The notes under the pieces were generated by a model. It had not been told where the DNA came from, searched no databases, and saw nothing but the letters and a program-made list of their open reading frames with translations. A DNA stretch of 64,000 bases. Source: a virus. The stretch covers positions 49,503 to 113,502 of the IMG/VR virus record IMGVR_UViG_3300050343_000122, one strand, 5' to 3'. Positions 1-64,000 of this stretch are shown here, piece by piece (positions within the stretch are counted from its first letter, which is position 1; each line of letters opens with the position of its first letter). The translations under genes were made by a program, and so were the position numbers.

Positions 1-73
1 AAGGACCTGTGTCTGCACCTGCAAAACTTAATGTTATTATTATTGTCATCTTTATCTACAATTTTTGATTTTA

Positions 74-1813
74 CTAAACTCCATATCCAAAGCTTATTAA
101 TGTATTTCTTATTTCATCATACCAGTACTGCTCTGGGTTAGCAGGATTATTATCTAGATCCGCTGACCATGCAAATCTTGCAGGACTTGCACTTGGGTAG
201 TTTACTAGATTATCTGTAGAACTGTTGTAAGCACTAGCAGGAGCATTACCAATACTTGCAACTACAGCTACACCATTATTTCCTGCATTAAGAAGTCCTT
301 CAGGTGAAACTAGAGGTTTTATTGTTGAGAATGTGTACTGACTTGTAGCTGCTGGATGGAAAAACTTAGCTCTATATACATTAGTGTTACCTTTTGCATT
401 TTCTACATTCGTAACAAAAGTTCTTACACTTGCTATATCATCTACTATTCTTGAATTTGTTTGACTCGCTCGAGTTGACCAGGAGGTCCTGAACTTGGGT
501 AATTACCATCCATATTATATCCTATACCTGACTCATCACCAAATGCCATAATTACTAAACTATCTGCATCAGGAAAATATCCTGTTGGGTCTATAGTGTC
601 CCCAAGACCTTTGTTTGAGAGCATTTGAATTTGTCTCTCTTGACCACTATGACACCAGTATACACGAGTTTCAAACTCATCACTACCATTGGTAGCTCTG
701 TCTGTATTTCCACTTGCTTCAGTTCCACCTGTTGCATAAAAATCTTGAAGTAAGTTTCTTAAATTAGATGTGTTTTGGTAATCAGCAGTTTTCTGAGCAT
801 CTGTTAGATTAAACGTGACAACACCATTAGCTCCCTGGATTAATATCTGCTGTTAATGCAACAGGGTCTCCATTACTGTCTACAAGATTAAATGTTAGAG
901 CATTTGATCCTACAGTAATAAAAGTTCCTGCAGGTATTGAAGGATGTATAGCTTCCATGCCAGGTACCACACATAAATACGCCCCACCTGTAGTGTTTCC
1001 ACTAGGTTGTTGCACGGTAACTTTATTAGCCTGATTACCATATGACAGTTGGATTTGTGTTGATCCTGCTGGTGCAGTTCCACCAACTAGAACTTTTACA
1101 CCTGTAACACTAGCTATTTTTGCTGTCACTGCAATTGTGCTATTCATAGAACCTGAAACATCACTCCAGAAAGTAAAGTATGAGTTTCCTGTGACTGGTA
1201 TTAGACTACTAGTAGTTGTAGTGGTAACAGGATCAGTAGTGGTAGTTGTTGTTGTGCTTGATGTACTTGTACTAGTTGTACTTGTACTAGTTGTACTTGT
1301 ACTTGTGCTAGTTGTACTTGTACTAGTACTAGTAGAACTAGTTGTGGTAGTAGTTGGTGTTGTAAAACATCCTTCCACTCTACAGTCTGGATAGATTGTA
1401 CTAGTTGTAGTAGTAGTTGATGATGTACTAGTTGTAGTAGTACTAGAGGTACTAGTTGTTGTTGTTGTTGGATTAGGACAAGGTTTGATTGCACATGTAG
1501 TTATTTCACATACAGTTGGTTCGTTACAGAATGGTACACAACCAGCTGTAAGACGTATTACCTTACTTGCAATGTCTTCTGTAGATACACTGTTGCAACC
1601 TTTTGCATAATGACTGTCACAAAATCTATGTTGTAATATACGTTTATAGACTAACAGTTCTGAAATCTCACTAACAGCTATGGGTCTGTTTAACATAAAT
1701 ACAACATTGTTGTATAAGTTATTCCCTAGCTCTGCAAGTTTACAGTCTATTTTTCGTAATAGATCAGGAATGTTTGCACACTCCTTACAATTCGTTAGTC
1801 TTGGTGAGATCAT
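74..1813 (-). CDS. VWA-domain virion protein with Thr/Ser-rich linker; frame broken twice
   Basis: The first open segment (1813 down to the stop at 827-829) encodes 328 residues: a Cys-containing N-terminus (CKECANIP, then a short amphipathic helix), a roughly 90-residue linker almost entirely Thr and Ser, then WSDVSGSMNST, a MIDAS motif (DxSGSM) typical of von Willebrand factor A domains. Beyond that stop, coding continues in a second frame (about 838 to 445; it contains DSLVIMAFGDESG, a VWA-like strand) and then in a third (about 500 to 74, ending RNTLISFGYGV). The first break fits one extra G in the GGG at 833-835. The second fits one missing base near 494-500. Together about 580 residues. 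The two breaks have opposite sign and lie at short homopolymers, so sequencing error or recent decay is likelier than programmed shifting. Probably a surface or adhesion protein of the virion; the exact role is not shown. Confidence 0.7.
1200..1460 (-). repeat. Low-complexity Thr/Ser-codon repeat
   Basis: The linker of the VWA gene is coded by tandem ACTAGT/ACAAGT-type units (on the plus strand, repeats of TACTAGTTGTACTTG) in two blocks separated by a short Cys-containing segment. Slippage in this tract could change the linker length quickly. Confidence 0.7.
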
Positions 1814-1818
1814 ATGTC

Positions 1819-1929
1819 TTACTTTTTACCTTGCTGTTTTTCTAACTTAGCTTTACAGGTAGCACATAGACCATTTGAAAGTCTACAGCCACACCCCACT
1901 TTTGCTCCACATCCTGCACACTGTGCCAT
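1819..1929 (-). CDS. 36-residue cysteine-rich mini-protein
   Basis: A complete ORF of 36 residues (starts MAQCAGCGAKVGCGC) lies between the VWA gene and the 188-residue gene, 2 bases after one and 5 bases before the next, in the same operon and strand. It has seven cysteines arranged as CxxC, CxC and CxxC, followed by a Lys-rich tail. The pairs suggest a compact zinc knuckle. Tight packing and strong Cys patterning argue for a real gene. Function unknown; possibly a zinc-stabilised minor virion or assembly protein. Confidence 0.7.
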   Translation of the reverse strand: MAQCAGCGAKVGCGCRLSNGLCATCKAKLEKQQGKK

Positions 1930-1931
1930 AA

Positions 1932-2498
1932 TTAAATAAAGTTTATTTGGTAGTTGTTTCCAGTACAACCACAATTTGATTTTATAAATGTATCAAGCAT
2001 ATTACTAGCTTGATTGTATAGTTTTAAAGCTTCTTTCTCAGCACAGTTATTAGCAGCAGCTAATGACCCTTGAATAAAGAAGTTAATTGTATTTAAAGTA
2101 ACGTTAGACTGTGTTCTCAGAGCACTGTCACACTCCATCATATTTAACTTTAAAAACGCATCGTCAAACTTTTGTTGAAGTTTATCAATACGCATTATAG
2201 TCTTTTCTACATAATTCTTGTAGGCAGGTGCCACAGAGTATTTCAGATAGTATATACCATCTGGAATAGGTTGTTTGCATCCAGCTTCAGTAATTCCTAA
2301 AGTATCTGACGCAAAAATATTTGTTTCTAAGGGTTTGAAAGGTAAGACTTTTGTTCCAAATCCAGGTATCTCTATTTCAATCGTAGGTGATGAGACCAAC
2401 GGTGGATCATCTGGATACACTGATGCATCAGTAACTGCTAGTAAATTAACACTATAACTAGGAGGAACAATAATATCTAACTGTAAAATAGCTGACAT
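1932..2498 (-). CDS. Putative virion protein, 188 aa
   Basis: The N-terminal half (about residues 1-95) is predicted beta-rich, with hydrophobic alternation and many Pro/Val/Ile residues. The C-terminal half (about 95-175) is helical, with a Cys-containing segment (NNCAEKEALKLYNQ) that looks like a helical hairpin. It ends with SNCGCTGNN. Its place directly downstream of other structural genes in the head operon suggests a minor head or tail protein. No catalytic motif is visible. I recognise no family with certainty. Confidence 0.6.
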   Translation of the reverse strand: MSAILQLDIIVPPSYSVNLLAVTDASVYPDDPPLVSSPTIEIEIPGFGTKVLPFKPLETNIFASDTLGITEAGCKQPIPDGIYYLKYSVAPAYKNYVEKTIMRIDKLQQKFDDAFLKLNMMECDSALRTQSNVTLNTINFFIQGSLAAANNCAEKEALKLYNQASNMLDTFIKSNCGCTGNNYQINFI

Positions 2499-2509
2499 AA
2501 GAATTATTT

Positions 2510-2557
2510 AAAAAAAAATACCAGAGGATTGAGTATTTAATCCTCTCACCTCTGGTA
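2510..2557 (-). terminator. Rho-independent terminator of the head operon segment
   Basis: Read on the minus strand, a perfect 9-bp stem (TACCAGAGG with CCTCTGGTA) encloses a second possible stem (AGAGGATT with AATCCTCT) and is followed at once by a run of nine T. It lies between the stop of the 379-residue gene (2593) and the start of the 188-residue gene (2498), so it could stop or attenuate transcription into the last three genes. Confidence 0.75.
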
Positions 2558-2592
2558 TTATAGGTTAGTATTGTTTTATGTAACTCTGTCTA

Positions 2593-3732
2593 TTAGGCAG
2601 CAGTAGTTGTAGTTGTAGTTGTAATACAAACATTATTATCAACAACATCTCCAAGAGCAGCCTCTAGGACAGCAGATACAGCTGTAGATAGTCCAGCAGA
2701 AGAATCTTCATTAGGTACAGCAACTATTACAATATTGTCCATGTGGATATAATCACCCCATTGGTAAGCAGCTTTGTCATATTCATTGAATCTGATTGTG
2801 TAGCTATCGTACACAGCTCCATCAGTTACATAAGACTCAAAGTTCTCATTGTAACCACCCATTCTATAAAGAGATTTTAAATACCCAGCTTGGTAGCTAT
2901 AGTAGTTAATTTCTGCTTGCTTCCATTCAGTAGATAATCCTGAAGGGTAAGTAGAATTTTGGATGATAGAAGAAGTTGCAACAATGTTACATGCATCAGC
3001 TACGATAAAGTCAGCAGTAGTAGCTGGTCCTTCGTATACAAATGCATTAAAATACATTCTGTCATATTCAAATGGGAATGCAGCGATATCACATGGTTGA
3101 CCATATTGTGTTAATGGTTTTCCGTGGATTCTAAGTTTAGTTCCACCTACATTTTCAAAAGTATAGAAACTGCTGAAAGAAATATTGTCTGGATTGTTAC
3201 CAGGAGCTTTCTTGTTAAAAGCAGCAATAAGTGAATTGATTAATGCATTAGTGTCAACATCAGTACATACATCACCACCACACTCACAACATGGAGCTTG
3301 GACAGTTACTGAACGTGTAAATCCGTTGAAGTATAACGTATTAATATAATTTGAAAAAGCTCTAAGCGTTACAGTTAGTATTTCACCACATTGTACTTTG
3401 AAGTCTGTGATGTCAGTAATCTGATTAGCTGCAGTTGCACAACCAGAAACTTTATACCATTCTGTTACGTTAGAGTTACAAGATGCACCAGCTGTTGGGC
3501 ATCCTTTAATTTTGTCAGATCTTTTAGATCCTTGCAAATAAGTATTTGCTCTACCTTGTGCGACATAGAAATATGGTGAATCAGCAATATCTGTAGCATC
3601 AACTGCTGCATATGTATTGCTAAAAAAACCAACTTCACCAGCGGTCAAGTCTTGGGTAGATTTCGAACCAGAGCTAGGTATTGTAGAACCTACTGGCACC
3701 ACGAATAACGTGGTTAATGCGAATGTACTCAT
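2593..3732 (-). CDS. Virion structural protein with C-terminal poly-Thr tail, 379 aa
   Basis: A 379-residue protein rich in Ala, Thr, Tyr, Asn and Cys, with the composition of a beta-rich structural protein. A cysteine cluster (CCECGGDVC, about residues 149-157) may bind metal or form disulfides. The last residues are CITTTTTTTAA, a Cys followed by a poly-Thr run that recurs in other proteins of this window (74-1813, 48129-48572, 49638-49772, 55651-63528). It follows the 243-residue gene with 28 bases between, and a strong terminator lies just after it. A high-copy tail-tube, tail-sheath-like or head-decoration protein is plausible, but the sequence does not say which. Confidence 0.6.
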   Translation of the reverse strand: MSTFALTTLFVVPVGSTIPSSGSKSTQDLTAGEVGFFSNTYAAVDATDIADSPYFYVAQGRANTYLQGSKRSDKIKGCPTAGASCNSNVTEWYKVSGCATAANQITDITDFKVQCGEILTVTLRAFSNYINTLYFNGFTRSVTVQAPCCECGGDVCTDVDTNALINSLIAAFNKKAPGNNPDNISFSSFYTFENVGGTKLRIHGKPLTQYGQPCDIAAFPFEYDRMYFNAFVYEGPATTADFIVADACNIVATSSIIQNSTYPSGLSTEWKQAEINYYSYQAGYLKSLYRMGGYNENFESYVTDGAVYDSYTIRFNEYDKAAYQWGDYIHMDNIVIVAVPNEDSSAGLSTAVSAVLEAALGDVVDNNVCITTTTTTTAA

Positions 3733-3760
3733 AATTTAATTTATATTTAAGGGTTAATAA

Positions 3761-4492
3761 TTATTCATTTGTTTGAATTCTAAATTGTGCACTTTGTACA
3801 GCAGCAGCATTCTCTGTGTACATAGCTAGATTCTGAACTGTTAAATCTACAACTTCATCCTCTAGATATTCTTCTAGTTCACAATTTACGTCTGTAGATG
3901 GTGTACCATCTAACATAATATATCCTGATTTATTTATATATACAGGATATCTCATATACATTATATATATCATTGTGGGGGTAAATGTACCGTCCGTATA
4001 GACACTTAGACTATTAGAAGACAATGAGTTCATTGTTTCCTGATACTCGAAGCTTGGTTTATAATGATCATTGTTAAGTAATAAGGAGATGTCTCCATGT
4101 TTACTTAGATCTTTATTAATCCAAATCTTACGATCTTTGCATCTTCCTTTATCAGCTAGCAAATAACTATCTACATAGAACATGTATTTAGGTTTGAGTT
4201 GTGTAAGGTCAGCATCCCACTGATGTAATTGTGTATTAGTTTCTACTAATTGTAATGGTTGGTTTGTAAAATCTACAACTAAGTTTTGTAAATCCTCATA
4301 CCTTTTTTTAAACGCATCAAAACCTAACCTGTTAGGAATTGGAAAACCATCAACTTTTTGTTTTATCAACTTAATCTGAGCCTCATTCAAACTCAAGATT
4401 TTGTCTTCTAGTGCAATTTGTTGATGCTCGTTAGTTGATAGTTTATTTAGTTTTTGATCAATCTTGTATAATAAACTATCGACTGGTATCAT
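3761..4492 (-). CDS. Putative virion protein with N-terminal coiled coil, 243 aa
   Basis: The N-terminal 60 residues are helical and heptad-like (starts MIPVDSLLYKIDQKLNKL, then a Gln/Lys-rich helix). The rest is mixed, with several Tyr-rich strands. The opening resembles the short helical N-termini of other appendage proteins here (for example MLWRISKQLERLI in 49638-49772), which may be a common virion attachment helix. It lies in the head operon between the 322-residue and 379-residue genes. Function unknown; a head-tail connector or appendage component is inferred from position only. Confidence 0.5.
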   Translation of the reverse strand: MIPVDSLLYKIDQKLNKLSTNEHQQIALEDKILSLNEAQIKLIKQKVDGFPIPNRLGFDAFKKRYEDLQNLVVDFTNQPLQLVETNTQLHQWDADLTQLKPKYMFYVDSYLLADKGRCKDRKIWINKDLSKHGDISLLLNNDHYKPSFEYQETMNSLSSNSLSVYTDGTFTPTMIYIMYMRYPVYINKSGYIMLDGTPSTDVNCELEEYLEDEVVDLTVQNLAMYTENAAAVQSAQFRIQTNE

Positions 4493-4522
4493 ATTTAACT
4501 AGTTTTATAAAAAACTAGCTAC

Positions 4523-5491
4523 TTATACTGCAGCTAGTTTCTTAGATTTTAATTTCTTTTCGAGTACTAGTAAGTCATCTTGGTGATCTTCATCAATTAG
4601 ATACTTAACTAATTCATCTTCATCCATTGCTACTTCATAATCTCCTTCGTATATCTTACCGCTCGGTTTGATTCTATAGATAGAATGTTGAATAGCTTGT
4701 TTAACTAAATCTTTAATATGTAGTAAATTATCTTTCATGTCTGCAAATCTGCCAAACACTTCTACAGGATTTAATCCTTTGAAAGAACCACTTTTAACTT
4801 CAGATTGTTTTAACATGTTATCAACTAAATTATAAACAACTTCCTCTTTGGAATCTGATGTAACTGGTAATCCGAGTAGTCTTGCAACTTTTCTCTTCTT
4901 CTCCATACTCATGCCATCGAACTTAATGATAGCTTTATTAATTTGTTGTTTCTTTTTATAAACTATTTGACTTTCAACCTCATCATTTACAACATAAAAC
5001 TGTGTATCTGCTGGAAACTCACCTCTTTCCCACGCTTGGTAAGAAGATGCAATGGTTGGATGTACCCTTAACCATGCAAAAGAAAGTTCTTGAATAGGTA
5101 CAGTTAAATCGTAAAGATTATCTCCATCTAAAAGTTTAATTGCTTTTACATGTAAGAGATCTTGTGATCCAGTTGATAGTCCGTAGTTCCAAAACTTTGA
5201 TCTTGGTCCTAAATCTATATCTCCTAGAGCAGCTTGAAGTTTATCTTTAAGCTCAGTAACTCTTTCTATCTCTAGTTCTTTTTCAAGAGGATCTTGAATC
5301 CTTTTAATATACCCAGCTTCAGGATCTAAACCTGTTCGGTACTTACCATCTAATTCCTTGTAAGGGTACTTAAATACCCCTGTTCCAGGAATCCTTGTCA
5401 TACCTTGTTTAGATAGACCACTTTGAAGGGTCTGTAGTTGACTGCTATTATACTCTTTCTTAATCGTAGAGATTTTTCCTAATTTACCCAT
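4523..5491 (-). CDS. Conserved-looking head-operon protein, 322 aa
   Basis: A charged 322-residue protein with a mixed N-terminal half containing WLRVHPTIASSYQAWERG (about 145-162) and a helical, Lys/Asp-rich C-terminal half ending KLKSKKLAAV. It has no signal peptide, membrane segment or nucleotide-binding motif. It is the first gene after the major capsid gene in transcription order, separated by a 191-base gap containing hairpins. Position suggests a head-associated or head-completion protein; I do not recognise the family. Confidence 0.5.
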   Translation of the reverse strand: MGKLGKISTIKKEYNSSQLQTLQSGLSKQGMTRIPGTGVFKYPYKELDGKYRTGLDPEAGYIKRIQDPLEKELEIERVTELKDKLQAALGDIDLGPRSKFWNYGLSTGSQDLLHVKAIKLLDGDNLYDLTVPIQELSFAWLRVHPTIASSYQAWERGEFPADTQFYVVNDEVESQIVYKKKQQINKAIIKFDGMSMEKKRKVARLLGLPVTSDSKEEVVYNLVDNMLKQSEVKSGSFKGLNPVEVFGRFADMKDNLLHIKDLVKQAIQHSIYRIKPSGKIYEGDYEVAMDEDELVKYLIDEDHQDDLLVLEKKLKSKKLAAV

Positions 5492-5536
5492 AATGTAGTT
5501 TAATTAATTATTCTTTTTGGTTTTATTTTACTTAGT

Positions 5537-5613
5537 AGAGTGATCCAATTGAATGGGTAGAAACTTAATTCGTCACTCTGATTGAGAAGCCTGTCCCCTC
5601 TGAGGAGGGACAG
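5537..5613. other. Inverted repeats downstream of the capsid gene
   Basis: Between the major capsid gene and the next gene there are two inverted repeats: AGAGTGA (5537-5543) with TCACTCT (5573-5579), and a strong GC-rich hairpin at 5591-5613 (CTGTCCC-C-TC with GAGGGACAG, three-base loop). No T run follows on either strand, so an RNA-stabilising or processing hairpin after the highly expressed capsid message is likelier than a standard terminator. The rest of 5492-5682 shows nothing else. Confidence 0.5.
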
Positions 5614-5682
5614 TGTGGGTGAGGGGACTACTTCTCTGTGAAGGGTGAGTATTACGCTAGCAATAATTCACCTATTCTGTTT

Positions 5683-7248
5683 TTAGAACTGTGGAATTTC
5701 TTCAATAAGTACAGTTCTTGATAAATCCTCGATAAATACATCGCATCTATCTTTCATCCAGATTTCGTATCCTGGGAATTTATTAGCAGACTGCATTCCT
5801 TGAGACTTAGCAAAGCCTAGGTGGGAACGAGTTCCGTCAATATAACCCCAAGTCATAGAAGGAGCACCCTTCATACGAACTTCTCGGATGTTGTTTACCA
5901 TTGCACCATCAGATAGTGGAGAAACATCAAACACCATAAATACTGGAGTAGATTTCATGTTTTGTCCAAACTCTAAATTAGTTTGTGGTAAATCAAGTTC
6001 TTTCAAGTGAATTAATTCAACTCGACCTGTCTCTCTTGTAACCATTGCATCGAATGCAAAGTTATAAGTGATATTTTGTCCTTCTCCTTGCATGTATCTG
6101 TTTCCAGAATCTGCAACGAAAGTAAGACCTGAATTAAGTGCATCGTCTTTAAGAGCTTGTTGGAATACATCGAATCCAGCCTCATTAGTATACATCTTAA
6201 CTCGTCTATCTTTAACATCCACTCGTCTATAGAACAAGTCTCCAAATACTGAACGAATCAGGTTTGCAGAGAACTCACCTCTATTGTATTGTACTAAGTT
6301 TCCGTTATTTCTCATTCTGTGGTATACACCAGCAGAAGTTCTTTTTAAGTTTTGTTGTGAACCATTAGTTTTAACAGTACCTGGAGAAGCCCAGATCATT
6401 CTTTTAACTTTTAGTTCTAGCATAGACTTACGCATCCAGAACTCAATAAATGGCTCCCACTTAACATCTTCTCTTCTTAAAGGAAGTTGATTACGTCTTT
6501 GTGGAGCATATACTAAGATATCCAGTGGCTTACCAGCAGAATCACGCAACATTTTGTCATCAGCCCATTCTGTAATTTTGTGCTCATATCCATATGCAGA
6601 ACCTAGTGATTCAAACATAGTGATTTCTTCACCTAATTTAGGAAGGCCTAATAGATCTTGATCAAATTCACCGATAGCAGCATCTACTAATTCTAATTCA
6701 ACACCTTGTGTTAAGAATGTAGGATTAACAAAGTCTACAATTGGATTATCACTTACTAGTGTGAATTTGTAAATCCATCCCATGTTCCATGGTTGTGGAT
6801 CTTTAATTACGTAGAAACGTGGTCCATATTGACGTGTTCCTACAGAGATGATAGCATTCTTGGAGAATTCGTTAGAACTTAAGATAAGCTCAAACTCTTG
6901 TCCATCAACACCAACTTTACCTCCAGCATCAATCACATCTTGTGTAGATTTTGGAATGTCAATAATTTTAGGGAATTTGTAAGGAACTGCGATATTCCAT
7001 TTCCATGCATCGCTGTTATTATCAATAAAGTAAGGTGTACTCTTATTGATCATGTCTAGAAAATCATTGCTATACAATGAAGATTGAGTATACAGACTGA
7101 TAATCTTTTTATCATAGTCTGCAGGCTCAGTAGAGTGAAAAGACTCTAGGTGGTTTGCATCTGTAAGTTTACCTACAGCACGTGCGTCCATAGACGCTAC
7201 ACGAGCATAAGTAAAACCAGTTAAACCTGGGATTGTTTGAATTGCCAT
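5683..7248 (-). CDS. Major capsid protein (probable)
   Basis: A 521-residue soluble protein with mixed alpha/beta composition and no membrane segments, rich in Asp, Arg and aromatic residues. The assignment rests on position and size: it follows, in transcription order, TerL, portal and an acidic Gln/Glu-rich scaffold-like protein, the standard place of the HK97-fold major capsid protein. The interior has patches such as YGPRFYVIKDPQPWNMGW and a long basic-aromatic stretch around residues 275-360. Lengths near 500 are usual for major capsid proteins of crAss-like and related phages. I cannot see the fold directly. A structured, uncoupled gap follows the gene, consistent with independent high-level expression. 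Confidence 0.75.
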   Translation of the reverse strand: MAIQTIPGLTGFTYARVASMDARAVGKLTDANHLESFHSTEPADYDKKIISLYTQSSLYSNDFLDMINKSTPYFIDNNSDAWKWNIAVPYKFPKIIDIPKSTQDVIDAGGKVGVDGQEFELILSSNEFSKNAIISVGTRQYGPRFYVIKDPQPWNMGWIYKFTLVSDNPIVDFVNPTFLTQGVELELVDAAIGEFDQDLLGLPKLGEEITMFESLGSAYGYEHKITEWADDKMLRDSAGKPLDILVYAPQRRNQLPLRREDVKWEPFIEFWMRKSMLELKVKRMIWASPGTVKTNGSQQNLKRTSAGVYHRMRNNGNLVQYNRGEFSANLIRSVFGDLFYRRVDVKDRRVKMYTNEAGFDVFQQALKDDALNSGLTFVADSGNRYMQGEGQNITYNFAFDAMVTRETGRVELIHLKELDLPQTNLEFGQNMKSTPVFMVFDVSPLSDGAMVNNIREVRMKGAPSMTWGYIDGTRSHLGFAKSQGMQSANKFPGYEIWMKDRCDVFIEDLSRTVLIEEIPQF

Positions 7249-7278
7249 TTTTATTTGTTTTTTATTATTAATTAAAAT

Positions 7279-8562
7279 TTACAAGAACCATGAATTAGGT
7301 TTCTTATTGTTACTACTTTGTTTTTTAGAAGCAACAGTTTTAGCTTTCGTAACTTGTCTTGCAACTTCTCCAAATAACTGGTTAGACTTTTTAGTCACAC
7401 CTGCTCTTTGTATCGTAGATAACGTTGGATCTTTTTCTAACACCTTTAGTAGTAATCCCACTTTTACTTTTAATTCATGATTCTCTGGTCTTTTCAAATC
7501 TAAGATAGAACGATCAAAATCTGTTAGGGTATCTCCACTTGGTGTTTTCCATTTATCCACTAGTAAGAAGTCTTGTAGTTCGTTTGCTAAATTAGAGTTG
7601 ATAGGTATACCATCGAACTCTTTTTCTTTTACTTTATCTGAAAGTATAGTCTGAACATTAGTAACATACTCTTGCTTAATAGCATTTTTTGTTTGTAACT
7701 CTTGTTGAGACTGTGCCTCTAGTTGTTGAAGCTTTTTAGCTTCCTTTTTTACTAGCACCTTATGGTGTCTAGTTGATACGGATTCTAGATCACCGTAATT
7801 TTGTAATCTTTCAATTTCTTTATCTATGTCTTCTGTTTCGAACCCTTGATCAGAAAGTGCTTGTTTCATCACTTGTTTTTGATTGTTTTCTTTGCTCAAG
7901 TCCATTTCAGAAAAGTTAACAATATTATTGTAAGTTCCGAAATATTCTTTTGGGTTTACACCTTTTACAAAGATTGATTCAAACGCTTGTTGATAATCTT
8001 CACCAAATTGACCTATGAATTGTTGAACTAAATCTTGTGCTCCCTTTTTCTTTTCAGATTCAAAACGAGCTAAGAAGTCTTCTGGTGATTCTATGTTTAC
8101 CTCTTCATCTTCTTCCTTGTTAAATACTCCTAGTTCAAATAGGTCATTTGCTAAAGCTTCAAAATTAGGGGCAGTTGCATCAGATTCCTCATCTTCCACC
8201 TTATCTAGAACATCAGGTTCTGGTTCTGGTTCAACCACTGGAGTTTCCTCTGTAGTTATTTCTTCCTCTTCTGTATCCGGACTATCACTTAAGAAGTCAG
8301 CAATTAGAGATTCTCCAGTTTGCTTTTCTTCTTCAGTCTTTCCGTCTACACTTTTAGGAGGAACAATATCTTTACCTTTGGGAGCTGTCTTTTCAGGGAC
8401 AGTATCTTCTACCTCTTTGACTATTGGCTCTACTGCTTCTGGATCTGCTTGAGCAGTCTCAGGAGCTAATAAATCGTTTAGTAACTGGGTATCACCAGCT
8501 CCACCAACAGACATGGTATCTTGTATGCCAAAGTTACCTTGTGCTTGCATATTATCAGACAT
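7279..8562 (-). CDS. Acidic scaffold-like head assembly protein, 427 aa
   Basis: The N-terminal 130 residues are very acidic and low-complexity (Glu, Asp, Thr, Pro; for example EEEEITTEETPVVEPEPEP). The middle and C-terminal parts (about 190-320) are helical, Gln/Lys/Glu-rich and coiled-coil-like. The C-terminus is strongly basic (KKQSSNNKKPNSWFL). An acidic disordered front, a coiled coil and a basic C-terminal capsid-binding tail are the hallmarks of phage scaffolding proteins, and the gene sits between portal and capsid as expected. Cleavage during maturation is possible but no protease motif is visible here. Confidence 0.7.
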   Translation of the reverse strand: MSDNMQAQGNFGIQDTMSVGGAGDTQLLNDLLAPETAQADPEAVEPIVKEVEDTVPEKTAPKGKDIVPPKSVDGKTEEEKQTGESLIADFLSDSPDTEEEEITTEETPVVEPEPEPDVLDKVEDEESDATAPNFEALANDLFELGVFNKEEDEEVNIESPEDFLARFESEKKKGAQDLVQQFIGQFGEDYQQAFESIFVKGVNPKEYFGTYNNIVNFSEMDLSKENNQKQVMKQALSDQGFETEDIDKEIERLQNYGDLESVSTRHHKVLVKKEAKKLQQLEAQSQQELQTKNAIKQEYVTNVQTILSDKVKEKEFDGIPINSNLANELQDFLLVDKWKTPSGDTLTDFDRSILDLKRPENHELKVKVGLLLKVLEKDPTLSTIQRAGVTKKSNQLFGEVARQVTKAKTVASKKQSSNNKKPNSWFL

Positions 8563-8717
8563 ATGTAGTTATTTTTATTATAAATTGGTTTTACTTCCGT
8601 ATTTTACTGTAAATTTAATTCAGTCAGTTCGAATTACAAAACTTTATTTATCTATTTTTGTAAATTCTTGAAATAATATAGCATTAATATTTTCTCTTCT
8701 ATAATGAAGATAATTAT

Positions 8718-11300
8718 TTAGCTTTTCTTTCTTCCTTTTGCGTTCTCTTTTGCTACAGCTAGATCATTTGCTTGATTGTCACGAGCTAGTTTTATTTTGT
8801 CTCGTTCAAGTTGTAGTTTCTGCTGTGATAAAGAGTTTCTATTGTTGATCTCTGCCATCTTTCCTTCAAACTCTTTATTTGCTTTGTTTGTTTCTGCTGA
8901 CAGTTTAGATAGTTCTATTATATCAGGAGCACCTGAGTTATCAATGTCAGCCCCTACACCTTGTGGATCTTTAGCCATAGCATTAATAAGAGCTATCTCT
9001 TTTTTATTAACTCTATCAAGTTCATTTTGTCTATCTGCATTAGCTTGATCTTGCAACTTCATTTGGGCAGCTTGTTGTAATGCAGCCTGGGCTTGTTGTT
9101 GTTGAGCCTCTTGCTGTTGTTGCTGCATTTGAAGTTGTTGTTGTTGTTGAGCATCCATCTTATCTCTGAGATCCTTAAATGTTTTCTTCATCTCTCTCAT
9201 TGATTTGGTGCTGTATAATTCTATTACATCATAAAGCGTACCACCGTTTTGAATAACTGCTTGTGATAATTGTCTAAGCTCATTAAACATTTGAGTGTCT
9301 TCAGGTCTATTAGTTAAGAATACTTGAAGATCACGTAATGATAGGTCTGTACCGTTAACTTGCACAAATGCAGACTCACCTTCATTAGTTATATATGATA
9401 ATGTAGATTGTGGTTTCTGACTTTCTATATATAGAGCTGAATCTACAATTGCTTGATATAATTGTCCTGTTACATACTCATGAGCAACGAATAGAGGCTC
9501 TGTCTGAGAGTAACTCTGTTGCATTGCTGTGTTTGTAGCTGTGGCTGTTTCTGATGCAGCTATAGATCCCATACGTTGTTTCGACATACCAATGAGCTCC
9601 CAACATTCTACTTTCATTTGTTGTGCTAGGGTATATCTTGATTGTATTTCCTGTGTACGTGTAAGATCTAGTGATGTGAACTGGTTAAATGAACTTGGAG
9701 CTTTTAAGTTCTCTGGACTATCATCTACAAATACTACACCCCTATTTCTTGCTTCCATTTCCCACATCTCTAATGCATCTTGTGAGTCTCCATCTTTAGG
9801 AATAGGAATGTGGCGTAAAGACATAAGCTGAACTTTACCCATCTCCTTCTCTAGTAACTTATATAATTGATTCATGCAAACATTATAGATAACCTGAAAA
9901 GGTTTCATTAAGTCTACTAAAGATTTAGCTTCTGTATTCTTCTGCTCATAAACTGTACCTATAATAGGACAGTAGTCTAGTAGTTTATAAGGTTTAACAT
10001 GATAGATGTCTGCACCTATTTTAATTCCTTGATACCATTGATTTACCCATCCCCACTCTAGTGAGATTTGTGTAGGCATCATACCATTCTTGTAATTTTC
10101 ATCTACAAGTGTAGATTGTTCATTACCTAGTTCGTCTAAATATATAAGTCTACCAATTTTCTTTTTAGAAACCCAATAGCTTCTGAGAACTACATACTTG
10201 TATCCAAACGCTGACACATTATTAGTTAGACCTAAAAAGTCTCTCAACCCATCATCGTTCTCCTTCATTTCAGACTCTATAATCATACGTGTCTGTAATA
10301 CTAAAGGATCATAAGTATCGTAAGTAATAGAATCAGCACCTGGTGTAACATCTGGATTAGTAAGGTTAGATTCTGAAACATTTAACAGTCCATAGTTTTC
10401 AAGAGATGATCTTAAGTGATCAATCTCTTCTTTAGTTAGTTCTGGAACTGCTTCAATTATTTCTGATAGCTCCATTACTTCTACTGTACCTGCAGCATAT
10501 GCTCCTTGTTTTCTACCTGTAGGATCAGATATATACTTCTTATTAGGTGTAGTTAAATACCAAGTATTTCTAGGATTACATACTTCTATGTTATATCCTG
10601 CCTTAGAGTTATCTTCATAAATGTGATAGAATTGACGTGCAGATATTAGAAGGTCTCTAAATGCTTCCTCTGACTTTTCTTTCATATTAAAGTCTGCTTT
10701 CTGTGCAGTAAGGACATGGTTGGCCCACTTTTCTGCTACAGAGGTGTAACTATCAAGTTGATCTTTTACTTGATCAAATGTAAGTTTCTCTAAATCTTCT
10801 TGACTTATTTCTTCTCCAGCAATGGATGCTTTTTGAACAACTTGTTCTTTTACTTTTCCTACAACGTACGCTTTTAATGTGTCTGTTTTAAATTGTAGCT
10901 CCTGAGCTTGACTGTCATCATCAAATGCCTTCACTCTAAATGAATCAGGACGTTTTGATATCTCACCTACAAGTTCGTTTACTGGAGTAGTTACAATAGA
11001 ATACATCTTTACATAAGCAGGTAAGTCTGCATCTGAAACTAATTGATCTGTAAAGCTTCTTACTTCTGGCTCCTGATAAAAATCTTCTCTACGAAGAATT
11101 CCTTTCATTAGATCATAGTTCTTTACAAACGTATCCCTATTTCTTATATACATTGCATATGCTTGATTTGCAAAGTAGTCCATTGTGTTCTTAACCCAAC
11201 TGTCATCTTGTTTCTGCTTCTCAGTTTTAAACTGATCAGGAAATATATTTAAGTACGCATACTTAACTGTTGAATCGTTTGAATATCTTATAATTGCCAT
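8718..11300 (-). CDS. Portal protein, 860 aa
   Basis: A large protein immediately downstream of TerL and upstream of the scaffold and capsid genes. The N-terminal part carries a portal-like signature (IVTTPVNELVGEISKRPDSF, about 105-125). The centre has mixed alpha/beta wing-like segments. The C-terminal 150 residues form a very Gln-rich coiled coil (runs of five or more Gln between about 715 and 755) ending in a basic tail, like the long barrel helices of P22- and crAss-like portals. The dodecameric portal is the DNA channel and the docking site of the terminase. Its ATG (11298-11300) shares one base with the TerL stop, so translation is probably coupled. Confidence 0.85.
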   Translation of the reverse strand: MAIIRYSNDSTVKYAYLNIFPDQFKTEKQKQDDSWVKNTMDYFANQAYAMYIRNRDTFVKNYDLMKGILRREDFYQEPEVRSFTDQLVSDADLPAYVKMYSIVTTPVNELVGEISKRPDSFRVKAFDDDSQAQELQFKTDTLKAYVVGKVKEQVVQKASIAGEEISQEDLEKLTFDQVKDQLDSYTSVAEKWANHVLTAQKADFNMKEKSEEAFRDLLISARQFYHIYEDNSKAGYNIEVCNPRNTWYLTTPNKKYISDPTGRKQGAYAAGTVEVMELSEIIEAVPELTKEEIDHLRSSLENYGLLNVSESNLTNPDVTPGADSITYDTYDPLVLQTRMIIESEMKENDDGLRDFLGLTNNVSAFGYKYVVLRSYWVSKKKIGRLIYLDELGNEQSTLVDENYKNGMMPTQISLEWGWVNQWYQGIKIGADIYHVKPYKLLDYCPIIGTVYEQKNTEAKSLVDLMKPFQVIYNVCMNQLYKLLEKEMGKVQLMSLRHIPIPKDGDSQDALEMWEMEARNRGVVFVDDSPENLKAPSSFNQFTSLDLTRTQEIQSRYTLAQQMKVECWELIGMSKQRMGSIAASETATATNTAMQQSYSQTEPLFVAHEYVTGQLYQAIVDSALYIESQKPQSTLSYITNEGESAFVQVNGTDLSLRDLQVFLTNRPEDTQMFNELRQLSQAVIQNGGTLYDVIELYSTKSMREMKKTFKDLRDKMDAQQQQQLQMQQQQQEAQQQQAQAALQQAAQMKLQDQANADRQNELDRVNKKEIALINAMAKDPQGVGADIDNSGAPDIIELSKLSAETNKANKEFEGKMAEINNRNSLSQQKLQLERDKIKLARDNQANDLAVAKENAKGRKKS

Positions 11301-13321
11301 TATGAAAAAAGTTTATTTCTTTTTCTACCAAAGAGTCCCCTTGACTCTGTAAATAGAATATTTTTCTTATTTTGTTTACGGAATGATGAAAATCTTTCAT
11401 CTTCTTTTGCACCCACTTTACCTATCATTGGATCTAGTTTCATTGCTAGTCCTACGGCTAATTCAGCTGCAATAATTCGGTCAAAGTTACCTGACTCGTT
11501 ATATTGTATCATTTCTTCAAGCAGTACAGGGTCTAATATTTTAGACATACCTTTTACCTCTGATACTGTTTCTCCTTCTTCATTGGTTTCTGTGTGTACC
11601 ACTTCTTCAGTGTATTTCTTCAAACAACTATGTAAGAAGTCTCGTATCTTTTCTGAAGATCTATGTATACCGTAGTCACGTCTCACGGTAGTATTTGGTA
11701 CTATTTCTTTTAACCACTGTGGTTGTTTTTCTAAATAATGAGCATCTCCTTTGTTAATCATGTAGTCAATAAAGGATATCTCATCATTTTCACACAATGC
11801 TCTTGCATTGTAGTACTTTATTAGGTATCTAGCTTGTTCTTCCCAGGTTTCTTTCTTGTCTGGACGTGCACAATAGCTTGCAACAAACATATCTTGGTAC
11901 TTTTCTCCAGATATAGCATGCATACGCTTATATATGTATACAGAACCTAATGATGAGCTATATGCTGATTTACCCTGTCTATATGGGTCAATACCTGCAA
12001 CATATAAGCCATATGGAGGATTTTCTATAGGAAACTCGTATATAATCACCGGTGCATCCTTCATATCAGTCTGCTTTAGTGGAAAGTTAGTTATAGGAAG
12101 CTTATCTGTAAAATCATGCTTTACTCCTTCTCCATCATCGTATAATATAACAGGTGTACCTGTTTTTTCTTGTTCTGATATTCTGTACTTCTGACGCTTG
12201 GCTGCTTCTATGTCAAATATGTTTGTATCTTCATTCAAGAATATATCATCTACGTCTTGAGGATAATACATCTTTTCTTTTAAGTAAGCAACTCTATCAC
12301 CAGCCTTCTTTAATCTTTCTAGGATATCGTTTGTGATCTCTGTTGCCTTCTCTTCATTTGATACTAGCATAGGGATCTTAGAAAGGGAAGAAGACTTTTC
12401 TTTATTTAAGAAACTACCTAATGTAGATTCTTCTTTTGCCTCCATTCTATATTTATGTGATATGAATAATCCATGGATACGCTTCTCATCTTTTTGGTTA
12501 TTGTACGTAAGAAAGTTAAAATTATCTACGTCAAACATTAATGACTTTGCATCCATAAACATTTTCATGTCACCACCTGTACCTGTAAGAATGGGACTAC
12601 ATCCCCATCCAAAAGGTGTGGTAAATCCTGGTATTGCAGCTTGTAAGCCACGTAAGAAGTTACCTTTACCTATCTCATCAATAATAAGTCTACGAGGTTT
12701 TGTACCTGCAATAGCTTCTTCATTATTACCTCCATCCAAGTTACGAATAAGGATCTGTGAGAATGGTATTCTTGTACCAGATTTAGTTTTTATACCAAGT
12801 GTTACTTGATTTTTCCAGTTATCTTCTACTCTTTGCCATCTCCATTCTTTTGGTAAAAAGTTTAAACCTTTATCAATCTTATCTGTAATCAACTTTATAT
12901 CAGGTGCATTCAAACCTGCAATAATGTTTTGAGAGTTTTCATCAAAGGTAGCACCATGACCAATATAACTAGCTTCTATCACTGACTTAGCAAAACGTCT
13001 AATTCCTAATATCACTAGACCTTTCTTTTCTTTGTGAGCTCTATCTATCTCATTAGTTACCAACCACTCATTGTCACGTAATAATGGATTTGAATACTTT
13101 TGATTAATCCTACCGTACTCATCAATTATATCTACCTCTGTGTGCCAGAAGTTTAAGTGCCAATATAAGAATGGATTTATATATGTACCATCTACTGTAC
13201 ATCCATTCATACACACCTCCTTATGAAAATCAAAAAATGCTTTATGCTCTTCTGAGTCTGGATCTGGAATTCGTTTCTGATTTATAAACCACTCAGAGTA
13301 TTGCAAGTTTTGATAATCCAT
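11300..13321 (-). CDS. terL: Terminase large subunit
   Basis: A 673-residue DNA-packaging motor. The ATPase domain has a Walker A-like loop LGIRRFAKS (around residues 100-108), with the last Gly of the common RRxGKS form replaced by Ala, and a Walker B strand RLIIDEIGKG (about 212-221). The C-terminal RNase H-like nuclease starts at YVAGIDPYRQGK (about 440), its Asp being the first metal ligand. CENDEISF (about 525) and a conserved-looking C-terminal segment DPMIGK follow. Length and motif order fit TerL. It is overlapped or abutted on both sides by genes of the same operon. No separate small terminase is obvious; the 109-residue gene just upstream is a candidate. Confidence 0.92.
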   Translation of the reverse strand: MDYQNLQYSEWFINQKRIPDPDSEEHKAFFDFHKEVCMNGCTVDGTYINPFLYWHLNFWHTEVDIIDEYGRINQKYSNPLLRDNEWLVTNEIDRAHKEKKGLVILGIRRFAKSVIEASYIGHGATFDENSQNIIAGLNAPDIKLITDKIDKGLNFLPKEWRWQRVEDNWKNQVTLGIKTKSGTRIPFSQILIRNLDGGNNEEAIAGTKPRRLIIDEIGKGNFLRGLQAAIPGFTTPFGWGCSPILTGTGGDMKMFMDAKSLMFDVDNFNFLTYNNQKDEKRIHGLFISHKYRMEAKEESTLGSFLNKEKSSSLSKIPMLVSNEEKATEITNDILERLKKAGDRVAYLKEKMYYPQDVDDIFLNEDTNIFDIEAAKRQKYRISEQEKTGTPVILYDDGEGVKHDFTDKLPITNFPLKQTDMKDAPVIIYEFPIENPPYGLYVAGIDPYRQGKSAYSSSLGSVYIYKRMHAISGEKYQDMFVASYCARPDKKETWEEQARYLIKYYNARALCENDEISFIDYMINKGDAHYLEKQPQWLKEIVPNTTVRRDYGIHRSSEKIRDFLHSCLKKYTEEVVHTETNEEGETVSEVKGMSKILDPVLLEEMIQYNESGNFDRIIAAELAVGLAMKLDPMIGKVGAKEDERFSSFRKQNKKNILFTESRGLFGRKRNKLFS

Positions 13322-13650
13322 TAATCTCTAGTTTTTAGAAAATCTTCAGCCATACTACCTAGTGCTGCACCTCCTCTTGTTTCCACTTTTTTAACTTCCT
13401 TCTCACGAAGATTGTCTACCTGACCTAATAAGGCTAAGTAGTTTTTCATGGTATCTTGTATAAATTTACCTTGTGATTCAATAGAAGCTACAACCATAGG
13501 TATAGATCCACCATTTGCAGTTTGCTTATACTCTATCCTGTCTTTTAAAGATGGAAGAGGGTTTGCATCTACATAAGCTTTCCATTGGACCAACTGTTGT
13601 TCAGCCCAATCTAATTCTGCATTTATGTATGTAGTTTTCTTTACTGGCAT
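13321..13650 (-). CDS. Small helical protein before TerL, 109 aa
   Basis: A 109-residue, largely helical charged protein (WAEQQLVQWKAYVDANP near the start; coiled-coil-like C-terminal third). Its stop touches the TerL start. Position and size would fit a small terminase subunit, but no HTH is clear, so this is only a candidate. The start is the ATG at 13648-13650, 7 bases after the preceding gene. Confidence 0.6.
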   Translation of the reverse strand: MPVKKTTYINAELDWAEQQLVQWKAYVDANPLPSLKDRIEYKQTANGGSIPMVVASIESQGKFIQDTMKNYLALLGQVDNLREKEVKKVETRGGAALGSMAEDFLKTRD

Positions 13651-13657
13651 TCATTTT

Positions 13658-13906
13658 TTATTTACCTATTGACATTCCGTCTTCTATAATTTTGTTTAAA
13701 TCAAAATTATCATCAAGTAACTCCACTGCATCCAGTTTAGCTTGGTAGTCATTTAGGAGATTATAAAACTTTTTATCTGAGATAGACCATACATCTTCTC
13801 CATCTAATGCTGTGGCAATATGTTTGCCTATGTTCATTTTAGGGTGAGTCTTTTTAAGCAGGTCTATAATATTAATTATCTTTTGTACGTACATTGGTTT
13901 AATCAA
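13658..13906 (-). CDS. Hypothetical protein, 82 aa
   Basis: A soluble, acidic-to-neutral 82-residue helical protein with no motif I recognise (contains IATALDGEDVWSISDKKFYN). Its start overlaps the end of the 96-residue gene by 8 bases, as expected for an operon member. Function unknown. Confidence 0.55.
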   Translation of the reverse strand: MIKPMYVQKIINIIDLLKKTHPKMNIGKHIATALDGEDVWSISDKKFYNLLNDYQAKLDAVELLDDNFDLNKIIEDGMSIGK

Positions 13907-14189
13907 TTAGGTCATTTATATCTTCGTCTGATATAGGGGGTAAATTTTCTTCGTAATCTTGTTCAGTAACCATATACTCTGGATCAGTGTCATACATTTT
14001 GTTTTCTTCTGTTTCTTGATCGACATAGTACTCAGGTTTAACTGTAATCTTAATCATGTCTTGATCTGAGTCAGTTGGTTCACCTTCTATATCTATAAAG
14101 TCTGCACCATCATCATATATCTTCTTAAGCATATCTATTAATGCCATAATAGACACTTTTCTTAGTTTTGTAAATCTCTTTGCACTCAT
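13899..14189 (-). CDS. Acidic protein, 96 aa
   Basis: The N-terminus is basic (MSAKRFTKLRKV) and the remainder strongly acidic, ending in a run of Asp/Glu-rich residues (PPISDEDINDLID). It overlaps both neighbours by a few bases. Acidic small proteins next to terminase genes can act as assembly or DNA-mimic factors, but nothing specific is visible. Confidence 0.55.
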   Translation of the reverse strand: MSAKRFTKLRKVSIMALIDMLKKIYDDGADFIDIEGEPTDSDQDMIKITVKPEYYVDQETEENKMYDTDPEYMVTEQDYEENLPPISDEDINDLID

Positions 14190-14488
14190 AACTCATATTC
14201 TTCAATTACATCTTGTTGTTCATCATTTAACACTGCCAACCATTTGTGTATAGGGCATTCGCAAGATAGGCATTTTGTTTTAGCTGACAAAGTACAACCG
14301 CAACTAACACAATGTGCATCCGGTCTAACCACTTTATGATTCTTTGAATGGTTAGGACAATCTTCACATATGGCCATGCGTTCTGCACTCACCAAGTCTA
14401 TCTGCTCCACCATATCGGCATCAGGGAGTAGCTTATTCTTCCATCCTTCGTATATCTGACCTACGTTGATTTTTAGATTTTTATACAT
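14186..14488 (-). CDS. Small zinc-binding protein, 100 aa
   Basis: Contains an ordered set of Cys/His ligands between about residues 36 and 82: CEDCPNH, HCVSCGC, then CLSCECPIH. This looks like two treble-clef or zinc-ribbon knuckles. The ATG overlaps the next gene by 4 bases (ATGA-type coupling). Probably a DNA- or protein-binding late gene product; similar small zinc proteins are common in phage head operons. Partner not known. Confidence 0.6.
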   Translation of the reverse strand: MYKNLKINVGQIYEGWKNKLLPDADMVEQIDLVSAERMAICEDCPNHSKNHKVVRPDAHCVSCGCTLSAKTKCLSCECPIHKWLAVLNDEQQDVIEEYEL

Positions 14489-14841
14489 TAGTCCTGTAGT
14501 TTTGGTTTTATAGAATTCAATGTTAAGTTGAGATTGCTAAGTTTACTCTTTATCACATCTAACTTTTTTGTTGGCAATGTACCTTCGGCTAGTTGCTGTT
14601 CGTAAACTTTTTTTATTTTTTCTAACTTCTCAACATGCCTGTCGGCCTTGGATTTGTTAAATATGAACTTTCCAAATCCGGAAATTTCTACACTGTTGTT
14701 TGTCTTTGTAGCATCTTCAGCAGAATTAAACTGATGTGTAATCACTTGACTGATCACTCTTTCACTCACTACTAGACCCACTGCCATCTTCTTCACTATA
14801 TGTTCTCTCAGTGTCGTTACTGTCTTGTCTATCTTCTTCAT
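14488..14841 (-). CDS. HU/IHF-like DNA-binding protein
   Basis: A 117-residue protein with the HU/IHF architecture: an N-terminal helical pair (VSERVISQVITHQFNSAEDAT) followed by the strand-turn VEISGFGKFIFNKSKADR, which matches the conserved GFGxF strand of HU/IHF proteins. The C-terminus adds a Lys-rich helix of about 45 residues instead of the usual short end. It overlaps the HTH gene by 80 bases in another frame. IHF-like proteins are a regular feature of crAss-like late modules; DNA bending during replication or packaging is likely. Confidence 0.75.
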   Translation of the reverse strand: MKKIDKTVTTLREHIVKKMAVGLVVSERVISQVITHQFNSAEDATKTNNSVEISGFGKFIFNKSKADRHVEKLEKIKKVYEQQLAEGTLPTKKLDVIKSKLSNLNLTLNSIKPKLQD

Positions 14842-15190
14842 GCTCTAGTTGTATGAACAAATTAATATGCTTATCAAAGTCTAAAACTATTACAGGGTTT
14901 ACCTTCACCTTACTATCTTCTTTGATGAATATACCCACTTTCTTCAGCTTGCTCACTATATTATTGATCGTAGCTGTTGTTGTGTTATACATCTGACAAA
15001 ACTCTGTTCTAGCATTAGCATACGTGATTGTACCTTTTATAGCTGTATAAGCTACCAATTGTATCTCTCGCTCTGTAAGCTTTAAGTTGTTAAGTGCAGA
15101 TAGCAATGAATAGTACTTCTGTGCAAGCTTGTACTTATCACTGTGCTGCATTGCTAGTTTTTGAACTACCTTATTATTCTGTGCTTCCAT
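14762..15190 (-). CDS. Helix-turn-helix regulator, first gene of the head operon
   Basis: A 142-residue protein whose middle (about residues 35-90) looks like a winged helix: LTEREIQLVAYTAI, then NTTTATINNIVSKLKKVGIF, the typical recognition helix and wing approach. The C-terminal tail is acidic and Ser-rich. The start is preceded at 15221-15253 by a good Bacteroidota-type promoter. As first gene of the late operon it may act in autoregulation or late switching. The long out-of-frame overlap with the IHF-like gene is unusual but both frames look genuine. Confidence 0.65.
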   Translation of the reverse strand: MEAQNNKVVQKLAMQHSDKYKLAQKYYSLLSALNNLKLTEREIQLVAYTAIKGTITYANARTEFCQMYNTTTATINNIVSKLKKVGIFIKEDSKVKVNPVIVLDFDKHINLFIQLEHEEDRQDSNDTERTYSEEDGSGSSSE

Positions 15191-15220
15191 TATTTAGTTA
15201 TATTGGCTTTATACTATATG

Positions 15221-15253
15221 CAAATATATAAAAAAAATATTTGACTTATCAAA
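15221..15253 (-). promoter_or_regulatory. Promoter of the head operon
   Basis: On the minus strand, TTTG (15253-15250) is followed after 21 bases by TATATTTG (15228-15221), matching the Bacteroidota sigma-A pattern TTTG...TAnnTTTG. The -7 box lies about 30 bases before the ATG of the HTH gene. Confidence 0.6.
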
Positions 15254-15255
15254 CT

Positions 15256-15263
15256 TATCTTTG
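15256..15263 (+). promoter_or_regulatory. Possible divergent early promoter, -7 box
   Basis: TATCTTTG matches TAnnTTTG on the plus strand. The nearest upstream TTTG is only 12 bases away, shorter than usual, so the -33 element is weak. If real, it leaves a leader of about 270 bases before the gene at 15539. Confidence 0.35.
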
Positions 15264-15538
15264 TAGAAAAGCTATATTATGTATAAACATTCATCGATTC
15301 ACTGGTCCACAGGAGCATCGATAAGAGGAATGCTTAGAATCACTAAGCCCACCCACCCACCAAAGGTATAACATTATATCCCAAAGTTCCAAATTTTTAA
15401 ATGCCCTTTTTCTAAAACACCCTCCCCCCATCGTGTGTGTGCGATAGGAGACCCCTTCCCATTGAAACCCCACTAAAAAAAAGCGTGGTGGGGGTAGTCC
15501 CCCTTTGACAAAACACGTAACACTAAATACATAATACA
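15264..15538. other. Intergenic divergent region with G/C tracts and hairpins
   Basis: About 275 bases without a gene. It contains two ATCGAT sites (near 15293 and 15315), a CCCACCCACCCACC tract, CCCTCCCCCC, a 5-bp hairpin GGGGG-TAGT-CCCCC, and CCCCAC facing GTGGGG around a run of eight A. These C-rich tracts stand out in AT-rich DNA. An origin or regulatory region is possible. No ORF of credible length lies in it. Confidence 0.5.
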
Positions 15539-15940
15539 ATGAGTAGTACATTATTAAACTGGAACACCTTTGTTCCAACAGAAAGAGAAGAAATCGGAAT
15601 GGTTGCAGAACTGTGTGGCCCAAATGGAACTTTAAACCTTGTTCCAAGCAACTTTGCTAACCCTGATAAGCGTGTTGTGGTTGTGCTTAAACGTGAGGAC
15701 GGTACATCAACAGCTATCACTTGTTCATCACGAGTTAGTGAGGGTGTTAGAGCCAAGGACATTACTATTAGCAATCTGTTTGGCTTTACTGTTTACAAGC
15801 AAATCAATAGCACAACAGGCGAAGAATACGCTATGATAGGAATGCCTTCAGGTAACTCAACTCTCATCAGCTTTAAGAACGAGGGTGTTGTTGACTATCA
15901 ACCAGAACTTGTTAACACCGATGACTTAGTAGCATTCTAA
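15539..15940 (+). CDS. First early gene, hypothetical protein, 133 aa
   Basis: A 133-residue soluble protein, rich in beta-forming residues (KRVVVVLKREDG; EEYAMIGMPSG), without membrane segments or Cys clusters that suggest metal binding. It stands alone, with about 350 bases before it and 228 after it, and its DNA is less AT-rich than the following small genes. Being the first rightward gene it may be expressed early and strongly, for instance as a host take-over or DNA-binding factor; that is inference. Family not recognised. Confidence 0.6.
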   Translation: MSSTLLNWNTFVPTEREEIGMVAELCGPNGTLNLVPSNFANPDKRVVVVLKREDGTSTAITCSSRVSEGVRAKDITISNLFGFTVYKQINSTTGEEYAMIGMPSGNSTLISFKNEGVVDYQPELVNTDDLVAF

Positions 15941-16168
15941 TAACTAACCAATAAGAGCTTGGAGTGGGAGCAATCTCACTCTAAGTTACTTATATATAGG
16001 GTGGGAAAGTTAGGGTTGGGCCTTATATAAGGAGAATAACAACAAACAAGGGTAAAGTTGTACATGTTTTACGTGTGTGTGAACACAGTAGTGTACTCAC
16101 TACCCACTTTAAGCCACTTTTTACCACCTTAGAATATATCACACCTATAATATACATATAGCATTAAC
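15941..16168 (+). other. Gene-free stretch with hairpin and 12-bp palindrome
   Basis: This 228-base gap holds an imperfect hairpin right after the stop (GAGTG...CACTC, about 15970-15992) and a perfect palindrome CCTTATATAAGG at 16021-16032, which could be an operator. No T run follows the hairpin. The only ORF (about 22 codons) is too short to support. Confidence 0.4.
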
Positions 16169-16309
16169 ATGACAAAAGAAGACAAACTATACAGACAAGG
16201 TAGATCAGAACAACAGTATGAATCTGCTATGATACTTACAACTATCTCCTATATAGGTTTGATAGTTTCCTTTATACTAATACTAATAATAAATACAATA
16301 AGATTATGA
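16169..16309 (+). CDS. Small single-pass membrane protein, 46 aa
   Basis: A 46-residue ORF: charged N-terminus (MTKEDKLYRQGRSEQQ) and one C-terminal hydrophobic helix (about residues 20-44). Its TGA overlaps the next ATG by 4 bases, and the same coupling repeats in the next gene, which supports a real operon of tiny genes. Probably an inner-membrane early protein; role unknown. Confidence 0.5.
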   Translation: MTKEDKLYRQGRSEQQYESAMILTTISYIGLIVSFILILIINTIRL

Positions 16310-16425
16310 AAACGAAACCAGTAGGAATGGTACATCTAAAAGGTATCAACGATAAAGAGTACGCTAAGTATAAAGCTAAGCTAGATACAAGTAAAGACAA
16401 TCACAACTTAAAGCTACAATTATGA
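16306..16425 (+). CDS. Hypothetical mini-protein, 39 aa
   Basis: A Lys-rich soluble 39-residue ORF (MKTKPVGMVHLKGINDKEY...). It is coupled by ATGA overlaps to the genes on both sides. No motif. Confidence 0.45.
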   Translation: MKTKPVGMVHLKGINDKEYAKYKAKLDTSKDNHNLKLQL

Positions 16426-16571
16426 ACCGCAAGATTAAACTACTACCTACAGCATTTCATAAGTTCAGACAGGTTGCATTTGCAGCTGGTCTGTTCTTTA
16501 TATGCAGTATACAAAACTCAGAGTACACTGTTGAAGCAGATGACTCTCAATTAGAACAATTAGGATATTAA
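16422..16571 (+). CDS. Hypothetical mini-protein with hydrophobic segment, 49 aa
   Basis: Basic start (MNRKIKLLPTAFHKFRQ), a short hydrophobic stretch (VAFAAGLFFICSI) and an acidic C-terminus. Coupled by ATGA to the gene before. Could be membrane-associated. Function unknown. Confidence 0.45.
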   Translation: MNRKIKLLPTAFHKFRQVAFAAGLFFICSIQNSEYTVEADDSQLEQLGY

Positions 16572-16580
16572 CAATAAGGG

Positions 16581-16812
16581 CTGGACTAACAATCGTGGAT
16601 TCTAGATAACTATAAGTGTAGGTAGTCTAACATGCCAAGTCACTTACCTCAACGCTGCAGGAGAGCAGATGAAAGGTCCTTTATTGAAACAAGCTTAGAG
16701 CAATGAGTCAAGCAATACCACTGACTATTCTGAGATAGTGTCAGCCATTGGACAACTAAAGCATGAGACACATGTATAGTTAGTCAACATTAGATCTACT
16801 AGCGGATCTATA
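16581..16812 (+). ncRNA. Candidate structured RNA
   Basis: The 295-base gap before 16867 has no usable ORF but contains nested complementarity. A 7-bp long-range pair (GACTAAC 16584-16590 with GTTAGTC 16779-16785) encloses hairpins at 16620-16649, 16655-16668 (CTGC/GCAG) and 16721-16744 (CTGAC-TAT with ATA-GT-GTCAG). A further 6-bp hairpin TAGATC/GATCTA follows at 16791-16810. A closing helix with a multibranched interior is what a folded RNA would show. No known family is recognised, and chance pairing cannot be excluded. Confidence 0.35.
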
Positions 16813-16866
16813 ATAAGATGGATAAGCACTCTAAGTTATTTGTTTAACTACTAAAAAATCGGAAAG

Positions 16867-17214
16867 ATGAAAACATTACTAATACTACTAATGGTCGTTG
16901 ATGTGTCAGTTACAGCAACGATATATCATGCAGTGCCAGATCAGACAGACAGCACACCATTCATCACAGCATCCAACAAGGTTATCAATAAGGATAATCC
17001 TGGTGCACATAGATGGATTGCAGTGTCTAGAGACTTAGAAGCTTTGGGTTATACATTTGGCACAAGAGTATGTGTTGACAATGCAGGCCCAATGAATGGA
17101 TATTGGGTGGTGCAAGACAGAATGAATAAGAGATGGAAACACAGAATAGACTTTCTAGTTGATGAGTCTATGAAAGGTGGCAAGTGGGAAGACGTAAAAA
17201 TATACATAGAATGA
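16867..17214 (+). CDS. Secreted 3D-domain (double-psi beta-barrel) protein
   Basis: Residues 1-17 form a signal peptide (MKTLLILLMVVDVSVTA). The mature part carries the 3D-domain pattern of RlpA/MltA-like barrels: a helix IAVSRDLEALGYTFGTRV, then GYWVVQDRMNKRWKHRIDF, in which the Asp/Arg/Asp residues line the groove. Such small proteins act on or bind peptidoglycan in the periplasm. In phages they are found as accessory cell-wall proteins. It lies in the early cluster rather than with the lysis genes, so remodelling of the wall early in infection is possible. The next gene's ATG overlaps the stop by 4 bases. Confidence 0.7.
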   Translation: MKTLLILLMVVDVSVTATIYHAVPDQTDSTPFITASNKVINKDNPGAHRWIAVSRDLEALGYTFGTRVCVDNAGPMNGYWVVQDRMNKRWKHRIDFLVDESMKGGKWEDVKIYIE

Positions 17215-17444
17215 GATTCAAAAAGACAAGACAAACTATCAAATACAATGGGATCTATTTAGATTGTGTGGGGTACTACGAACCAGGTGAAGCAATGACA
17301 TACGAATATCCAGGTAGCTCAGCTAACTTTGATGTTCATGAGGTGTTTGTTGATTCAACAGATATCATGGATTTACTTGATGATACACAGCTAGAAGAGA
17401 TAGAAGTAGAAGTATTGGATGCTATTGATGATAATGATTGGTAG
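17211..17444 (+). CDS. Acidic hypothetical protein, 77 aa
   Basis: I take the ATG at 17211, which overlaps the preceding stop (ATGA), rather than an in-frame start 27 bases earlier inside that gene. The N-terminus is basic (MRFKKTRQTIKYNG), the rest very acidic, ending LDAIDDNDW. Function unknown. Confidence 0.5.
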   Translation: MRFKKTRQTIKYNGIYLDCVGYYEPGEAMTYEYPGSSANFDVHEVFVDSTDIMDLLDDTQLEEIEVEVLDAIDDNDW

Positions 17445-17454
17445 TTTAATCAGT

Positions 17455-17520
17455 GAGTGGTGGAGGTCAAGCGTGGAAAAGAAGCGTGCAGGGTTACCGA
17501 GTCCCAACCTCCACTTACTC
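17455..17520 (+). other. Stable intergenic hairpin, tRNA-like in outline
   Basis: An 11-bp interrupted stem (GAGT-GTGGAGG, 17455-17466, with CCTCCAC-ACTC, 17508-17520) encloses GGG-TTACCGAGT-CCC, which resembles a T-arm with a short stem. The remaining interior has a GCGTG direct repeat and no clear D or anticodon arm. No T run follows, so it is not a simple terminator. It lies between 17444 and the next gene at 17555. Confidence 0.4.
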
Positions 17521-17554
17521 TTAATAATAAATAAGAACTTTTAAAATAAATACA

Positions 17555-17725
17555 ATGAACAAGCAATACCCAGAAGAAATGACAAGCAACAAGCAGCCAC
17601 ACATAATGTGTCCGGAATGCTTTAAAGGAACTGTAGTGATGAGCTACGCACGTAAAGAGGGAAGCTGTGACAACTGTGGCACAGAGTTTCACCTATTAGC
17701 AGGTAACACATTAAGATATAAATAG
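17555..17725 (+). CDS. Zinc-ribbon mini-protein, 56 aa
   Basis: A 56-residue ORF with two CxxC pairs (CPEC, residues 18-21, and CDNC, about 36-39) separated by a beta-like turn, a minimal zinc ribbon. It is preceded by the A/T leader common here and followed one base later by the next ATG. Probably nucleic-acid or protein binding. Confidence 0.6.
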   Translation: MNKQYPEEMTSNKQPHIMCPECFKGTVVMSYARKEGSCDNCGTEFHLLAGNTLRYK

Positions 17726-17726
17726 C

Positions 17727-18206
17727 ATGGGAAAAGAAAGAAACTTAGTGTGGATAGCAATAGAGCTTGTTCTTCACCATGACTACGATGAAAAGATACT
17801 ACCAGAAACGTTGTTTATGAACATTCACTATCCTGGTAGTGACAAAGAGTTTGTAGAGGTTTATCCTTTAGGCTCTGCAGCATATAAAGTTTTTGAGAAA
17901 GGTATGATATTACCAGATTCATTTGGATACCCTGTTAAGCCACATATTATTGATGACAATGGAATAACAGTTGTTCATCCTGATGAGATAGGTTATTTTG
18001 ATAACCCAAGAACTGATGATGAGTATGAAATGTTTACAAGTAAGCAGATGAACATCATTTTACAAGACTTTGATGGTATATGTGAATTACTTGTTTATGA
18101 AGATGAACTAGAAGATAACTTTATACAACCTGTATACATAGGTGATGATAGTTTGGTTGTAATAAGAGGACTAACGCCCAATGAAGATGATGATGAGGCG
18201 GACTAA
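17727..18206 (+). CDS. Acidic hypothetical protein, 159 aa
   Basis: A soluble acidic protein (many Asp/Glu; ends NEDDDEAD) of mixed composition with no recognised motif. It starts one base after the stop of the zinc-ribbon gene. Very acidic small early proteins can be DNA mimics, but the acidity here is mainly C-terminal. Function unknown. Confidence 0.55.
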   Translation: MGKERNLVWIAIELVLHHDYDEKILPETLFMNIHYPGSDKEFVEVYPLGSAAYKVFEKGMILPDSFGYPVKPHIIDDNGITVVHPDEIGYFDNPRTDDEYEMFTSKQMNIILQDFDGICELLVYEDELEDNFIQPVYIGDDSLVVIRGLTPNEDDDEAD

Positions 18207-18216
18207 AAACAATATT

Positions 18217-18456
18217 ATGAGTAAGAAAGAAGAGTTTTATGACTATGTTTGTAACTCGTGTGATGCAAATTATACGAGCAATGAACATGAAACTGAATGT
18301 TTCTATTGTGGTGAAAAGACAATAGTGATTCAGGTTAAAAGGCCAAGTATAATTAGAGTTAGAAAGAAAACAGCACGTCAGGAGCTTGATGAAGCTCTTG
18401 ATGCTATGTCTAGCCCTGATTTTGATTGGGATTACGCAATAAATAAACACAAATGA
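18217..18456 (+). CDS. Zinc-ribbon protein, 79 aa
   Basis: The ATG at 18217 gives a 79-residue protein; an upstream in-frame ATG at 18181 lies inside the previous gene and would add a Met-rich leader. Two CxxC pairs (VCNSC, residues 11-14, and CFYCGE, about 28-31) form a zinc ribbon, followed by a basic stretch and an acidic C-terminus (ALDAMSSPDFDWDYA). The last bases overlap the next ATG. Confidence 0.55.
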   Translation: MSKKEEFYDYVCNSCDANYTSNEHETECFYCGEKTIVIQVKRPSIIRVRKKTARQELDEALDAMSSPDFDWDYAINKHK

Positions 18457-18578
18457 CAAAAGAAATGTTATTAAATAGAATTGAAAAAATAGTAAAAAGA
18501 GTTAGAAACGAAAAAGGACATACAAATGGGCTTTACGTTGCAAGCGAAATACTTAGAGAGATTAACAAACTTAGATAA
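18453..18578 (+). CDS. Helical mini-protein, 41 aa
   Basis: Basic amphipathic helices (LLNRIEKIVKRVRNEKG, then a second short helix). ATGA-coupled to the zinc-ribbon gene. No motif beyond the helical pattern. Confidence 0.45.
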   Translation: MTKEMLLNRIEKIVKRVRNEKGHTNGLYVASEILREINKLR

Positions 18579-18580
18579 AT

Positions 18581-18700
18581 ATGGGACTACAAGAAAGATC
18601 AAAGAGAAGACAAGCATTTCAGAGATGGATGCTTATGATTAATAATAAATACATTAAAGACGAGAAACAGATGCTAGCAGCATACAAAAAAATCAAATAA
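18581..18700 (+). CDS. Basic mini-protein, 39 aa
   Basis: A Lys/Arg/Gln-rich 39-residue ORF (MGLQERSKRRQAFQRWML...) fitting exactly between two genes, 2 bases from each. Probably helical and nucleic-acid binding; function unknown. Confidence 0.4.
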   Translation: MGLQERSKRRQAFQRWMLMINNKYIKDEKQMLAAYKKIK

Positions 18701-18702
18701 TT

Positions 18703-19269
18703 ATGGGAGTAGATATATACGGTAGAAAAACAGAATGGAAAGGTGAAAAACCAGAGATAAACTGGAGTGAAGACCACACAGAAGAAGCTAAAGACGAATT
18801 CTTTAAACTATTACATGAGTTTGAAGAGGACAATCCTGGATACTATTTCAGGAGTAACTGGTGGGGCTGGAGACCAATAGTCATGCTAAGTGAGATAGCA
18901 TCAGCAAACGAAGGACTAGAGATAGACTTTGAGTATTGGGGCTCTAATGATGGTAATGGACTAGAGACACAAGAACAATGTAACAAACTTGCTGATGCAA
19001 TTGAGAAGCTTATGGCAACAGATGGTGGATTTGTAGAAGACTTTGACACATTGTATGTTAATATGGGATCATGGACCAATTCACAAGGAGGATTTGTAGA
19101 CCAAGCTACAAGAGAAGAGCTAAACAAGACACTACCTGAAGGTAGAGTTGCATTTACAGGAGTTGTACATGATGAAGGTGTATTCTATCCAGCACATAGT
19201 GCAGATAAAAGACACATAGATAATTTTATCGAGTTTTTACGTGATTGTAATGGCTTTACTATTTGGTAA
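18703..19269 (+). CDS. Conserved-type phage protein, 188 aa
   Basis: A soluble 188-residue protein starting MGVDIYGRKTEWK, with an aromatic-rich segment YYFRSNWWGWRPIVML (about 47-62) and a second, GLEIDFEYWGSNDGNG (about 72-87). Proteins with this opening and the Trp-rich patch occur in many phages and plasmids without known function; that is from memory of the pattern, not a search. It is the last gene before a strong promoter. Confidence 0.55.
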   Translation: MGVDIYGRKTEWKGEKPEINWSEDHTEEAKDEFFKLLHEFEEDNPGYYFRSNWWGWRPIVMLSEIASANEGLEIDFEYWGSNDGNGLETQEQCNKLADAIEKLMATDGGFVEDFDTLYVNMGSWTNSQGGFVDQATREELNKTLPEGRVAFTGVVHDEGVFYPAHSADKRHIDNFIEFLRDCNGFTIW

Positions 19270-19292
19270 TATAACTAAATTTGTTATTTTTG
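19262..19292 (+). promoter_or_regulatory. Promoter before the polymerase cluster
   Basis: TTTG (19262-19265), 19 bases, then TATTTTTG (19285-19292): an almost ideal match to the Bacteroidota promoter TTTG...TAnnTTTG. It would start transcription about 15 bases before the ATG at 19315 and drive the membrane protein, zinc finger and PolB genes. Confidence 0.65.
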
Positions 19293-19314
19293 TAAAACAA
19301 TTCACACACACATA

Positions 19315-19512
19315 ATGAAATTCATAACCTTTCTAATTAGATGGATAAGTCAACAGCTGGCTATACCATTCTGGATAGTTGGACACATACATTTGTCTAT
19401 TCATAACTTGCATGACCTATACGAAATACTAAGTAGTGTAGGTCTGCATATAATTGTAGGCATTGGGTTCTATTTAGACTATAAAGACTATAAAGACCAA
19501 CCGGATGTGTAG
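19315..19512 (+). CDS. Small membrane protein, 65 aa
   Basis: A 65-residue protein with hydrophobic helices (about 1-28 and 42-55) and His residues between (HIHLSIHNLHDL). It is the first gene after the 19262-19292 promoter and overlaps the zinc-finger gene by 8 bases. Inner-membrane location is likely; function unknown. Confidence 0.5.
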   Translation: MKFITFLIRWISQQLAIPFWIVGHIHLSIHNLHDLYEILSSVGLHIIVGIGFYLDYKDYKDQPDV

Positions 19513-19648
19513 ACCTATTATCAAATGTAGTAGATGTGATGAAACATTCTGTACAGGTTTAGATTACAGATGGCATTACGATAAGCATTTAGATGAGTGG
19601 TGGAAAGCAGAAGATAAAGATAAATACATAAAACAAACAACACAATGA
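19505..19648 (+). CDS. 47-residue C2H2 zinc-finger protein
   Basis: The whole protein is little more than one classical finger: CSRCDETF, then LDYRWHYDKH, that is C-x2-C-x3-F-x5-Y-x2-H-x3-H, the complete consensus including the two hydrophobic core positions. A Trp/Lys/Asp-rich helix follows (DEWWKAEDKDKY). The start overlaps the membrane-protein gene and the stop overlaps the PolB start (ATGA), so it is translationally coupled to the polymerase. DNA binding near the replication machinery is a reasonable guess. Confidence 0.6.
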   Translation: MCRPIIKCSRCDETFCTGLDYRWHYDKHLDEWWKAEDKDKYIKQTTQ

Positions 19649-21609
19649 TTGAAGACATAATTATTTATGATATAGAAACCATGCAAGAGTGTTTTATAGT
19701 TGTATGTATGCAACCAGGTAAGACACCTAAGAGCTTCACTGTCAGCAATTGGCAGAATCAACTAGATGCATTTGTTAAATATACAGATGAACACAAGGAT
19801 GCACATTGGGTGGGTTACAACAACTTACGCTTTGATGCTCAGGTAGTTGAATGGATACTTAGGAACTATGAGCACTGGCATGATTGTACAGGACTAGAGA
19901 TATGTGCTAAGATTGCACAGAAGGCTCAGGATGTTATACATGATGCTAACTATGATGTGTTTCCAGAGTATAGAGAATGGGAACTATCGCTTAAGCAACT
20001 GGATCTGTTTAAGATACATCACTATGATAACAAGAACAGGCGTGTTAGTCTGAAGAGGTTAGAGTTTGAGATGGACTTAGAGAACATAGAGGAGATGCCT
20101 ATACATCACACCAAGACAAACATGACTAAGGATGAAGTATTTCAGACACTGCAGTATTGTTTTAATGATGTAGATGCAACCTATGAATTCTATAAGGTAA
20201 CAATAGGTGAGACGGACCACCCATTATACAAGGGTAACAACCAGATACAACTAAGGCTTGATATACAAGATGAGTTTGGTATAGATTGTTTAAACTACTC
20301 AGACAGTAAGATTGGTGATGAGATTATCAAGAAGTATTACTGTCATGAGAAGAACATTGATATCAAAGAGTTACCAAGAAAAGGCTTCTTTAGGAAGAGC
20401 ATTGCATTGAAGAACTGCGTTGCACACTATGTTAAGTTTGAAACAAAACAGCTGAAGACATTCCTTAAGAACATTAAATCAATAACACTTGGACTTCAGG
20501 ATGACTTTAAAGAACACATAAACTTCTACGATAATGTATATTCGTTTATGCGTGGTGGTTTGCATACAGAAAACAAACCAGCAATATTTGAGGCTGATGA
20601 AGATTACGAAATCATTGACTGGGATGTAGCTAGTTACTATCCTGCTATTATTATTAACAACGGTAAGTATCCTGCACACTTGGGTAAGCAATTCTTATTC
20701 GGATATAAAGAAATGTACGAGAAGAGACTAGCTTTAAAACAAAGTGGGACCAAGGATGCTAAGACAATGGGTATTATAGGTGCACTTAAGCTTGCAGTTA
20801 ACTCTGTATACGGTAAGTCATCTGACATGCTTTCATGGATCTACGATAGGCAGTTAACTATGTTCACTACAATTACTGGTGAGCTTAGCTTGATGATGCT
20901 TATAGAACAGTACGAACTGAATGGCATACATGTGATATCTGCTAACACAGACGGTGTAACTGTAAAGGTTAAGAAAGATCTTATACCTAAGATGTACGAA
21001 GTTAATAAGGAGTGGGAAGAGACTACTCAATACATACTAGAGAGAACTGATTACAGTAAAATTATATTCTCTACGGTTAATGACTATATAGCTATCACAC
21101 CAGATGGTTATATCAAGAAGAAAGGGGACTTCCTAACAGACTTTGAACTTCATAAGAACAAATCTGCTAGGATTGTACCTCTTGCTCTTGAACAGTATTA
21201 TGTAAACGGTACTAATGTAAGAGATACTATTAAACAGCACAAGAATCTATTTGACTTCTGTATAAGAAAGAAAGCCTCAAAGGACTTCTTCTTTGAAGGG
21301 GTACATAGAACTACAGGTGACAACACTAAGTATAACAAACTAATTAGGTATTATGTATCACAGTCAGGTGAGAAGATATACAAGGTTAGAAAAGAGGAGT
21401 CTACTAGTAAAGCTGTTAAGAGATCTCAAGCAGAAGCTGGTGATTGGTTATGTACTGTTTGTAATTATCTTCCTGATAACTCAGTTTTAGATAACGTCAA
21501 CTATACATATTATATACATAAGGCTGAGAAGCTAATAAGTAAGATTAAAAGTGGTGGTAAGAGAATAAAAGTAAAAGTAGCACCTAACCAATTAGATTTA
21601 TTCGCATGA
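19645..21609 (+). CDS. Family B DNA polymerase
   Basis: A 654-residue polymerase with a 3'-5' exonuclease: Exo I DIET (residues 9-12), Exo II around GYNNLRFDAQ (about 58-67), Exo III-like FNDVDATYEFY (about 173-183). Polymerase motifs follow in order: motif A DWDVASYYPAIIINN (about 329-343), motif B KLAVNSVYGK (about 381-390) and motif C ANTDGV (about 434-439), where Asn-Thr-Asp replaces the usual Asp-Thr-Asp. The compact size is near that of protein-primed PolBs, but I see no clear TPR insertions and no terminal-protein gene next to it. It replicates the phage genome together with the helicase and primase nearby. Confidence 0.88.
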   Translation: MIEDIIIYDIETMQECFIVVCMQPGKTPKSFTVSNWQNQLDAFVKYTDEHKDAHWVGYNNLRFDAQVVEWILRNYEHWHDCTGLEICAKIAQKAQDVIHDANYDVFPEYREWELSLKQLDLFKIHHYDNKNRRVSLKRLEFEMDLENIEEMPIHHTKTNMTKDEVFQTLQYCFNDVDATYEFYKVTIGETDHPLYKGNNQIQLRLDIQDEFGIDCLNYSDSKIGDEIIKKYYCHEKNIDIKELPRKGFFRKSIALKNCVAHYVKFETKQLKTFLKNIKSITLGLQDDFKEHINFYDNVYSFMRGGLHTENKPAIFEADEDYEIIDWDVASYYPAIIINNGKYPAHLGKQFLFGYKEMYEKRLALKQSGTKDAKTMGIIGALKLAVNSVYGKSSDMLSWIYDRQLTMFTTITGELSLMMLIEQYELNGIHVISANTDGVTVKVKKDLIPKMYEVNKEWEETTQYILERTDYSKIIFSTVNDYIAITPDGYIKKKGDFLTDFELHKNKSARIVPLALEQYYVNGTNVRDTIKQHKNLFDFCIRKKASKDFFFEGVHRTTGDNTKYNKLIRYYVSQSGEKIYKVRKEESTSKAVKRSQAEAGDWLCTVCNYLPDNSVLDNVNYTYYIHKAEKLISKIKSGGKRIKVKVAPNQLDLFA

Positions 21610-21863
21610 AAAAGAAAGTAAATAGAAGTAATGTCATGAGACATTTGATTGAGTATCAATTAGATATGGTCGGTAAACGATTAGTTGATACTCTTGATGA
21701 TGACAAGTGGTATTTTAACTGGACAATGACTAGTGCTCAACGTATAGAGTTTAATAAATACGCAATTCAAACTATGAAGAAAGTCTTTAAGTTTAATACA
21801 AACAAAGCTAAGGACTCTCTTGCATGGTTTCATCAACAATTCGGATTAAGAATCAAAGATTAA
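21606..21863 (+). CDS. Basic helical protein coupled to PolB, 85 aa
   Basis: ATGA overlap with the polymerase stop. Lys/Arg-rich and helical, with Trp/Phe residues (DDDKWYFNWTMTSAQR in the middle). Possibly a DNA-binding accessory of the polymerase; nothing specific recognised. Confidence 0.5.
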   Translation: MKKKVNRSNVMRHLIEYQLDMVGKRLVDTLDDDKWYFNWTMTSAQRIEFNKYAIQTMKKVFKFNTNKAKDSLAWFHQQFGLRIKD

Positions 21864-21888
21864 TATTAATAATTAAAATCAAGTAAAA

Positions 21889-22131
21889 ATGGAAATTTCA
21901 ACAATTCAAGTAGTAATCGCAATCGTAGCAATAGTTGCTATATTTGCAGGAGTAAGAGGAGTAAACAAGACTCCAAAGAAGATCGTAGCACCTAAAGCTA
22001 CAAAACCTCGAAGAGGTAGACCAAAAGGTAGTAAGAATAATACTGCTAAAGTGGTAGTTAGTAAACCAAAGCGTGGAAGAGGTAGACCTAAAGGTTCTAA
22101 AAACAAGCCAAAGGGTGTCAAAGTTAATTAA
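21889..22131 (+). CDS. Membrane-anchored protein with two AT-hooks, 80 aa
   Basis: Residues 5-25 form one hydrophobic helix (IQVVIAIVAIVAIFAGV). The rest is a basic tail containing two nearly identical AT-hook motifs, RRGRPKGSKNN (about 43-53) and RGRGRPKGSKNK (about 64-75). The GRP core with flanking Lys/Arg binds the minor groove of AT-rich DNA. A membrane helix plus AT-hooks would tether the AT-rich phage genome to the inner membrane, next to the replication genes. Preceded by an A/T-rich leader, no Shine-Dalgarno. Confidence 0.75.
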   Translation: MEISTIQVVIAIVAIVAIFAGVRGVNKTPKKIVAPKATKPRRGRPKGSKNNTAKVVVSKPKRGRGRPKGSKNKPKGVKVN

Positions 22132-22339
22132 CGAAGACTGGGAACATGCAGCATATGCTAATGATGAAGTGTATGCTGCAGAACGCCAGTACCTGATGGA
22201 ACTAGAACATCAGCAGTGGGAGCACGAGCAAGCTAAGAAGAAACAGAAGCCTGCAATTATTAAACTATCAAAACCAATTAAAGATGAAGCTACACATAAC
22301 CCCAGAAAAGTTCGAGGAGCTCATCAAGAAAAGCTATAG
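22115..22339 (+). CDS. Charged helical protein, 74 aa, GTG start
   Basis: There is no ATG in a sensible place. A GTG at 22115 overlaps the AT-hook gene by 17 bases and gives a 74-residue helical protein rich in Glu, His, Gln and Lys (QYLMELEHQQWEHEQAKKK). Another in-frame GTG at 22073 would lie deeper in the previous gene. It overlaps the next gene by 56 bases. Function unknown. Confidence 0.4.
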   Translation: MSKLINEDWEHAAYANDEVYAAERQYLMELEHQQWEHEQAKKKQKPAIIKLSKPIKDEATHNPRKVRGAHQEKL

Positions 22340-22913
22340 TTTAGATATTATCTATTTACTTAAGTTGATTGAGGCAGAGTATGACGTAGAACCTCTCTAT
22401 GAGAATAGTATGCGTATCTCTGCCATCTATCAATCACTTAGACGAAAAGGACTAATAGCTGAAGATGAGAACAAACTAACTACAGTGGGACAAGACTTGC
22501 TTAAGTACTTACATCCAGAAGAAACTAAAAGAAAGTTCGTAAAGAGAAAACCTCAGGCCACAGCATTTGAAGAGTGGTGGAAAACATATCCTGGTACTGA
22601 TACATTTACTTATGAAGGTAAGAAGTTCAGGGGAACAAGGGCTCTGCGTAAAGACAAGCAGGCCTGTAAGATTAAGTTCGATGCAATATTATTAGAGGGA
22701 GATTATACATCTGATCAACTAGTACAAGCTCTAAGATACGAACTTGAGCAAAAAGTATTGATGTCAATGAAAACTAAACAAAACAGACTTACGTTTATGC
22801 AGAACAGTCTAACTTATCTGAATCAGAGAACCTATGAGGCTTTTATAGAACTTATAGATGAACAAGGTTCAGACCAAGGAGGCAGTGTACCAAGTGGGTC
22901 TACAGATATATAA
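22284..22913 (+). CDS. Winged-helix replication-associated protein, 209 aa
   Basis: The N-terminal 75 residues look like a winged helix (MRISAIYQSLRRKGLIAEDENKLT). The middle has FEEWWKTYPGTDTF, similar to the FxxFWxxYP signature common in phage replication-initiation and helicase-loading proteins, followed by a Lys-rich region. The C-terminus is a low-complexity Gly/Ser tail. A helicase loader or initiator role is inferred from this and from the genes around it (PolB upstream, DnaB-like downstream). Confidence 0.55.
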   Translation: MKLHITPEKFEELIKKSYSLDIIYLLKLIEAEYDVEPLYENSMRISAIYQSLRRKGLIAEDENKLTTVGQDLLKYLHPEETKRKFVKRKPQATAFEEWWKTYPGTDTFTYEGKKFRGTRALRKDKQACKIKFDAILLEGDYTSDQLVQALRYELEQKVLMSMKTKQNRLTFMQNSLTYLNQRTYEAFIELIDEQGSDQGGSVPSGSTDI

Positions 22914-22922
22914 ATTATAATT

Positions 22923-23234
22923 ATGGGAAAGAAGAAGAGTTTGTGGAGGAAAAATAGATACGGAAAGTGGTATAAACTTAAGGAACCTGAAGGTAAAACA
23001 GTTAAGTTTATACCTTGTGACGAAGATAAACAAGTATATAACTGGAGTAGAACTAACAAGAAGGCTACAGAGAACTTCAACGGTGGACCAACAGGTGCAG
23101 TTTGGAGGAAAGAAAGAGGGCCTGTACATGAGTATTTAAACAGAGATAAAGAATTCCTTATCTCAGATAAGGAAGATAAAGAGGAACAAGCAGAACAAAA
23201 GGGACCAGACTTAAAGGATGACTACCCTTTCTAA
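22923..23234 (+). CDS. Basic-to-acidic hypothetical protein, 103 aa
   Basis: The N-terminus is very basic and aromatic (KKKSLWRKNRYGKWYKL), the C-terminus acidic (EDKEEQAEQKGPDLKDDYPF). This split charge and acidic-aromatic tail recall DNA-binding proteins with a protein-interaction tail, but no domain is recognised. It starts 9 bases after the preceding stop. Confidence 0.45.
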   Translation: MGKKKSLWRKNRYGKWYKLKEPEGKTVKFIPCDEDKQVYNWSRTNKKATENFNGGPTGAVWRKERGPVHEYLNRDKEFLISDKEDKEEQAEQKGPDLKDDYPF

Positions 23235-23244
23235 AAATAAATAA

Positions 23245-23358
23245 ATGGAAGCAATTAAATTAATAGTCAGTATTATAATATTACTCTTTTTGATAAAGTG
23301 GGTCGGTAAGTTTATATGGCCAGAGGATGATGATGATTGGCATAACCTGCAATATTGA
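23245..23358 (+). CDS. Single-pass membrane mini-protein, 37 aa
   Basis: MEAIKLIVSIIILLFLIKWVG is one membrane helix, followed by an acidic tail (PEDDDDWHNLQY). It fits between two genes and has the A/T leader AAAATAAATAA before its ATG. Confidence 0.5.
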   Translation: MEAIKLIVSIIILLFLIKWVGKFIWPEDDDDWHNLQY

Positions 23359-23361
23359 ATC

Positions 23362-23667
23362 ATGAGCTATAAACCACTACCTGAGTCTTTAACTATCAAA
23401 GACTCTAAAGTGCACGGACTAGGTCTGTTTGCTAAACAAGACATTGTAAAAGGTATAAGTCTAGGAACAACACACGTATACAATGAGAATTTTGACAACA
23501 ACTACATTAGAACACCACTGGGAGGTTTTATAAACCATAGTGATAACGCTAATGCACAGTTGATAAAGCTAAACGATACTTTAATGTTAGCTACAACTCG
23601 TTTTATAAAGAAGGGAGAGGAGATCTTCACAACTTACAAACTATATAATATAAAAGATGGGATTTAA
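23362..23667 (+). CDS. SET-domain protein (putative protein-lysine methyltransferase)
   Basis: A minimal SET domain of 101 residues: N-terminal strand SKVHGLGLFAKQDIVKG (about 14-30, the S-adenosylmethionine loop region), central PLGGFINHSDNANAQ (about 52-66, equivalent to the NHSxxPN motif) and C-terminal FIKKGEEIFTTYKLY (about 81-95, including the catalytic Tyr region). The family transfers methyl groups to Lys side chains. The target is unknown: host or phage DNA-binding proteins are candidates. The end overlaps the DnaB-like gene by 11 bases. Confidence 0.8.
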   Translation: MSYKPLPESLTIKDSKVHGLGLFAKQDIVKGISLGTTHVYNENFDNNYIRTPLGGFINHSDNANAQLIKLNDTLMLATTRFIKKGEEIFTTYKLYNIKDGI

Positions 23668-24721
23668 ACTATTAAAAGAAGAGGTAGACAAGGGTCTGGC
23701 TGGTAGAAACGGTGGTATACCTATGGGATTCGACAGACTAAATAGGTATGTTGGTATCCGTAGGTCTATGTATTACTTAATAGGTGGACTAACCGGTTCA
23801 GGTAAGACTAGCTTTATCGATGATGCATTTGTACTGAACCCAGTAGACTGGGCCCTATCTAAAGAAGGACGTGAGTCTGGTATTAAGGTGAAGGTGTGGT
23901 ACAGATCTATGGAGCGTAGTCAGACATACAAACTAGCTAAGTGGACCTGCAGGAAGATCTTTCAAGAAGAAGGAGTTATCATTCCTGTTAACAAACTACT
24001 GGGCTGGACAAGCAAGATGACAAAGGATGAACATGACTTATTCCTTAAGTATGAGGACTATATGAATGAGCTTATGGAAATAGTTACTATTATAGATGGG
24101 CCAGAGAATCCGGTTGGTATTGCTAAAGAGCTAAAAGCTTATGCACTAGAACGTGGTGAGATAAAACAGTTAGATACATACAACAAGATATACGTTCCTA
24201 ATGATCCTAACGAGATAACACTAGTTGTGTTAGATCACATAGGTCTACTGAAGACTACCAGTGCACAGCCCACAAAGAAGCAGGCTATTGACAAGATGAG
24301 TGATGAGCTAAGATACGCTCGTGACTTCTATGGTTATTCACCAGTTGTTGTTAGTCAGTTCAACCGGTCTATATCTAATCCTATCAGGATAAAGAATGGT
24401 GATGTTGAGCCACAGATGGAAGACTTTGCTGATAGTTCTACAACACAGAATGACTCAGACATATGTATGGCCCTATTTGACCCTATGAGGTACAAGGTAG
24501 AAGATCCATCAGGCTATGACCTCAACAAACTGAAGGATGAGTTCGGTGGTAAATACTTTAGGAGTCTACGTGTAATAAAGAATAGCTATGGTGAAGATGA
24601 TATCAGGATTGGTCTTGGTTTCCTTGGCCAGATAGGTATGTTCAAAGAGTTACCTAGACGTAGAGATATAACAGAATCAGACTATCAGTCTGTAATTAAT
24701 AAATCATTCTTTTTATCATGA
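23657..24721 (+). CDS. DnaB-like replicative helicase, 354 aa
   Basis: RecA-fold ATPase with Walker A GGLTGSGKTSFI (about 44-55), Walker B LVVLDHIGLL (about 192-201) and a DnaB-type motif around VVVSQFNRSI (about 235-244), followed by an ENDSD-like segment STTQNDSDICMAL (about 262-274). It lacks the DnaB N-terminal primase-interaction domain, giving a short form seen in several phages. The ring helicase would unwind DNA ahead of PolB and work with the primase at 27896. Confidence 0.8.
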   Translation: MGFKLLKEEVDKGLAGRNGGIPMGFDRLNRYVGIRRSMYYLIGGLTGSGKTSFIDDAFVLNPVDWALSKEGRESGIKVKVWYRSMERSQTYKLAKWTCRKIFQEEGVIIPVNKLLGWTSKMTKDEHDLFLKYEDYMNELMEIVTIIDGPENPVGIAKELKAYALERGEIKQLDTYNKIYVPNDPNEITLVVLDHIGLLKTTSAQPTKKQAIDKMSDELRYARDFYGYSPVVVSQFNRSISNPIRIKNGDVEPQMEDFADSSTTQNDSDICMALFDPMRYKVEDPSGYDLNKLKDEFGGKYFRSLRVIKNSYGEDDIRIGLGFLGQIGMFKELPRRRDITESDYQSVINKSFFLS

Positions 24722-25161
24722 TAACAGGATTCACTGCAGGTAACTTTGACTTGCTACACCCAGGATACATATACACATTTGAAGAAGCTAAGAAGCATTG
24801 CGATAGATTCGTAGTGCTACTACAGCGTGATCCTTCATTGCATAGGAAATCAAAGTATAAACCTGTGCTGTCATTACACGAGCGTTACAAAGCCTTAATG
24901 GCTATACGTTACATTGATGAGGTGTATACATACCAGACAGAAGAGGAGCTTTATCATCTTATACAATGGCTTCAGCCTGATGTAAGAATACTAGGAGAAG
25001 ACTATGTATGGGAAGGAGAAAATGGTAAACCTAAAAGATTTACAGGAGATGACCTGAACATTAAAGTTATATATACTACTAGATCTCATGACTGGTCCAC
25101 TACTAAGATAAAGGATTTAATAACAGAACAAACTAATAAACAAAATGACAATAAGAGATAA
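24718..25161 (+). CDS. Cytidylyltransferase-like nucleotidyltransferase, 147 aa
   Basis: Nucleotidyltransferase fold of the TagD / HldE C-terminal type: GNFDLLHPGYIYTFEEAKK (residues 8-26, where the second His of HxGH is Tyr), basic strand KSKYKPVLSLHERYKALMAI and the end motif WSTTKIKDL (equivalent to ISTTxxxR). Family members activate phosphorylated sugars or alcohols with CTP or ATP; HldE makes ADP-heptose. Given the TibC-type heptosyltransferase at 52205, making an activated heptose-like sugar is an attractive but unproven role. The start overlaps the helicase stop. Confidence 0.75.
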   Translation: MITGFTAGNFDLLHPGYIYTFEEAKKHCDRFVVLLQRDPSLHRKSKYKPVLSLHERYKALMAIRYIDEVYTYQTEEELYHLIQWLQPDVRILGEDYVWEGENGKPKRFTGDDLNIKVIYTTRSHDWSTTKIKDLITEQTNKQNDNKR

Positions 25162-26224
25162 AAGACAAAAAGAGTTTGCACAGGTGTGGATAAACCACGG
25201 TAGGTTTGGTATCCTTAACTTGTGTCCAAGGTTTGGTAAGATCAGAACCACTATACATATATTGAATGAGTTACAGTCAGATCAAATACTTATAGCATAT
25301 CCAGATAATAAGATTAAACAGTCCTGGATTGATGAGTTCGAGCTAATGGGTTACAAGAATGATAATATAACTTATACAACACACAGATCAATAAACAAAT
25401 ACATAGACGTTTATGATCTTGTAATTATAGATGAGATACACTTGTTATCACCTAACCAACGAAGAACATGTGAAGAGTTGATTCTATCAAACAGTAATGT
25501 TCTTGGCCTCACTGGTACATTATCTAAGTGGACCAAGAAAGACTTACAGATGGAACTAGGTCTGCAGGTTATGGCTGAGTATCCAATAGAGAAAGCAATT
25601 GAGGAGGGAGTTATAGCAGACTATGAGATAACTGTAATACAGGTGCCATTAGATAACACTGTGGTGCAAACTTACACCAAGAAGAACATTCGTAAGACAG
25701 AGCTACAGCAATTCCAGTTCTTAAGTGGCATGATTAATAAAATGATGTACTCTGGAGCTAACACTATGTTTCATAGACTAGCACGTATGAGAATTATACA
25801 GAACAGTCTAGCTAAGCTTAACAAAACAAAACAGATACTTCAGGATAATCCTGATGAGCGTATCCTTGTATTCTGTGGTATAACTAAAGTGGCTGATTCA
25901 TTGGGAATACCTTCCTATCATAGTAAATCAAAGGATAAGGAAGCGTTGCAGCGTTTTGCTGAAGGTGAAGGTAACCACATGGCTGTTGTCAAGATAGGTA
26001 ACACAGGTGTGACATATAAACCACTCAATAAGGTAATCATAAACTACTTTGATAGTAACGCAGAGAATCTAGCTCAGAAGATCAATAGATGTATGGCCAT
26101 GGAGTATAACACTCCTGATAAAAAGTCTCACATAACTATTATATCATCTAAGCAAAATGTCGAAGAGAAATGGCTTAATAAAGCTCTTGAATTCTTTGAT
26201 AAAAGTAAGATTAAATACGCATAA
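25145..26224 (+). CDS. SF2 helicase / ATPase, 359 aa
   Basis: Two RecA-like domains: motif I LCPRFGKIRTT (about 23-33), motif II VIIDEIHLL (about 96-104, DEIH box), motif III LTGTLSKW (about 120-127), and the second domain with ILVFCGITKVADS, then QKINRCMAM (motif VI-like, about 310). The Walker A residue after Lys is Ile rather than Ser/Thr, which is unusual and could weaken Mg-ATP binding. It resembles short phage helicases of the UvsW or DEAD/SNF2 group, acting in replication or recombination. It overlaps the nucleotidyltransferase gene by 17 bases. Confidence 0.75.
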   Translation: MTIRDKRQKEFAQVWINHGRFGILNLCPRFGKIRTTIHILNELQSDQILIAYPDNKIKQSWIDEFELMGYKNDNITYTTHRSINKYIDVYDLVIIDEIHLLSPNQRRTCEELILSNSNVLGLTGTLSKWTKKDLQMELGLQVMAEYPIEKAIEEGVIADYEITVIQVPLDNTVVQTYTKKNIRKTELQQFQFLSGMINKMMYSGANTMFHRLARMRIIQNSLAKLNKTKQILQDNPDERILVFCGITKVADSLGIPSYHSKSKDKEALQRFAEGEGNHMAVVKIGNTGVTYKPLNKVIINYFDSNAENLAQKINRCMAMEYNTPDKKSHITIISSKQNVEEKWLNKALEFFDKSKIKYA

Positions 26225-26230
26225 ATATCG

Positions 26231-26238
26231 TATATTTG
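26231..26238 (+). promoter_or_regulatory. Possible internal promoter, -7 box
   Basis: TATATTTG exactly matches the TAnnTTTG box in the 46-base gap before the AAA-ATPase gene. No good TTTG lies at the right distance upstream, so the -33 element is weak. Confidence 0.4.
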
Positions 26239-26270
26239 TAAACCTAATATTAATAAATAAATACATAAAA

Positions 26271-26942
26271 ATGAGTTCAAAATTAATTGGAGTTGTTGGC
26301 GAAACAGGGACAGGTAAGTCAACAGCAATAAAGCACTTAAACCCTGAAGAAACTTACATTATTAACGTTGCAAAGAAAGAGTTACCATTTAGAGGTTCTC
26401 AAAAACTTTACAACACAGACAACAAAAACTACAAAGAGGTAGATGATCCGGTAGAAGTAACTAGACTTTTAAAAGTTATTTCTGAGAAAGCACCACACAT
26501 AAAAACTATTGTTATTGAAGATAGTAATTATCTTATGGGCTTTAGAATGGTAGAGAAAGCTACTGAGACAGGATTCACAAAGTTCAGCATAATGGCTAAA
26601 GACATGGTTGACATGTTTAGATCAGCTAGAGCACTACGTGATGACTTAGTTGTATTCTATTACTCCCACCCTGAAACTATTGAGGATGCAGGAGAGATAG
26701 TAGGATACAAGATTAAAACAGCCGGTAAATTAATTGACAACCAAGTTTTGTTGGAGGGATTATTAACCGTATGTTTGTACACTAATATAGAAGAAGGTAA
26801 GGATGGTAATGTTACGTACAGCTTTCTTACTAATCGATATAGAAAAAGACCAGCTAAGAGTCCTGATGGAATGTTTGAAACAACAAAGGTCCCAAATAAC
26901 TTGCAGCTAGTTAGAGACACAGTAATGGAATATTATAACTAA
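26271..26942 (+). CDS. RecA-fold AAA ATPase (Sak4-like), 223 aa
   Basis: I use the ATG at 26271, after an A/T leader, because the longer frame starts inside the helicase gene. Walker A GVVGETGTGKSTA (about 6-18), Walker B IKTIVIEDSNYL (about 74-85) and a later strand LVVFYYSHPE (about 121-130) fit phage single-domain RecA-like recombinases of the Sak4 type. These assist single-strand annealing and often sit next to an SSB gene, as here. It could also be a helicase loader. Confidence 0.7.
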   Translation: MSSKLIGVVGETGTGKSTAIKHLNPEETYIINVAKKELPFRGSQKLYNTDNKNYKEVDDPVEVTRLLKVISEKAPHIKTIVIEDSNYLMGFRMVEKATETGFTKFSIMAKDMVDMFRSARALRDDLVVFYYSHPETIEDAGEIVGYKIKTAGKLIDNQVLLEGLLTVCLYTNIEEGKDGNVTYSFLTNRYRKRPAKSPDGMFETTKVPNNLQLVRDTVMEYYN

Positions 26943-26956
26943 ATAAATAAATAAAT

Positions 26957-27832
26957 ATGAGTACAATAGGTGGAGTAAAAAGAGAATCTACAAACACAGA
27001 AAGTAAATTTAACAAGAAAGTAGGCCTGTTTGAGGCTAACGTTGTTGCTATCAACCCAACAAATGAAGAGTACAAAGATGTGCTTGGAATAGAATTGAGT
27101 GAAGATAGCAAAGCAACTAATTATCTAGGAGAAACAAGAGATGGTAATACATATCTCCGTGTAGATGTATGGTTGCAGGAGGTAAAGAATCAAGAGAACT
27201 TTAAAGTATCATTCTTTCTAGAAGATAGAGAGCGTGAGAATAGGGACCAAACTAAGAAACAATATCTAAACAGTGTAGGTATGACATCTTGGGCTGATGA
27301 TGAGAACAATTTATTTGACTGGTTCAAAGAGAACCGTGAGTATAGAGTTGCATTCATTGGTGAGGAAGACTTATATGATTTCTTACGTACTTGGTTGGGA
27401 CAACTAGACTATAGAAGTGCAGAAACTACACTAACCCTTGACTGGAGTAAGCTTATGCGTGGTAACGTAAAAGATCTTAAGGACCAGGTAGATGGTGAGT
27501 GGTGTAACAGCATTGTAGCACTAGCTACCGTAGTTACTAAAGAGCGTGATGGTGATACAGTAGAATATCAAGGTGTCTACAACAAGGCATTCTTGTCTGG
27601 ATACACTATGCGTCAGTTTAGACTAGTAGATTACACAGAAAGCAGAATTGTAAATCAATTGAAGTCACGTAAACCTAGAGAGCTGAAGCCACATGAAAGA
27701 TTTGTAGTGAAAGTTACTGGTGAATATGGTTGTAAAGATTACTATCAACTTAAAGAGATAGAAGATTACAATCCTGATGAGAACTTAGTAGCTTCTGATG
27801 ATTATATATCTGAGGACGGAGGAGATTACTAA
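26957..27832 (+). CDS. Probable single-stranded DNA-binding protein, 291 aa
   Basis: A 291-residue soluble protein with beta-rich segments (TYLRVDVWLQEV; NFKVSFFLEDRER) and a strongly acidic C-terminal tail (YISEDGGDY). An acidic tail plus a position between a Sak4-like ATPase and primase fits a phage SSB. No OB-fold motif can be proven by eye. The A/T leader AAATAAATAAATAAAT precedes its ATG. A rho-independent terminator follows, so expression can exceed that of the downstream primase. Confidence 0.6.
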   Translation: MSTIGGVKRESTNTESKFNKKVGLFEANVVAINPTNEEYKDVLGIELSEDSKATNYLGETRDGNTYLRVDVWLQEVKNQENFKVSFFLEDRERENRDQTKKQYLNSVGMTSWADDENNLFDWFKENREYRVAFIGEEDLYDFLRTWLGQLDYRSAETTLTLDWSKLMRGNVKDLKDQVDGEWCNSIVALATVVTKERDGDTVEYQGVYNKAFLSGYTMRQFRLVDYTESRIVNQLKSRKPRELKPHERFVVKVTGEYGCKDYYQLKEIEDYNPDENLVASDDYISEDGGDY

Positions 27833-27853
27833 CTAAGTATTTAACTTTAAACA

Positions 27854-27883
27854 AAAGCTCTGCAGAAATGTAGGGCTTTTTTT
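27854..27883 (+). terminator. Rho-independent terminator after the SSB-like gene
   Basis: An 11-bp stem (AAAGCTCTGCA with TGTAGGGCTTT, some G-T pairs), a GAAA tetraloop and a following T run. It lies between the SSB-like gene and the primase gene. Confidence 0.85.
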
Positions 27884-27895
27884 AACTAATAAATT

Positions 27896-28903
27896 ATGGC
27901 AATAGGAGGAATAAAAAGAACAAAACTGAACAAACAGTCTATACTTGATAAGATATCTGAATATGATGTATTTAGATACTATATGCCAAATACTAACTGG
28001 AAACTGAATGTTAAAACCCATTCACCGTTTAGAGAAGAACGTACACCATCATTTATTATTAGTCAAGGTCACAATGGAGTTAGCTTCTATGACTTTGGGG
28101 ACACTAGTAAGAAAGGAGACTGCTTTGCATTTGTAAAGATGCTATATATGTGTAGTAACTATGATGATGTTCTTAAAAAGATAGATTATGATTTTGGACT
28201 AGGTATCTCTGGTAGTAAGATTAAAGACTACAAGAGAATAGTTGCTCAATACAAACAGCCTGAGAAGGTTGTTAAGTCATACTCTTTTATACAGGTGAAG
28301 ACCAAACCTTTTACTACTGAAGAGTTAGATTACTGGAATCAGTATTATCAGGATGAGGATGACCTTCGAGCAAACAACATATATTCAATTCAAGAACTAT
28401 TTCTAAATAAGAAGAGGTGGGTAGTAGATCCTACTGTGCTAACCTTTGGTTATTTATATGATGGGCACTGGAAGATATATAAACCGTTTGCAGACAAGAA
28501 ATACAAATGGGTACCTAATAATGTTCCTATCACAGCTATGGATGGTAAAGATGACATAAAGAACTGTCACACAGCATTCATAACTAAGAGCAAGAAAGAT
28601 TATATGGTAATGAAGAAGATCTTCCCTACATGTTGTGCAGTGCAGAACGAAGGGATAGGCTGCTTTGATGATGATAACGTAGAATACATCAAGGCTAATT
28701 CAGATATACAGATACTATCATTTGATTCTGACACTACAGGTGTAGAGAATTCAAAAGCAATTACAGATAAGTTTGGATTTGATTACTGTAATGTTCCAAG
28801 GAAATACCTGGCAGAAGGAATAAACGACTGGGCAGACTTGGCTAAACATTACGGATTAAAAGTTATAGAAGATTACTTAATAAATAAAAACATAATAAAA
28901 TGA
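27896..28903 (+). CDS. DnaG-like primase with TOPRIM domain, 335 aa
   Basis: The N-terminal part carries the primase pattern HSPFREERTPSF followed by GVSFYDFGD and KKGDCFAFVKML (about 40-85), as in DnaG zinc-domain proteins, though the full CHC2 cysteine set is not complete. The TOPRIM region spans about 220-310: AFITKSKKDYMV in place of the usual Glu strand, then ILSFDSDTTGVENSKA with the DxD metal site. The C-terminal helicase-binding part is short. It would lay RNA primers for PolB with the DnaB-like helicase. Confidence 0.78.
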   Translation: MAIGGIKRTKLNKQSILDKISEYDVFRYYMPNTNWKLNVKTHSPFREERTPSFIISQGHNGVSFYDFGDTSKKGDCFAFVKMLYMCSNYDDVLKKIDYDFGLGISGSKIKDYKRIVAQYKQPEKVVKSYSFIQVKTKPFTTEELDYWNQYYQDEDDLRANNIYSIQELFLNKKRWVVDPTVLTFGYLYDGHWKIYKPFADKKYKWVPNNVPITAMDGKDDIKNCHTAFITKSKKDYMVMKKIFPTCCAVQNEGIGCFDDDNVEYIKANSDIQILSFDSDTTGVENSKAITDKFGFDYCNVPRKYLAEGINDWADLAKHYGLKVIEDYLINKNIIK

Positions 28904-29679
28904 TTACAGAAACAGTAAAAACATATGAGTCCGCTGAGGACATAATGTTAAAAGCACAGGTTCCTATAGAAACTAGGACATACAAACCAATTAGTCACAG
29001 ACAATTAGTTGACTTAACTCTAGAGAGTGTACTACAGTCAGGATTCACAGTTGATAAACAAAAGTATTCAGTTGGGAGCAATGGTAATGTAGCATCCGGT
29101 AGATACACCATTTCTAATGTAAAGGATGAAGACATGCAACTACAGATTGCTTGGCAGAATAGTTATGATAGAACTACAACCTTAAAGTTTGCTATCGGTG
29201 TACAAGTATTTATATGTAGCAACGGTATGGTATCAGGAGATCATGGATCTTTCGCAGAGAAGCACATGGGAGGTATACAGCAGTTCGCAGCTAGTACTAT
29301 CACTGAGTATATCAAAAGATCAGGTGATGCGTTCACTAAAATGCAACAGGACAAAGAAGCTTTCAAAGCCCATGAGATATCTAAGGAACGCAGGGCTGAA
29401 CTATTGGGACTTATGTTCGCACATGATAAGTTTCTAAAGTCAACTCAATTGAATGCGATTCAGAGAGAGTTTACTAATCCAACACATGATTATAAATCTC
29501 CTAATACATTGTGGGAGCTCTATAACTATACAACTTTTGCAATGAAAGAGATTCATCCAACACTATGGATGAAGAATCACATTAAGTGTCATGACTTCTT
29601 TGCAGCTCAGGCTGATCTAGAACACGAGAAGATCATACACCAGATTCAACCAGCTAACCAATTAATAATGGAAATATGA
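28900..29679 (+). CDS. DUF932-like phage/plasmid protein, 259 aa
   Basis: Contains the strand-rich core with the VQVFICSNGMVSGDHG motif (about 103-118), recalling DUF932 proteins of phages and plasmids, followed by a helical C-terminal half. It overlaps the primase stop (ATGA-type). The biochemical function of this family is not known. Association with replication genes here is by position. Confidence 0.6.
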   Translation: MITETVKTYESAEDIMLKAQVPIETRTYKPISHRQLVDLTLESVLQSGFTVDKQKYSVGSNGNVASGRYTISNVKDEDMQLQIAWQNSYDRTTTLKFAIGVQVFICSNGMVSGDHGSFAEKHMGGIQQFAASTITEYIKRSGDAFTKMQQDKEAFKAHEISKERRAELLGLMFAHDKFLKSTQLNAIQREFTNPTHDYKSPNTLWELYNYTTFAMKEIHPTLWMKNHIKCHDFFAAQADLEHEKIIHQIQPANQLIMEI

Positions 29680-29900
29680 CAGTTAGAAACTATATAAATA
29701 CCCTCGTAGAGATGGTAAAGAAGAATCCAGAGATAGAGCACTATGAAGTGATATATTCTGCAGACGATGAAGGCAACACCTTTCAGAAGGTAAACTTTAC
29801 ACCAACAGTAATGATAGCTGATGGTCTAGATAACGCCTATATAGAAGTTGAGTCAATAATGAATGTTGACGAAAATGCTAATGTTTTATGTATTAACTGA
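29676..29900 (+). CDS. Hypothetical protein, 74 aa
   Basis: A small acidic alpha/beta protein (MTVRNYINTLVEMVKKNPEIE at the N-terminus, which resembles small phage or host domain proteins that open with a helix and a Tyr/Val strand). Its stop shares one base with the epimerase start. No firm function. Confidence 0.5.
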   Translation: MTVRNYINTLVEMVKKNPEIEHYEVIYSADDEGNTFQKVNFTPTVMIADGLDNAYIEVESIMNVDENANVLCIN

Positions 29901-30772
29901 TGAGAGCACTTGTAACAGGAGGAGCAGGTTTCATAGGAGGTCACGTAGTTAGAGACCTACTAGATAGAGGCCATGAGGTTATTATATTAGACAATTTCTC
30001 TACCGGTAGTATAGCTAATGTTGCTACCGGTATAGAATCCTTACACGTTTATACAATAGGGAGTGATGATCCATTTCCTGATTGTTTAAACTTTGACACA
30101 CTTATACATTTAGCAGCACCTGTGTCTGTTGAAGAGAGTATTAAAGAGCCAGTTAAGTACTATAACGAAATAGCATATGGAACAGAAAAACTATTTAAGT
30201 GGGCTACAGATTGTGGGTGTGACAAGTTTGTAGTGGCCTCAACTGCTGCAGTGTATGGTAGTACTGACAATGTACCTATTAAAGAGGAAGCTAATATATA
30301 TCCTGAGTCACCTTACGCATCAGCTAAAGCACTTATGGAATTAATGATAAGTGGTTCTTACAAAGCTGACGTAGCAATACTTAGGTTCTTTAATGTGTAT
30401 GGTGAAGGCCAAAGAAGCACTGGTGGATATTTATCAGCTATACCTATATTCAAAAAACAATATGAAAGTGGTAAATCTATAACAGTTACAGGAGATGGCG
30501 AACAAAGCAGAGACTTTGTTTATGTTGGTGATGTAGTATCAGCAATCTTTGCAGCTATTGGTAGTAACGGTACATGGAATATTGCTTCTGGTATAGAGGT
30601 TAAGATAATAAATATAGCAAAGGCTTTTGGTGATGATATAAAATTTATCAAAGCTAGAAGAGAAGTTAAAAGGTCATTAGCTAGCATAGAATCTGCTAAG
30701 TACTGGCTTAATTGGAAACCAAAAACAAAACTAGGAAACTGGATAAAATCAATAAAAGATGAATTGGGATAA
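29900..30772 (+). CDS. NAD-dependent sugar-nucleotide epimerase/dehydratase
   Basis: A short-chain dehydrogenase of the extended (GalE/HldD/RmlB) type, 290 residues: Rossmann motif VTGGAGFIGGHV (about 4-15), LDNFSTG (about 30-36), catalytic Ser/Thr strand VVASTAAVYG and the Tyr-x3-Lys pair in YASAKALMEL (about 139-148), then FFNVYGEGQRS. Substrate cannot be told from sequence; UDP-sugars or an ADP-heptose-like sugar are possible. With the nucleotidyltransferase at 24718 and several glycosyltransferases it could supply donor sugar for glycosylation of virion proteins. It is slightly shorter than bacterial relatives (about 310-340). Confidence 0.85.
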   Translation: MRALVTGGAGFIGGHVVRDLLDRGHEVIILDNFSTGSIANVATGIESLHVYTIGSDDPFPDCLNFDTLIHLAAPVSVEESIKEPVKYYNEIAYGTEKLFKWATDCGCDKFVVASTAAVYGSTDNVPIKEEANIYPESPYASAKALMELMISGSYKADVAILRFFNVYGEGQRSTGGYLSAIPIFKKQYESGKSITVTGDGEQSRDFVYVGDVVSAIFAAIGSNGTWNIASGIEVKIINIAKAFGDDIKFIKARREVKRSLASIESAKYWLNWKPKTKLGNWIKSIKDELG

Positions 30773-31481
30773 ATTTAAACAAAACTTTCATCCTTCTTGG
30801 CATGCAAAGATGAAGCCCTTCGTAGAGAGCGAAGAGTGTGACTTGTTGTATGCACACCTGAAGAAAGAAAGTAAGAGAGGGAAGCAGGTAGCTCCTCTCT
30901 CTAGTAATGTGTGGAAAGCATTTATGCTTACACCTATGGACGATCTTAAGTTTGTGATGATGGGAATGTCTCCATATCATACGTTTAAGAATGGGTTACC
31001 GGTAGCTGATGGACTCATGATGAGCTGTTCAGTTACTGAATACCTTCAACCTTCACTGAAGCAATTGTATAAAGCTTTTGAAACTGAGTTTCACAAAGGT
31101 CTTAACCTTAGTTATGATCCTACACCTGACCTTAGTTATCTAGCTGAGCAAGGAGTGCTACTACTAAATGCTTCTTTGACTGTAGAAAAGAATAAAGCTG
31201 GTTCTCACATAGAGATATGGGAACCATTTATTAAATACTTGTTTGAGAATGTAATTGTACCACTAGGTATTCCTGTTGTGTTTCTAGGTAAAGACGCAGG
31301 CAAGTACCAAAAGTATATGGGAATATTCTCACACTCCTTTGTTGTATCGCACCCAGCCAGTGCATCATACAAAGGTATAGATTGGGACTCTGAAGGAGTA
31401 TTTAGTAAAATAGATCAATTATTAATGCAAAACAATGGATTTAGTATTGAATGGCTTAAAGATGCTGAACCACCATTTTAA
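30759..31481 (+). CDS. Uracil-DNA glycosylase-like protein lacking the catalytic Asp
   Basis: Family 1 UDG layout: GMSPYH (residues 69-74) at the place of the water-activating GQDPYH loop, then GLPVADGLMMSCS, then GVLLLNASLTVEKNKAGSH (the LLLN strand), and SHPASASYKG (about 205-214) for the HPSPLS loop. The Asp of GQDPYH is Ser71 here, so glycosylase activity should be strongly reduced. It may be a non-catalytic partner of the polymerase (as vaccinia D4 is a processivity factor) or a decoy; both are inferences. It overlaps the epimerase gene by 14 bases. Confidence 0.75.
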   Translation: MNWDKFKQNFHPSWHAKMKPFVESEECDLLYAHLKKESKRGKQVAPLSSNVWKAFMLTPMDDLKFVMMGMSPYHTFKNGLPVADGLMMSCSVTEYLQPSLKQLYKAFETEFHKGLNLSYDPTPDLSYLAEQGVLLLNASLTVEKNKAGSHIEIWEPFIKYLFENVIVPLGIPVVFLGKDAGKYQKYMGIFSHSFVVSHPASASYKGIDWDSEGVFSKIDQLLMQNNGFSIEWLKDAEPPF

Positions 31482-31491
31482 AACAACAATT

Positions 31492-31845
31492 ATGAATATA
31501 GAACAGGATTTAATTACAGATTTTAGTCAACTCAAAAAAGATGATGTTGTGCTAACTAACAAAGGAGCAGAATTAGTAGTATTTAAACTTATGGAAACAC
31601 CTAGATTAAGTGCTACGAAACATCAGTACTCAGCAAATGGCTGGAACAGTAAACTGCCTAACGGTCAACCAAGAAATAGATATATTGCAGTAAGATGTAA
31701 GGTTCCTACAAGAACCAGAACCTCTACTAATGCTTCCTATACCTGGAAAGAGTACGAGTTTAGAATGCCTAGAGAAGATGATCAAGTAGAGAAGATGGAC
31801 TTTAACTATAAAAATGTTTACAGAATAAAAACAATTAATAATTAA
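31492..31845 (+). CDS. Hypothetical protein, 117 aa
   Basis: I take the ATG at 31492 after an AAACAACAATT leader; the longer frame starts inside the UDG gene. Soluble, beta-rich, with a basic patch (RCKVPTRTRTSTNASYTWKE). It sits just before rIIA, with a 12-base gap. No family recognised. Confidence 0.5.
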   Translation: MNIEQDLITDFSQLKKDDVVLTNKGAELVVFKLMETPRLSATKHQYSANGWNSKLPNGQPRNRYIAVRCKVPTRTRTSTNASYTWKEYEFRMPREDDQVEKMDFNYKNVYRIKTINN

Positions 31846-31857
31846 TAAATAAGTAAA

Positions 31858-34218
31858 ATGATAATTAAAAAACAAAAGGAAGCGAAAGTTCTCCAGGTTG
31901 GAGAAACAGAAAGCAGTACTAAGATGTCGTTAGACATGGAGTCAGCTCAGATCTTAATGCAGATGTTGAGTAAGAATCTATATTCTGATGAGATTGGTTC
32001 TGCAGTGCGTGAGTGTGCAAGTAACGCACTAGACAGCCATAGAAGAGCTGGTGTAACAGATCCTATCGTAGTATCTCTACGTGTAGTAGATACAGGATGG
32101 GAGTTTAGTGTTGAAGATTTCGGAATAGGTCTGAACCATCAAGATGTAGAGAACATCATTAGTAAATATGGTAAGTCAACCAAGCGTGACAGTGCAAATG
32201 AGCTTGGTATGATGGGTCTAGGATTCAAAGCACCACTAGCCTACTGTTCTAGCTTTTATTTTATAGCTAGAAAACATGGTATGGAGCGTAAATACATGAT
32301 GTACGAAGGAGAGGAAGTAAATACTATTGACCTTTTGTACTCTAAGCCAACTTCTGAGCGTAATGGTGTTAAAGTTATTATACCTGTTAAATCTTGGGAC
32401 CAGCATGACTTCAAGACTAAAATTAAAGAGCAACTATGTTACTTTGAAAACGTGTACTTTGATGTAGAGGATATAGATAACAATTTTGTTATACATAGAA
32501 GTGAATACTATCAGTTCTCAGAGCTATGTAATGAAACTGAGATGCATGCTTGTTTAGATAATGTTTATTATCCTATTGATTGGTCTAAGTTAGACATGGA
32601 TAGAATCAGAATGCCTCTTGGTCTTCGGTTTAGTCTTACTGATAATTTATTCCCAACACCAAATAGAGAAGCTCTTAGATATACACCTGAGGCCAAAGAG
32701 GTTATTAAGTCAAGAATTCAGGACGTAGCTAATCACTTTGTAGACAAGTATAACGAAAGTGTTGAAACAGGGACAGACCTGAAGTCTTTATATGAATATT
32801 ATAACAATAAAGAAAGATACATTAAACACCTAGGTTCAAATTTGAACATCAGTGAGTTAATTAAGTATTCTAACAAGACAATTGTAAAACCAGATATGGT
32901 TGGTCTTAATTCTATGACGTTTGAAGATTTGTATAACGTTAAAGACCATTGGCTCAACTGCTTCAATGTGAAGTTTACGATGAAAAATAGTAAATTACAT
33001 AATGCTGATAAAACATATGTAAGTAACTGGAGCATAGGTAGACTTATTGGAGCTGCAAGTAGATATAATTCATCACCTCAGCCTTTGACAGTTTATTACT
33101 ATGCAGATCGAGTTGGTGGTGTAATGAAAGACTATTTAAGGTCTCAACATTCCAATGATGTGATGCTTGTTAAAATTAAGACAGACGAGATTCCTATGTT
33201 TGCTTCATCGACTCTTGACCCTATAACCTGGGAAAGGGTTCTTAAATTAACTAGCGAACCAAAAGATCAATGGCCTCTTAAGATAGCTGACTTTAAGACT
33301 CTTATTAATCTAATTACTGAAGATTGGATAGATCTAGACTCTATGGTAGTCCCTCAAGACTTTTTAGATGCTAGAAAGAAGAAAAAGATACAGAACAAAT
33401 CAAATAAGCCTGGATTAAAAGGTGACTCTGGAAGACGTAAAGTATCAGGTGAGATGAGTTGTAAACAAGCCGTTGATCTTCTTAGATATAACGATGGTAG
33501 AAACTGTAAGTTTGAGTCTAATATATATGACCTAAAGAGACTAATGAAAGGTGGTAAGTATTTTATTTATACTGAACATGAGAACTTTCTTGATTTAGAT
33601 GCATTATACAAACATATAAATCACGACACTACCAAACTTATTACTTTATCTCCTAGAGAAAAAGGTCAAATAGAAAAACTAGAAATACATAATTTAATAT
33701 CATATGAAGAATTCATGAAAGGGAAAACTAAAACGTTCAAGAGGATTGTAACCTCAGCAAAGATAGATACGTTTATTAATAAGTATTCAGATATCTTTGA
33801 GCATAGGAACACAACAATAAAGAAAGCTTCTAGCGATCTTTCTATTAAGTTGAACAACTTGGCGATCTATAGAGACAAACATTACAGAAGCCATGGATGG
33901 GGTGACCGTGAGAAAAGACTCTATGAAGCTATGTATGCTGTTGCAGATAAACATGATCTATATGATATGAAAATTTATCCAGAGTTCTTAGCTATGGAAG
34001 AATTAATAACTAATACTATACCTTGGTTAGATATTCTACTCCGTAGATTTCATACAGCGAATAATGATGAAGATAACAAGATGCAGGTGTCTGTACTTGT
34101 AGACATGATGAAATATTACAAACAGAAAGTAGAACTTGAGCACTATATTACTATAACAGATGAAACAGAAGATTTAGAACCTGTTACTGATGAGCTAGTA
34201 AGAGAATCAATATTTTAA
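31858..34218 (+). CDS. rIIA-like protein (GHKL ATPase domain), 786 aa
   Basis: The N-terminal 200 residues form a GHKL ATPase: EIGSAVRECASNALDSH (N-box, about 42-58), VEDFGIGL (G1, about 80-87), then MMGLGFKAPLAY (G2-type loop, about 119-130). The long C-terminal part is helical and charged with Lys-rich stretches. The order and the next gene match the rIIA-rIIB pair of T4-like phages, whose products affect membrane integrity, lysis timing and exclusion by resident prophages such as lambda Rex. ATP-dependent change of shape is expected. The leader is A/T-rich. Confidence 0.75.
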   Translation: MIIKKQKEAKVLQVGETESSTKMSLDMESAQILMQMLSKNLYSDEIGSAVRECASNALDSHRRAGVTDPIVVSLRVVDTGWEFSVEDFGIGLNHQDVENIISKYGKSTKRDSANELGMMGLGFKAPLAYCSSFYFIARKHGMERKYMMYEGEEVNTIDLLYSKPTSERNGVKVIIPVKSWDQHDFKTKIKEQLCYFENVYFDVEDIDNNFVIHRSEYYQFSELCNETEMHACLDNVYYPIDWSKLDMDRIRMPLGLRFSLTDNLFPTPNREALRYTPEAKEVIKSRIQDVANHFVDKYNESVETGTDLKSLYEYYNNKERYIKHLGSNLNISELIKYSNKTIVKPDMVGLNSMTFEDLYNVKDHWLNCFNVKFTMKNSKLHNADKTYVSNWSIGRLIGAASRYNSSPQPLTVYYYADRVGGVMKDYLRSQHSNDVMLVKIKTDEIPMFASSTLDPITWERVLKLTSEPKDQWPLKIADFKTLINLITEDWIDLDSMVVPQDFLDARKKKKIQNKSNKPGLKGDSGRRKVSGEMSCKQAVDLLRYNDGRNCKFESNIYDLKRLMKGGKYFIYTEHENFLDLDALYKHINHDTTKLITLSPREKGQIEKLEIHNLISYEEFMKGKTKTFKRIVTSAKIDTFINKYSDIFEHRNTTIKKASSDLSIKLNNLAIYRDKHYRSHGWGDREKRLYEAMYAVADKHDLYDMKIYPEFLAMEELITNTIPWLDILLRRFHTANNDEDNKMQVSVLVDMMKYYKQKVELEHYITITDETEDLEPVTDELVRESIF

Positions 34219-34245
34219 TAATTAATAATAAATAAATAAATAAGT

Positions 34246-35697
34246 ATGAGCAGTAAATTTATGTCTCTTGATTGGTTCAAGGGAAGGGTAGAAAATTCTA
34301 TCGACAGAGTAATAGCTAAAAAGCTAGATGATGTTATGGGTGAAGATAATTCTTCATCCATAGACATTCGTAAGATTAAGTTAGTTAACGATCAGCTAAC
34401 TGTAGTACTAAGTGATGGTAAAATGTTTACTAAAACTGACGCTAATGAGTGTGACTTTGATTCTGCACAGAATGCAACAACAGAACAACAACTGGAATGC
34501 ATTATGATGACTAGCGAAGTTGCTGACCAGAAAGAACAACAACGTAGAGATATCGAAAGAAATAAAGCTATGCAAATAGGTATCGATGCACTAGTTGAAC
34601 TTGATGACTTTAGAAGAGAAGGTGACAGTTGTTATCTATCAGGCACTAACAGAACTCTACCTGGTTTGTTAGTAGAGAAGTTTATTGAAGTGGTATATAG
34701 AATCAAGCAGAACCGCAGTGAATACAATTCACTACAAGAGCTTTGTGATAAAGATGATGAGTATCAATCTCTAAAGAACTTCTTTATGTGGTGTTGTCTG
34801 AATCCAAGAGCTGAGGTAGCTAATGAACTATATAGGTTCCTGCATGAAAACAGTTTCAGAATAACTAAGCAAGGGTTCTTTGTAGCATTGCGTAATGTAG
34901 TAACGTTACACGGTAGTCCAGAGCTTGTACACTTTATATCTAATACATATAATAAGGTGAAAGCTGTATGGGGTAATGATCCGGATGACTACACTGTCTT
35001 TATGGAGGAAGGTGAATACAAGATTGTTCACAAGAACGGTCTGTATGAAACCAAAACCGAGTTAATTGAAGAAGAGTGGGATGATTATGAAGAGTGCTAT
35101 ATAGAGTGCGAACCATATGAGAATAGTTACGAAGTTCCTATTGAGTATGGTGAGAAGATAGGTAATCTTACAGAGTTGTATCTTGATTTACCTAATAGAC
35201 ATGAGAACAGATTCACTGATGATTGGACTAAGACGTTTGACATCAGAATTGGTAAGCCTGTTAACATGCCTAAGGAAGAGTGTAACTGGTCAACACAGGA
35301 TTGTGCTGCAGCTGGTTTACACTTTACTTCTGATCAAATACACTATGTAGGATGTGGTGATCAATCTGTTCTAGTTCTAATTAATCCAATGAAAGTTGTT
35401 GGTATTGGTGAACATAAAGGTAGATGCTATGAGTATCTTCCAATTATGACTGTACCAAGAGAAGAGGCCACAAGTATATTACATGACTTGAGGTTTGATA
35501 CTCTACAATTGGATGAAGGTTACGCTATTAGAGAGCTTGATAATCTAGAGGAGAAAGCCAAAGAAGGCTTTACTACTGAGGTAAGTAAACATGAGTTTAA
35601 TATACCTCATACAACTTATACTGAAATTAAAGATGTTGTTGCTAGTCTTAGCAAAATGAAAGACACAATTAGTGACAGAGTAAGTGCAATAGAGTAG
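34246..35697 (+). CDS. rIIB-like protein, 483 aa
   Basis: A 483-residue protein following rIIA after a leader of repeated TAAATA units. The central region carries the rIIB-type motif around LYRFLHENSFRITKQGFFVALRNV (about 195-218). In T4 and other phages this FL-x-n-DGxFxAY-like segment is diagnostic for rIIB. The C-terminal half includes an acidic patch (EEWDDYEECY) and TRGxHFTSDQIHYVGCG-like beta segments. It presumably acts with rIIA at the membrane. Confidence 0.7.
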   Translation: MSSKFMSLDWFKGRVENSIDRVIAKKLDDVMGEDNSSSIDIRKIKLVNDQLTVVLSDGKMFTKTDANECDFDSAQNATTEQQLECIMMTSEVADQKEQQRRDIERNKAMQIGIDALVELDDFRREGDSCYLSGTNRTLPGLLVEKFIEVVYRIKQNRSEYNSLQELCDKDDEYQSLKNFFMWCCLNPRAEVANELYRFLHENSFRITKQGFFVALRNVVTLHGSPELVHFISNTYNKVKAVWGNDPDDYTVFMEEGEYKIVHKNGLYETKTELIEEEWDDYEECYIECEPYENSYEVPIEYGEKIGNLTELYLDLPNRHENRFTDDWTKTFDIRIGKPVNMPKEECNWSTQDCAAAGLHFTSDQIHYVGCGDQSVLVLINPMKVVGIGEHKGRCYEYLPIMTVPREEATSILHDLRFDTLQLDEGYAIRELDNLEEKAKEGFTTEVSKHEFNIPHTTYTEIKDVVASLSKMKDTISDRVSAIE

Positions 35698-35700
35698 TTT

Positions 35701-35756
35701 TAATTAAGGTGATGTCTCATTTATTTATTATATTTGGGACATCACTAATTAAAAAC
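35701..35756 (+). promoter_or_regulatory. Long hairpin with a TAnnTTTG box in its loop
   Basis: TAATTA-AG-GTGATGTC pairs with GACATCAC-TAATTA (about 14 bp with a small bulge). The 20-base loop contains TATATTTG at 35729-35736. The element lies between rIIB and the HNH gene. It could end rIIB transcription, start the HNH transcript, or bind a regulator that controls both. No good -33 element is present. Confidence 0.45.
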
Positions 35757-35762
35757 AACAAC

Positions 35763-36158
35763 ATGGCAGTTAAAAAACCAAGAGTACCACGCACACGAAA
35801 TGCTGGTACTATGACAGAAGCAGCTTTCTGGTCTATGATCAGAAGTGCTTTAAGACAGAAGAGTAGATGGTGGAAACCTATTGCTGAATGTAAAAAACTT
35901 GCTAGAAGGATTAGTAAATCCAAGAACAAGCGACAAAAGTGGGAGTATCAATGCAAAAAATGCAGTAAATGGTACAAAAGTGATCAAGTTAATGTTGATC
36001 ATATCGAACAAGCAGGAAGCCTAAGATCATATGACGACTTACCGGGATTTGTAGAAACATTATTCTGTGAACAGGATAATCTACAGGTGCTTTGTAAATC
36101 ATGTCATGATGAGAAAACCAAACTCGAAATACAATTAAAGAAATTTAAACAGAAATAA
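35763..36158 (+). CDS. HNH endonuclease-like protein, 131 aa
   Basis: Using the ATG at 35763 (after AAAACAACAAC), since the longer frame begins in the upstream hairpin. Very basic N-terminus (KKPRVPRTRN), then zinc pairs CKKCSKW and LCKSCH, with VNVDHIE as the catalytic HN(H)-like strand: His-Asp-x-Ile then NLQVLCKSCHDEK, the HNH layout. Probably a phage HNH nuclease involved in packaging, host DNA degradation or self-spread. The stop overlaps the next gene start by one base. Confidence 0.7.
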   Translation: MAVKKPRVPRTRNAGTMTEAAFWSMIRSALRQKSRWWKPIAECKKLARRISKSKNKRQKWEYQCKKCSKWYKSDQVNVDHIEQAGSLRSYDDLPGFVETLFCEQDNLQVLCKSCHDEKTKLEIQLKKFKQK

Positions 36159-37195
36159 TGATACAAGGGACAACAAAAACAGAAGAACTATACAGAGCTG
36201 TGATGCTGGATAGTTCTAGCTCATTGAAGGACTTTTCAATGGACAGAAAGAAATATCACAGAAAACATATATTAAATGAAGACGTTAAAGAGAAAGACTC
36301 TGTAGCTGCAAACTTAGGTAGACTAGTAGAAACTATGCTATGGGAGCCAGAGCTATTTGATGACAAGTTCTTTATGTCAACAGTTGCATACATTCCTACA
36401 GGACTTATGTTAGAGTTTGTGGAGCGTTTATATGAAGTAACACTAGATTCTACAGATGAGTCAGGTAACATATCTCGTAGCTTTACAGAGCTAGCAGAGG
36501 AAGCATACACACTATCATCTTTTAAGATTAAGTTTGAGCAAGTGCTCAAGAAGTTTATAGGTTCTGATGCAGAGTTGTACTACAATGAGATACGCCAGGT
36601 ACGTTCTAAGAACTTAACTGTGGTGGACACACAACAAGTAGCTACAGCTGAGAGAATTATAGAGACACTAAAGACTGACCCTAACGTTAAGCATGTAGTT
36701 AACTGTGTAACAAGTCAAAGATATGATGTCAAAGATCAAATGCAGGTAGAAGACTATGCTGTGGATGGCCATCAGTTTAAATCTATGATGGACCGTGTTA
36801 TAGTAGATCATGAAGAAATGACAATTCAAGTGTATGATTTAAAATGTACGTGGAATGTTGAGAACTTCTATGAGGAATACTATTTGTATAGAAGAGCTTA
36901 TATTCAAGCCTATCTTTATATGAGAGCAGCAGAGTGGATGTTTAGAGAACATGTTGATTACACTGTCTTAGAACCTATATTCTTGGTTTGTGATAGTGCA
37001 AACTACTTTAGACCATTGCTTTATGAAGTTAGTAGTGCTAATTTATATGATGCATATAATGGATTTGAACACAAGGGTAGAAAGTATCCTGGTGTGAAAG
37101 ATCTTATAGAGGATCTTAAATGGGCTCATGAAAATAATATATGGAATATTTCAAAAGAAAACTTAAATAATAATGGAACAGCAATTTTAAGATGA
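36158..37195 (+). CDS. PD-(D/E)XK exonuclease-like protein, 345 aa
   Basis: The C-terminal half has GHQFKSMMDRVIVDHEEM then TIQVYDLKCT (about 205-230), the metal-binding core D-x(n)-(D/E)-x-K of the PD-(D/E)XK superfamily (Cas4/RecB-like or lambda Exo-like). The N-terminal helical half includes the conserved-looking LGRLVETMLWEP (about 49-60). It likely resects ends for the RecA/Sak4-type recombination proteins encoded nearby. No Cas genes are near. Confidence 0.65.
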   Translation: MIQGTTKTEELYRAVMLDSSSSLKDFSMDRKKYHRKHILNEDVKEKDSVAANLGRLVETMLWEPELFDDKFFMSTVAYIPTGLMLEFVERLYEVTLDSTDESGNISRSFTELAEEAYTLSSFKIKFEQVLKKFIGSDAELYYNEIRQVRSKNLTVVDTQQVATAERIIETLKTDPNVKHVVNCVTSQRYDVKDQMQVEDYAVDGHQFKSMMDRVIVDHEEMTIQVYDLKCTWNVENFYEEYYLYRRAYIQAYLYMRAAEWMFREHVDYTVLEPIFLVCDSANYFRPLLYEVSSANLYDAYNGFEHKGRKYPGVKDLIEDLKWAHENNIWNISKENLNNNGTAILR

Positions 37196-37761
37196 AAAAA
37201 ACAATAACCACTATCTTTATGGTTCCAACATTGAATATACCTAAGGGGGCACTACGCCTTCTTGGGTTTATTAATGCATACCAACTGGACATGGACCGAG
37301 AGTTAGATTATGGTGAAAATAATGTAATTTACCTTCTCTTTAAGCCGGAAGACATGAGTTACTTCAGGGAGTTTCTAGATGCTGAGTATCAAAGGACCAG
37401 CAAAATTATAGAAGACTATGATTATCCTGAAGGCTATGTGATTCTGATTTATAAGCTTGATGACAAGTGGAAGAGAGATTTTAAATTAATTAAAGCCGGT
37501 AAATATTCTACTACATCTCCTGGTTTTCAAAAGATGTTTCCTAAAGTAATCAAGATAATGAAGAACGGCTTACACAAAGATGAGATCAGTCTTCAGTATA
37601 GAGTGTTTAATAAAACACCGGATCTTGTAGAGTTTTGGGAAAAGAAACTAGGAATAGAATGGTCAGATGACATGGAGGTTTGGAGTGGATGGGACGAAGC
37701 CACAGAGATATTAAACATGATGGAAATTAAAAACAAAGAAAATGAAACAGCAAATAATTAA
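37192..37761 (+). CDS. Hypothetical protein, 189 aa
   Basis: A charged alpha/beta protein (PEGYVILIYKLDDKWKRDF in the middle) overlapping the exonuclease stop by 4 bases and the next gene by 20 bases. No recognised motif, signal or membrane segment. Function unknown. Confidence 0.5.
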   Translation: MKKTITTIFMVPTLNIPKGALRLLGFINAYQLDMDRELDYGENNVIYLLFKPEDMSYFREFLDAEYQRTSKIIEDYDYPEGYVILIYKLDDKWKRDFKLIKAGKYSTTSPGFQKMFPKVIKIMKNGLHKDEISLQYRVFNKTPDLVEFWEKKLGIEWSDDMEVWSGWDEATEILNMMEIKNKENETANN

Positions 37762-38152
37762 ATTATTAAACAAGAACCCCCACTCAACTAAAGAGGTGCA
37801 GGCTTGGTTCTTGAACAATCTACTAAAGACAGTAGATGATGATATGCCAGAGGAGTTCAAAGAGTTTGTTAAAGCTCAACAGATAGACGATGATAAGTTA
37901 GCTACAATGATCAAAGAATCCCCACGAGGTTTACTAGATGTATTTGACGAGCATGAGATTTATATAAACGTTGTGTATCAAGATGAAGTAGGTTTTGTTT
38001 GGCACCTGGGACACCCATACAGTGAGGGTGGAGCTAGCGTTCCTTACAACACACGTAAGAAGGCTGAGCATAAAGCTATATTTAAGGCCATTGAAATTCT
38101 TGATAACAAATTAAAACCTAAGAAAGATGAAAAAACCAAAGAAAAAAGTTAG
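37742..38152 (+). CDS. Hypothetical protein, 136 aa
   Basis: The C-terminal part (GGASVPYNTRKKAEHKAIFKAIEIL, about 98-122) resembles the end of a small phage or dsRNA-binding-like alpha/beta fold (HKAIFKAIE helix with basic residues). The end is very Lys-rich. It overlaps neighbours by 20 and 26 bases. Function unknown. Confidence 0.5.
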   Translation: MKQQIIKLLNKNPHSTKEVQAWFLNNLLKTVDDDMPEEFKEFVKAQQIDDDKLATMIKESPRGLLDVFDEHEIYINVVYQDEVGFVWHLGHPYSEGGASVPYNTRKKAEHKAIFKAIEILDNKLKPKKDEKTKEKS

Positions 38153-38309
38153 GTCATTAGCTAAAATTGTTTTAGATTTGCTAGCCGCAGAATTGATTAA
38201 TAAAGATGAGGCTTTGACTCTTCTTAATCAAGGCGATCCTATTCGATCTCCAGGTGGGTGGTGTACAACTTGCACACACGATATAAACATCCACTATGAG
38301 AACAATTGA
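38127..38309 (+). CDS. Hypothetical basic protein, 60 aa
   Basis: Helical Lys/Leu-rich start (KKKVRSLAKIVLDLLAAEL), then a Cys/His end (WCTTCTHDINIHYENN) that could bind metal. Its overlap with both neighbours suggests an operon member of uncertain function. Confidence 0.4.
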   Translation: MKKPKKKVRSLAKIVLDLLAAELINKDEALTLLNQGDPIRSPGGWCTTCTHDINIHYENN

Positions 38310-38628
38310 AGAATTTAACGGAGTATGGCATCTCATCATTGATGGGCCAGGACTAGGTATTGATGTACCTCAAGTTGTTGCGTTTATGAATAACGTAATG
38401 GATGACCTTTCTACTATAGAAGGATTTAGACTTAAAGAAGTTTCTACAGTACGTGGAATTCCTAGAGTGCAGAGCAATTTGTCTGACATTATGCCTTGGG
38501 TAGCTAGAGTTATTCATGCAGAGATCGAAGAAAAACTTATGATGATACTGAAAGTAGAGTTTGAGTTGGAACAAAGATTACAATCAATTGGATTAAATAT
38601 TAATGGTAAACCCCTACAACATGAATAA
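38296..38628 (+). CDS. Hypothetical protein, 110 aa
   Basis: An alpha/beta protein (ends LQSIGLNINGKPLQHE) with no diagnostic motif. The 3' end overlaps the start of the ribonucleotide reductase small-subunit gene by 8 bases, so it is co-translated with it; a link with nucleotide metabolism is possible but unsupported by sequence. Confidence 0.5.
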   Translation: MRTIEEFNGVWHLIIDGPGLGIDVPQVVAFMNNVMDDLSTIEGFRLKEVSTVRGIPRVQSNLSDIMPWVARVIHAEIEEKLMMILKVEFELEQRLQSIGLNINGKPLQHE

Positions 38629-39601
38629 GAACATTTTCAAACCTAGAGTAAATATACTTCCCTACGAATACCCACAGCTGTTAGCTTATAAGGATGCAAT
38701 TAGACATTCTTATTGGATTGACACAGAGTTTAACTTTACTGAAGATATACAAGACTTCAAGATTACAATTAGTGATCAAGAACGTGATGTTATCAAAAAA
38801 ACTATGCTTGCTATAGCACAGATAGAAGTAAACGTTAAAACATTTTGGGGTGATTTGTATAAACGTATGCCAATTACAGAGATAGGTGATGTAGGATTTA
38901 CATTTGCAGAGTCTGAGGTTAGACATAAAGATGCATATGCAAGACTGTTGCGTATACTTGGTTTAGAGAAGGAGTTCGAGAATGTAGTAGAGGTGCCAGC
39001 TATAGCTAATAGAATTAAGTACTTAAAGAAGTATCTAAATGGTGCACGCTCTAAAGACGACAAAATGTATACTAAGTCTGTTTTACTGTTCTCTTTATTT
39101 ATAGAACACGTAAGTCTGTTTAGTCAGTTTCTAATTATGATGAGCTTTAACAAAGATCGGAATGTACTTAAGGGTATATCTAATGTTGTTGAGGCGACTA
39201 GTAAAGAAGAAGAAATACATGGTAACTTTGGAGCTGAGATCATTAACATTATAAAGAAAGAGAACCCAGATTGGTTCAATGATGAGTTTAAGGAACTAAT
39301 ATATTCTGCGTGTAAGAAAGCTTATATAGCAGAGTGTGGTATACTTGACTGGATATTTGAGAAGGGTGAACTATGGTTTCTTCCAAAGGAAACTATACAA
39401 CATTTTATAATGAACAGATTTAACAATTCACTGAGAAAGATTGGTATGGACCCATTGTTTGAAGTTGATGACAATTTATTAGAGTCAACAAAATGGTTTG
39501 ATATAGAAATAACTTCTACTAAGGAGGGAGATTTCTTTTACAAGAAGTCCGTGGATTACAATAAGAAAAGCAAAAGTATAACAGAAGACGATTTATTTTA
39601 A
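38621..39601 (+). CDS. nrdB: Ribonucleotide reductase small subunit (class I)
   Basis: A 326-residue ferritin-like radical-generating subunit, using the ATG at 38621. Metal-site helices: EVNVKTFWGDL (region of the first ligands), FAESEVRHKDAYARLL (about 92-107, ExxxH), SKEEEIHGNFGAEII (about 197-211, ExxH). A C-terminal Asp/Leu tail (ITEDDLF) would bind the large subunit. Together with the next gene it makes dNTPs for phage DNA synthesis. Length fits NrdB/NrdF (about 320-375). Confidence 0.88.
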   Translation: MNKNIFKPRVNILPYEYPQLLAYKDAIRHSYWIDTEFNFTEDIQDFKITISDQERDVIKKTMLAIAQIEVNVKTFWGDLYKRMPITEIGDVGFTFAESEVRHKDAYARLLRILGLEKEFENVVEVPAIANRIKYLKKYLNGARSKDDKMYTKSVLLFSLFIEHVSLFSQFLIMMSFNKDRNVLKGISNVVEATSKEEEIHGNFGAEIINIIKKENPDWFNDEFKELIYSACKKAYIAECGILDWIFEKGELWFLPKETIQHFIMNRFNNSLRKIGMDPLFEVDDNLLESTKWFDIEITSTKEGDFFYKKSVDYNKKSKSITEDDLF

Positions 39602-39603
39602 TT

Positions 39604-41229
39604 ATGGAATATACAAGATATTACTGGCTTAATAAAGACAGTAGACAGTTCTTATCCAGAGGGTATATAGATGAGGAGCCGGAGCAAAGAATCAGGGACA
39701 TAGCTAACGTAGCTGAAAAGTATTTAAAGATGCCTGGTTTTGCTGCTAAGTTTGAAAGCTACATGGCAAGAGGTTTCTATAGTCTATCTACACCAGTTTG
39801 GATAAACTTTGGTAAGAGAAAGGGACTACCGATCAGTTGTTATGGATCTAATGTAGATGATACACTAGATAGCATATTAAATGCTGGACGTGAAGTGGGT
39901 ATGATGTCTAAATATGGAGGAGGTACAAGTGCATTCCTTGGTAACATCAGACCAAGAGGAACAAGTATTAGTACTGGAGGATTGGCAGATGGTCCTATAC
40001 ACTATGCAAGAATATATAACACAGTGGTGGATGTTTGTAAACAATCTGAAGCTAGACGTGGTGCCTGTGCAGTTTATCTACCAGTAGAGCACAAGGACAT
40101 AGATGAGTTTCTAGACATAGGTACTGAAGGTAACCCTATACAGAATCTACAATATGGTGTTACTGTTACAGATGCATGGTTAAAATCCATGAAAGCAGGA
40201 AGTAAAGACAAACGTAAGACATGGGCCAAGATCATTCAACACAGGAATGAGTTTGGATTTCCATATATTATGTTCTATGACAATTCAAACAACAACACAC
40301 CGTATAAGAACTTAGGATACAAGATCACAGCATCTAATCTATGCTCAGAGATACAACTACCAACAGACAGCTTTAATAGTTTTGTTTGTTGTTTAGGATC
40401 TATCAACTTATTACATTGGGATGAGATAGTAGAGACAGATGCAATAGAGGTGTACACACATTTCTTAAATGCAGTGATGGATGAATTCATACAGAAAGCT
40501 GAGTACATGGCCGGTATGAAGAGAGCCTGGAGATTTGCTTCACAACATAGAGCAATTGGTGTAGGGGCACTAGGATATCATTCCTATTTACAATCAAAGT
40601 TGATAGAGTTTGAATCCATGGAGGCCAAGATGATTAACACTAAGATCTTTAAAACTATTAAAGAGCGAACGGAAGAAGCATCTCGATGGTTACACGATGC
40701 AAAAGGATATAAATCAATTAGAGAAGGTTATGCTAACACCACATTAATGGCTATAGCACCAACTAAGTCTAGTTCATTTATACACGGTGCAGTATCTATG
40801 GGTATTGAGCCTATCAAATCTAACTACTTCGTTAAGGATCTTGCAAAGTCTAAGACTGTATATAAGAATCCATTCCTTATAGAAGAGTTAGAGAAGTATC
40901 AGTTGAATAACAAAGAGACCTGGGAAAGTATATTAAAGAAGGACGGTTCAGTGCAACATCTAAACTTCCCTACTAAGAAAGTTTTCAAGTCTTTTATAGA
41001 AATTAGTCCAAAGGAGATAGTGATCCAAGCTGCTTCACGTCAGAAGTTCATAGATCAGTCACAGAGTTTAAACTTGATGATTGATCCTAGTGTACCAGCA
41101 AAAGATATCAATCAATTGTATCTATTTGCTCACGAACAGGGAGTTAAAACACTATATTATCAGTTCAGTCAGAGTTCAGCTCAAGCGTTTGCACGTGACA
41201 TTTTAGAGTGTGCAAGCTGCGAAGGCTAA
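39604..41229 (+). CDS. nrdA: Ribonucleotide reductase large subunit (class I)
   Basis: A 541-residue catalytic subunit starting 2 bases after the small subunit. Active-site features: LPISCYGS (first redox Cys, about residue 79), NLCSEIQLP with the thiyl-radical Cys of NxCxE (about 245), SFVCCLGSIN (partner Cys, about 263) and the C-terminal redox pair CASCEG. The N-terminal ATP-cone regulatory domain is absent and the protein is shorter than bacterial NrdA (about 760), as in many phages, so allosteric activity control is probably lost. Confidence 0.88.
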   Translation: MEYTRYYWLNKDSRQFLSRGYIDEEPEQRIRDIANVAEKYLKMPGFAAKFESYMARGFYSLSTPVWINFGKRKGLPISCYGSNVDDTLDSILNAGREVGMMSKYGGGTSAFLGNIRPRGTSISTGGLADGPIHYARIYNTVVDVCKQSEARRGACAVYLPVEHKDIDEFLDIGTEGNPIQNLQYGVTVTDAWLKSMKAGSKDKRKTWAKIIQHRNEFGFPYIMFYDNSNNNTPYKNLGYKITASNLCSEIQLPTDSFNSFVCCLGSINLLHWDEIVETDAIEVYTHFLNAVMDEFIQKAEYMAGMKRAWRFASQHRAIGVGALGYHSYLQSKLIEFESMEAKMINTKIFKTIKERTEEASRWLHDAKGYKSIREGYANTTLMAIAPTKSSSFIHGAVSMGIEPIKSNYFVKDLAKSKTVYKNPFLIEELEKYQLNNKETWESILKKDGSVQHLNFPTKKVFKSFIEISPKEIVIQAASRQKFIDQSQSLNLMIDPSVPAKDINQLYLFAHEQGVKTLYYQFSQSSAQAFARDILECASCEG

Positions 41230-41294
41230 CTAACTTAGTTAAAAAAGTTCATCGATAAGGTTAGAATTGTTTAGGTTTGTCCGTATACTAATTG

Positions 41295-41302
41295 TATATT
41301 TG
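41295..41302 (+). promoter_or_regulatory. Promoter -7 box upstream of the recA leader
   Basis: TATATTTG matches TAnnTTTG. TTTG at 41276-41279 gives a spacing of 15 bases, a little short. It lies about 210 bases before recA and before the hairpins and terminator, so the product would be a short leader or independent small RNA. Confidence 0.45.
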
Positions 41303-41308
41303 GATCTG

Positions 41309-41455
41309 AAAGAGGTGGAAGGGTCCACTTTAAAAACAATCAACCCTAGAAAGAGGACCCTTTGTGGTTTCTCATGATTATTTGAATTAAGTATTTCTGT
41401 TCTGTTTTTTTAATTGTTGAAGAAGAGCCTTGGATGTAAATCCAGGGCTTTTTTT
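41309..41455 (+). ncRNA. Candidate small RNA / attenuator leader before recA
   Basis: From the promoter box at 41295 to the terminator at 41455 there is no useful ORF. Two alternative foldings share sequence: a local hairpin GTGGA-AGGG-TCCAC (41315-41328) and a perfect 8-bp pair AAGGGTCC (41319-41326) with GGACCCTT (about 41355-41362). These are mutually exclusive, as in attenuators. The unit could be a stand-alone sRNA or a recA leader. Confidence 0.4.
41426..41455 (+). terminator. Rho-independent terminator before recA
   Basis: A 10-bp stem AGCCTTGGAT (41426-41435) with ATCCAGGGCT (41440-41449), a four-base loop and six following T. It ends the transcript from the ribonucleotide reductase operon and/or the leader RNA. 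The weak box TATATTTA (about 41481) may restart transcription for recA. Confidence 0.9.
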
Positions 41456-41511
41456 ATCAGCAATATCACATAAATTTCGTATATTTACACATAACATTTA
41501 AACAATTAAAT

Positions 41512-42630
41512 ATGGCAAAGAAGTCACAAAAAGCGACAGATGGTGCAAACACTTTTGAAGATGCACTAGAAAGATTAAACAAACAATACGGTAAGGGAAC
41601 TGTATTATCATTAGAAGGTAAATCTGAGGGGACGTATGATACATTCAGTACAGGATCAATTGGTTTTGACTGGAAGACATTAGGCGTAGGAGGATTTGTG
41701 AGAGGTAAGATGTATGAACTCATGGGCTGGGAAGGTACAGGTAAGTCTACTATATGTGGACATGCTGTAGCTAGTTGTCAAGCACAAGGAGGTAAGGTGG
41801 TATATATTGATGGCGAGCATGCTGTTGATACAAATTACTTTAAAGCTCTAGGTGTAGACACAGAGACTATGATGATTGCACAACCATCCTGCGGTGAAGA
41901 AGGTTTCAACATTGCAGTAGAACTAATGCAAACCGGTGAGGTAGATCTAATCATTATCGATTCAGACTCATCACTTATACCTAAAGCAGTACTAGATGGA
42001 GCTGTAGGAGAACATGCAATTGGTAAAAAAGCAAGACTAAACAGTAGTGCATACCCTAAGATTAAGTCTATGTGTCATAACACTAACACTTGTGTCATTG
42101 TAGTGTCTCAGTACAGAGAAAAGATAGGAGTTATGTTTGGTAACCCTACAACTACTCAGGGTGGACATGCACTTAAGTTCTATTCAGATGCAAGAATAGA
42201 AGTTAGTAGATCACTAGCTAAAGATGCTGGTCAGGTGTATGGTAACATTACTAAGGTTAGAGCTATCAAGAACAAGATGACTCCTCCTTACATACTATCA
42301 GACTTTGAGGTCCTATATGGTGTAGGTATTGATAAGGTTGGTGAGATGATGCAGCTACTTAATGACTATGAGTTAGGTAGAAAGTATGGTAAGACTATGA
42401 CAGTCGATGGTGTTAAGCATGATCTTGAAGAGTTTAAAGACATGGTACGTAATGATCAAAAGTTCTACAATGAGCTACGTATGAAGATCATTACAGCTAT
42501 CAAAGGTGAAGAGATGCCTGAAGAAGAAGAAGAGTCTCCCATAGTAGAGATGACAGATATGATTAGTCAGATAGAAGTGGTAAAACCACAAGAAGTAACA
42601 CCACAACTTTTTGATACTGATGAACTGTAA
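41512..42630 (+). CDS. recA: RecA-type recombinase
   Basis: A 372-residue RecA homologue: Walker A MGWEGTGKSTI (about 69-79), VVYIDGEHAVDTNYF (about 96-110, catalytic Glu), Walker B LIIIDSDSSLIP (about 145-156, Asp then Ser/Asp in place of the usual DSVAAL), then the L2-like region CVIVVSQYREKIGVMFGNPTTTQGG with the Gln that senses ATP. Length is close to bacterial RecA (about 350). The C-terminus is acidic. It promotes strand exchange during phage recombination and replication restart. It follows a terminator and 56 bases of A/T-rich leader. Confidence 0.88.
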   Translation: MAKKSQKATDGANTFEDALERLNKQYGKGTVLSLEGKSEGTYDTFSTGSIGFDWKTLGVGGFVRGKMYELMGWEGTGKSTICGHAVASCQAQGGKVVYIDGEHAVDTNYFKALGVDTETMMIAQPSCGEEGFNIAVELMQTGEVDLIIIDSDSSLIPKAVLDGAVGEHAIGKKARLNSSAYPKIKSMCHNTNTCVIVVSQYREKIGVMFGNPTTTQGGHALKFYSDARIEVSRSLAKDAGQVYGNITKVRAIKNKMTPPYILSDFEVLYGVGIDKVGEMMQLLNDYELGRKYGKTMTVDGVKHDLEEFKDMVRNDQKFYNELRMKIITAIKGEEMPEEEEESPIVEMTDMISQIEVVKPQEVTPQLFDTDEL

Positions 42631-43033
42631 AGTTTGTGGTGCAAAAAGTGAAAGTGAATATTGTTTTAGGCACAAGCCAAGAAAACCATTAGCTGGTACT
42701 ACTACTCAACCAGCTATGAGGAGGAGAACCCTTAGATCTAATAAGTCTAAGGGGAAACCTTCACCTAATGAAGATCATTTATTTTTTACAAAGATATGGA
42801 AAAAGAGACCACACCGGTCTGAGATCAGTGGTACGTATCTAGGAAAAGAAGCATCAAGTGCTTTCTTCCATCATATACTACCTAAAAATAAATATCCCAA
42901 GATTAGGATGGATGAGGAAAATATTATACTTTTGACGTTAGATGAACATGCTGATGTTGAATCAGATATGTACAAATATGATATAATAAACCAACGTAGA
43001 ACCAAACTATTAAAAAAATATGAGTTATACTAG
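42620..43033 (+). CDS. HNH/NinG-like recombination nuclease, 137 aa
   Basis: I take the ATG at 42620, within the recA 3' end. A small zinc finger (CKVCGAKSESEYCFRH, residues 3-18) is followed by a basic region. The HNH-like core is FFHHILPKNKYP then DEENIILLTLDEHADVES (about 85-120), the layout of NinG and other phage Holliday-junction or HNH nucleases. A recombination nuclease acting with RecA is plausible. Confidence 0.65.
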   Translation: MNCKVCGAKSESEYCFRHKPRKPLAGTTTQPAMRRRTLRSNKSKGKPSPNEDHLFFTKIWKKRPHRSEISGTYLGKEASSAFFHHILPKNKYPKIRMDEENIILLTLDEHADVESDMYKYDIINQRRTKLLKKYELY

Positions 43034-43331
43034 AAACCAATTCTTTTATAAAAGAAAAGAAGCAGTGGAGGGAACAGACCCACAAGAATTTACTGAGTTC
43101 ACAGACAGCATTAACCTTGATAAGGTTATAAGATCTGTACAGATGTCTACTGATACTATTGTAGTGTTGTTAGATGATATGCATGAACGTATACAAGAGG
43201 TACCTAACATTAATCCTAAGAACAATAAGGTGATTGGGACAAAGAAGAAGACACAGGTATTTCAAACTGAGGCATATTTATCAGGAGATGATAAAGAAAG
43301 ATTTGAGAAACTAACTAATATAGAATTATGA
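43020..43331 (+). CDS. Hypothetical protein, 103 aa
   Basis: Helical, charged, starting 14 bases inside the previous gene and ending 4 bases into the GroES-like gene. Contains IVVLLDDMHERIQEVPNI (about 42-59). No recognised domain. Confidence 0.5.
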   Translation: MSYTRNQFFYKRKEAVEGTDPQEFTEFTDSINLDKVIRSVQMSTDTIVVLLDDMHERIQEVPNINPKNNKVIGTKKKTQVFQTEAYLSGDDKERFEKLTNIEL

Positions 43332-43624
43332 GTAAGAAACCATATAAAAGACTCTTAGGTAATCGTGTATATGTACACGTACCTGAAAGAAAGAAAAGTA
43401 AACTTGAAGTAGATGCTAACACTAAAGAAGCTCTACAGAGAGAAATGTTAAAAAAGATGTCTAAGCTTTTAGTTTATGATGTCGGAGATTTAGTAACACA
43501 TTTCAAACCAGGAGATGAGGTCTTAGTAGATCCAGGTAAATTAAAAGATGCACACTTGATACCTCTTACCGATGATCAAGAAGTTTTACTCTTATCTCCA
43601 TTTGATGTAATACATGTTTGGTAA
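43328..43624 (+). CDS. GroES-like co-chaperonin
   Basis: A 98-residue beta-barrel protein in the style of GroES / T4 gp31: LLGNRVYVHVPERKKSKLEV at the N-terminus, a mobile-loop-sized insertion (about 27-50), then VGDLVTHFKPGDEVLVDPG (the conserved VGDxVxxxGxxVxv pattern) and a C-terminal strand VLLLSPFDVIHVW. It would cap host GroEL, probably to fold the capsid protein. The stop shares bases with the next ATG (TAATG). Confidence 0.78.
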   Translation: MSKKPYKRLLGNRVYVHVPERKKSKLEVDANTKEALQREMLKKMSKLLVYDVGDLVTHFKPGDEVLVDPGKLKDAHLIPLTDDQEVLLLSPFDVIHVW

Positions 43625-44421
43625 TGGCTTACGATATAATATCAGGAACAGAAGCAGCTTATGTCATAGAAGACAACGATCTGCCTTTCATTTCCTGCAA
43701 GTGTATAACTTACGGAAGAACAGATTTATTAGTAGAAGCCTTACATAGCTTCCTTATTCAGGACTATCCAAAAGATAAGTGTGAACTAGTAATAGTTAAT
43801 GACTATCCTCTTCAAAAGTTACACTACTCTCACCCACAAGTAAAGATATACAATCTTGATACCACATTTCCTCTAATAGGAGAGAAAGAGAACTATGCTA
43901 TTGAAAGATGTCAAGGTCCTCTCATTGCTGTTTGGGATGATGATGATGTGGCCTTACCTAATCACCTCAACAATATAGCTAGACACTGGAAGGATGATAC
44001 TAATATTATTCACTGGAGAACAGGTATATACTATAACGAACCATCTATCACTTCTATAAGTGGTGTAGGTAACTCCGGTATTGTGTATAGTAAAGATGTA
44101 TGGGAAAGAATAGGTAAGAGTCCATTAGAAAATGCTGGTGGTGACATGACATTAACTGGAAAGATACACAAGTTAGGTGGTGTAGTAGAAGCTATATTAC
44201 CAGACAGTGAAGCTTCGTGGTTTTATATGTGGGGAGGTAGAGGTTATCATCAATCCGGTATGGGTACAGATGATGGATCAAGACCTGATATCATTAAACG
44301 TCACAGTGCTCATGTAGAATCACAGCGTAAAGCTGGTAAAGTACCTACAGGTGATATACATTTAGTGCCTGCATGGAAACAGGATTATAAACAAATGTTA
44401 AAAGACTATCTTAAAAAATGA
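43624..44421 (+). CDS. GT2-family glycosyltransferase, 265 aa
   Basis: I use the ATG at 43624 (TAATG overlap) rather than an upstream TTG. GT-A fold of family 2: PFISCKCITYGRTDLLVEAL (about 17-36), then IVNDYP, and the metal-binding acidic cluster IAVWDDDDVALPNHL (about 100-114). The acceptor side has a GGDMTLTGKIHKLGG segment (about 175-189). No membrane helices, so it is cytosolic. With the next two genes it forms a glycosylation cluster in the middle region, acting on virion proteins, phage DNA or host glycan; the target is not shown. Confidence 0.75.
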   Translation: MAYDIISGTEAAYVIEDNDLPFISCKCITYGRTDLLVEALHSFLIQDYPKDKCELVIVNDYPLQKLHYSHPQVKIYNLDTTFPLIGEKENYAIERCQGPLIAVWDDDDVALPNHLNNIARHWKDDTNIIHWRTGIYYNEPSITSISGVGNSGIVYSKDVWERIGKSPLENAGGDMTLTGKIHKLGGVVEAILPDSEASWFYMWGGRGYHQSGMGTDDGSRPDIIKRHSAHVESQRKAGKVPTGDIHLVPAWKQDYKQMLKDYLKK

Positions 44422-45071
44422 AGGTTTTAGTAACAAGTGCAAATTTTCCAGGCCAATTATGGAGTAAATGGATAGATCAGCAATCTTCTAAGTACGAGAT
44501 AGTATTTAATAGAATAGATGAGACCACACACTCTGCTAGAGAGTTAGCAATGCATCCTAGATTACGTGCTAAGATTCCTAAAATGTTAGCATGGGAAGAC
44601 AACCCAGGGTATGATTACTATATATGGATGGACTCTAATCAGTCACTAACCTCTCCTAAAGCTATTGAGAAGATGGTAGATCAATGTATAGGTAATGATG
44701 CATGTTTCTTTAAACACTCAGGTAGGTCCTCTGTACAACAAGAGGTTACATTTGTTTTAGAACAGATGCTAAAGGAAGATGAGTACTTACTGGATAGATA
44801 TAAAGGAGAATTAATGGCAGAACAGTTAAGTCATTATCTTCAGGATGAGAAGTGGAATGACAATCTTCTTATAGAGTGTACTGTTTTTATATACTCTAAA
44901 AATATTGTAAAGAATAGAGAGTATAATTTAATGAAAGAGTGGTTTTATCATAATTGTATATGGTCAGTTCAAGATCAAATAAGTCTACCGTACTTACTTA
45001 ATAGGTTCAGGACTAAATATAAGATCTGGGATCAAAATGTATGGAGTAATGATTACACCTACTATAGTTAA
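44418..45071 (+). CDS. GT-A-like glycosyltransferase, TOD1/MUCI70-type, 217 aa
   Basis: Starts KVLVTSANFPGQLWSKW. Contains ARELAMHPRLRAKIPKML (about 39-56) and DYYIWMDSNQSLTS (about 72-85), where the Asp-Ser-Asn replaces the DxD metal motif. This pattern recalls TOD1/MUCI70-like (DUF616) transferases. It overlaps the GT2 gene by 4 bases and precedes a DUF6165-type gene, so the three probably act together. Target unknown. Confidence 0.6.
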   Translation: MKVLVTSANFPGQLWSKWIDQQSSKYEIVFNRIDETTHSARELAMHPRLRAKIPKMLAWEDNPGYDYYIWMDSNQSLTSPKAIEKMVDQCIGNDACFFKHSGRSSVQQEVTFVLEQMLKEDEYLLDRYKGELMAEQLSHYLQDEKWNDNLLIECTVFIYSKNIVKNREYNLMKEWFYHNCIWSVQDQISLPYLLNRFRTKYKIWDQNVWSNDYTYYS

Positions 45072-45074
45072 AAG

Positions 45075-45452
45075 ATGAAAATAGAAGTATCAAACGGAGA
45101 AATATTAGATAAGCTTACTATATTAAATCTAAAGCTAGACTTTATCAATGATCCAAATAAGTTAGCTAATATTAGAAAAGAAGCTGCAGAACTTAATCCT
45201 ATAGCAACTGACATGTTTCAGAATTATGGAGAGGAATTAAGGGACCTTTACGAAGATTTGTCAACAATAAATACCAAACTTTGGTATATAGAAGACTGGA
45301 TAAGAGATTTTGAGAAAGAAGAATCCTTTGGTCAAGACTTTATAGACTTAGCCAGGTCAGTGTATATTACAAATGACAAAAGGAGTGAAGTTAAAAAGAA
45401 AATAAATATACTAACAGATTCAGAATTCATAGAAGAAAAGTCTTATGAATAA
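45075..45452 (+). CDS. DUF6165-type protein associated with glycosyltransferases
   Basis: A 125-residue helical protein: EVSNGEILDKLTILNLKLDFI (first 24), ANIRKEAAELN, LWYIEDWIRDFE, FIDLARSVYITNDKRSEVKK and a Glu/Lys/Ser end (FIEEKSYE). This repeated pattern (EILDKxTIL, LARSVYxxND, EEKSY) is the one I associate with DUF6165, usually found next to glycosyltransferases as here. Molecular role not known. Confidence 0.65.
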   Translation: MKIEVSNGEILDKLTILNLKLDFINDPNKLANIRKEAAELNPIATDMFQNYGEELRDLYEDLSTINTKLWYIEDWIRDFEKEESFGQDFIDLARSVYITNDKRSEVKKKINILTDSEFIEEKSYE

Positions 45453-45567
45453 ACTATTTAACATTATAAAATACACTATAATATCTTCACTTCTTTTGCT
45501 TGCAGTGAGTGGAATATTGTTTTGTATAATACAAGTTATTATTGACCCTGCATTTAGAATTGACTAA
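45445..45567 (+). CDS. Small membrane protein, 40 aa
   Basis: A 40-residue ORF with one long hydrophobic helix (about residues 8-34), overlapping the DUF6165 gene by 8 bases and the next gene by one (TAATG). Confidence 0.45.
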   Translation: MNKLFNIIKYTIISSLLLLAVSGILFCIIQVIIDPAFRID

Positions 45568-45716
45568 TGAGCATAGAAGACATAGTATATAGTGCTGAAG
45601 AACACGGTAGAAGAAATCTTCTATTCAATGAAGTGAGCATATTAAGAAAAAAAACTCCTAATAGAGATCTAACAGAGATATATGAAGAGGCTTATAGAAC
45701 AGTGATGAATACCTAA
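45567..45716 (+). CDS. Charged mini-protein, 49 aa
   Basis: Soluble, helical, Glu/Arg-rich (MSIEDIVYSAEEHGRRNLLF...). TAATG coupling with the previous gene. Function unknown. Confidence 0.4.
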   Translation: MSIEDIVYSAEEHGRRNLLFNEVSILRKKTPNRDLTEIYEEAYRTVMNT

Positions 45717-45719
45717 GAT

Positions 45720-45815
45720 ATGAAAGAGAAATATATGAAGATTATAGCTTGGACTATAGTAATAGCGATCACAATAGTTATATGGAGCAGTTTATATAAC
45801 TTAATAATGGGATAA
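45720..45815 (+). CDS. Membrane mini-protein, 31 aa
   Basis: One hydrophobic helix (IIAWTIVIAITIVIW) after a basic start; TAATG-coupled to the next gene. Its short length makes it a weak call on its own, but the coupling supports it. Confidence 0.4.
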   Translation: MKEKYMKIIAWTIVIAITIVIWSSLYNLIMG

Positions 45816-46009
45816 TGAAAAAGATAAAAGCTACATGGAGACCACTACTTAGAGCAATGGTTAGAGACAGAAGATTATCTCCTATAGAAAGACTAGCCAC
45901 AAGATTTGGTTACATGGGTGTGGGCTTTCTTATAGCAGGTCAGTGGACCATCAATCCTGTATTGTATATGCTGGGATTCTACCTGTGTACTTATACAGGT
46001 TTCAACTAG
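45815..46009 (+). CDS. Membrane protein, 64 aa, last rightward gene
   Basis: A basic N-terminal half (KATWRPLLRAMVRDRRLSP) and one or two hydrophobic helices (about 32-60). Followed after about 75 bases by the convergent terminator at 46085-46111. Function unknown. Confidence 0.5.
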   Translation: MKKIKATWRPLLRAMVRDRRLSPIERLATRFGYMGVGFLIAGQWTINPVLYMLGFYLCTYTGFN

Positions 46010-46084
46010 AAGACAGTGGAATCTAGTGATACTACAACTTAATGGACTACTAGCGTGGACCATTCACTTCATAAACTCTATGTA

Positions 46085-46111
46085 ATAAAAAAGCCTCAAT
46101 TAAGAGGCTTT
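46085..46111 (-). terminator. Terminator between convergent operons
   Basis: An 8-bp stem AAAGCCTC/GAGGCTTT with a 6-base loop. On the minus strand the 3' arm is extended by three more T (TTTTTT ATT), which ends the operon of basic proteins. The same hairpin may also slow rightward transcripts, which have fewer T. 46010-46084 holds nothing else. Confidence 0.75.
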
Positions 46112-46117
46112 ACTATA

Positions 46118-46402
46118 TTACTTACATCCCATTTTGCACTTACGTGTTGAGCCACCTTTTTTCATATAGGCTTTACGTGCAGTCTTTCTAACCATACCTT
46201 TCTTGGTACCTGACTTTGCATAGCCCATTTTATTACGTACAGCTGTAGCTAGTTTCTTAAGTCCTTTCTGTGAAGGTTTAGGTGTCTTTAATCCAGCTTT
46301 CATTGTTTTACCTTTTTTAGCTTTCATAGATTTACCGTATCCAGCTTTTTTTACATAAGCTTTACGAGCTGTTTTACGTACCATTCCTTTTTTTGTTCCC
46401 AT
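46118..46402 (-). CDS. Lys-rich basic protein with internal duplication, 94 aa
   Basis: About one third Lys/Arg. A unit of about 15 residues (GTKKGMVRKTARKAY) occurs twice, at residues 2-16 and 68-82, each followed by MKKGG- or VKKAGY-like sequence. The C-terminus has two Cys (CKMGCK). The composition is protamine- or histone-tail-like. It probably binds DNA inside the virion or nucleoid. Last gene of a run of five similar basic genes. Confidence 0.6.
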   Translation of the reverse strand: MGTKKGMVRKTARKAYVKKAGYGKSMKAKKGKTMKAGLKTPKPSQKGLKKLATAVRNKMGYAKSGTKKGMVRKTARKAYMKKGGSTRKCKMGCK

Positions 46403-46423
46403 TTTATTTAGATTATTTGAGGT

Positions 46424-46720
46424 TTAACATTTCCACCTGCGTCTAGCTTGTCTTATTCTAGAATTAGGATCATTTTTAGTTTTTGCACTGCTGCGTTTTA
46501 ACTGCCCCAAACTTCTAGCACAGTAAGATTTGCGTCTCTTAGCTGATTTAGATCCCTTTTTTACTTTACCAGTAACGGCTGTCTTTAGCTTACTACCAGG
46601 ATTAGCACGCCTGTATGCTGCTACTCCTTTCTTAGTCATACCAGCTCCAGACTTAGTCTTCCGATAGTTACCACCTTTTCCGGTAGTCTTACGAATTGCT
46701 TTTGCTCTTTTTCTAGCCAT
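46424..46720 (-). CDS. Arg/Lys-rich protein, 98 aa
   Basis: Features the segment MTKKGVAAYRRANPGSKLKTAV, then SAKRRKSYCARSLGQ and DPNSRIRQARRRWKC at the C-terminus. This pattern (KGVxAYRRxNPGSKL..., RKSxCARS, RLRQARRRWxC) occurs in small basic proteins of many aquatic phages and viruses (I recall it under a DUF name, possibly DUF6321; unverified). Two Cys and regular Arg spacing suggest folded DNA binding. It touches its neighbours' stop and start codons. Confidence 0.6.
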   Translation of the reverse strand: MARKRAKAIRKTTGKGGNYRKTKSGAGMTKKGVAAYRRANPGSKLKTAVTGKVKKGSKSAKRRKSYCARSLGQLKRSSAKTKNDPNSRIRQARRRWKC

Positions 46721-46986
46721 TACTTTTTCTTTTTACGTTTAGCACCCATCTTTTTAAAAGTCTTTGCAAGTGCTTTAGCTCTCCCTGTACAACCTTTCTT
46801 GGTTATAGGAGTGCACTTACCTTTGGTGCCTCGTTTTTTGATAGACTTATTTACTGACTGTATCCAGTTTTTCTTCTTAGCCTTACCACCTTTTTTAAGT
46901 TTCTTAGCTCCTTGTTGCATGTTAGATCCATACTGAGCCTTTTTCTTTCCATACTTTGTGTATGTAGCTTTTTTACGTATAGGCAT
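46720..46986 (-). CDS. Lys-rich basic protein, 88 aa
   Basis: Lys/Gly/Thr-rich throughout (PIRKKATYTKYGKKKAQYG at the start; KKMGAKRKKKK at the end), two Cys near the middle (GKCTPITKKGCTG). Start and stop codons abut those of the neighbours. DNA-binding or packaging-related by composition only. Confidence 0.55.
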   Translation of the reverse strand: MPIRKKATYTKYGKKKAQYGSNMQQGAKKLKKGGKAKKKNWIQSVNKSIKKRGTKGKCTPITKKGCTGRAKALAKTFKKMGAKRKKKK

Positions 46987-47252
46987 TACTTTTTCTTTTT
47001 AGATTTACGTTTACGAAGAGCACTTGTTCTTCTACCCATACCCACTCTTTTCTTCTCAGCTACAACTGCAGCCTTACGCTTGCCCACACCTTTCCAGGTT
47101 ACTGGTGTCTTCTTGCTAACTTTTTTACTAGGACGACATTTCTTAACGCCTTTATTTTTGGAAGATCCACAGGCATTACCTTTTTCATCTTTCCATTTCT
47201 CTTTAAACCAACGTTTAAGAGCAGCACCTTTCTTTGTCTTTCTAACTGCCAT
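46986..47252 (-). CDS. Basic protein of DUF5872-like type, 88 aa
   Basis: Start taken at 47252 (MAVRKTKKGAALKRWFKEK); the longer frame runs back through the neighbouring gene. The segment KGAALKRWFKEKWKD with Gly/Cys and KKCRPSKKVSKKTP is a pattern I recall from DUF5872-type proteins in large DNA viruses and aquatic phages (not checked). The C-terminus is a Lys/Arg tail. A histone- or protamine-like role in DNA compaction is inferred. Confidence 0.55.
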   Translation of the reverse strand: MAVRKTKKGAALKRWFKEKWKDEKGNACGSSKNKGVKKCRPSKKVSKKTPVTWKGVGKRKAAVVAEKKRVGMGRRTSALRKRKSKKKK

Positions 47253-47256
47253 GATA

Positions 47257-47451
47257 CTATTTCTTTCCAGCTTTACGCTTTCTACATTTAGCAATAGCAC
47301 CACTAGCATAAGCAGAAGGGAAGACTCTATACCTAGCCTTGACACTGTGATAGCACGCATCATGATTAGGTTTAGAAGACTTCCCTTTTTTAGCCTTGAC
47401 TACCTTTTTACGTACTCTCCCTCCTACTTTAGATTTCCGTTTAACAGCCAT
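47257..47451 (-). CDS. Basic protein, 64 aa
   Basis: A Lys/Arg-rich 64-residue protein with a structured-looking core HDACYHSVKARYRVFPSAY then ASGAIAKCRKRKAGKK. This fits the small CYxxVKxRYxxxPSAYASGxxxxC family in aquatic viruses, from memory. Two Cys could be linked. First of the five basic genes in transcription order. Confidence 0.55.
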   Translation of the reverse strand: MAVKRKSKVGGRVRKKVVKAKKGKSSKPNHDACYHSVKARYRVFPSAYASGAIAKCRKRKAGKK

Positions 47452-47463
47452 AATTTGTTTTGT

Positions 47464-47733
47464 TTATTCCACAGCCTGTAAAGTTGGTTGTGGTTGTTCA
47501 GAGTTTTCTTCTTGTGCTTCTTTAATCACACCGCCTTCAACTCCTTGTTTCATTATCTTTTCGATTACATCATTAGTTTGCATCATCAACTGGTATTTAC
47601 CAGCTTCTTCTGTTGCTAAATATGATCTAACCATGTTCAGTATTAAACCGAACTCTTGTCCTGAAATTTCAAACTTATCCTCAGGTTTCCAAGTGTACCT
47701 GCTGTTAGGATTGTACTGTGCATTATCTGCCAT
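47464..47733 (-). CDS. Hypothetical virion-operon protein, 89 aa
   Basis: Soluble, neutral-acidic, helical 89-residue protein (FGLILNMVRSYLATEEAGKYQ in the centre; Pro/Gln/Glu-rich end). It is quite unlike the basic run that follows it in the operon. A promoter-like box lies just upstream (47764-47771). Confidence 0.5.
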   Translation of the reverse strand: MADNAQYNPNSRYTWKPEDKFEISGQEFGLILNMVRSYLATEEAGKYQLMMQTNDVIEKIMKQGVEGGVIKEAQEENSEQPQPTLQAVE

Positions 47734-47763
47734 TTTATTTGATTTTAAAAGTTAATATAGAAA

Positions 47764-47771
47764 CAAATGTA
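47764..47771 (-). promoter_or_regulatory. Possible promoter for the basic-protein run
   Basis: On the minus strand TACATTTG matches TAnnTTTG, about 31 bases before the start of the 89-residue gene (47733). A weak CTTG lies 16 bases further upstream. This could raise expression of the basic proteins above that of the genes before them. Confidence 0.4.
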
Positions 47772-47779
47772 CTACATTT

Positions 47780-48070
47780 TTACTCTCCAAGCAAGTTTAT
47801 TCTAAAAACTATCGTTCCGGAAGACTTGATACTCTTAGACAGATCTAACCTAATTTTAAATAGGTTATGTAGTTTAAGTATTTCTTGTAATAAAGACTCT
47901 CCATACCTGGGCATGCTAGGTGCAATTCTAAATATGTAGGACTCACCACTCTTAGTAATTTGCATACTAGAGTATTCATCAATAGAGTCGATCACTCCTT
48001 CTAAGTGAGCAAAGTAAACTTTGTCATTCTCACGCATTATTTCTGGAAAGAATTTTCTGTGTATCTCCAT
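47780..48070 (-). CDS. Hypothetical protein, 96 aa
   Basis: A mixed alpha/beta 96-residue protein (VIDSIDEYSSMQITKSGESYIFRIA in the middle; Leu/Ile-rich C-terminus). No motif. It is the gene between the structural 147-residue gene and the promoter at 47764. Confidence 0.5.
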   Translation of the reverse strand: MEIHRKFFPEIMRENDKVYFAHLEGVIDSIDEYSSMQITKSGESYIFRIAPSMPRYGESLLQEILKLHNLFKIRLDLSKSIKSSGTIVFRINLLGE

Positions 48071-48128
48071 CGATTAGTATATAAACCCAGGGACACTGGG
48101 TCCCTGAGCTATATAGTTTGTAGTTAAT

Positions 48129-48572
48129 TTACGCACATAGATTTACTGCAGTTACAATTCCGTCAACTGCTACTTGTACATTCCAATCTTGTCCATCTGT
48201 ACTTGCAACTCTGTGATATGCTCCGTCTCCATCATATGGATTTTGTCCAGATGCATCTCTGTAGATTATGTCACCAATAGCTATAGCAGGACCTGCTGCT
48301 AATTTAAGATAGACAGTAGTGTCTAGTGTTAACGCACATGCATCAGCTCCATCAGAGGCTTCAGAAATTTGTCCTCCTGGATATACGATTGCTGCTGTTG
48401 TAGTTGATGTTGTAGTAGGATAACAGCACTCGTATGCTATATCTTGTGGTAATTGCTTCCAATTTCCCACTTTAGGTATCTTGCGTCTTAAGACAAGAGA
48501 ACCAGCTACTACACGTCCAGATCCATCATATCTGACGTACGCATTCAAAGGTCTTTTGTTAATGCTTCCCAT
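48129..48572 (-). CDS. Virion protein with Cys-Tyr-Pro-poly-Thr linker, 147 aa
   Basis: The N-terminal 50 residues form a short domain ending CCYPTTTSTTTAAIVYPGGQ, that is a Cys pair followed by a Thr-rich tract. The C-terminal 90 residues look like a beta-sandwich or head-fibre domain (YLKLAAGPAIAIGDIIYRDASGQ...). The Thr tract is of the same kind as in 2593-3732, 49638-49772, 74-1813 and the giant fibre. Probably a minor fibre or decoration protein, and a candidate acceptor of the adjacent glycosyltransferase. Confidence 0.6.
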   Translation of the reverse strand: MGSINKRPLNAYVRYDGSGRVVAGSLVLRRKIPKVGNWKQLPQDIAYECCYPTTTSTTTAAIVYPGGQISEASDGADACALTLDTTVYLKLAAGPAIAIGDIIYRDASGQNPYDGDGAYHRVASTDGQDWNVQVAVDGIVTAVNLCA

Positions 48573-48591
48573 TTTAATTTGTTTTAAAGGG

Positions 48592-49611
48592 TTAGTAATT
48601 TAGGTTATATTTAGTTTTTAACTCATGTAATTTCATTGCATAAAAACCAGTGCAATGTTTCATACTTTTCTCGTTGTTTAAAACAACGTCTAAGTGAGGG
48701 TCTGCCATAGGATCTGATCCTGAATGGTACTTCCCTTTGTAAAAACACGGATACCCACCTTGCTCAGTGGATACAATACCAGCATTGTGGTATATAGGGT
48801 GTGTCTTTAGTTTAGTTACTGGGTCTGGTCCCCAGGAGAATCCCATTTCTGGAATCACTTTAACTTCTTTTTCTCTTACCCAAAGGTTCCATAACACGGC
48901 CCACATGTCTGCACACCATGATTGAAATCCAGCATTTTCATCTTTAAAGAACTCTCTGTTTACTTGCTGTAGATAAGTTCTAATCAGTATACAATCATTC
49001 ATAACCTTGCTCCAGAAAGATGCATCTATACCTTTAATTAGATATTGTGCACCGCCAGAATGATCTTTGTTTTCTTCAGCTAATTCTCTGCTTATACCAA
49101 CTACGCTTCCTATCTCTGCTAAGATGTCTCTGTTCTTATACTCTTCAACCTTGTCCGGTAGTACTTGGTTCACCTTACTGTCAAAGTAGAAGGAATTGAT
49201 ATAACTGTTTGTATCTGATACATAACATACATCATCTTCAATGAAATCATCTACGTTAAAGTCTTCTGTCCAAAGGATATCAGAGTCACAATAAAAAACA
49301 GTAGCGTCCTTCATCTCTGGGTTTTCTGACCAGTACTTCCACAATAACCAAGGTCGTAAGACAGGTATGTATATACTAATAAGATTATTAAGAGCACCTT
49401 CTTCATCTTTATAAAAGTTGAATTCAGCTTCTGGATATAGATCAACAATCTTTTTCCACTTTTCGTTAAAAGGTCTAACTTTAGGTGTATAGACTAAAAC
49501 AATTGCGTTGTGCACTTGTCCCATTTCTTTTAAACTTTCCAGCCACATGTGAACTTGCCATGTGTAGTACGTATCATCCGGTTGAGCACAGATGTATTTC
49601 ATTTGTTCCAT
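48592..49611 (-). CDS. GT-A glycosyltransferase in the virion operon, 339 aa
   Basis: A cytosolic transferase with a Rossmann-like start (KYICAQPDDTYYTWQVHMW), a metal-binding DxD in DATVFYCDSDILW (about 102-114), then GGAQYLIKGIDASFW and a conserved-looking HPIYHNAGIVS near residue 277. This is the layout of GT-A retaining transferases acting on peptide-linked glycans (plant hydroxyproline arabinosyltransferase-like proteins are one comparison). It lies between two genes whose products carry poly-Thr tracts (48129-48572 and 49638-49772), so it may modify them. Not recognised to family level. Confidence 0.7.
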   Translation of the reverse strand: MEQMKYICAQPDDTYYTWQVHMWLESLKEMGQVHNAIVLVYTPKVRPFNEKWKKIVDLYPEAEFNFYKDEEGALNNLISIYIPVLRPWLLWKYWSENPEMKDATVFYCDSDILWTEDFNVDDFIEDDVCYVSDTNSYINSFYFDSKVNQVLPDKVEEYKNRDILAEIGSVVGISRELAEENKDHSGGAQYLIKGIDASFWSKVMNDCILIRTYLQQVNREFFKDENAGFQSWCADMWAVLWNLWVREKEVKVIPEMGFSWGPDPVTKLKTHPIYHNAGIVSTEQGGYPCFYKGKYHSGSDPMADPHLDVVLNNEKSMKHCTGFYAMKLHELKTKYNLNY

Positions 49612-49637
49612 TATGTAGTTATTGGTTTTAGTTTATG

Positions 49638-49772
49638 TTACGGTGCAGTGGTAGTGGTAGTTGTTGTGTTAACTTTTCCTGTAACATTGATTAGTCTTTC
49701 TAGCTGCTTGGATATTCTCCAAAGCATTTGATCTGTGTAGCCTGAATTGACAGGTCTTGGAGGTATTGCCAT
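49638..49772 (-). CDS. 44-residue protein ending in a poly-Thr tail
   Basis: MAIPPRPVNSGYTDQMLWRI is followed by a short helix (SKQLERLINVTGKV) and then Asn, seven Thr, Ala, Pro at the C-terminus. The helical start resembles the N-termini of other appendage proteins here, and the end is nothing but a Thr tract, like a free-standing glycosylation or anchoring tail. It lies just upstream of the glycosyltransferase gene, 26 bases apart. Confidence 0.6.
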   Translation of the reverse strand: MAIPPRPVNSGYTDQMLWRISKQLERLINVTGKVNTTTTTTTAP

Positions 49773-49788
49773 GATGTTTCTTTTTTAA

Positions 49789-49821
49789 CAAATTTATTAA
49801 TATTTTACAAATTATTTCAAC
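49789..49821 (-). promoter_or_regulatory. Possible internal promoter
   Basis: Minus-strand TAAATTTG (49796-49789) matches TAnnTTTG, 17 bases before the 44-residue gene, with GTTG 21 bases upstream. It would give the glycosyltransferase/poly-Thr genes a promoter separate from the lysis genes. AT-rich surroundings make chance matches possible. Confidence 0.4.
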
Positions 49822-49850
49822 ATTTTATCAAATTAAAATAATCACTTTAA

Positions 49851-50315
49851 TTAGAATATCTTATATCTCACTACAATACCATAACCGCCTGGGTTATTAG
49901 GCTGTACAAAAATTCTAGCACCGATATCTATTTTAGATAGGCCCACGGTAACTTCCCCAAATAGTATGGGATTGGTGAGTGTAATTTGATCTGTCTGGAC
50001 ACCTAGATAGCCTCCGAAGTTTAGCTTCTTTTTAGCATCAATGATATCCTGCTGTGTTGATATGTACTCTTCCTGGGACATGATTATCTTATCCTTGTTC
50101 TCCAGGCGTTTAAGAAAGTCTATCTCTTTATTCTGCAAGAGTGATATCCTATCTTCTAACTTTTTAGTTATTAGTTTTAGGTTGTCGTACTTAATTAGAT
50201 CCTTTATTATCTGTCTAGCCTGAGTTTCATTCAGTACTACGACTGGGGTATCTGTCTGTGAAAAACTCTTGAAGCTCACTAATAGGCATAGAATCAACCA
50301 CTTTAATTTGTACAT
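49851..50315 (-). CDS. Secreted protein with outer-membrane-like C-terminus (possible outer spanin), 154 aa
   Basis: Residues 1-20 form a signal peptide (KLKWLILCLLVSFKSFSQ; no lipobox Cys). A coiled-coil helix follows (about 30-105), then beta strands with aromatic residues ending in YGIVVRYKIF, a C-terminal Phe as in BAM-dependent outer-membrane barrels. The gene starts inside the 110-residue inner-membrane gene (89-base overlap in another frame), the arrangement of Rz/Rz1 spanin genes. An outer-membrane beta-strand anchor in place of a lipoprotein would be unusual. Confidence 0.55.
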   Translation of the reverse strand: MYKLKWLILCLLVSFKSFSQTDTPVVVLNETQARQIIKDLIKYDNLKLITKKLEDRISLLQNKEIDFLKRLENKDKIIMSQEEYISTQQDIIDAKKKLNFGGYLGVQTDQITLTNPILFGEVTVGLSKIDIGARIFVQPNNPGGYGIVVRYKIF

Positions 50316-50559
50316 ATTCCTTTTCTTTGATGGTTTGTATTTCTTTCACTACAACAGCATCAGCTGTGTTCAGAGAATCTATTTTCTTCTGGAGCTTTCT
50401 GTCCTTCTCTTTATAGATTTCAATCTGATTTTCTATCTTCTCTAGTTTTAACTTATAAAGTTCAACTTCTTTTGAAGATTCATAACTTGTCCATAACAGA
50501 ACAAGAATTATAAAAATGCCAAACCATTGGTTTCTTATAAAATTTATCACTTGCATCAT
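50227..50559 (-). CDS. Inner-membrane coiled-coil protein (Rz-like i-spanin), 110 aa
   Basis: One N-terminal membrane helix (WFGIFIILVLLWTSY, about 12-26) and a periplasmic coiled coil (LYKLKLEKIENQIEIYKEK and following). It directly follows the lysin gene (4-base overlap) and is overlapped by the secreted 154-residue gene. Topology, size and place fit an i-spanin, which with an outer partner fuses the inner and outer membranes at lysis. Confidence 0.65.
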   Translation of the reverse strand: MMQVINFIRNQWFGIFIILVLLWTSYESSKEVELYKLKLEKIENQIEIYKEKDRKLQKKIDSLNTADAVVVKEIQTIKEKEYVQIKVVDSMPISELQEFFTDRYPSRSTE

Positions 50560-51164
50560 ACGATATCGTTTGATTCTAGTAAGGTGTATGAAAACTTATT
50601 ACCCCATATATCCGCAGCTTTCTTGCAGATACCTAGGAATTCGTTCCAGTCTTCGTTAGAAGCAATCACTTGACACCCTGCAGACCATTTGTCTACACGC
50701 CAAGATCTACCACCTTTTTTAGCTGTAGCCCTGTGTATGTTTATACCGAACATTCCTTCGTGTACATGTTCTTCTGTAAGATCATACACGTGGTCTTTGT
50801 TCTTGTCTCTATACACCTTAACAGGGGCTCTTTGACATAGAGCATCATATTTACCTTGATGCTTGTTAATCTTGTATGCACCTCTGTATTGCCCAGGCTT
50901 GAGCACAGCTACACCTTTTTCATTAAGAAGGTTGGCCATCCAATGTGTACCTGGATCTGTTGTACTTTTATAACAGTGCATCTTCCATTCACCTTCTTCT
51001 TTATAAGAGATGGTGATGCAATCATCAAAAGCATTTGTCACTCTGTTCTTTGTTGCAGAGTTTCTTACGCCTACAATATTCACATCATAATCACCACCAT
51101 CGAAATACTTGTATCCGCAGGTAATCATTGCATCTTCTATTTGTTGTCTGGTGTAACAAGACAT
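50556..51164 (-). CDS. Endolysin candidate of L,D-transpeptidase (YkuD-like) fold
   Basis: A 202-residue protein without signal peptide. The catalytic pattern is His144 in FGINIHRA, 16 residues, then Ser161-Ala-Gly-Cys164-Gln, equivalent to H-x(14-17)-[S/T]-x-G-C of L,D-transpeptidase/carboxypeptidase domains. The usual Arg/Asn after Cys is Gln-Val. The N-terminal part (about 1-110) is a separate domain with VLKPGQYRGAYKINKHQG. It lies between the holin-like and spanin-like genes, so cell-wall cleavage at lysis is the likely job. Confidence 0.7.
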   Translation of the reverse strand: MSCYTRQQIEDAMITCGYKYFDGGDYDVNIVGVRNSATKNRVTNAFDDCITISYKEEGEWKMHCYKSTTDPGTHWMANLLNEKGVAVLKPGQYRGAYKINKHQGKYDALCQRAPVKVYRDKNKDHVYDLTEEHVHEGMFGINIHRATAKKGGRSWRVDKWSAGCQVIASNEDWNEFLGICKKAADIWGNKFSYTLLESNDIV

Positions 51165-51183
51165 AGGCTACAATATAATGTTT

Positions 51184-51414
51184 TTAATTCTTATTGCCAA
51201 ATGTTTTTTCTATTCCGGATATACCGAAACATCCGAGCGTAACAATTACAAAGGCATCATAAACAAATTCATTTATAACCAGGTCTCTCCCAATCACACC
51301 ACTGACTAAATCAGCAATCATAACAATACACATAATAAGGAACGAGATAAAGCCTACTATAGACTTCTCATTCCATGTATTGTCATCTTTGAATATGTTC
51401 TTCCAGCTGTTCAT
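51184..51414 (-). CDS. Holin candidate, 76 aa
   Basis: Two hydrophobic helices (about 20-41 and 52-69) with short polar ends, a charged N-terminus (NSWKNIFKDDNTWNEKS) and Lys at the C-terminus. This class-II-holin-like layout directly precedes the lysin. Its ATG abuts the stop of the CDGSH mini-gene (TAAATG), so both are probably co-translated. Confidence 0.6.
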   Translation of the reverse strand: MNSWKNIFKDDNTWNEKSIVGFISFLIMCIVMIADLVSGVIGRDLVINEFVYDAFVIVTLGCFGISGIEKTFGNKN

Positions 51415-51522
51415 TTAACACTGTTCTAAATGCGAACCATCACAGTTTCCTTCAGGATCTTGTGTGTGTCCGCATGTGCATGTTCCAACTTTACCTGTTA
51501 ATATATCTTCTATTGTTTTCAT
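51415..51522 (-). CDS. 35-residue CDGSH-type mini-protein
   Basis: A complete 35-residue ORF whose stop touches the holin ATG and whose ATG overlaps the preceding stop (ATGA). It contains Cys15-Thr-Cys17-Gly-His-Thr, then a Pro, then Cys27-Asp-Gly-Ser-His31. This is the 3-Cys-1-His set of the CDGSH [2Fe-2S] domain (CxC...CDGSH), with one more residue than usual between Thr and the third Cys and a shifted Pro. The whole domain is reduced to about 25 residues. It lies inside the lysis cassette. Iron-sulfur binding is inferred from the motif; zinc binding is the alternative. Confidence 0.7.
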   Translation of the reverse strand: MKTIEDILTGKVGTCTCGHTQDPEGNCDGSHLEQC

Positions 51523-51713
51523 ATTTTTGATTTTATTGCAGACTTCAATAAGTCCCAATTTTTATGTGCAAAAATTCCGAAGGCTACGCCAGCCCAAATC
51601 TTAAAGCCGAATATCCAAAGACCAATACCGACCAATAGGCCAGCAGCTCCTTCAATACCGTTTCCGATTATCCAATCTTTTATTGTGTTTACTACTTTTT
51701 TTATTTTACTCAT
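51519..51713 (-). CDS. Small membrane protein of the lysis cassette, 64 aa
   Basis: Residues 15-50 are hydrophobic with Gly-rich segments (GAAGLLVGIGLWIFGFKIW), giving one long or two short membrane helices. Starts with a basic helix (SKIKKVVNTIKDW). ATGA overlaps link it to the genes on both sides. Possible holin or antiholin. Confidence 0.55.
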   Translation of the reverse strand: MSKIKKVVNTIKDWIIGNGIEGAAGLLVGIGLWIFGFKIWAGVAFGIFAHKNWDLLKSAIKSKI

Positions 51714-51994
51714 CTTTCTATTGTTAGTTCGTAAATACGTTGTTCTAGCTGCTCCACTTTCTTAAGAATAAGTTCTACATCCCCTTGGGTATCCATTATA
51801 GCTGCTCGAAGCAGTTCATCTTTAAGATCATACTCCACTTGAGTTATGATGGGTTTTGGTTCCTGCATAGCAACTGCTATTTCAGACTTTAAAGATATGT
51901 ACACTGTTGTTAGTGATACTGCAAATGATATAAGGATTCCTATTGTTTTGAAATCTGTTGTGACCTTAGTGGTTTCACTTATGTTTTTACTCAT
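51710..51994 (-). CDS. Membrane-anchored coiled-coil protein, first lysis-operon gene, 94 aa
   Basis: I take the start at 51994 (MSKNISETTKVTT), because the longer frame runs back through the promoter at 52109-52139. One membrane helix (about 14-32: FKTIGILISFAVSLTTVYI), then a helical heptad region (LILKKVEQLEQRIYELTIER). Probable inner-membrane protein with a periplasmic or cytoplasmic coiled coil; antiholin or spanin-accessory roles are possible. Overlaps the next gene by 4 bases. Confidence 0.55.
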   Translation of the reverse strand: MSKNISETTKVTTDFKTIGILISFAVSLTTVYISLKSEIAVAMQEPKPIITQVEYDLKDELLRAAIMDTQGDVELILKKVEQLEQRIYELTIER

Positions 51995-52108
51995 GATTTT
52001 CCTTTTTAGGGATAAGAGGTTAATGATACAATTGGATGTTTGTACCCTTCTTAGAATTATTTGAATTGAAGTTGGTTTATAACGCCTGTAGTATGTGTAG
52101 CGTATAAA

Positions 52109-52139
52109 CAAATATACAAAAGGTATCTCAATCACCAAA
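52109..52139 (-). promoter_or_regulatory. Promoter of the lysis/late operon 2
   Basis: Minus strand: TTTG (52139-52136), 19 bases, then TATATTTG (52116-52109), a near-ideal Bacteroidota promoter. Transcription would start about 110 bases before the ATG at 51994, giving an A/T-rich leader. Confidence 0.65.
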
Positions 52140-52155
52140 CATTTGATTCAAATAA

Positions 52156-52187
52156 TTTGCTTAATATAGCATAAAACTTTACTTTTG
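52156..52187 (+). promoter_or_regulatory. Promoter of the glycosyltransferase fusion gene
   Basis: TTTG (52156-52159), 20 bases, then TACTTTTG (52180-52187): a good match to TTTG...TAnnTTTG, about 17 bases before the ATG at 52205. Divergent from the lysis promoter 17 bases away, so a shared regulator could control both. Confidence 0.65.
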
Positions 52188-52204
52188 AACTAAAATCAAC
52201 AGAT

Positions 52205-55200
52205 ATGCCACATAGTTACGACTTCTTTAAACAACAAGTAAAGGATTGGATCATACAACATGTTCCTAAACATAAAAGAATTCTAGATGTTGGACCTGGT
52301 ATAGGTACATATTCTAAACTAATTAGAGATCATGGATACAGAATCGATGCTGTAGAAATCTTTGCACCATATATAGAAAAGTATGACTTGATCAGTCAGT
52401 ATGATAATGTATTTGTAGGTGATATCTGTAAGTTTGACTTCAAAGATTATGACTTTATTATCTTAGGAGATGTTCTAGAACACTTACATGTAGAAGACGC
52501 TGTTGATCTATACAATAGGATGATAGAACAAGATAAAGAAGTATTAGTTGCGGTACCATGGGAAATGGAACAGGGTGAACATGAAGGTAATATTTATGAA
52601 ACACACCATCAAACAGATCTTACTCCACCGGTATTAAGAAGCAGATATCCAAAATTGAAACTATTATTTAAGAATGAATATTATGGTTACTATTATAAAT
52701 TAAATCGTAAGTGGGAAAAAGCATATGTGCTCTATGCAAATTCTGCATACTACGATACAGTATGTGCAGCTGTTAAATCAATTAAAGCTTTTAGTAACAT
52801 ACCGATAATCGTTTACTTACTAAATGATGAAAGAACTGTACCAGGTGCTATTGTAGAGAATTGGAAGCATGAGGAGTTAAGTGTAGAACAAAGTGAGTAC
52901 ATAGATAGAAACAACAGTGATATATATAAGTTACTTATACAAAGACCATCTATAGTTAAGCACGCACTAAACAAGTACGCAAAGACAATAGCATATATTG
53001 ATTCAGACAGTGTAGTAACTTCATATATAGATAACATATTTAACTACATGCCTGAAGATTCTTCTTATCCCTATTTTACAAAAGGTATATATGACTACCT
53101 GTTTATAAATGGTAGAGGTGGTGTAGAAACTAGAGAGGAGTTACATAAAAGTTTAGAACATCCAGCTTGTGAATTATTTGGTGTAGACCAGTCTGTTCGA
53201 TCGAAATATCATCAAACAGGATTTTTTACAGCAGGACAATCATGTTTTGATTTCCTTGATGAGTGGGAGTGGATGTGTAACCATCCTAAGGTTTTAAGTA
53301 ATCCACAGTACTATGCTCCTTACCATGAAGAAACTATAGCTAACGTTCTTTTGTGGAAGAATGATGTACATGAGGGTTTACCTTATATGTATATAAACTA
53401 CACAGGACATATAGATGTTGATGACTTACCTTTTACTGGTGAGGATAATTATTTATCAGAGTGGGTGAGATTACCTAAGGTTAAAGAAGAACTACTTGTA
53501 CTACATGGAGAGAAGAGACCTGAGTACATGTTAGAGGTTCTAAACTCTAGAAAGAAAAAGATATTATTTTTAGCTCCACACCTGTCTACAGGAGGTATGC
53601 CTGCATTCTTACTTAAGAGAATAGTTGCATTGAAAGAAACCTATGAAATATATGTAGTGGAGTTTCAGAATTATAGTAATGAGTATGTAGTTCAGAAGAA
53701 CAAAATAAAAGAGCTGGCAGATCACTTCTATACATTAGAAGAAGATAAGCACGAACTAATGAGAATCATTAGAGGGAATCGTATTGATTTAGTACACATA
53801 GATGAAATGTCTGAACACATGGGTGATGACACTGTAATAAAGGACTTATATTGTAACTGTAGATCTTGGAGAATAATAGAAACATGTCACAACATATCAT
53901 TTAAACCAGAAGAAAAAGTTTATAATCCTGATGCTTATGCATTTTGCACACCTTATCATATGTCTACATTTAAAGATACTCCAACACCTATTAAAAAGGT
54001 ATTGGAATTTCCTATAGATGAGTTGTCTGCAAATAAACTAAGTGCTATGACACAGCTAGGTTTAGATCCTATCAAGAAGCATGTGGTTAATATAGGGTTA
54101 TGGACACGTGGTAAAAACCAAGGAGAAGGTGTAGAGTTAGCTAGACAGTTACCAGGAGTACATTTTCACTTTGTTGGTAATCAAGCTGTTAACTTTAAAG
54201 ACTATTGGGAACCAATCATGGAAGATATTCCTAACAATGTATTTGTTCACGGTGAAAGAAATGATACACACTTATGGTTAGAAGCAGCTGATGTTTTTAT
54301 GTTCAATTCTACATGGGAGTGCAACCCTCTTGTACTTAGAGAGGCTATTAGTTATGGGCTACCTATACTTGCTAGGAACTTACCGCAGTATGAAGACATG
54401 TTCACTTCGTATATCACTGATTTAGATCCTATTAAAATGAAAGATCAGTTAAAGACTTTATTAAAAGATGCGTGTAATTACATTGTACCTACCGACAATA
54501 CATTACAAGACTTTGCCTCTAATCATGTTGAACTGTATACAGAAACATTAAGTACACCTAAATTTAAAAACTCTTCTCCATCAGATTTTACTATCTATCG
54601 TGACTTTGCTCTAGGACCCTATATAGATATACGAGGAAATAGCAAAAGTGAATTCAAAGTGGAAATATATGATGAGGAGAAACTGGTATATAACAGTGTA
54701 CTGGGAGTAAATAACTGGTGCAAACTTGACAAAAGCTACTATGTTAATTGGAGAACTTCAATATATAAAGATGATCTACTTATATTAGATGACAAGTTAA
54801 ATCTAGAAGGACGAAGAGTTTATATTGCATTTGAAAGTTCTTCTCTCGGAGATACAATTGCATGGATTCCTTATGCTTTAGAGTTTCAAAAGAAACACAA
54901 CTGTAATGTAGTAGTTAGTACATTTAAAAACTTTTTATTTGAAGATGTGTATCCTGAGCTTGAGTTTATAAAACCTGGAGAAAGTCCTGGAGATATCTAT
55001 GCTAGGTATAACATAGGCTGGTTCTATGATTCTAATAAAGAACCTGTTCTTCCTAATACAATACCTCTGCAACAAGCTGCATCTAATATATTAGGATTGG
55101 AGTATGAAGAAATTGTGCCGAGAATAAAAAAAGATTTTGGGAACCCTTGTGGAATGAAAGATAATTATCAAGTTCCAGGAAAGTATGTAACTATAGCTAC

Positions 55201-55654
55201 TAACTCTACAGCTGGTTGTAAATTTTGGACTAGAGAAGGATGGCAGGAAGTTATAGACTTTCTCTACTCTCAAGGATATAAAGTAATTAATACATCTATA
55301 GAAGATAACCCTTTCAATAATTGTGAGAAAATAGTAGACACTAATATAGAGTATACAATTGATTGTATAAGACAGAGTGAGTTCTTTATAGGACTATCTA
55401 GTGGGCTTAGTTGGTTAGCGTGGGCTTTAGGTAAACCTGTTGTAATGATATCAAACTTTACAGAAGCTAATCATGAGTTTTCATGTATACGAGTAACAAA
55501 TACCAATGTCTGCCATGGTTGTTGGAACGATCCACAATACACATTTGATAAAGGTGATTGGAATTGGTGTCCTGTACACAAGGGTACTGATAGACAATTT
55601 GAATGTCACAAATCTATTACTCCAAAAGATGTTATAAATGTATTACCTGTTTAA
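52205..55654 (+). CDS. Methyltransferase + two glycosyltransferase domains + TibC/AAH-type O-heptosyltransferase fusion
   Basis: A 1149-residue cytosolic enzyme of four domains. (1) Residues 1-150: SAM methyltransferase, RILDVGPGIGTYSKLI and ILGDVLEHLH. (2) About 170-440: GT-A domain with YVLYANSAYYD and IAYIDSDSV (DxD, about 264). (3) About 448-780: GT4-type GT-B domain, ILFLAPHLSTGGMP, GLWTRGKNQGEG and the nucleotide-sugar motif WECNPLVLREA (about 702). (4) About 785-1149: TibC/AAH-like transferase, SLGDTIAW (about 878), GLSSGLSWLAWALGKPV and the iron-finger cysteines CHGCWND, DWNWCPVHKG and FECHKSI (about 1102-1135). Bacterial relatives of (4) add heptose to Ser/Thr repeats of autotransporters. 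The stop overlaps that of the convergent GTS-repeat fibre gene, a likely acceptor. Acceptor and donor sugar are inference. Confidence 0.85.
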   Translation: MPHSYDFFKQQVKDWIIQHVPKHKRILDVGPGIGTYSKLIRDHGYRIDAVEIFAPYIEKYDLISQYDNVFVGDICKFDFKDYDFIILGDVLEHLHVEDAVDLYNRMIEQDKEVLVAVPWEMEQGEHEGNIYETHHQTDLTPPVLRSRYPKLKLLFKNEYYGYYYKLNRKWEKAYVLYANSAYYDTVCAAVKSIKAFSNIPIIVYLLNDERTVPGAIVENWKHEELSVEQSEYIDRNNSDIYKLLIQRPSIVKHALNKYAKTIAYIDSDSVVTSYIDNIFNYMPEDSSYPYFTKGIYDYLFINGRGGVETREELHKSLEHPACELFGVDQSVRSKYHQTGFFTAGQSCFDFLDEWEWMCNHPKVLSNPQYYAPYHEETIANVLLWKNDVHEGLPYMYINYTGHIDVDDLPFTGEDNYLSEWVRLPKVKEELLVLHGEKRPEYMLEVLNSRKKKILFLAPHLSTGGMPAFLLKRIVALKETYEIYVVEFQNYSNEYVVQKNKIKELADHFYTLEEDKHELMRIIRGNRIDLVHIDEMSEHMGDDTVIKDLYCNCRSWRIIETCHNISFKPEEKVYNPDAYAFCTPYHMSTFKDTPTPIKKVLEFPIDELSANKLSAMTQLGLDPIKKHVVNIGLWTRGKNQGEGVELARQLPGVHFHFVGNQAVNFKDYWEPIMEDIPNNVFVHGERNDTHLWLEAADVFMFNSTWECNPLVLREAISYGLPILARNLPQYEDMFTSYITDLDPIKMKDQLKTLLKDACNYIVPTDNTLQDFASNHVELYTETLSTPKFKNSSPSDFTIYRDFALGPYIDIRGNSKSEFKVEIYDEEKLVYNSVLGVNNWCKLDKSYYVNWRTSIYKDDLLILDDKLNLEGRRVYIAFESSSLGDTIAWIPYALEFQKKHNCNVVVSTFKNFLFEDVYPELEFIKPGESPGDIYARYNIGWFYDSNKEPVLPNTIPLQQAASNILGLEYEEIVPRIKKDFGNPCGMKDNYQVPGKYVTIATNSTAGCKFWTREGWQEVIDFLYSQGYKVINTSIEDNPFNNCEKIVDTNIEYTIDCIRQSEFFIGLSSGLSWLAWALGKPVVMISNFTEANHEFSCIRVTNTNVCHGCWNDPQYTFDKGDWNWCPVHKGTDRQFECHKSITPKDVINVLPV

Positions 55655-58600
55655 GTATAAAAACAAGGAATAGCTCTAGATGTCTTTATATCATTAGTAA
55701 ACGTGGCTGTATAAGAACCGTCTTTTGTATACTCAAAGTTTTGCCCAGATCTTCTAAATCTATATGTACCTGTTGATAAATTAGCAGGTGAAGTAAGTGA
55801 AGTGTTACTATATAACTGAGTTACATATTTAGGCATCCACTCTTTAGCATATACTGTTGTAGGCATAGCAGATCCACAACCTGCTCCAACAAGAGAAATT
55901 TTATATTCATAGAATGCTGCAGTAGGTGCTGCATCATCAGTGTCTAGACCAAAGACATCATTAGTTGTCTGTGGAGTAGTACATGATGAATAGGCAAGAA
56001 TAGGCCCATACAATGCACCCATTGTTATTCTATATTCTCCTGGATTATCAAATATAAAATATTGAGTTCCAATTTGGCCAGTTCCTGTAGGGAAATTTGC
56101 TGCATTAAATACACGAAGTAATCCATTACCACTAGTGTTTTCTGATGTCATACCACCGTAAACAGCATTCCATGTAGCTCCTGGTCTACATATGTCTCCA
56201 AAAATATCTACAGCTCTATTCCAATTTTGAGTATTGTTTGCTCTATACATTACAGCACAGTTTTGATCTATGTACTGTTGAGCACCTCCTGTTTGTCCTT
56301 TCTCCATACTAAATGCAACATAGAAAGATCCTTGGGTTAGTCTTCCTACACCTGAATCTTGAAGTAATTCTCTACCAAATGTAAACTGCTGATATTGATT
56401 AGGTGGGTTGTTAACTGTACATTTTAAATCAGATCTAGAACCATTATCAGATGTAGTTAAAGAACTTCCATATATATAAGCATTAGGTATACCATAATTA
56501 TTAGCCCCATCTAGATTTGTTAAAGAGTCTGCAAAGTATATTCTTTGTCCATCTCCATCAAAGTTACCATTACTACTATATGTAAATCTTGTACCTGGAC
56601 TTGGATTTAAAACTGTCGTACTAGTGGTTGTAGTTGTAGGATCAGGACACTCAGTAATTCTTATCTTCATATCACCATTATCGTGATATAATCCATATAA
56701 TGGTATCCCAGCTTGAGCAGCTGCACAGTCATTAGCATAGTTATGATGTTCACCAACTTCAGGTAATATAACACAACTCTCTACATTTGATACTGCACCC
56801 ACATTTGGAATTCCTCCTATGGTTCCTCTCTTTGTAACAATGATAGCATTTCTTCGAGCATTAGCAAAGTTACCATAACCTGCACCTAACATAAATGTAG
56901 CAGGCATATAGTTAGAAGTATAGTTTACATTATCTCTATCATTATATGAGCCTACTAAAACTATATCAGATGATGTAGTAGTAGTATCGGAAGCTCCTTG
57001 TGTACTGTTCGGATTTACTTTTAGGTTTCTTCCTATTCCGACTGATTCCGATTTAAAAATATCTATAAGTCTTCCTAGTCCTCCGGAATTGGAAACCGCT
57101 GAAGAAGTGGTGGCTCCTATAACAACATCTCTACCAATTGCAAAATTATTATTACTACTAGAATTTGAAATCTCATTACTTGTTCCTGAAGTTATATGAT
57201 TAGTTCCTTGTATGCTATTACTGGTACCTACTACTAGAGATCTAGTGGTTGTAGAATTCACAGTATTGGTTCTTCCTGATATAATAGTCTCGCTAGCACC
57301 TCCAGTATTTCCATATCCACTAATTATATTATGTGAACCACCAACTGCGTTGTTGTAACCTCCAATAATATTACCAGCGTTGTTGAGTGATGCAGTTGTG
57401 GTTGTTTTATTTAGTTCTCCTACTACTAAACTATTATTTACATTTAGTCCTCCCCAACCACCAGCAGAAGTTCTACCATTTCTTCTTCCTCCAATGATAT
57501 TATTAATTCCATTTATAAAGTAGAAGTTAGTTCCCACCCCTGGAACGATCTCATCTAAAGCATGTAAATCTCCTACCACTAAACTATGTTCCATGTTTAT
57601 GTTGGACTCGTTTGATGATATTATATTATAATCTGAATATATAGTTACTCCAGAATTTTCTGTATCACCTACGAAGTTCTTGAACCCATTGATGATTCCA
57701 CCTTCCATACCAGTTCCAAGACCCACAAAGTTTTGTCTACCTCCGACTGTAACATAGCTTACATCTCCATTAATACCGTTGTCTCTACCACCTATAAGGT
57801 TAGCAAATCCCATTGCAGTAGTATTAGAGGCACCAAAGTCATTACCGTATCCATAAATAAGAGTACCGTAACTATTAGAATTACTACCACTCTTTTTAAT
57901 AGTGTTATTAAATCCTCCAATACTAACAGTGTTAACATTTGATATGACGTTACCAGCACCCCACATTATATTGTTATTACCGTCTAATTTGTTATTACTA
58001 CCACTAACAAGAGCATTAGCTGCATCTCCATCTGTTGTATGAGCAATTCCTCCAATCATAGATCTTACGATCTTATGAGTTATAATGTTGTTTTGTCCTG
58101 ATAGAACAGTATTTATAATTGTACCAGTGTTAGGACTTGTTTTATTAACAGTGTTGGTTGTACCCACTACAAGTGAGGCTGTGTTTACAAAGTTAGTTTG
58201 TGTACCATTTACCTCATTACCTTGTCCTACAACAAGCATTTTATCTCCTGTAAGATTGTTGTTAAATCCAACAATACCTAAGTTACTTGATGTTGCATCT
58301 CCTACTACATTTTCACTACCACAGATCAATGCTGATCCGTCATACGTTGTAGCATATATATTAGATACATATGTAGTTGAATCTTCGTAAGGAGACACTT
58401 CAAGTCTTGGTGTAATTCGCGTTACGTAATGTGTACCGTTACCTGGTTGTGTGATTCTTATACCCTCTGTTATATATGTAAAGTTAGTAGTAGTATAAGT
58501 TGCACCTATCTTTATTATATCATTATCTAAAACTTCTAATGCAAAATTAGTGTTAGTTAAAGCAGATGCTTGATCAGGGTACAAATAACTTTCACCGACT

Positions 58601-61600
58601 ACATGTAATCTATAGTTAGGAATCTTTGTACCTACACCTAAATAACTATTGTCATTATCCCACCAGTGATTATTATTTCCAGCTATTACTGTTGTTACAG
58701 CATCATCATCACCAGTCCAGAATGCAACTTGTCCATCTGCAATACCAGAACCAGAAACTTGAAGGGCAGGAGTAGAGCCAGATGTACCATCAGCACCACT
58801 TGAGCCACTTGAACCACTTGAACCAGATGTACCAGAGGTACCTGATGTACCAGAGGTACCAGAAGTTCCTGAAGTTCCGTTATTTGTAAATATAAATGCA
58901 CACAGATCACCATCTACAATCACCCCACTACTGTTGTTTTCAGATGCAGTGGTAGTACAACTAAGAATCCTTGTATTGAGACCATAAGGACTATTACCAG
59001 TAACATTAAGTGTTATAAACTCTTCTACATCTGCAAGGTTTGTAATTCTTAATTGTGCATCTCCTCCTGCACTTTGAATATCTTCCAGTAGGTTAAGAAT
59101 AGTTGCTCCATTTGAATCTGTCGTACTAACAGTTAAATATGTTATATTACCAGCTAGACTATTGCTTGATCCTAATTGAAACTCACCTGAAGCTTGACTA
59201 TTTGGTGAACCTGTAATGTATCCATCAAACTCTGAAGTAAATAAGAAACCGGTAGATATACCTGAGGTACCAGGACTACCTGGACTACCACTATTACCAG
59301 AGGTTCCACTACTACCAGAGGTTCCACTTGTACCAGATGTACCACTTGTACCGCTCGTACCAGATGTTCCTGTTGTACCGCTAGTACCAGACGTACCATC
59401 ATTACCAGAAGAACCACTTGTTCCTGAAGTTCCATCTATCCCAGTAGTACCACTACTACCAGAGGTACCGGACGTACCAGATGTGCCATCATCACCACTG
59501 GATCCAGATGTACCTGACGTTCCAGTATTACCTGAAGTTCCTGACGTTCCAGTTGTTCCTGATGTACCACTTGTACCATCGTCACCAGAACTACCTGATG
59601 TACCAGCTGTTCCTGATGTACCAGTGGTACCACTCGTTCCGCTTGTTCCATTTTCTCCATCTTCTCCTGAAGTTCCACTTGTACCTGACGATCCAGCTGT
59701 TCCACTTGTACCACTAGTACCACTATCTCCACTGCTACCAGATGTTCCTGAGGTTCCATCTTCACCAGTTGTACCAGAGGTACCACTAGTTCCACTTGTA
59801 CCATCATCACCACTCGTGCCTGATGTTCCATCATCACCACTAGTACCTGACGTACCGGTTGTTCCTGAAGAGCCACTACTTCCAGCTGTACCAGAAGAGC
59901 CACTACTTCCATCACCACCAGAGCTTCCACTTGTTCCACTTGTACCTGATGAGCCACTTTCTCCACTAGTTCCAGAAGTTCCACTGGTACCACTTGTACC
60001 AGATGTACCATCTTCACCTGTTGTTCCGCTAGTTCCTGATGTTCCAGTTGTTCCAGAACTTCCACTAGTTCCGGATGTACCAGAGGTACCAGTTTCTCCA
60101 CTTGTTCCACTGGTTCCAGATGTACCTGATGTACCACTCGATCCACTATTACCAGAGCTTCCTGAAGTACCAGAGGTTCCGGATGTACCAGAACTACCGT
60201 CAACACCAGGATCTCCTTTATCACCTGTAGTTGCAAAGCACATCAATACATCATCACCATTGCTAAATATTACTCCTGTTCCTTGTGATGATGCTACAGC
60301 ACTTATATTTATTGTCCACCAACCAGAATTATTAGTTAAATCTGATATAGCAAATAATATAAAGTCAGCAGTGTTGAATTTTTCTGATATTCTAACATGT
60401 CCTTTTACAGCTGAAGTTGAACTGTCAATTGCTTGTAAGAAGGAATTAATAGAGTCTCCATTATCATCTAAGACGTCTATATACATAGCACTAGCACCTG
60501 CTTGGTCTTGGTTATTACTTAACCTTACCTTACCTGTTCCTGGATCACTAGAGCCAGTTGAGATATCAAATGTATAGTCAAAACATGCACCACCAAAGTT
60601 ACCATCTGAACCAGATGTACCTGCACTACCAGAACTACCTGACGTTCCAGATGTTCCACTACTACCACTGTCTCCACTAGAACCACTAGTTCCAGATGTA
60701 CCGCTGGTTCCTGAACTACCAGAGTCTCCTGAAGATCCACTACTTCCTGATGTACCACTTGTACCTGAGCTTCCACTGTTTCCACTAGATCCGCTAGATC
60801 CACTTGTACCGTCTATACCACTTGTACCTGTAGTTCCTGCAGTACCACTAGTCCCTGAAGTACCATCCTCTCCACTAGAGCCACTACTTCCTGCAGTACC
60901 ACTACTTCCACTTGTACCATCTTCTCCGCTAGAACCACTTGTTCCAGATGTTCCACTAGTTCCGTCTATACCACTAGACCCTGAAGTACCTGTTGTTCCA
61001 GATGTACCACTAGTTCCATCTTCACCGGTTGTTCCTGATGTTCCTGATGATCCACTAGTTCCACTAGTTCCATTTTCTCCATCAGTTCCTGAACTACCAC
61101 TAGTACCGGATGTTCCACTAGTACCACTAGTTGCACTGGTTCCTGAAGTTCCTGTTGTACCTGATGTTCCATTACTACCATCTTCACCACTTGTTCCACT
61201 TGTACCGGTAGTACCGCTAGTTCCTGATGTACCATCTTCTCCAGATGTTCCACTCGTGCCACTTGTAGCAGATGTTCCAGAGGTACCACTGCTTCCGTCT
61301 GCTGCAGATGTACCAGAGCTACCTGAACTTCCGGATGTACCAGAAGTTCCAGAGGTACCAGATGTTCCACTGCTACCAGAACATAATCCATTAATCCCTA
61401 CAGATCCACTAGCGTCAAATCTAGGTAAATCTTTAGAACACACATCGATTGCATTTCCTTCGGATATAGTAATAGATTGAGATACGTTTGCACAGTCTGT
61501 ATATGATGCATCACAATCACCTCCACCATTTGGACATGATAGGTTATAGCTTATACAGCTACCACCAGATGAACCGGAAGTACCACTTGTACCACCTGAT

Positions 61601-63528
61601 CCACTAGTACCACTAGTGCCAGAGGTACCAGAAGTAGCAGATGTACCTGATGTTCCATCAATAGCTGATGTTCCACTAGTTCCAGAAGTTGCGGATGTAC
61701 CAGATGTACCAGAGGTTCCAGTAGTACCGGACGTTCCTGTAGTACCTGATGTTGATCCTACAGACACTCCCACTTGTACTGTATTAAATACTACGGAAGG
61801 TGCAGCAGGTGCTGGGTAAGGAGCAGTTTTACTTGCAAGGGCATCTATTTGAACTGTTGGATTATCAGATGCAAAGTATAGTTCTAAATAATCTTGCTCT
61901 TCTAACTCTACTATATAAGATATGTATGGACTGTTAATCGCATCTTGGTGATGTATAGAATGTACTCTATCCTTTCTTATAAAATCTGTACCGTTCTTTC
62001 TTAACCATATGTCAACACTAGTGTGACCTCCACCACCTTGAGAACCTGTTCGCTCAAATTGTATAGAGTATCCCACTTCATATATACCAGCATGTGGATA
62101 TCTTACCTGCTGATTGAAGTCTAAAATAATACCATTAGAAAGTTCTGTAGTACTGAACGTTACTGCTGTTGGTACATTTGTACCATTAACTGGTTGTATT
62201 GTATTATCTGAAAAACTAGCATACCAGTTTGCTATTGCAGCACCAGATGATCCATCTATACCGCTTGTTCCTGCAGAGCCTGATGTACCTGTTGTACCTG
62301 ATGTCCCTGTTGTACCAGCTGTACCAGAACTACCGCTTGTTCCAGAAGTACCTGGTGTACCACTAGTACCTGTTGTTCCACTGGTACCAGATGTTCCACT
62401 TGTTCCTCGTGTTCCAGATGTCCCACTTGTTCCTGTAGTTCCACTGGTTCCTGTACTACCTGAGCTTCCAGAAGTTCCAGATGTGCCACTTGATCCAGTG
62501 TCACCACTTGATCCACTAGTTCCTGTTGTACCAGATGTCCCAGCTGTGCCAGAACTACCAGATGTACCAGTCGTACCACTTGTCCCAGTCGTACCACTTG
62601 TACCACTTGTGCCTGTTGTACCACTTGTGCCAGATGTACCTGTTGTTCCACTAGTACCGCTGGTACCAGAAGATCCATCTCCACCAGTTGCTCCATCAAG
62701 ATTGATACACCATGAAGTATATGTACCAGATCCTACTACCTTAAAAGGTGGGGTGAAACATAACTGTCCTGTTACTGGATCATAGGATACTACATCGCAT
62801 TCTTGGTAATTATTTACATCATGAGCAATAACAATAGATTGACCTGCAGTGTATGCAAGTCCAGTGTCTACAGTTAAACATTCATTAATAGTATTACCTA
62901 AAGTAAATGATGTTCCTGTAATACATGTTTTATACTTATCTCCTTGATCTCCAGACGTTCCACTAGTTCCAGACGTTGCACTAGTTCCACTAGAGCCTGA
63001 TGTACCACTCGTACCAGTTGTACCACTTGTACCGGTGGTCCCTGAAGTTCCAGATGTGCCACTAGTACCTGATGTGCCACTAGTACCTGATGTACCAGAA
63101 GTACCAACCGAACCAGATGAACCGGATGAACCACTAGTTCCACTTGTTCCACTTGTCCCAGTGGTACCAGATGTACCTGTAGTTCCTGAAGTTCCAGCAG
63201 TTGCTGAGGTACCGGAAGTACCTGTTGTTCCTGAGGTACCAGATGTACCACTAGTGCCGGAAGTCCCAGCTGTTCCAGATGTAGCAGAAGTACCAGATGA
63301 TCCTGATGTGCCTGAAGTACCGGAAGTACCTGATGTACCACTGGTACCATCAAGTCCAGCTCCAGAACATAGAAGTTTATCTATATTCTTAAGAGCGTCT
63401 TCTACAGTCATATTTGTTCTGACTCCAGAGCATACTAAATTTGGCCCCTCATAAAATACACAAGCTGCACTTAGTGTAATAGGGCAAGGATCAGCTGCAC
63501 AAACTAGGTTGTTACTACTTTTACTCAT
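55651..63528 (-). CDS. Giant collagen-like (Gly-Thr-Ser)n fibre protein, 2625 aa
   Basis: A virion fibre candidate. A Cys-rich N-terminus (about 1-57: ACVFYEGPNLVCSG then VEDALKNIDKLL) resembles the 131-residue neighbour. Long G-x-y triplet tracts follow, mostly GTS, GTT, GSS, with GED, GID or GDKGDPG interruptions. They alternate with globular inserts at about 193-276, 433-593 (C1q/TNF-like jelly roll: VDIWLRKNGTDF), 656-716, 976-1099 and 1426-1553. About 1583-2276 is a repeat-rich NN-x-I-x-G region like a YadA-type beta-roll, preceded by YLGVGTKIPNYRLHV. Near 2295 a poly-Thr linker joins a C-terminal domain. No S74 chaperone end. Gly-Thr/Ser triplets lack Pro; glycosylated Thr may stabilise them. 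Confidence 0.8.
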   Translation of the reverse strand: MSKSSNNLVCAADPCPITLSAACVFYEGPNLVCSGVRTNMTVEDALKNIDKLLCSGAGLDGTSGTSGTSGTSGTSGSSGTSATSGTAGTSGTSGTSGTSGTTGTSGTSATAGTSGTTGTSGTTGTSGTSGTSGSSGSSGSVGTSGTSGTSGTSGTSGTSGTSGTTGTSGTTGTSGTSGSSGTSATSGTSGTSGDQGDKYKTCITGTSFTLGNTINECLTVDTGLAYTAGQSIVIAHDVNNYQECDVVSYDPVTGQLCFTPPFKVVGSGTYTSWCINLDGATGGDGSSGTSGTSGTTGTSGTSGTTGTSGTSGTTGTSGTTGTSGSSGTAGTSGTTGTSGSSGDTGSSGTSGTSGSSGSTGTSGTTGTSGTSGTRGTSGTSGTSGTTGTSGTPGTSGTSGSSGTAGTTGTSGTTGTSGSAGTSGIDGSSGAAIANWYASFSDNTIQPVNGTNVPTAVTFSTTELSNGIILDFNQQVRYPHAGIYEVGYSIQFERTGSQGGGGHTSVDIWLRKNGTDFIRKDRVHSIHHQDAINSPYISYIVELEEQDYLELYFASDNPTVQIDALASKTAPYPAPAAPSVVFNTVQVGVSVGSTSGTTGTSGTTGTSGTSGTSATSGTSGTSAIDGTSGTSATSGTSGTSGTSGSGGTSGTSGSSGGSCISYNLSCPNGGGDCDASYTDCANVSQSITISEGNAIDVCSKDLPRFDASGSVGINGLCSGSSGTSGTSGTSGTSGSSGSSGTSAADGSSGTSGTSATSGTSGTSGEDGTSGTSGTTGTSGTSGEDGSNGTSGTTGTSGTSATSGTSGTSGTSGSSGTDGENGTSGTSGSSGTSGTTGEDGTSGTSGTTGTSGSSGIDGTSGTSGTSGSSGEDGTSGSSGTAGSSGSSGEDGTSGTSGTAGTTGTSGIDGTSGSSGSSGNSGSSGTSGTSGSSGSSGDSGSSGTSGTSGTSGSSGDSGSSGTSGTSGSSGSAGTSGSDGNFGGACFDYTFDISTGSSDPGTGKVRLSNNQDQAGASAMYIDVLDDNGDSINSFLQAIDSSTSAVKGHVRISEKFNTADFILFAISDLTNNSGWWTINISAVASSQGTGVIFSNGDDVLMCFATTGDKGDPGVDGSSGTSGTSGTSGSSGNSGSSGTSGTSGTSGTSGETGTSGTSGTSGSSGTTGTSGTSGTTGEDGTSGTSGTSGTSGTSGESGSSGTSGTSGSSGGDGSSGSSGTAGSSGSSGTTGTSGTSGDDGTSGTSGDDGTSGTSGTSGTTGEDGTSGTSGSSGDSGTSGTSGTAGSSGTSGTSGEDGENGTSGTSGTTGTSGTAGTSGSSGDDGTSGTSGTTGTSGTSGNTGTSGTSGSSGDDGTSGTSGTSGSSGTTGIDGTSGTSGSSGNDGTSGTSGTTGTSGTSGTSGTSGTSGTSGSSGTSGNSGSPGSPGTSGISTGFLFTSEFDGYITGSPNSQASGEFQLGSSNSLAGNITYLTVSTTDSNGATILNLLEDIQSAGGDAQLRITNLADVEEFITLNVTGNSPYGLNTRILSCTTTASENNSSGVIVDGDLCAFIFTNNGTSGTSGTSGTSGTSGTSGSSGSSGSSGADGTSGSTPALQVSGSGIADGQVAFWTGDDDAVTTVIAGNNNHWWDNDNSYLGVGTKIPNYRLHVVGESYLYPDQASALTNTNFALEVLDNDIIKIGATYTTTNFTYITEGIRITQPGNGTHYVTRITPRLEVSPYEDSTTYVSNIYATTYDGSALICGSENVVGDATSSNLGIVGFNNNLTGDKMLVVGQGNEVNGTQTNFVNTASLVVGTTNTVNKTSPNTGTIINTVLSGQNNIITHKIVRSMIGGIAHTTDGDAANALVSGSNNKLDGNNNIMWGAGNVISNVNTVSIGGFNNTIKKSGSNSNSYGTLIYGYGNDFGASNTTAMGFANLIGGRDNGINGDVSYVTVGGRQNFVGLGTGMEGGIINGFKNFVGDTENSGVTIYSDYNIISSNESNINMEHSLVVGDLHALDEIVPGVGTNFYFINGINNIIGGRRNGRTSAGGWGGLNVNNSLVVGELNKTTTTASLNNAGNIIGGYNNAVGGSHNIISGYGNTGGASETIISGRTNTVNSTTTRSLVVGTSNSIQGTNHITSGTSNEISNSSSNNNFAIGRDVVIGATTSSAVSNSGGLGRLIDIFKSESVGIGRNLKVNPNSTQGASDTTTTSSDIVLVGSYNDRDNVNYTSNYMPATFMLGAGYGNFANARRNAIIVTKRGTIGGIPNVGAVSNVESCVILPEVGEHHNYANDCAAAQAGIPLYGLYHDNGDMKIRITECPDPTTTTTSTTVLNPSPGTRFTYSSNGNFDGDGQRIYFADSLTNLDGANNYGIPNAYIYGSSLTTSDNGSRSDLKCTVNNPPNQYQQFTFGRELLQDSGVGRLTQGSFYVAFSMEKGQTGGAQQYIDQNCAVMYRANNTQNWNRAVDIFGDICRPGATWNAVYGGMTSENTSGNGLLRVFNAANFPTGTGQIGTQYFIFDNPGEYRITMGALYGPILAYSSCTTPQTTNDVFGLDTDDAAPTAAFYEYKISLVGAGCGSAMPTTVYAKEWMPKYVTQLYSNTSLTSPANLSTGTYRFRRSGQNFEYTKDGSYTATFTNDIKTSRAIPCFYT
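58790..63360 (-). repeat. DNA tracts coding for Gly-Thr-Ser triplets
   Basis: Within the giant gene, several tracts (about 62945-63350, 62240-62695, 61563-61755, 60605-61385, 59255-60235 and 58790-58880) consist of nine-base units coding for Gly-x-y, with Gly, Thr and Ser codons varied between units. Sequence similarity between units makes recombination or assembly collapse possible, so the true length may differ. The opposite strand is open over long stretches only because of this codon periodicity. Confidence 0.8.
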
Positions 63529-63546
63529 CTGAATGGATATATGTTA

Positions 63547-63942
63547 TTAATGTACTATCTTAAGAAAGTCTCCTGTACGGTATACGTCACCCACAGTTAA
63601 GCCAGCAAACACAGCAGCTGAATTATTAGGATACTCAGGAGCACCTGTTATAGGTACAGTTAAGAGTACTTCCCAATCAGACGCTGTTCCAGCAAGATTA
63701 GCAATGTAGACTTTCCCACTTGTTGCACTTTGATCAATGTGTATTTTTCCTACATAAGGTGCAGGACTTACAGGCGTAGATGTGTTAAACGAAGGAACCA
63801 AGTTCAAATTAATGTTACCTAGTATCGTTTGTAGGTCATCGCCAGGATTTATAACAGCATTACCTAAGTATCTACCATTATAAATAATACATTCTGCATT
63901 TTGATACACAGCACATGTGGGACAAATTTCAGCGGTTCTCAT
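63547..63942 (-). CDS. Virion appendage protein, 131 aa
   Basis: The N-terminal 50 residues (ICPTCAVYQNAECIIYNGRYLG, then a helix DDLQTILGNINLNL) match in layout the N-terminus of the giant fibre: AxCxxYxGxxL...DxLxxILxNIxxxL. This suggests a shared virion-docking domain. A short Pro/Thr/Ser linker and a beta-rich C-terminal domain (about 65-131) follow. It lies 18 bases before the giant gene in the same operon. 63943-64000 holds only A/T-rich sequence. Confidence 0.6.
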   Translation of the reverse strand: MRTAEICPTCAVYQNAECIIYNGRYLGNAVINPGDDLQTILGNINLNLVPSFNTSTPVSPAPYVGKIHIDQSATSGKVYIANLAGTASDWEVLLTVPITGAPEYPNNSAAVFAGLTVGDVYRTGDFLKIVH

Positions 63943-64000
63943 ATTATTACAAATTTATGTTATTATTTTTTATTTTTAATCATTACTAGTAAAATACCTT

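What the first reader, a model, noticed from the sequence alone, without database searches (positions are those of the whole stretch)
52205..63528. Convergent pair: TibC-type glycosyltransferase fusion facing a giant Gly-Thr-Ser fibre
Seen: a four-domain enzyme whose C-terminal about 365 residues carry the TibC/AAH heptosyltransferase pattern (SLGDTIAW, GLSWLAWALGKPV, the iron-finger Cys set) ends tail to tail, with overlapping stops, against a 2625-residue fibre gene made largely of G-T-S/G-T-T triplets. Known: TibC/AAH enzymes hyper-glycosylate Ser/Thr in repeat proteins such as TibA and AIDA-I. Collagen-like helices without Pro can be stabilised by glycosylated Thr in the Y position. Inferred: the phage encodes its own repeat-fibre O-glycosylation system, possibly multi-step (heptose first, further sugars by the GT4 and GT-A domains, capping by the methyltransferase).
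Basis: partly seen in the sequence, partly recalled or inferred. Interest (0 to 1): 0.87.

Follow-up and report, generated by a model that had tools for sequence, protein, structure and literature searches.

The report
Phage enzyme that likely sugar-coats collagen fibres
A phage related to crAss-like phages carries a multi-domain enzyme, built around a relative of the bacterial adhesin-glycosylating enzyme TibC, that probably decorates the phage's own giant collagen-like fibre with sugars; the enzyme travels with such fibres through unrelated phages and is missing together with them in close relatives.

Summary
The enzyme (52205-55654, +, 1149 aa) meets the fibre (55651-63528, -, 2625 aa) tail to tail; both TAA stops share TTAA. 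The enzyme is methyltransferase + GT-A + GT4 + a TibC domain. The TibC domain scores 279.5 bits on the TibC/AAH equivalog model (cut-off 200), folds like TibC (TM 0.89), and keeps the catalytic Asp, two phosphate contacts, the heptose Trp and all four iron cysteines. It lacks TibC's dodecamer-forming thumb and adenine-contact Arg. The fibre has about 300 Gly-X-Y triplets, X mostly Thr, Y mostly Ser, almost no Pro.

TibC domains occur in 14/48 viral records found by a GTS motif and 0/48 random ones. About 34/36 enzyme-bearing records of 60 kb or more carry collagen repeats. Three collinear relatives without the enzyme also lack the long Gly-X-Y fibre, one keeping its N-terminal anchor; all keep a separate GT2. 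The link spans crAss-like, jumbo and Microcystis phages. It is one-way: many GTS fibres have no TibC.

Most likely: phage-encoded O-glycosylation of the fibre, probably at Y-position Ser. Sugar, site and activity are untested. New variant of a known kind.

The parts
52205..55654 (+). Four-domain glycan-assembly enzyme (1149 aa): methyltransferase, GT-A, GT4, TibC-type O-glycosyltransferase
52205..52708 (+). N-terminal SAM methyltransferase domain (residues 1-168), Methyltransf_23/11
   Evidence: 34.0 and 28.0 bits, both over the Pfam cut-off
52709..53530 (+). GT-A glycosyltransferase domain (about residues 169-442) with invariant DxD (IDSDS)
   Evidence: alignment; AF2 pLDDT 88.3; Foldseek hits to GT6/GT8/UGGT at E about 3e-7
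53531..54574 (+). GT4 (GT-B) glycosyltransferase domain (about residues 443-790)
   Evidence: PF00534 42.5 bits, PF13692 39.6 bits
54593..55651 (+). TibC-type O-glycosyltransferase domain (residues 797-1149); D883, T1002, K1006, W1070 and iron-finger C1103/C1106/C1122/C1134 kept; thumb deleted; Arg286 position is T1051
55651..55654 (.). TTAA shared by the two convergent TAA stop codons
   Evidence: sequence
55651..63528 (-). Giant collagen-like fibre gene (2625 aa)
63358..63528 (-). Fibre N-terminal anchor (residues 1-57), also present in a GXY-less 567-aa protein of enzyme-less relative G092
62935..63357 (-). Gly-X-Y block 1 (residues 58-198)
62236..62676 (-). Gly-X-Y block 2 (residues 285-431)
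61693..61746 (-). Short Gly-X-Y block (residues 595-612)
60595..61377 (-). Gly-X-Y block 3 (residues 718-978)
59254..60225 (-). Gly-X-Y block 4 (residues 1102-1425)
58771..58878 (-). Short Gly-X-Y block (residues 1551-1586)
55654..58770 (-). Non-repetitive C-terminal part of the fibre (residues 1587-2625), found in only one or two relatives

Best explanation
The enzyme is a phage-encoded protein O-glycosylation assembly line whose substrate is the collagen-like fibre. In the cell, before the three chains wind up, the TibC domain puts a first sugar (heptose or another nucleotide-activated sugar) on many Ser residues at the Y position of the Gly-Thr-Ser repeats; the GT4 and then the GT-A domain add further sugars; the methyltransferase may cap them. 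The sugared, proline-free collagen rod becomes part of the tail apparatus, where the sugars probably raise triple-helix stability and hydration or shield the fibre. Shown here: domain identities, conserved active-site and iron-finger residues, fold, the collagen repeat, co-occurrence in unrelated phages and joint absence in close relatives. Inferred: substrate, acceptor residue, order of steps, and benefit. Unknown: the donor sugar and activity.
For: TibC identity by profile, fold and residues. GTS-motif-anchored viral records with a TIGR04414 domain 14/48 against 0/48 random viral records, Fisher 4e-5. Collagen in about 34 of 36 enzyme-bearing records of 60 kb or more, eight of them near-identical, against 3/10 random records of that size and 3/48 of all random records. 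Terminase-anchored relatives of 97 kb or more: 9/9 with the enzyme have 6-31 collagen matches; 4 without have 0, 0, 1 and 2. Three collinear enzyme-less relatives lack the long fibre but keep a separate GT2 gene. The pair spans crAss-like phages, jumbo phages and the isolate Microcystis phage Mel-JY01. Of 28 non-redundant loci with a Gly-X-Y ORF in the held flank, 27 are convergent, from a 13-bp overlap to about 5 kb apart; other lineages have the genes side by side on one strand. Only the Gly-X-Y tracts, not the C-terminal domain, are common to the partner fibres. Chromosomal TibC homologues with the thumb have 0/33 Gly-X-Y neighbours against 46/66 for the rest, p 1e-12, not corrected for kinship. 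N-terminal modules are all glycan-acting.
Against: No biochemical data. Arg286 (adenine contact, needed in TibC) is Thr here, and the thumb needed for the active dodecamer is missing in the whole phage clade, so activity and donor could differ. Many GTS fibres have no TibC and mostly no GT4/GT2. Two enzyme-bearing records lack collagen: G158 (84 kb, possibly incomplete) and LR756504 (636 kb). The statistics are not corrected for shared ancestry.
Confidence: 0.7

Rival explanations
1. The enzyme modifies the host's surface glycans (LPS or capsule) to stop superinfection, as usually assumed for phage glycosyltransferases near tail fibres.
For: This is the reading given in the literature for pelagimyophage glycosyltransferases in host-recognition clusters (PMC7029224). 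GT4, GT-A, FkbM and pyruvyl-transferase modules also occur in polysaccharide pathways.
Against: The constant module is a protein O-glycosyltransferase family with the iron finger. The enzyme is absent together with the Gly-X-Y fibre while a separate GT2 stays. Chromosomal relatives often sit beside large Ser/Thr/Asn/Gly-rich genes, as autotransporter-modifying enzymes do.
Confidence: 0.1
2. The enzyme glycosylates a virion protein, but the acceptor is another part of the fibre or another structural protein, not the Gly-X-Y tracts.
For: TibC's known acceptors are Ser in beta-helical passengers, and the fibre's C-terminal part is rich in G/N/S repeats. Exception L060/G158 has no collagen but has neighbouring proteins with 30% Ser+Thr.
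Against: The C-terminal region is shared with only one or two other enzyme-linked loci, whereas Gly-X-Y tracts are common to nearly all. Chromosomal, thumb-bearing TibC homologues, not this clade, sit beside autotransporter-like genes.
Confidence: 0.12
3. Enzyme and fibre are linked only because both accumulate in the same variable host-recognition region, or by shared ancestry of one phage clade; there is no functional link.
For: Convergent order is nearly constant in the close clade, as inherited gene order would be. GTS fibres are common without the enzyme.
Against: The pair occurs in unrelated phage types with different gene order. Enzyme-bearing records almost always have collagen, far above random. 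Both are missing together in collinear relatives.
Confidence: 0.08

Closest known systems
TibC / AAH, bacterial autotransporter heptosyltransferase (BAHT) family, TIGR04414, PDB 4RAP/4RB4
   Same: Same fold (TM 0.89), same catalytic Asp, phosphate contacts, heptose-contact Trp and Fe-Cys4 finger; the position equivalent to TibC Pro300 is Ser, as in AAH, which accepts both heptose epimers (PMC4358343); a Ser-rich repeat protein is its usual genomic partner, as autotransporters are for BAHTs.
   Different: C-terminal module of a multi-enzyme fusion; in a phage; beta-hairpin thumb deleted; adenine-contact Arg286 is Thr; partner is a collagen-like fibre rather than a beta-helical autotransporter.
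Mycobacteriophage capsid and tail-tube glycosylation (Freeman et al. 2023, as cited in PMC12619734)
   Same: Glycans on phage virion proteins; I recall the glycosyltransferases being phage-encoded, which I did not check here.
   Different: Sugars at C-termini of capsid and tail-tube subunits; no TibC domain and no collagen repeat that I know of (the original paper was not readable here).
Glycosylated collagen-like BclA of Bacillus spores; hydroxylated and glycosylated collagen of mimivirus (PMC8968730)
   Same: O-glycosylated collagen-like repeat protein outside animals; glycosylation is thought to help hydration of the helix.
   Different: Different enzymes; Pro-containing repeats in BclA and hydroxylysine in mimivirus (the repeat details from my own knowledge); not a bacterial virus fibre.
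Collagen-like tail fibres of phages and prophages (PHROG tail fibre families; PMC3368898)
   Same: Gly-X-Y rods in tail fibres; the window fibre hits PHROG tail-fibre families.
   Different: Here the repeats are almost Pro-free Gly-Thr-Ser, and a dedicated glycosyltransferase lies beside them.

Membership tests
BAHT family (TibC/AAH) | Score over the curated cut-off of TIGR04414 | tested here: met
   279.5 bits against 200
BAHT family (TibC/AAH) | TibC fold: N-terminal beta-barrel plus GT-B catalytic domain | tested here: met
   AF2 model, Foldseek TM 0.89 to 4rap
BAHT family (TibC/AAH) | Catalytic Asp110 and sugar-binding Thr226, Lys230, Trp305 | tested here: met
   D883, T1002, K1006, W1070; kept in 64/64 relatives from the enzyme-anchored set
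BAHT family (TibC/AAH) | Adenine-contact Arg286 | tested here: not met
   T1051; Thr in 55/64 relatives. Depends on the alignment in this loop
BAHT family (TibC/AAH) | Fe-Cys4 iron finger | tested here: met
   C1103, C1106, C1122, C1134; 64/64. Iron binding itself not tested
BAHT family (TibC/AAH) | Beta-hairpin thumb (Phe265/Val266) that builds the dodecamer | tested here: not met
   About 10 residues shorter, absent in 64/64; no hairpin in the model
BAHT family (TibC/AAH) | Neighbouring autotransporter substrate | tested here: not met
   Neighbour is a collagen-like tail fibre
BAHT family (TibC/AAH) | ADP-heptose transfer to Ser | not testable with these tools
   Needs biochemistry
Collagen-like phage tail fibre | Long uninterrupted Gly-X-Y tracts and tail-fibre family match | tested here: met
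   Collagen 378 bits, 14 stretches; PHROG tail fibre 5073 E 9e-102, driven largely by the repeats
Collagen-like phage tail fibre | Trimeric triple helix in the virion | not testable with these tools
   Needs protein work

The most novel reading that the evidence does not exclude
Tailed phages, including crAss-like and jumbo phages, carry a thumbless branch of the TibC family rebuilt into single-polypeptide glycan assembly lines that glycosylate Pro-free collagen fibres, perhaps with a donor other than ADP-heptose; the sugars replace hydroxyproline as the stabiliser of the triple helix.
Probability: 0.4. Interest if true: 0.88.

Novelty: new variant of a known kind. Interest (0 to 1): 0.75.

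Why it matters
TibC-family enzymes are known from bacterial adhesins; I found no paper that reports them in phages or with collagen-like substrates. If true, many uncultured phages build glycosylated collagen fibres with their own enzyme, which would give a function to glycosyltransferases usually filed as host-surface modifiers, and a bacterial, proline-free route to glycosylated collagen. One isolate, Microcystis phage Mel-JY01, makes it directly testable.

Tried and rejected
Promoter and terminator scan of the region: no more sites than shuffles give. Composition of GTS tracts with and without the enzyme: small differences, but the enzyme-less set was chosen by a GTS motif, so this is biased and not used. 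Other glycosyltransferases as a general partner of enzyme-less GTS fibres: GT4 and GT2 found in only a few records, no clear excess. A heptose supply encoded by the phage: an HldE-like adenylyltransferase (best model TIGR02199, 68 bits, below its cut-off of 181.5; almost as near to glycerol-3-phosphate cytidylyltransferase) is present in the window but absent from several enzyme-bearing relatives, so not essential. The beta-rich C-terminal domain of the fibre as the shared substrate: not conserved. Literature on Mel-JY01, Lbo-JY46, phage BAHT or Gly-Thr-Ser phage fibres: nothing found in the held library.

Full report
WHAT IS THERE. The window is bases 49503-113502 of a 113,502-base viral record. 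Enzyme (52205-55654, +, 1149 aa) and fibre (55651-63528, -, 2625 aa) face each other; both TAA stops share the tetramer TTAA. The genome is crAss-like in its head genes: its terminase is 41% identical to that of Leptolyngbya phage Lbo-JY46 and about 32% to Cellulophaga phages phi17:2 and phi4:1, with human-gut crAss-like phages further off.

THE ENZYME. Pfam finds Methyltransf_23/11 at 1-107, GT4 at 625-755 and GT9 at 958-1089. The gap at about 169-442 was folded with 15 relatives (pLDDT 88.3) and is a GT-A domain; the best solved matches are blood-group GT6 transferases, UGGT, LgtC and glycogenin at E about 3e-7 to 1e-5, and the Asp pair of the DxD motif is invariant. The C-terminal domain matches TibC at E 2.3e-54, passes the TIGR04414 equivalog cut-off (279.5 against 200) and superposes on TibC with TM 0.89. 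Against the residues defined for TibC in PMC4358343: catalytic Asp110 = D883, phosphate contacts Thr226 = T1002 and Lys230 = K1006, heptose contact Trp305 = W1070, iron cysteines = C1103, C1106, C1122, C1134. Stereo-determinant Pro300 is Ser, as in AAH. Two things differ: Arg286, whose contact with adenine is needed in TibC, is Thr; and the beta-hairpin thumb that joins TibC dimers into the active dodecamer is deleted. Both hold for nearly all of 64 phage relatives, while the catalytic and iron residues are kept in 64 of 64.

THE FIBRE. Residues in strict Gly-X-Y runs number 897, against a maximum of 39 in 200 shuffles. Of 299 triplets, 161 are GTS, 50 GSS and 29 GTT. X is Thr in 67%, Y is Ser in 73%, and Pro occurs in 4 of 598 X/Y positions. 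Codons for Gly, Thr and Ser are mixed, so the repeat is held at the protein level. Pfam Collagen scores 378 bits and PHROGs call it a tail fibre.

RELATIVES. A scan of viral contigs found 223 related stretches, 79 loci kept. Among 48 non-redundant loci, 28 have a Gly-X-Y ORF in the held flank; it is convergent with the enzyme in 27 and co-directional in 1. Among enzyme-bearing records of 60 kb or more I count 34 of 36 with clear collagen, one weak (G162) and one without (G158); eight of these records are near-identical. In a length-biased random sample of 48 viral records, TIGR04414 was found in none and collagen in 3. In the reverse direction, 48 viral records chosen by a Gly-Thr-Ser DNA motif include 14 with a TIGR04414 domain, Fisher p 4e-5 against the random set.

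JOINT ABSENCE. Records of 97 kb or more found with the window's terminase: nine with the enzyme all have 6 to 31 collagen matches; four without it have 0, 0, 1 and 2. Three of those four were read gene by gene. They are collinear with the window (major head protein 89-91% identical) and lack both enzyme and long Gly-X-Y fibre; one keeps the fibre's N-terminal anchor on a 567-aa protein without repeats. All three keep the window's separate GT2 gene, so the absence is not of glycosyltransferases in general. Direction of change (gain or loss) is not determined.

MORE THAN ONE PHAGE TYPE. The crAss-like terminase family phrog_6681 is strong in 17 of 40 enzyme-bearing records; others are 280-326 kb jumbo phages with only a weak match, or have none. 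In the annotated phage collection only four records of 50,697 carry the domain. One is an isolate, Microcystis phage Mel-JY01, where a 1226-aa enzyme annotated as 'methyltransferase FkbM' lies 1.7 kb from a 1016-aa GTS ORF.

CELLULAR RELATIVES. A scan of species genomes (its search patterns came from an alignment of phage domains) gave 80 loci. In the tree built without the thumb columns, thumb-bearing chromosomal homologues and TibC itself form one supported clade, with none of 33 having a Gly-X-Y neighbour in the held locus; on the other side 46 of 66 do. This p value (1e-12) ignores kinship and fragmentation. Several of the collagen-linked sequences outside the window's clade (L447-L449, L467, L468) keep Arg286 and have a loop of thumb length but different sequence, so thumb loss is a mark of the window's clade, not of every collagen-linked member.

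MODULES. By window-derived domains, architectures are GT-A-GT4-TibC 33, GT4-TibC 23, all four 18, TibC alone or fragment 5, TibC-GT4-TibC 2. In this set GT-A never occurs without GT4, and the methyltransferase never without GT-A, which suits a stepwise glycan, though shared descent alone could give it. Farther relatives carry FkbM methyltransferase, a DXD sugar transferase, a polysaccharide pyruvyl transferase or an extra GT9 in front; some put the methyltransferase elsewhere (L455).

MECHANISM. Most likely the TibC domain puts the first sugar on Ser of the GTS tracts. TibC was shown to modify Ser and not Thr, and Ser is the Y residue here, the position exposed in a triple helix (own knowledge). 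In collagen biosynthesis, modification happens before trimerisation (PMC8968730), so the enzyme would act on unwound chains in the infected cell. The other domains would extend and cap. The benefit is inferred: a Pro-free helix should be weak, and glycosylation is thought to help hydration in BclA. Since many GTS fibres have no TibC, sugar cannot be needed for every such fibre.

WHAT REMAINS OPEN. Donor sugar, activity without thumb and Arg286, glycosylation in virions, host, and gain or loss order. The two enzyme-bearing records without collagen (G158, LR756504) show that another acceptor is possible; G158 has Ser/Thr-rich proteins beside the enzyme.

Noticed in passing
L087 (Microcystis phage Mel-JY01, PP395634.1) 2-3052: The GTS fibre ORF is not annotated as such; it runs off the start of the record, and the depositors annotated antisense frames (for example 739-2298 -) over it.
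   Followed up: partly
window 59216-60577 (+) and 62114-62785 (+): Long Pro-Val-rich open frames are the antisense of the GTS tracts and are very likely not genes.
   Followed up: no
window 43618-45071: Two more glycosyltransferase genes in a row (GT2, and a TOD1/MUCI70-like protein). The GT2 is kept in relatives that lack the TibC enzyme and fibre.
   Followed up: partly
window 24718-25161 and 29900-30772: An HldE-like nucleotidyltransferase and an NAD-dependent sugar epimerase lie among replication genes; both have no match in the three enzyme-less relatives read.
   Followed up: partly
L457 1187-5314: One TibC fusion enzyme carries an intein-like splicing domain with a LAGLIDADG match.
   Followed up: no
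L060 / G158 (84 kb): Enzyme-bearing record without collagen; neighbouring proteins of 1101 and 831 aa have 30% Ser+Thr and no Pfam match, a possible other acceptor.
   Followed up: partly
record behind L049 (G187), terminase at 100794-102719: The crAss-like terminase frame holds one in-frame TAG, perhaps stop-codon recoding as known in crAss-like phages.
   Followed up: no
window 50556-51164 (-): Weak L,D-transpeptidase (YkuD) match, E 0.07, with an SAGC motif; possible lysis or wall enzyme.
   Followed up: no
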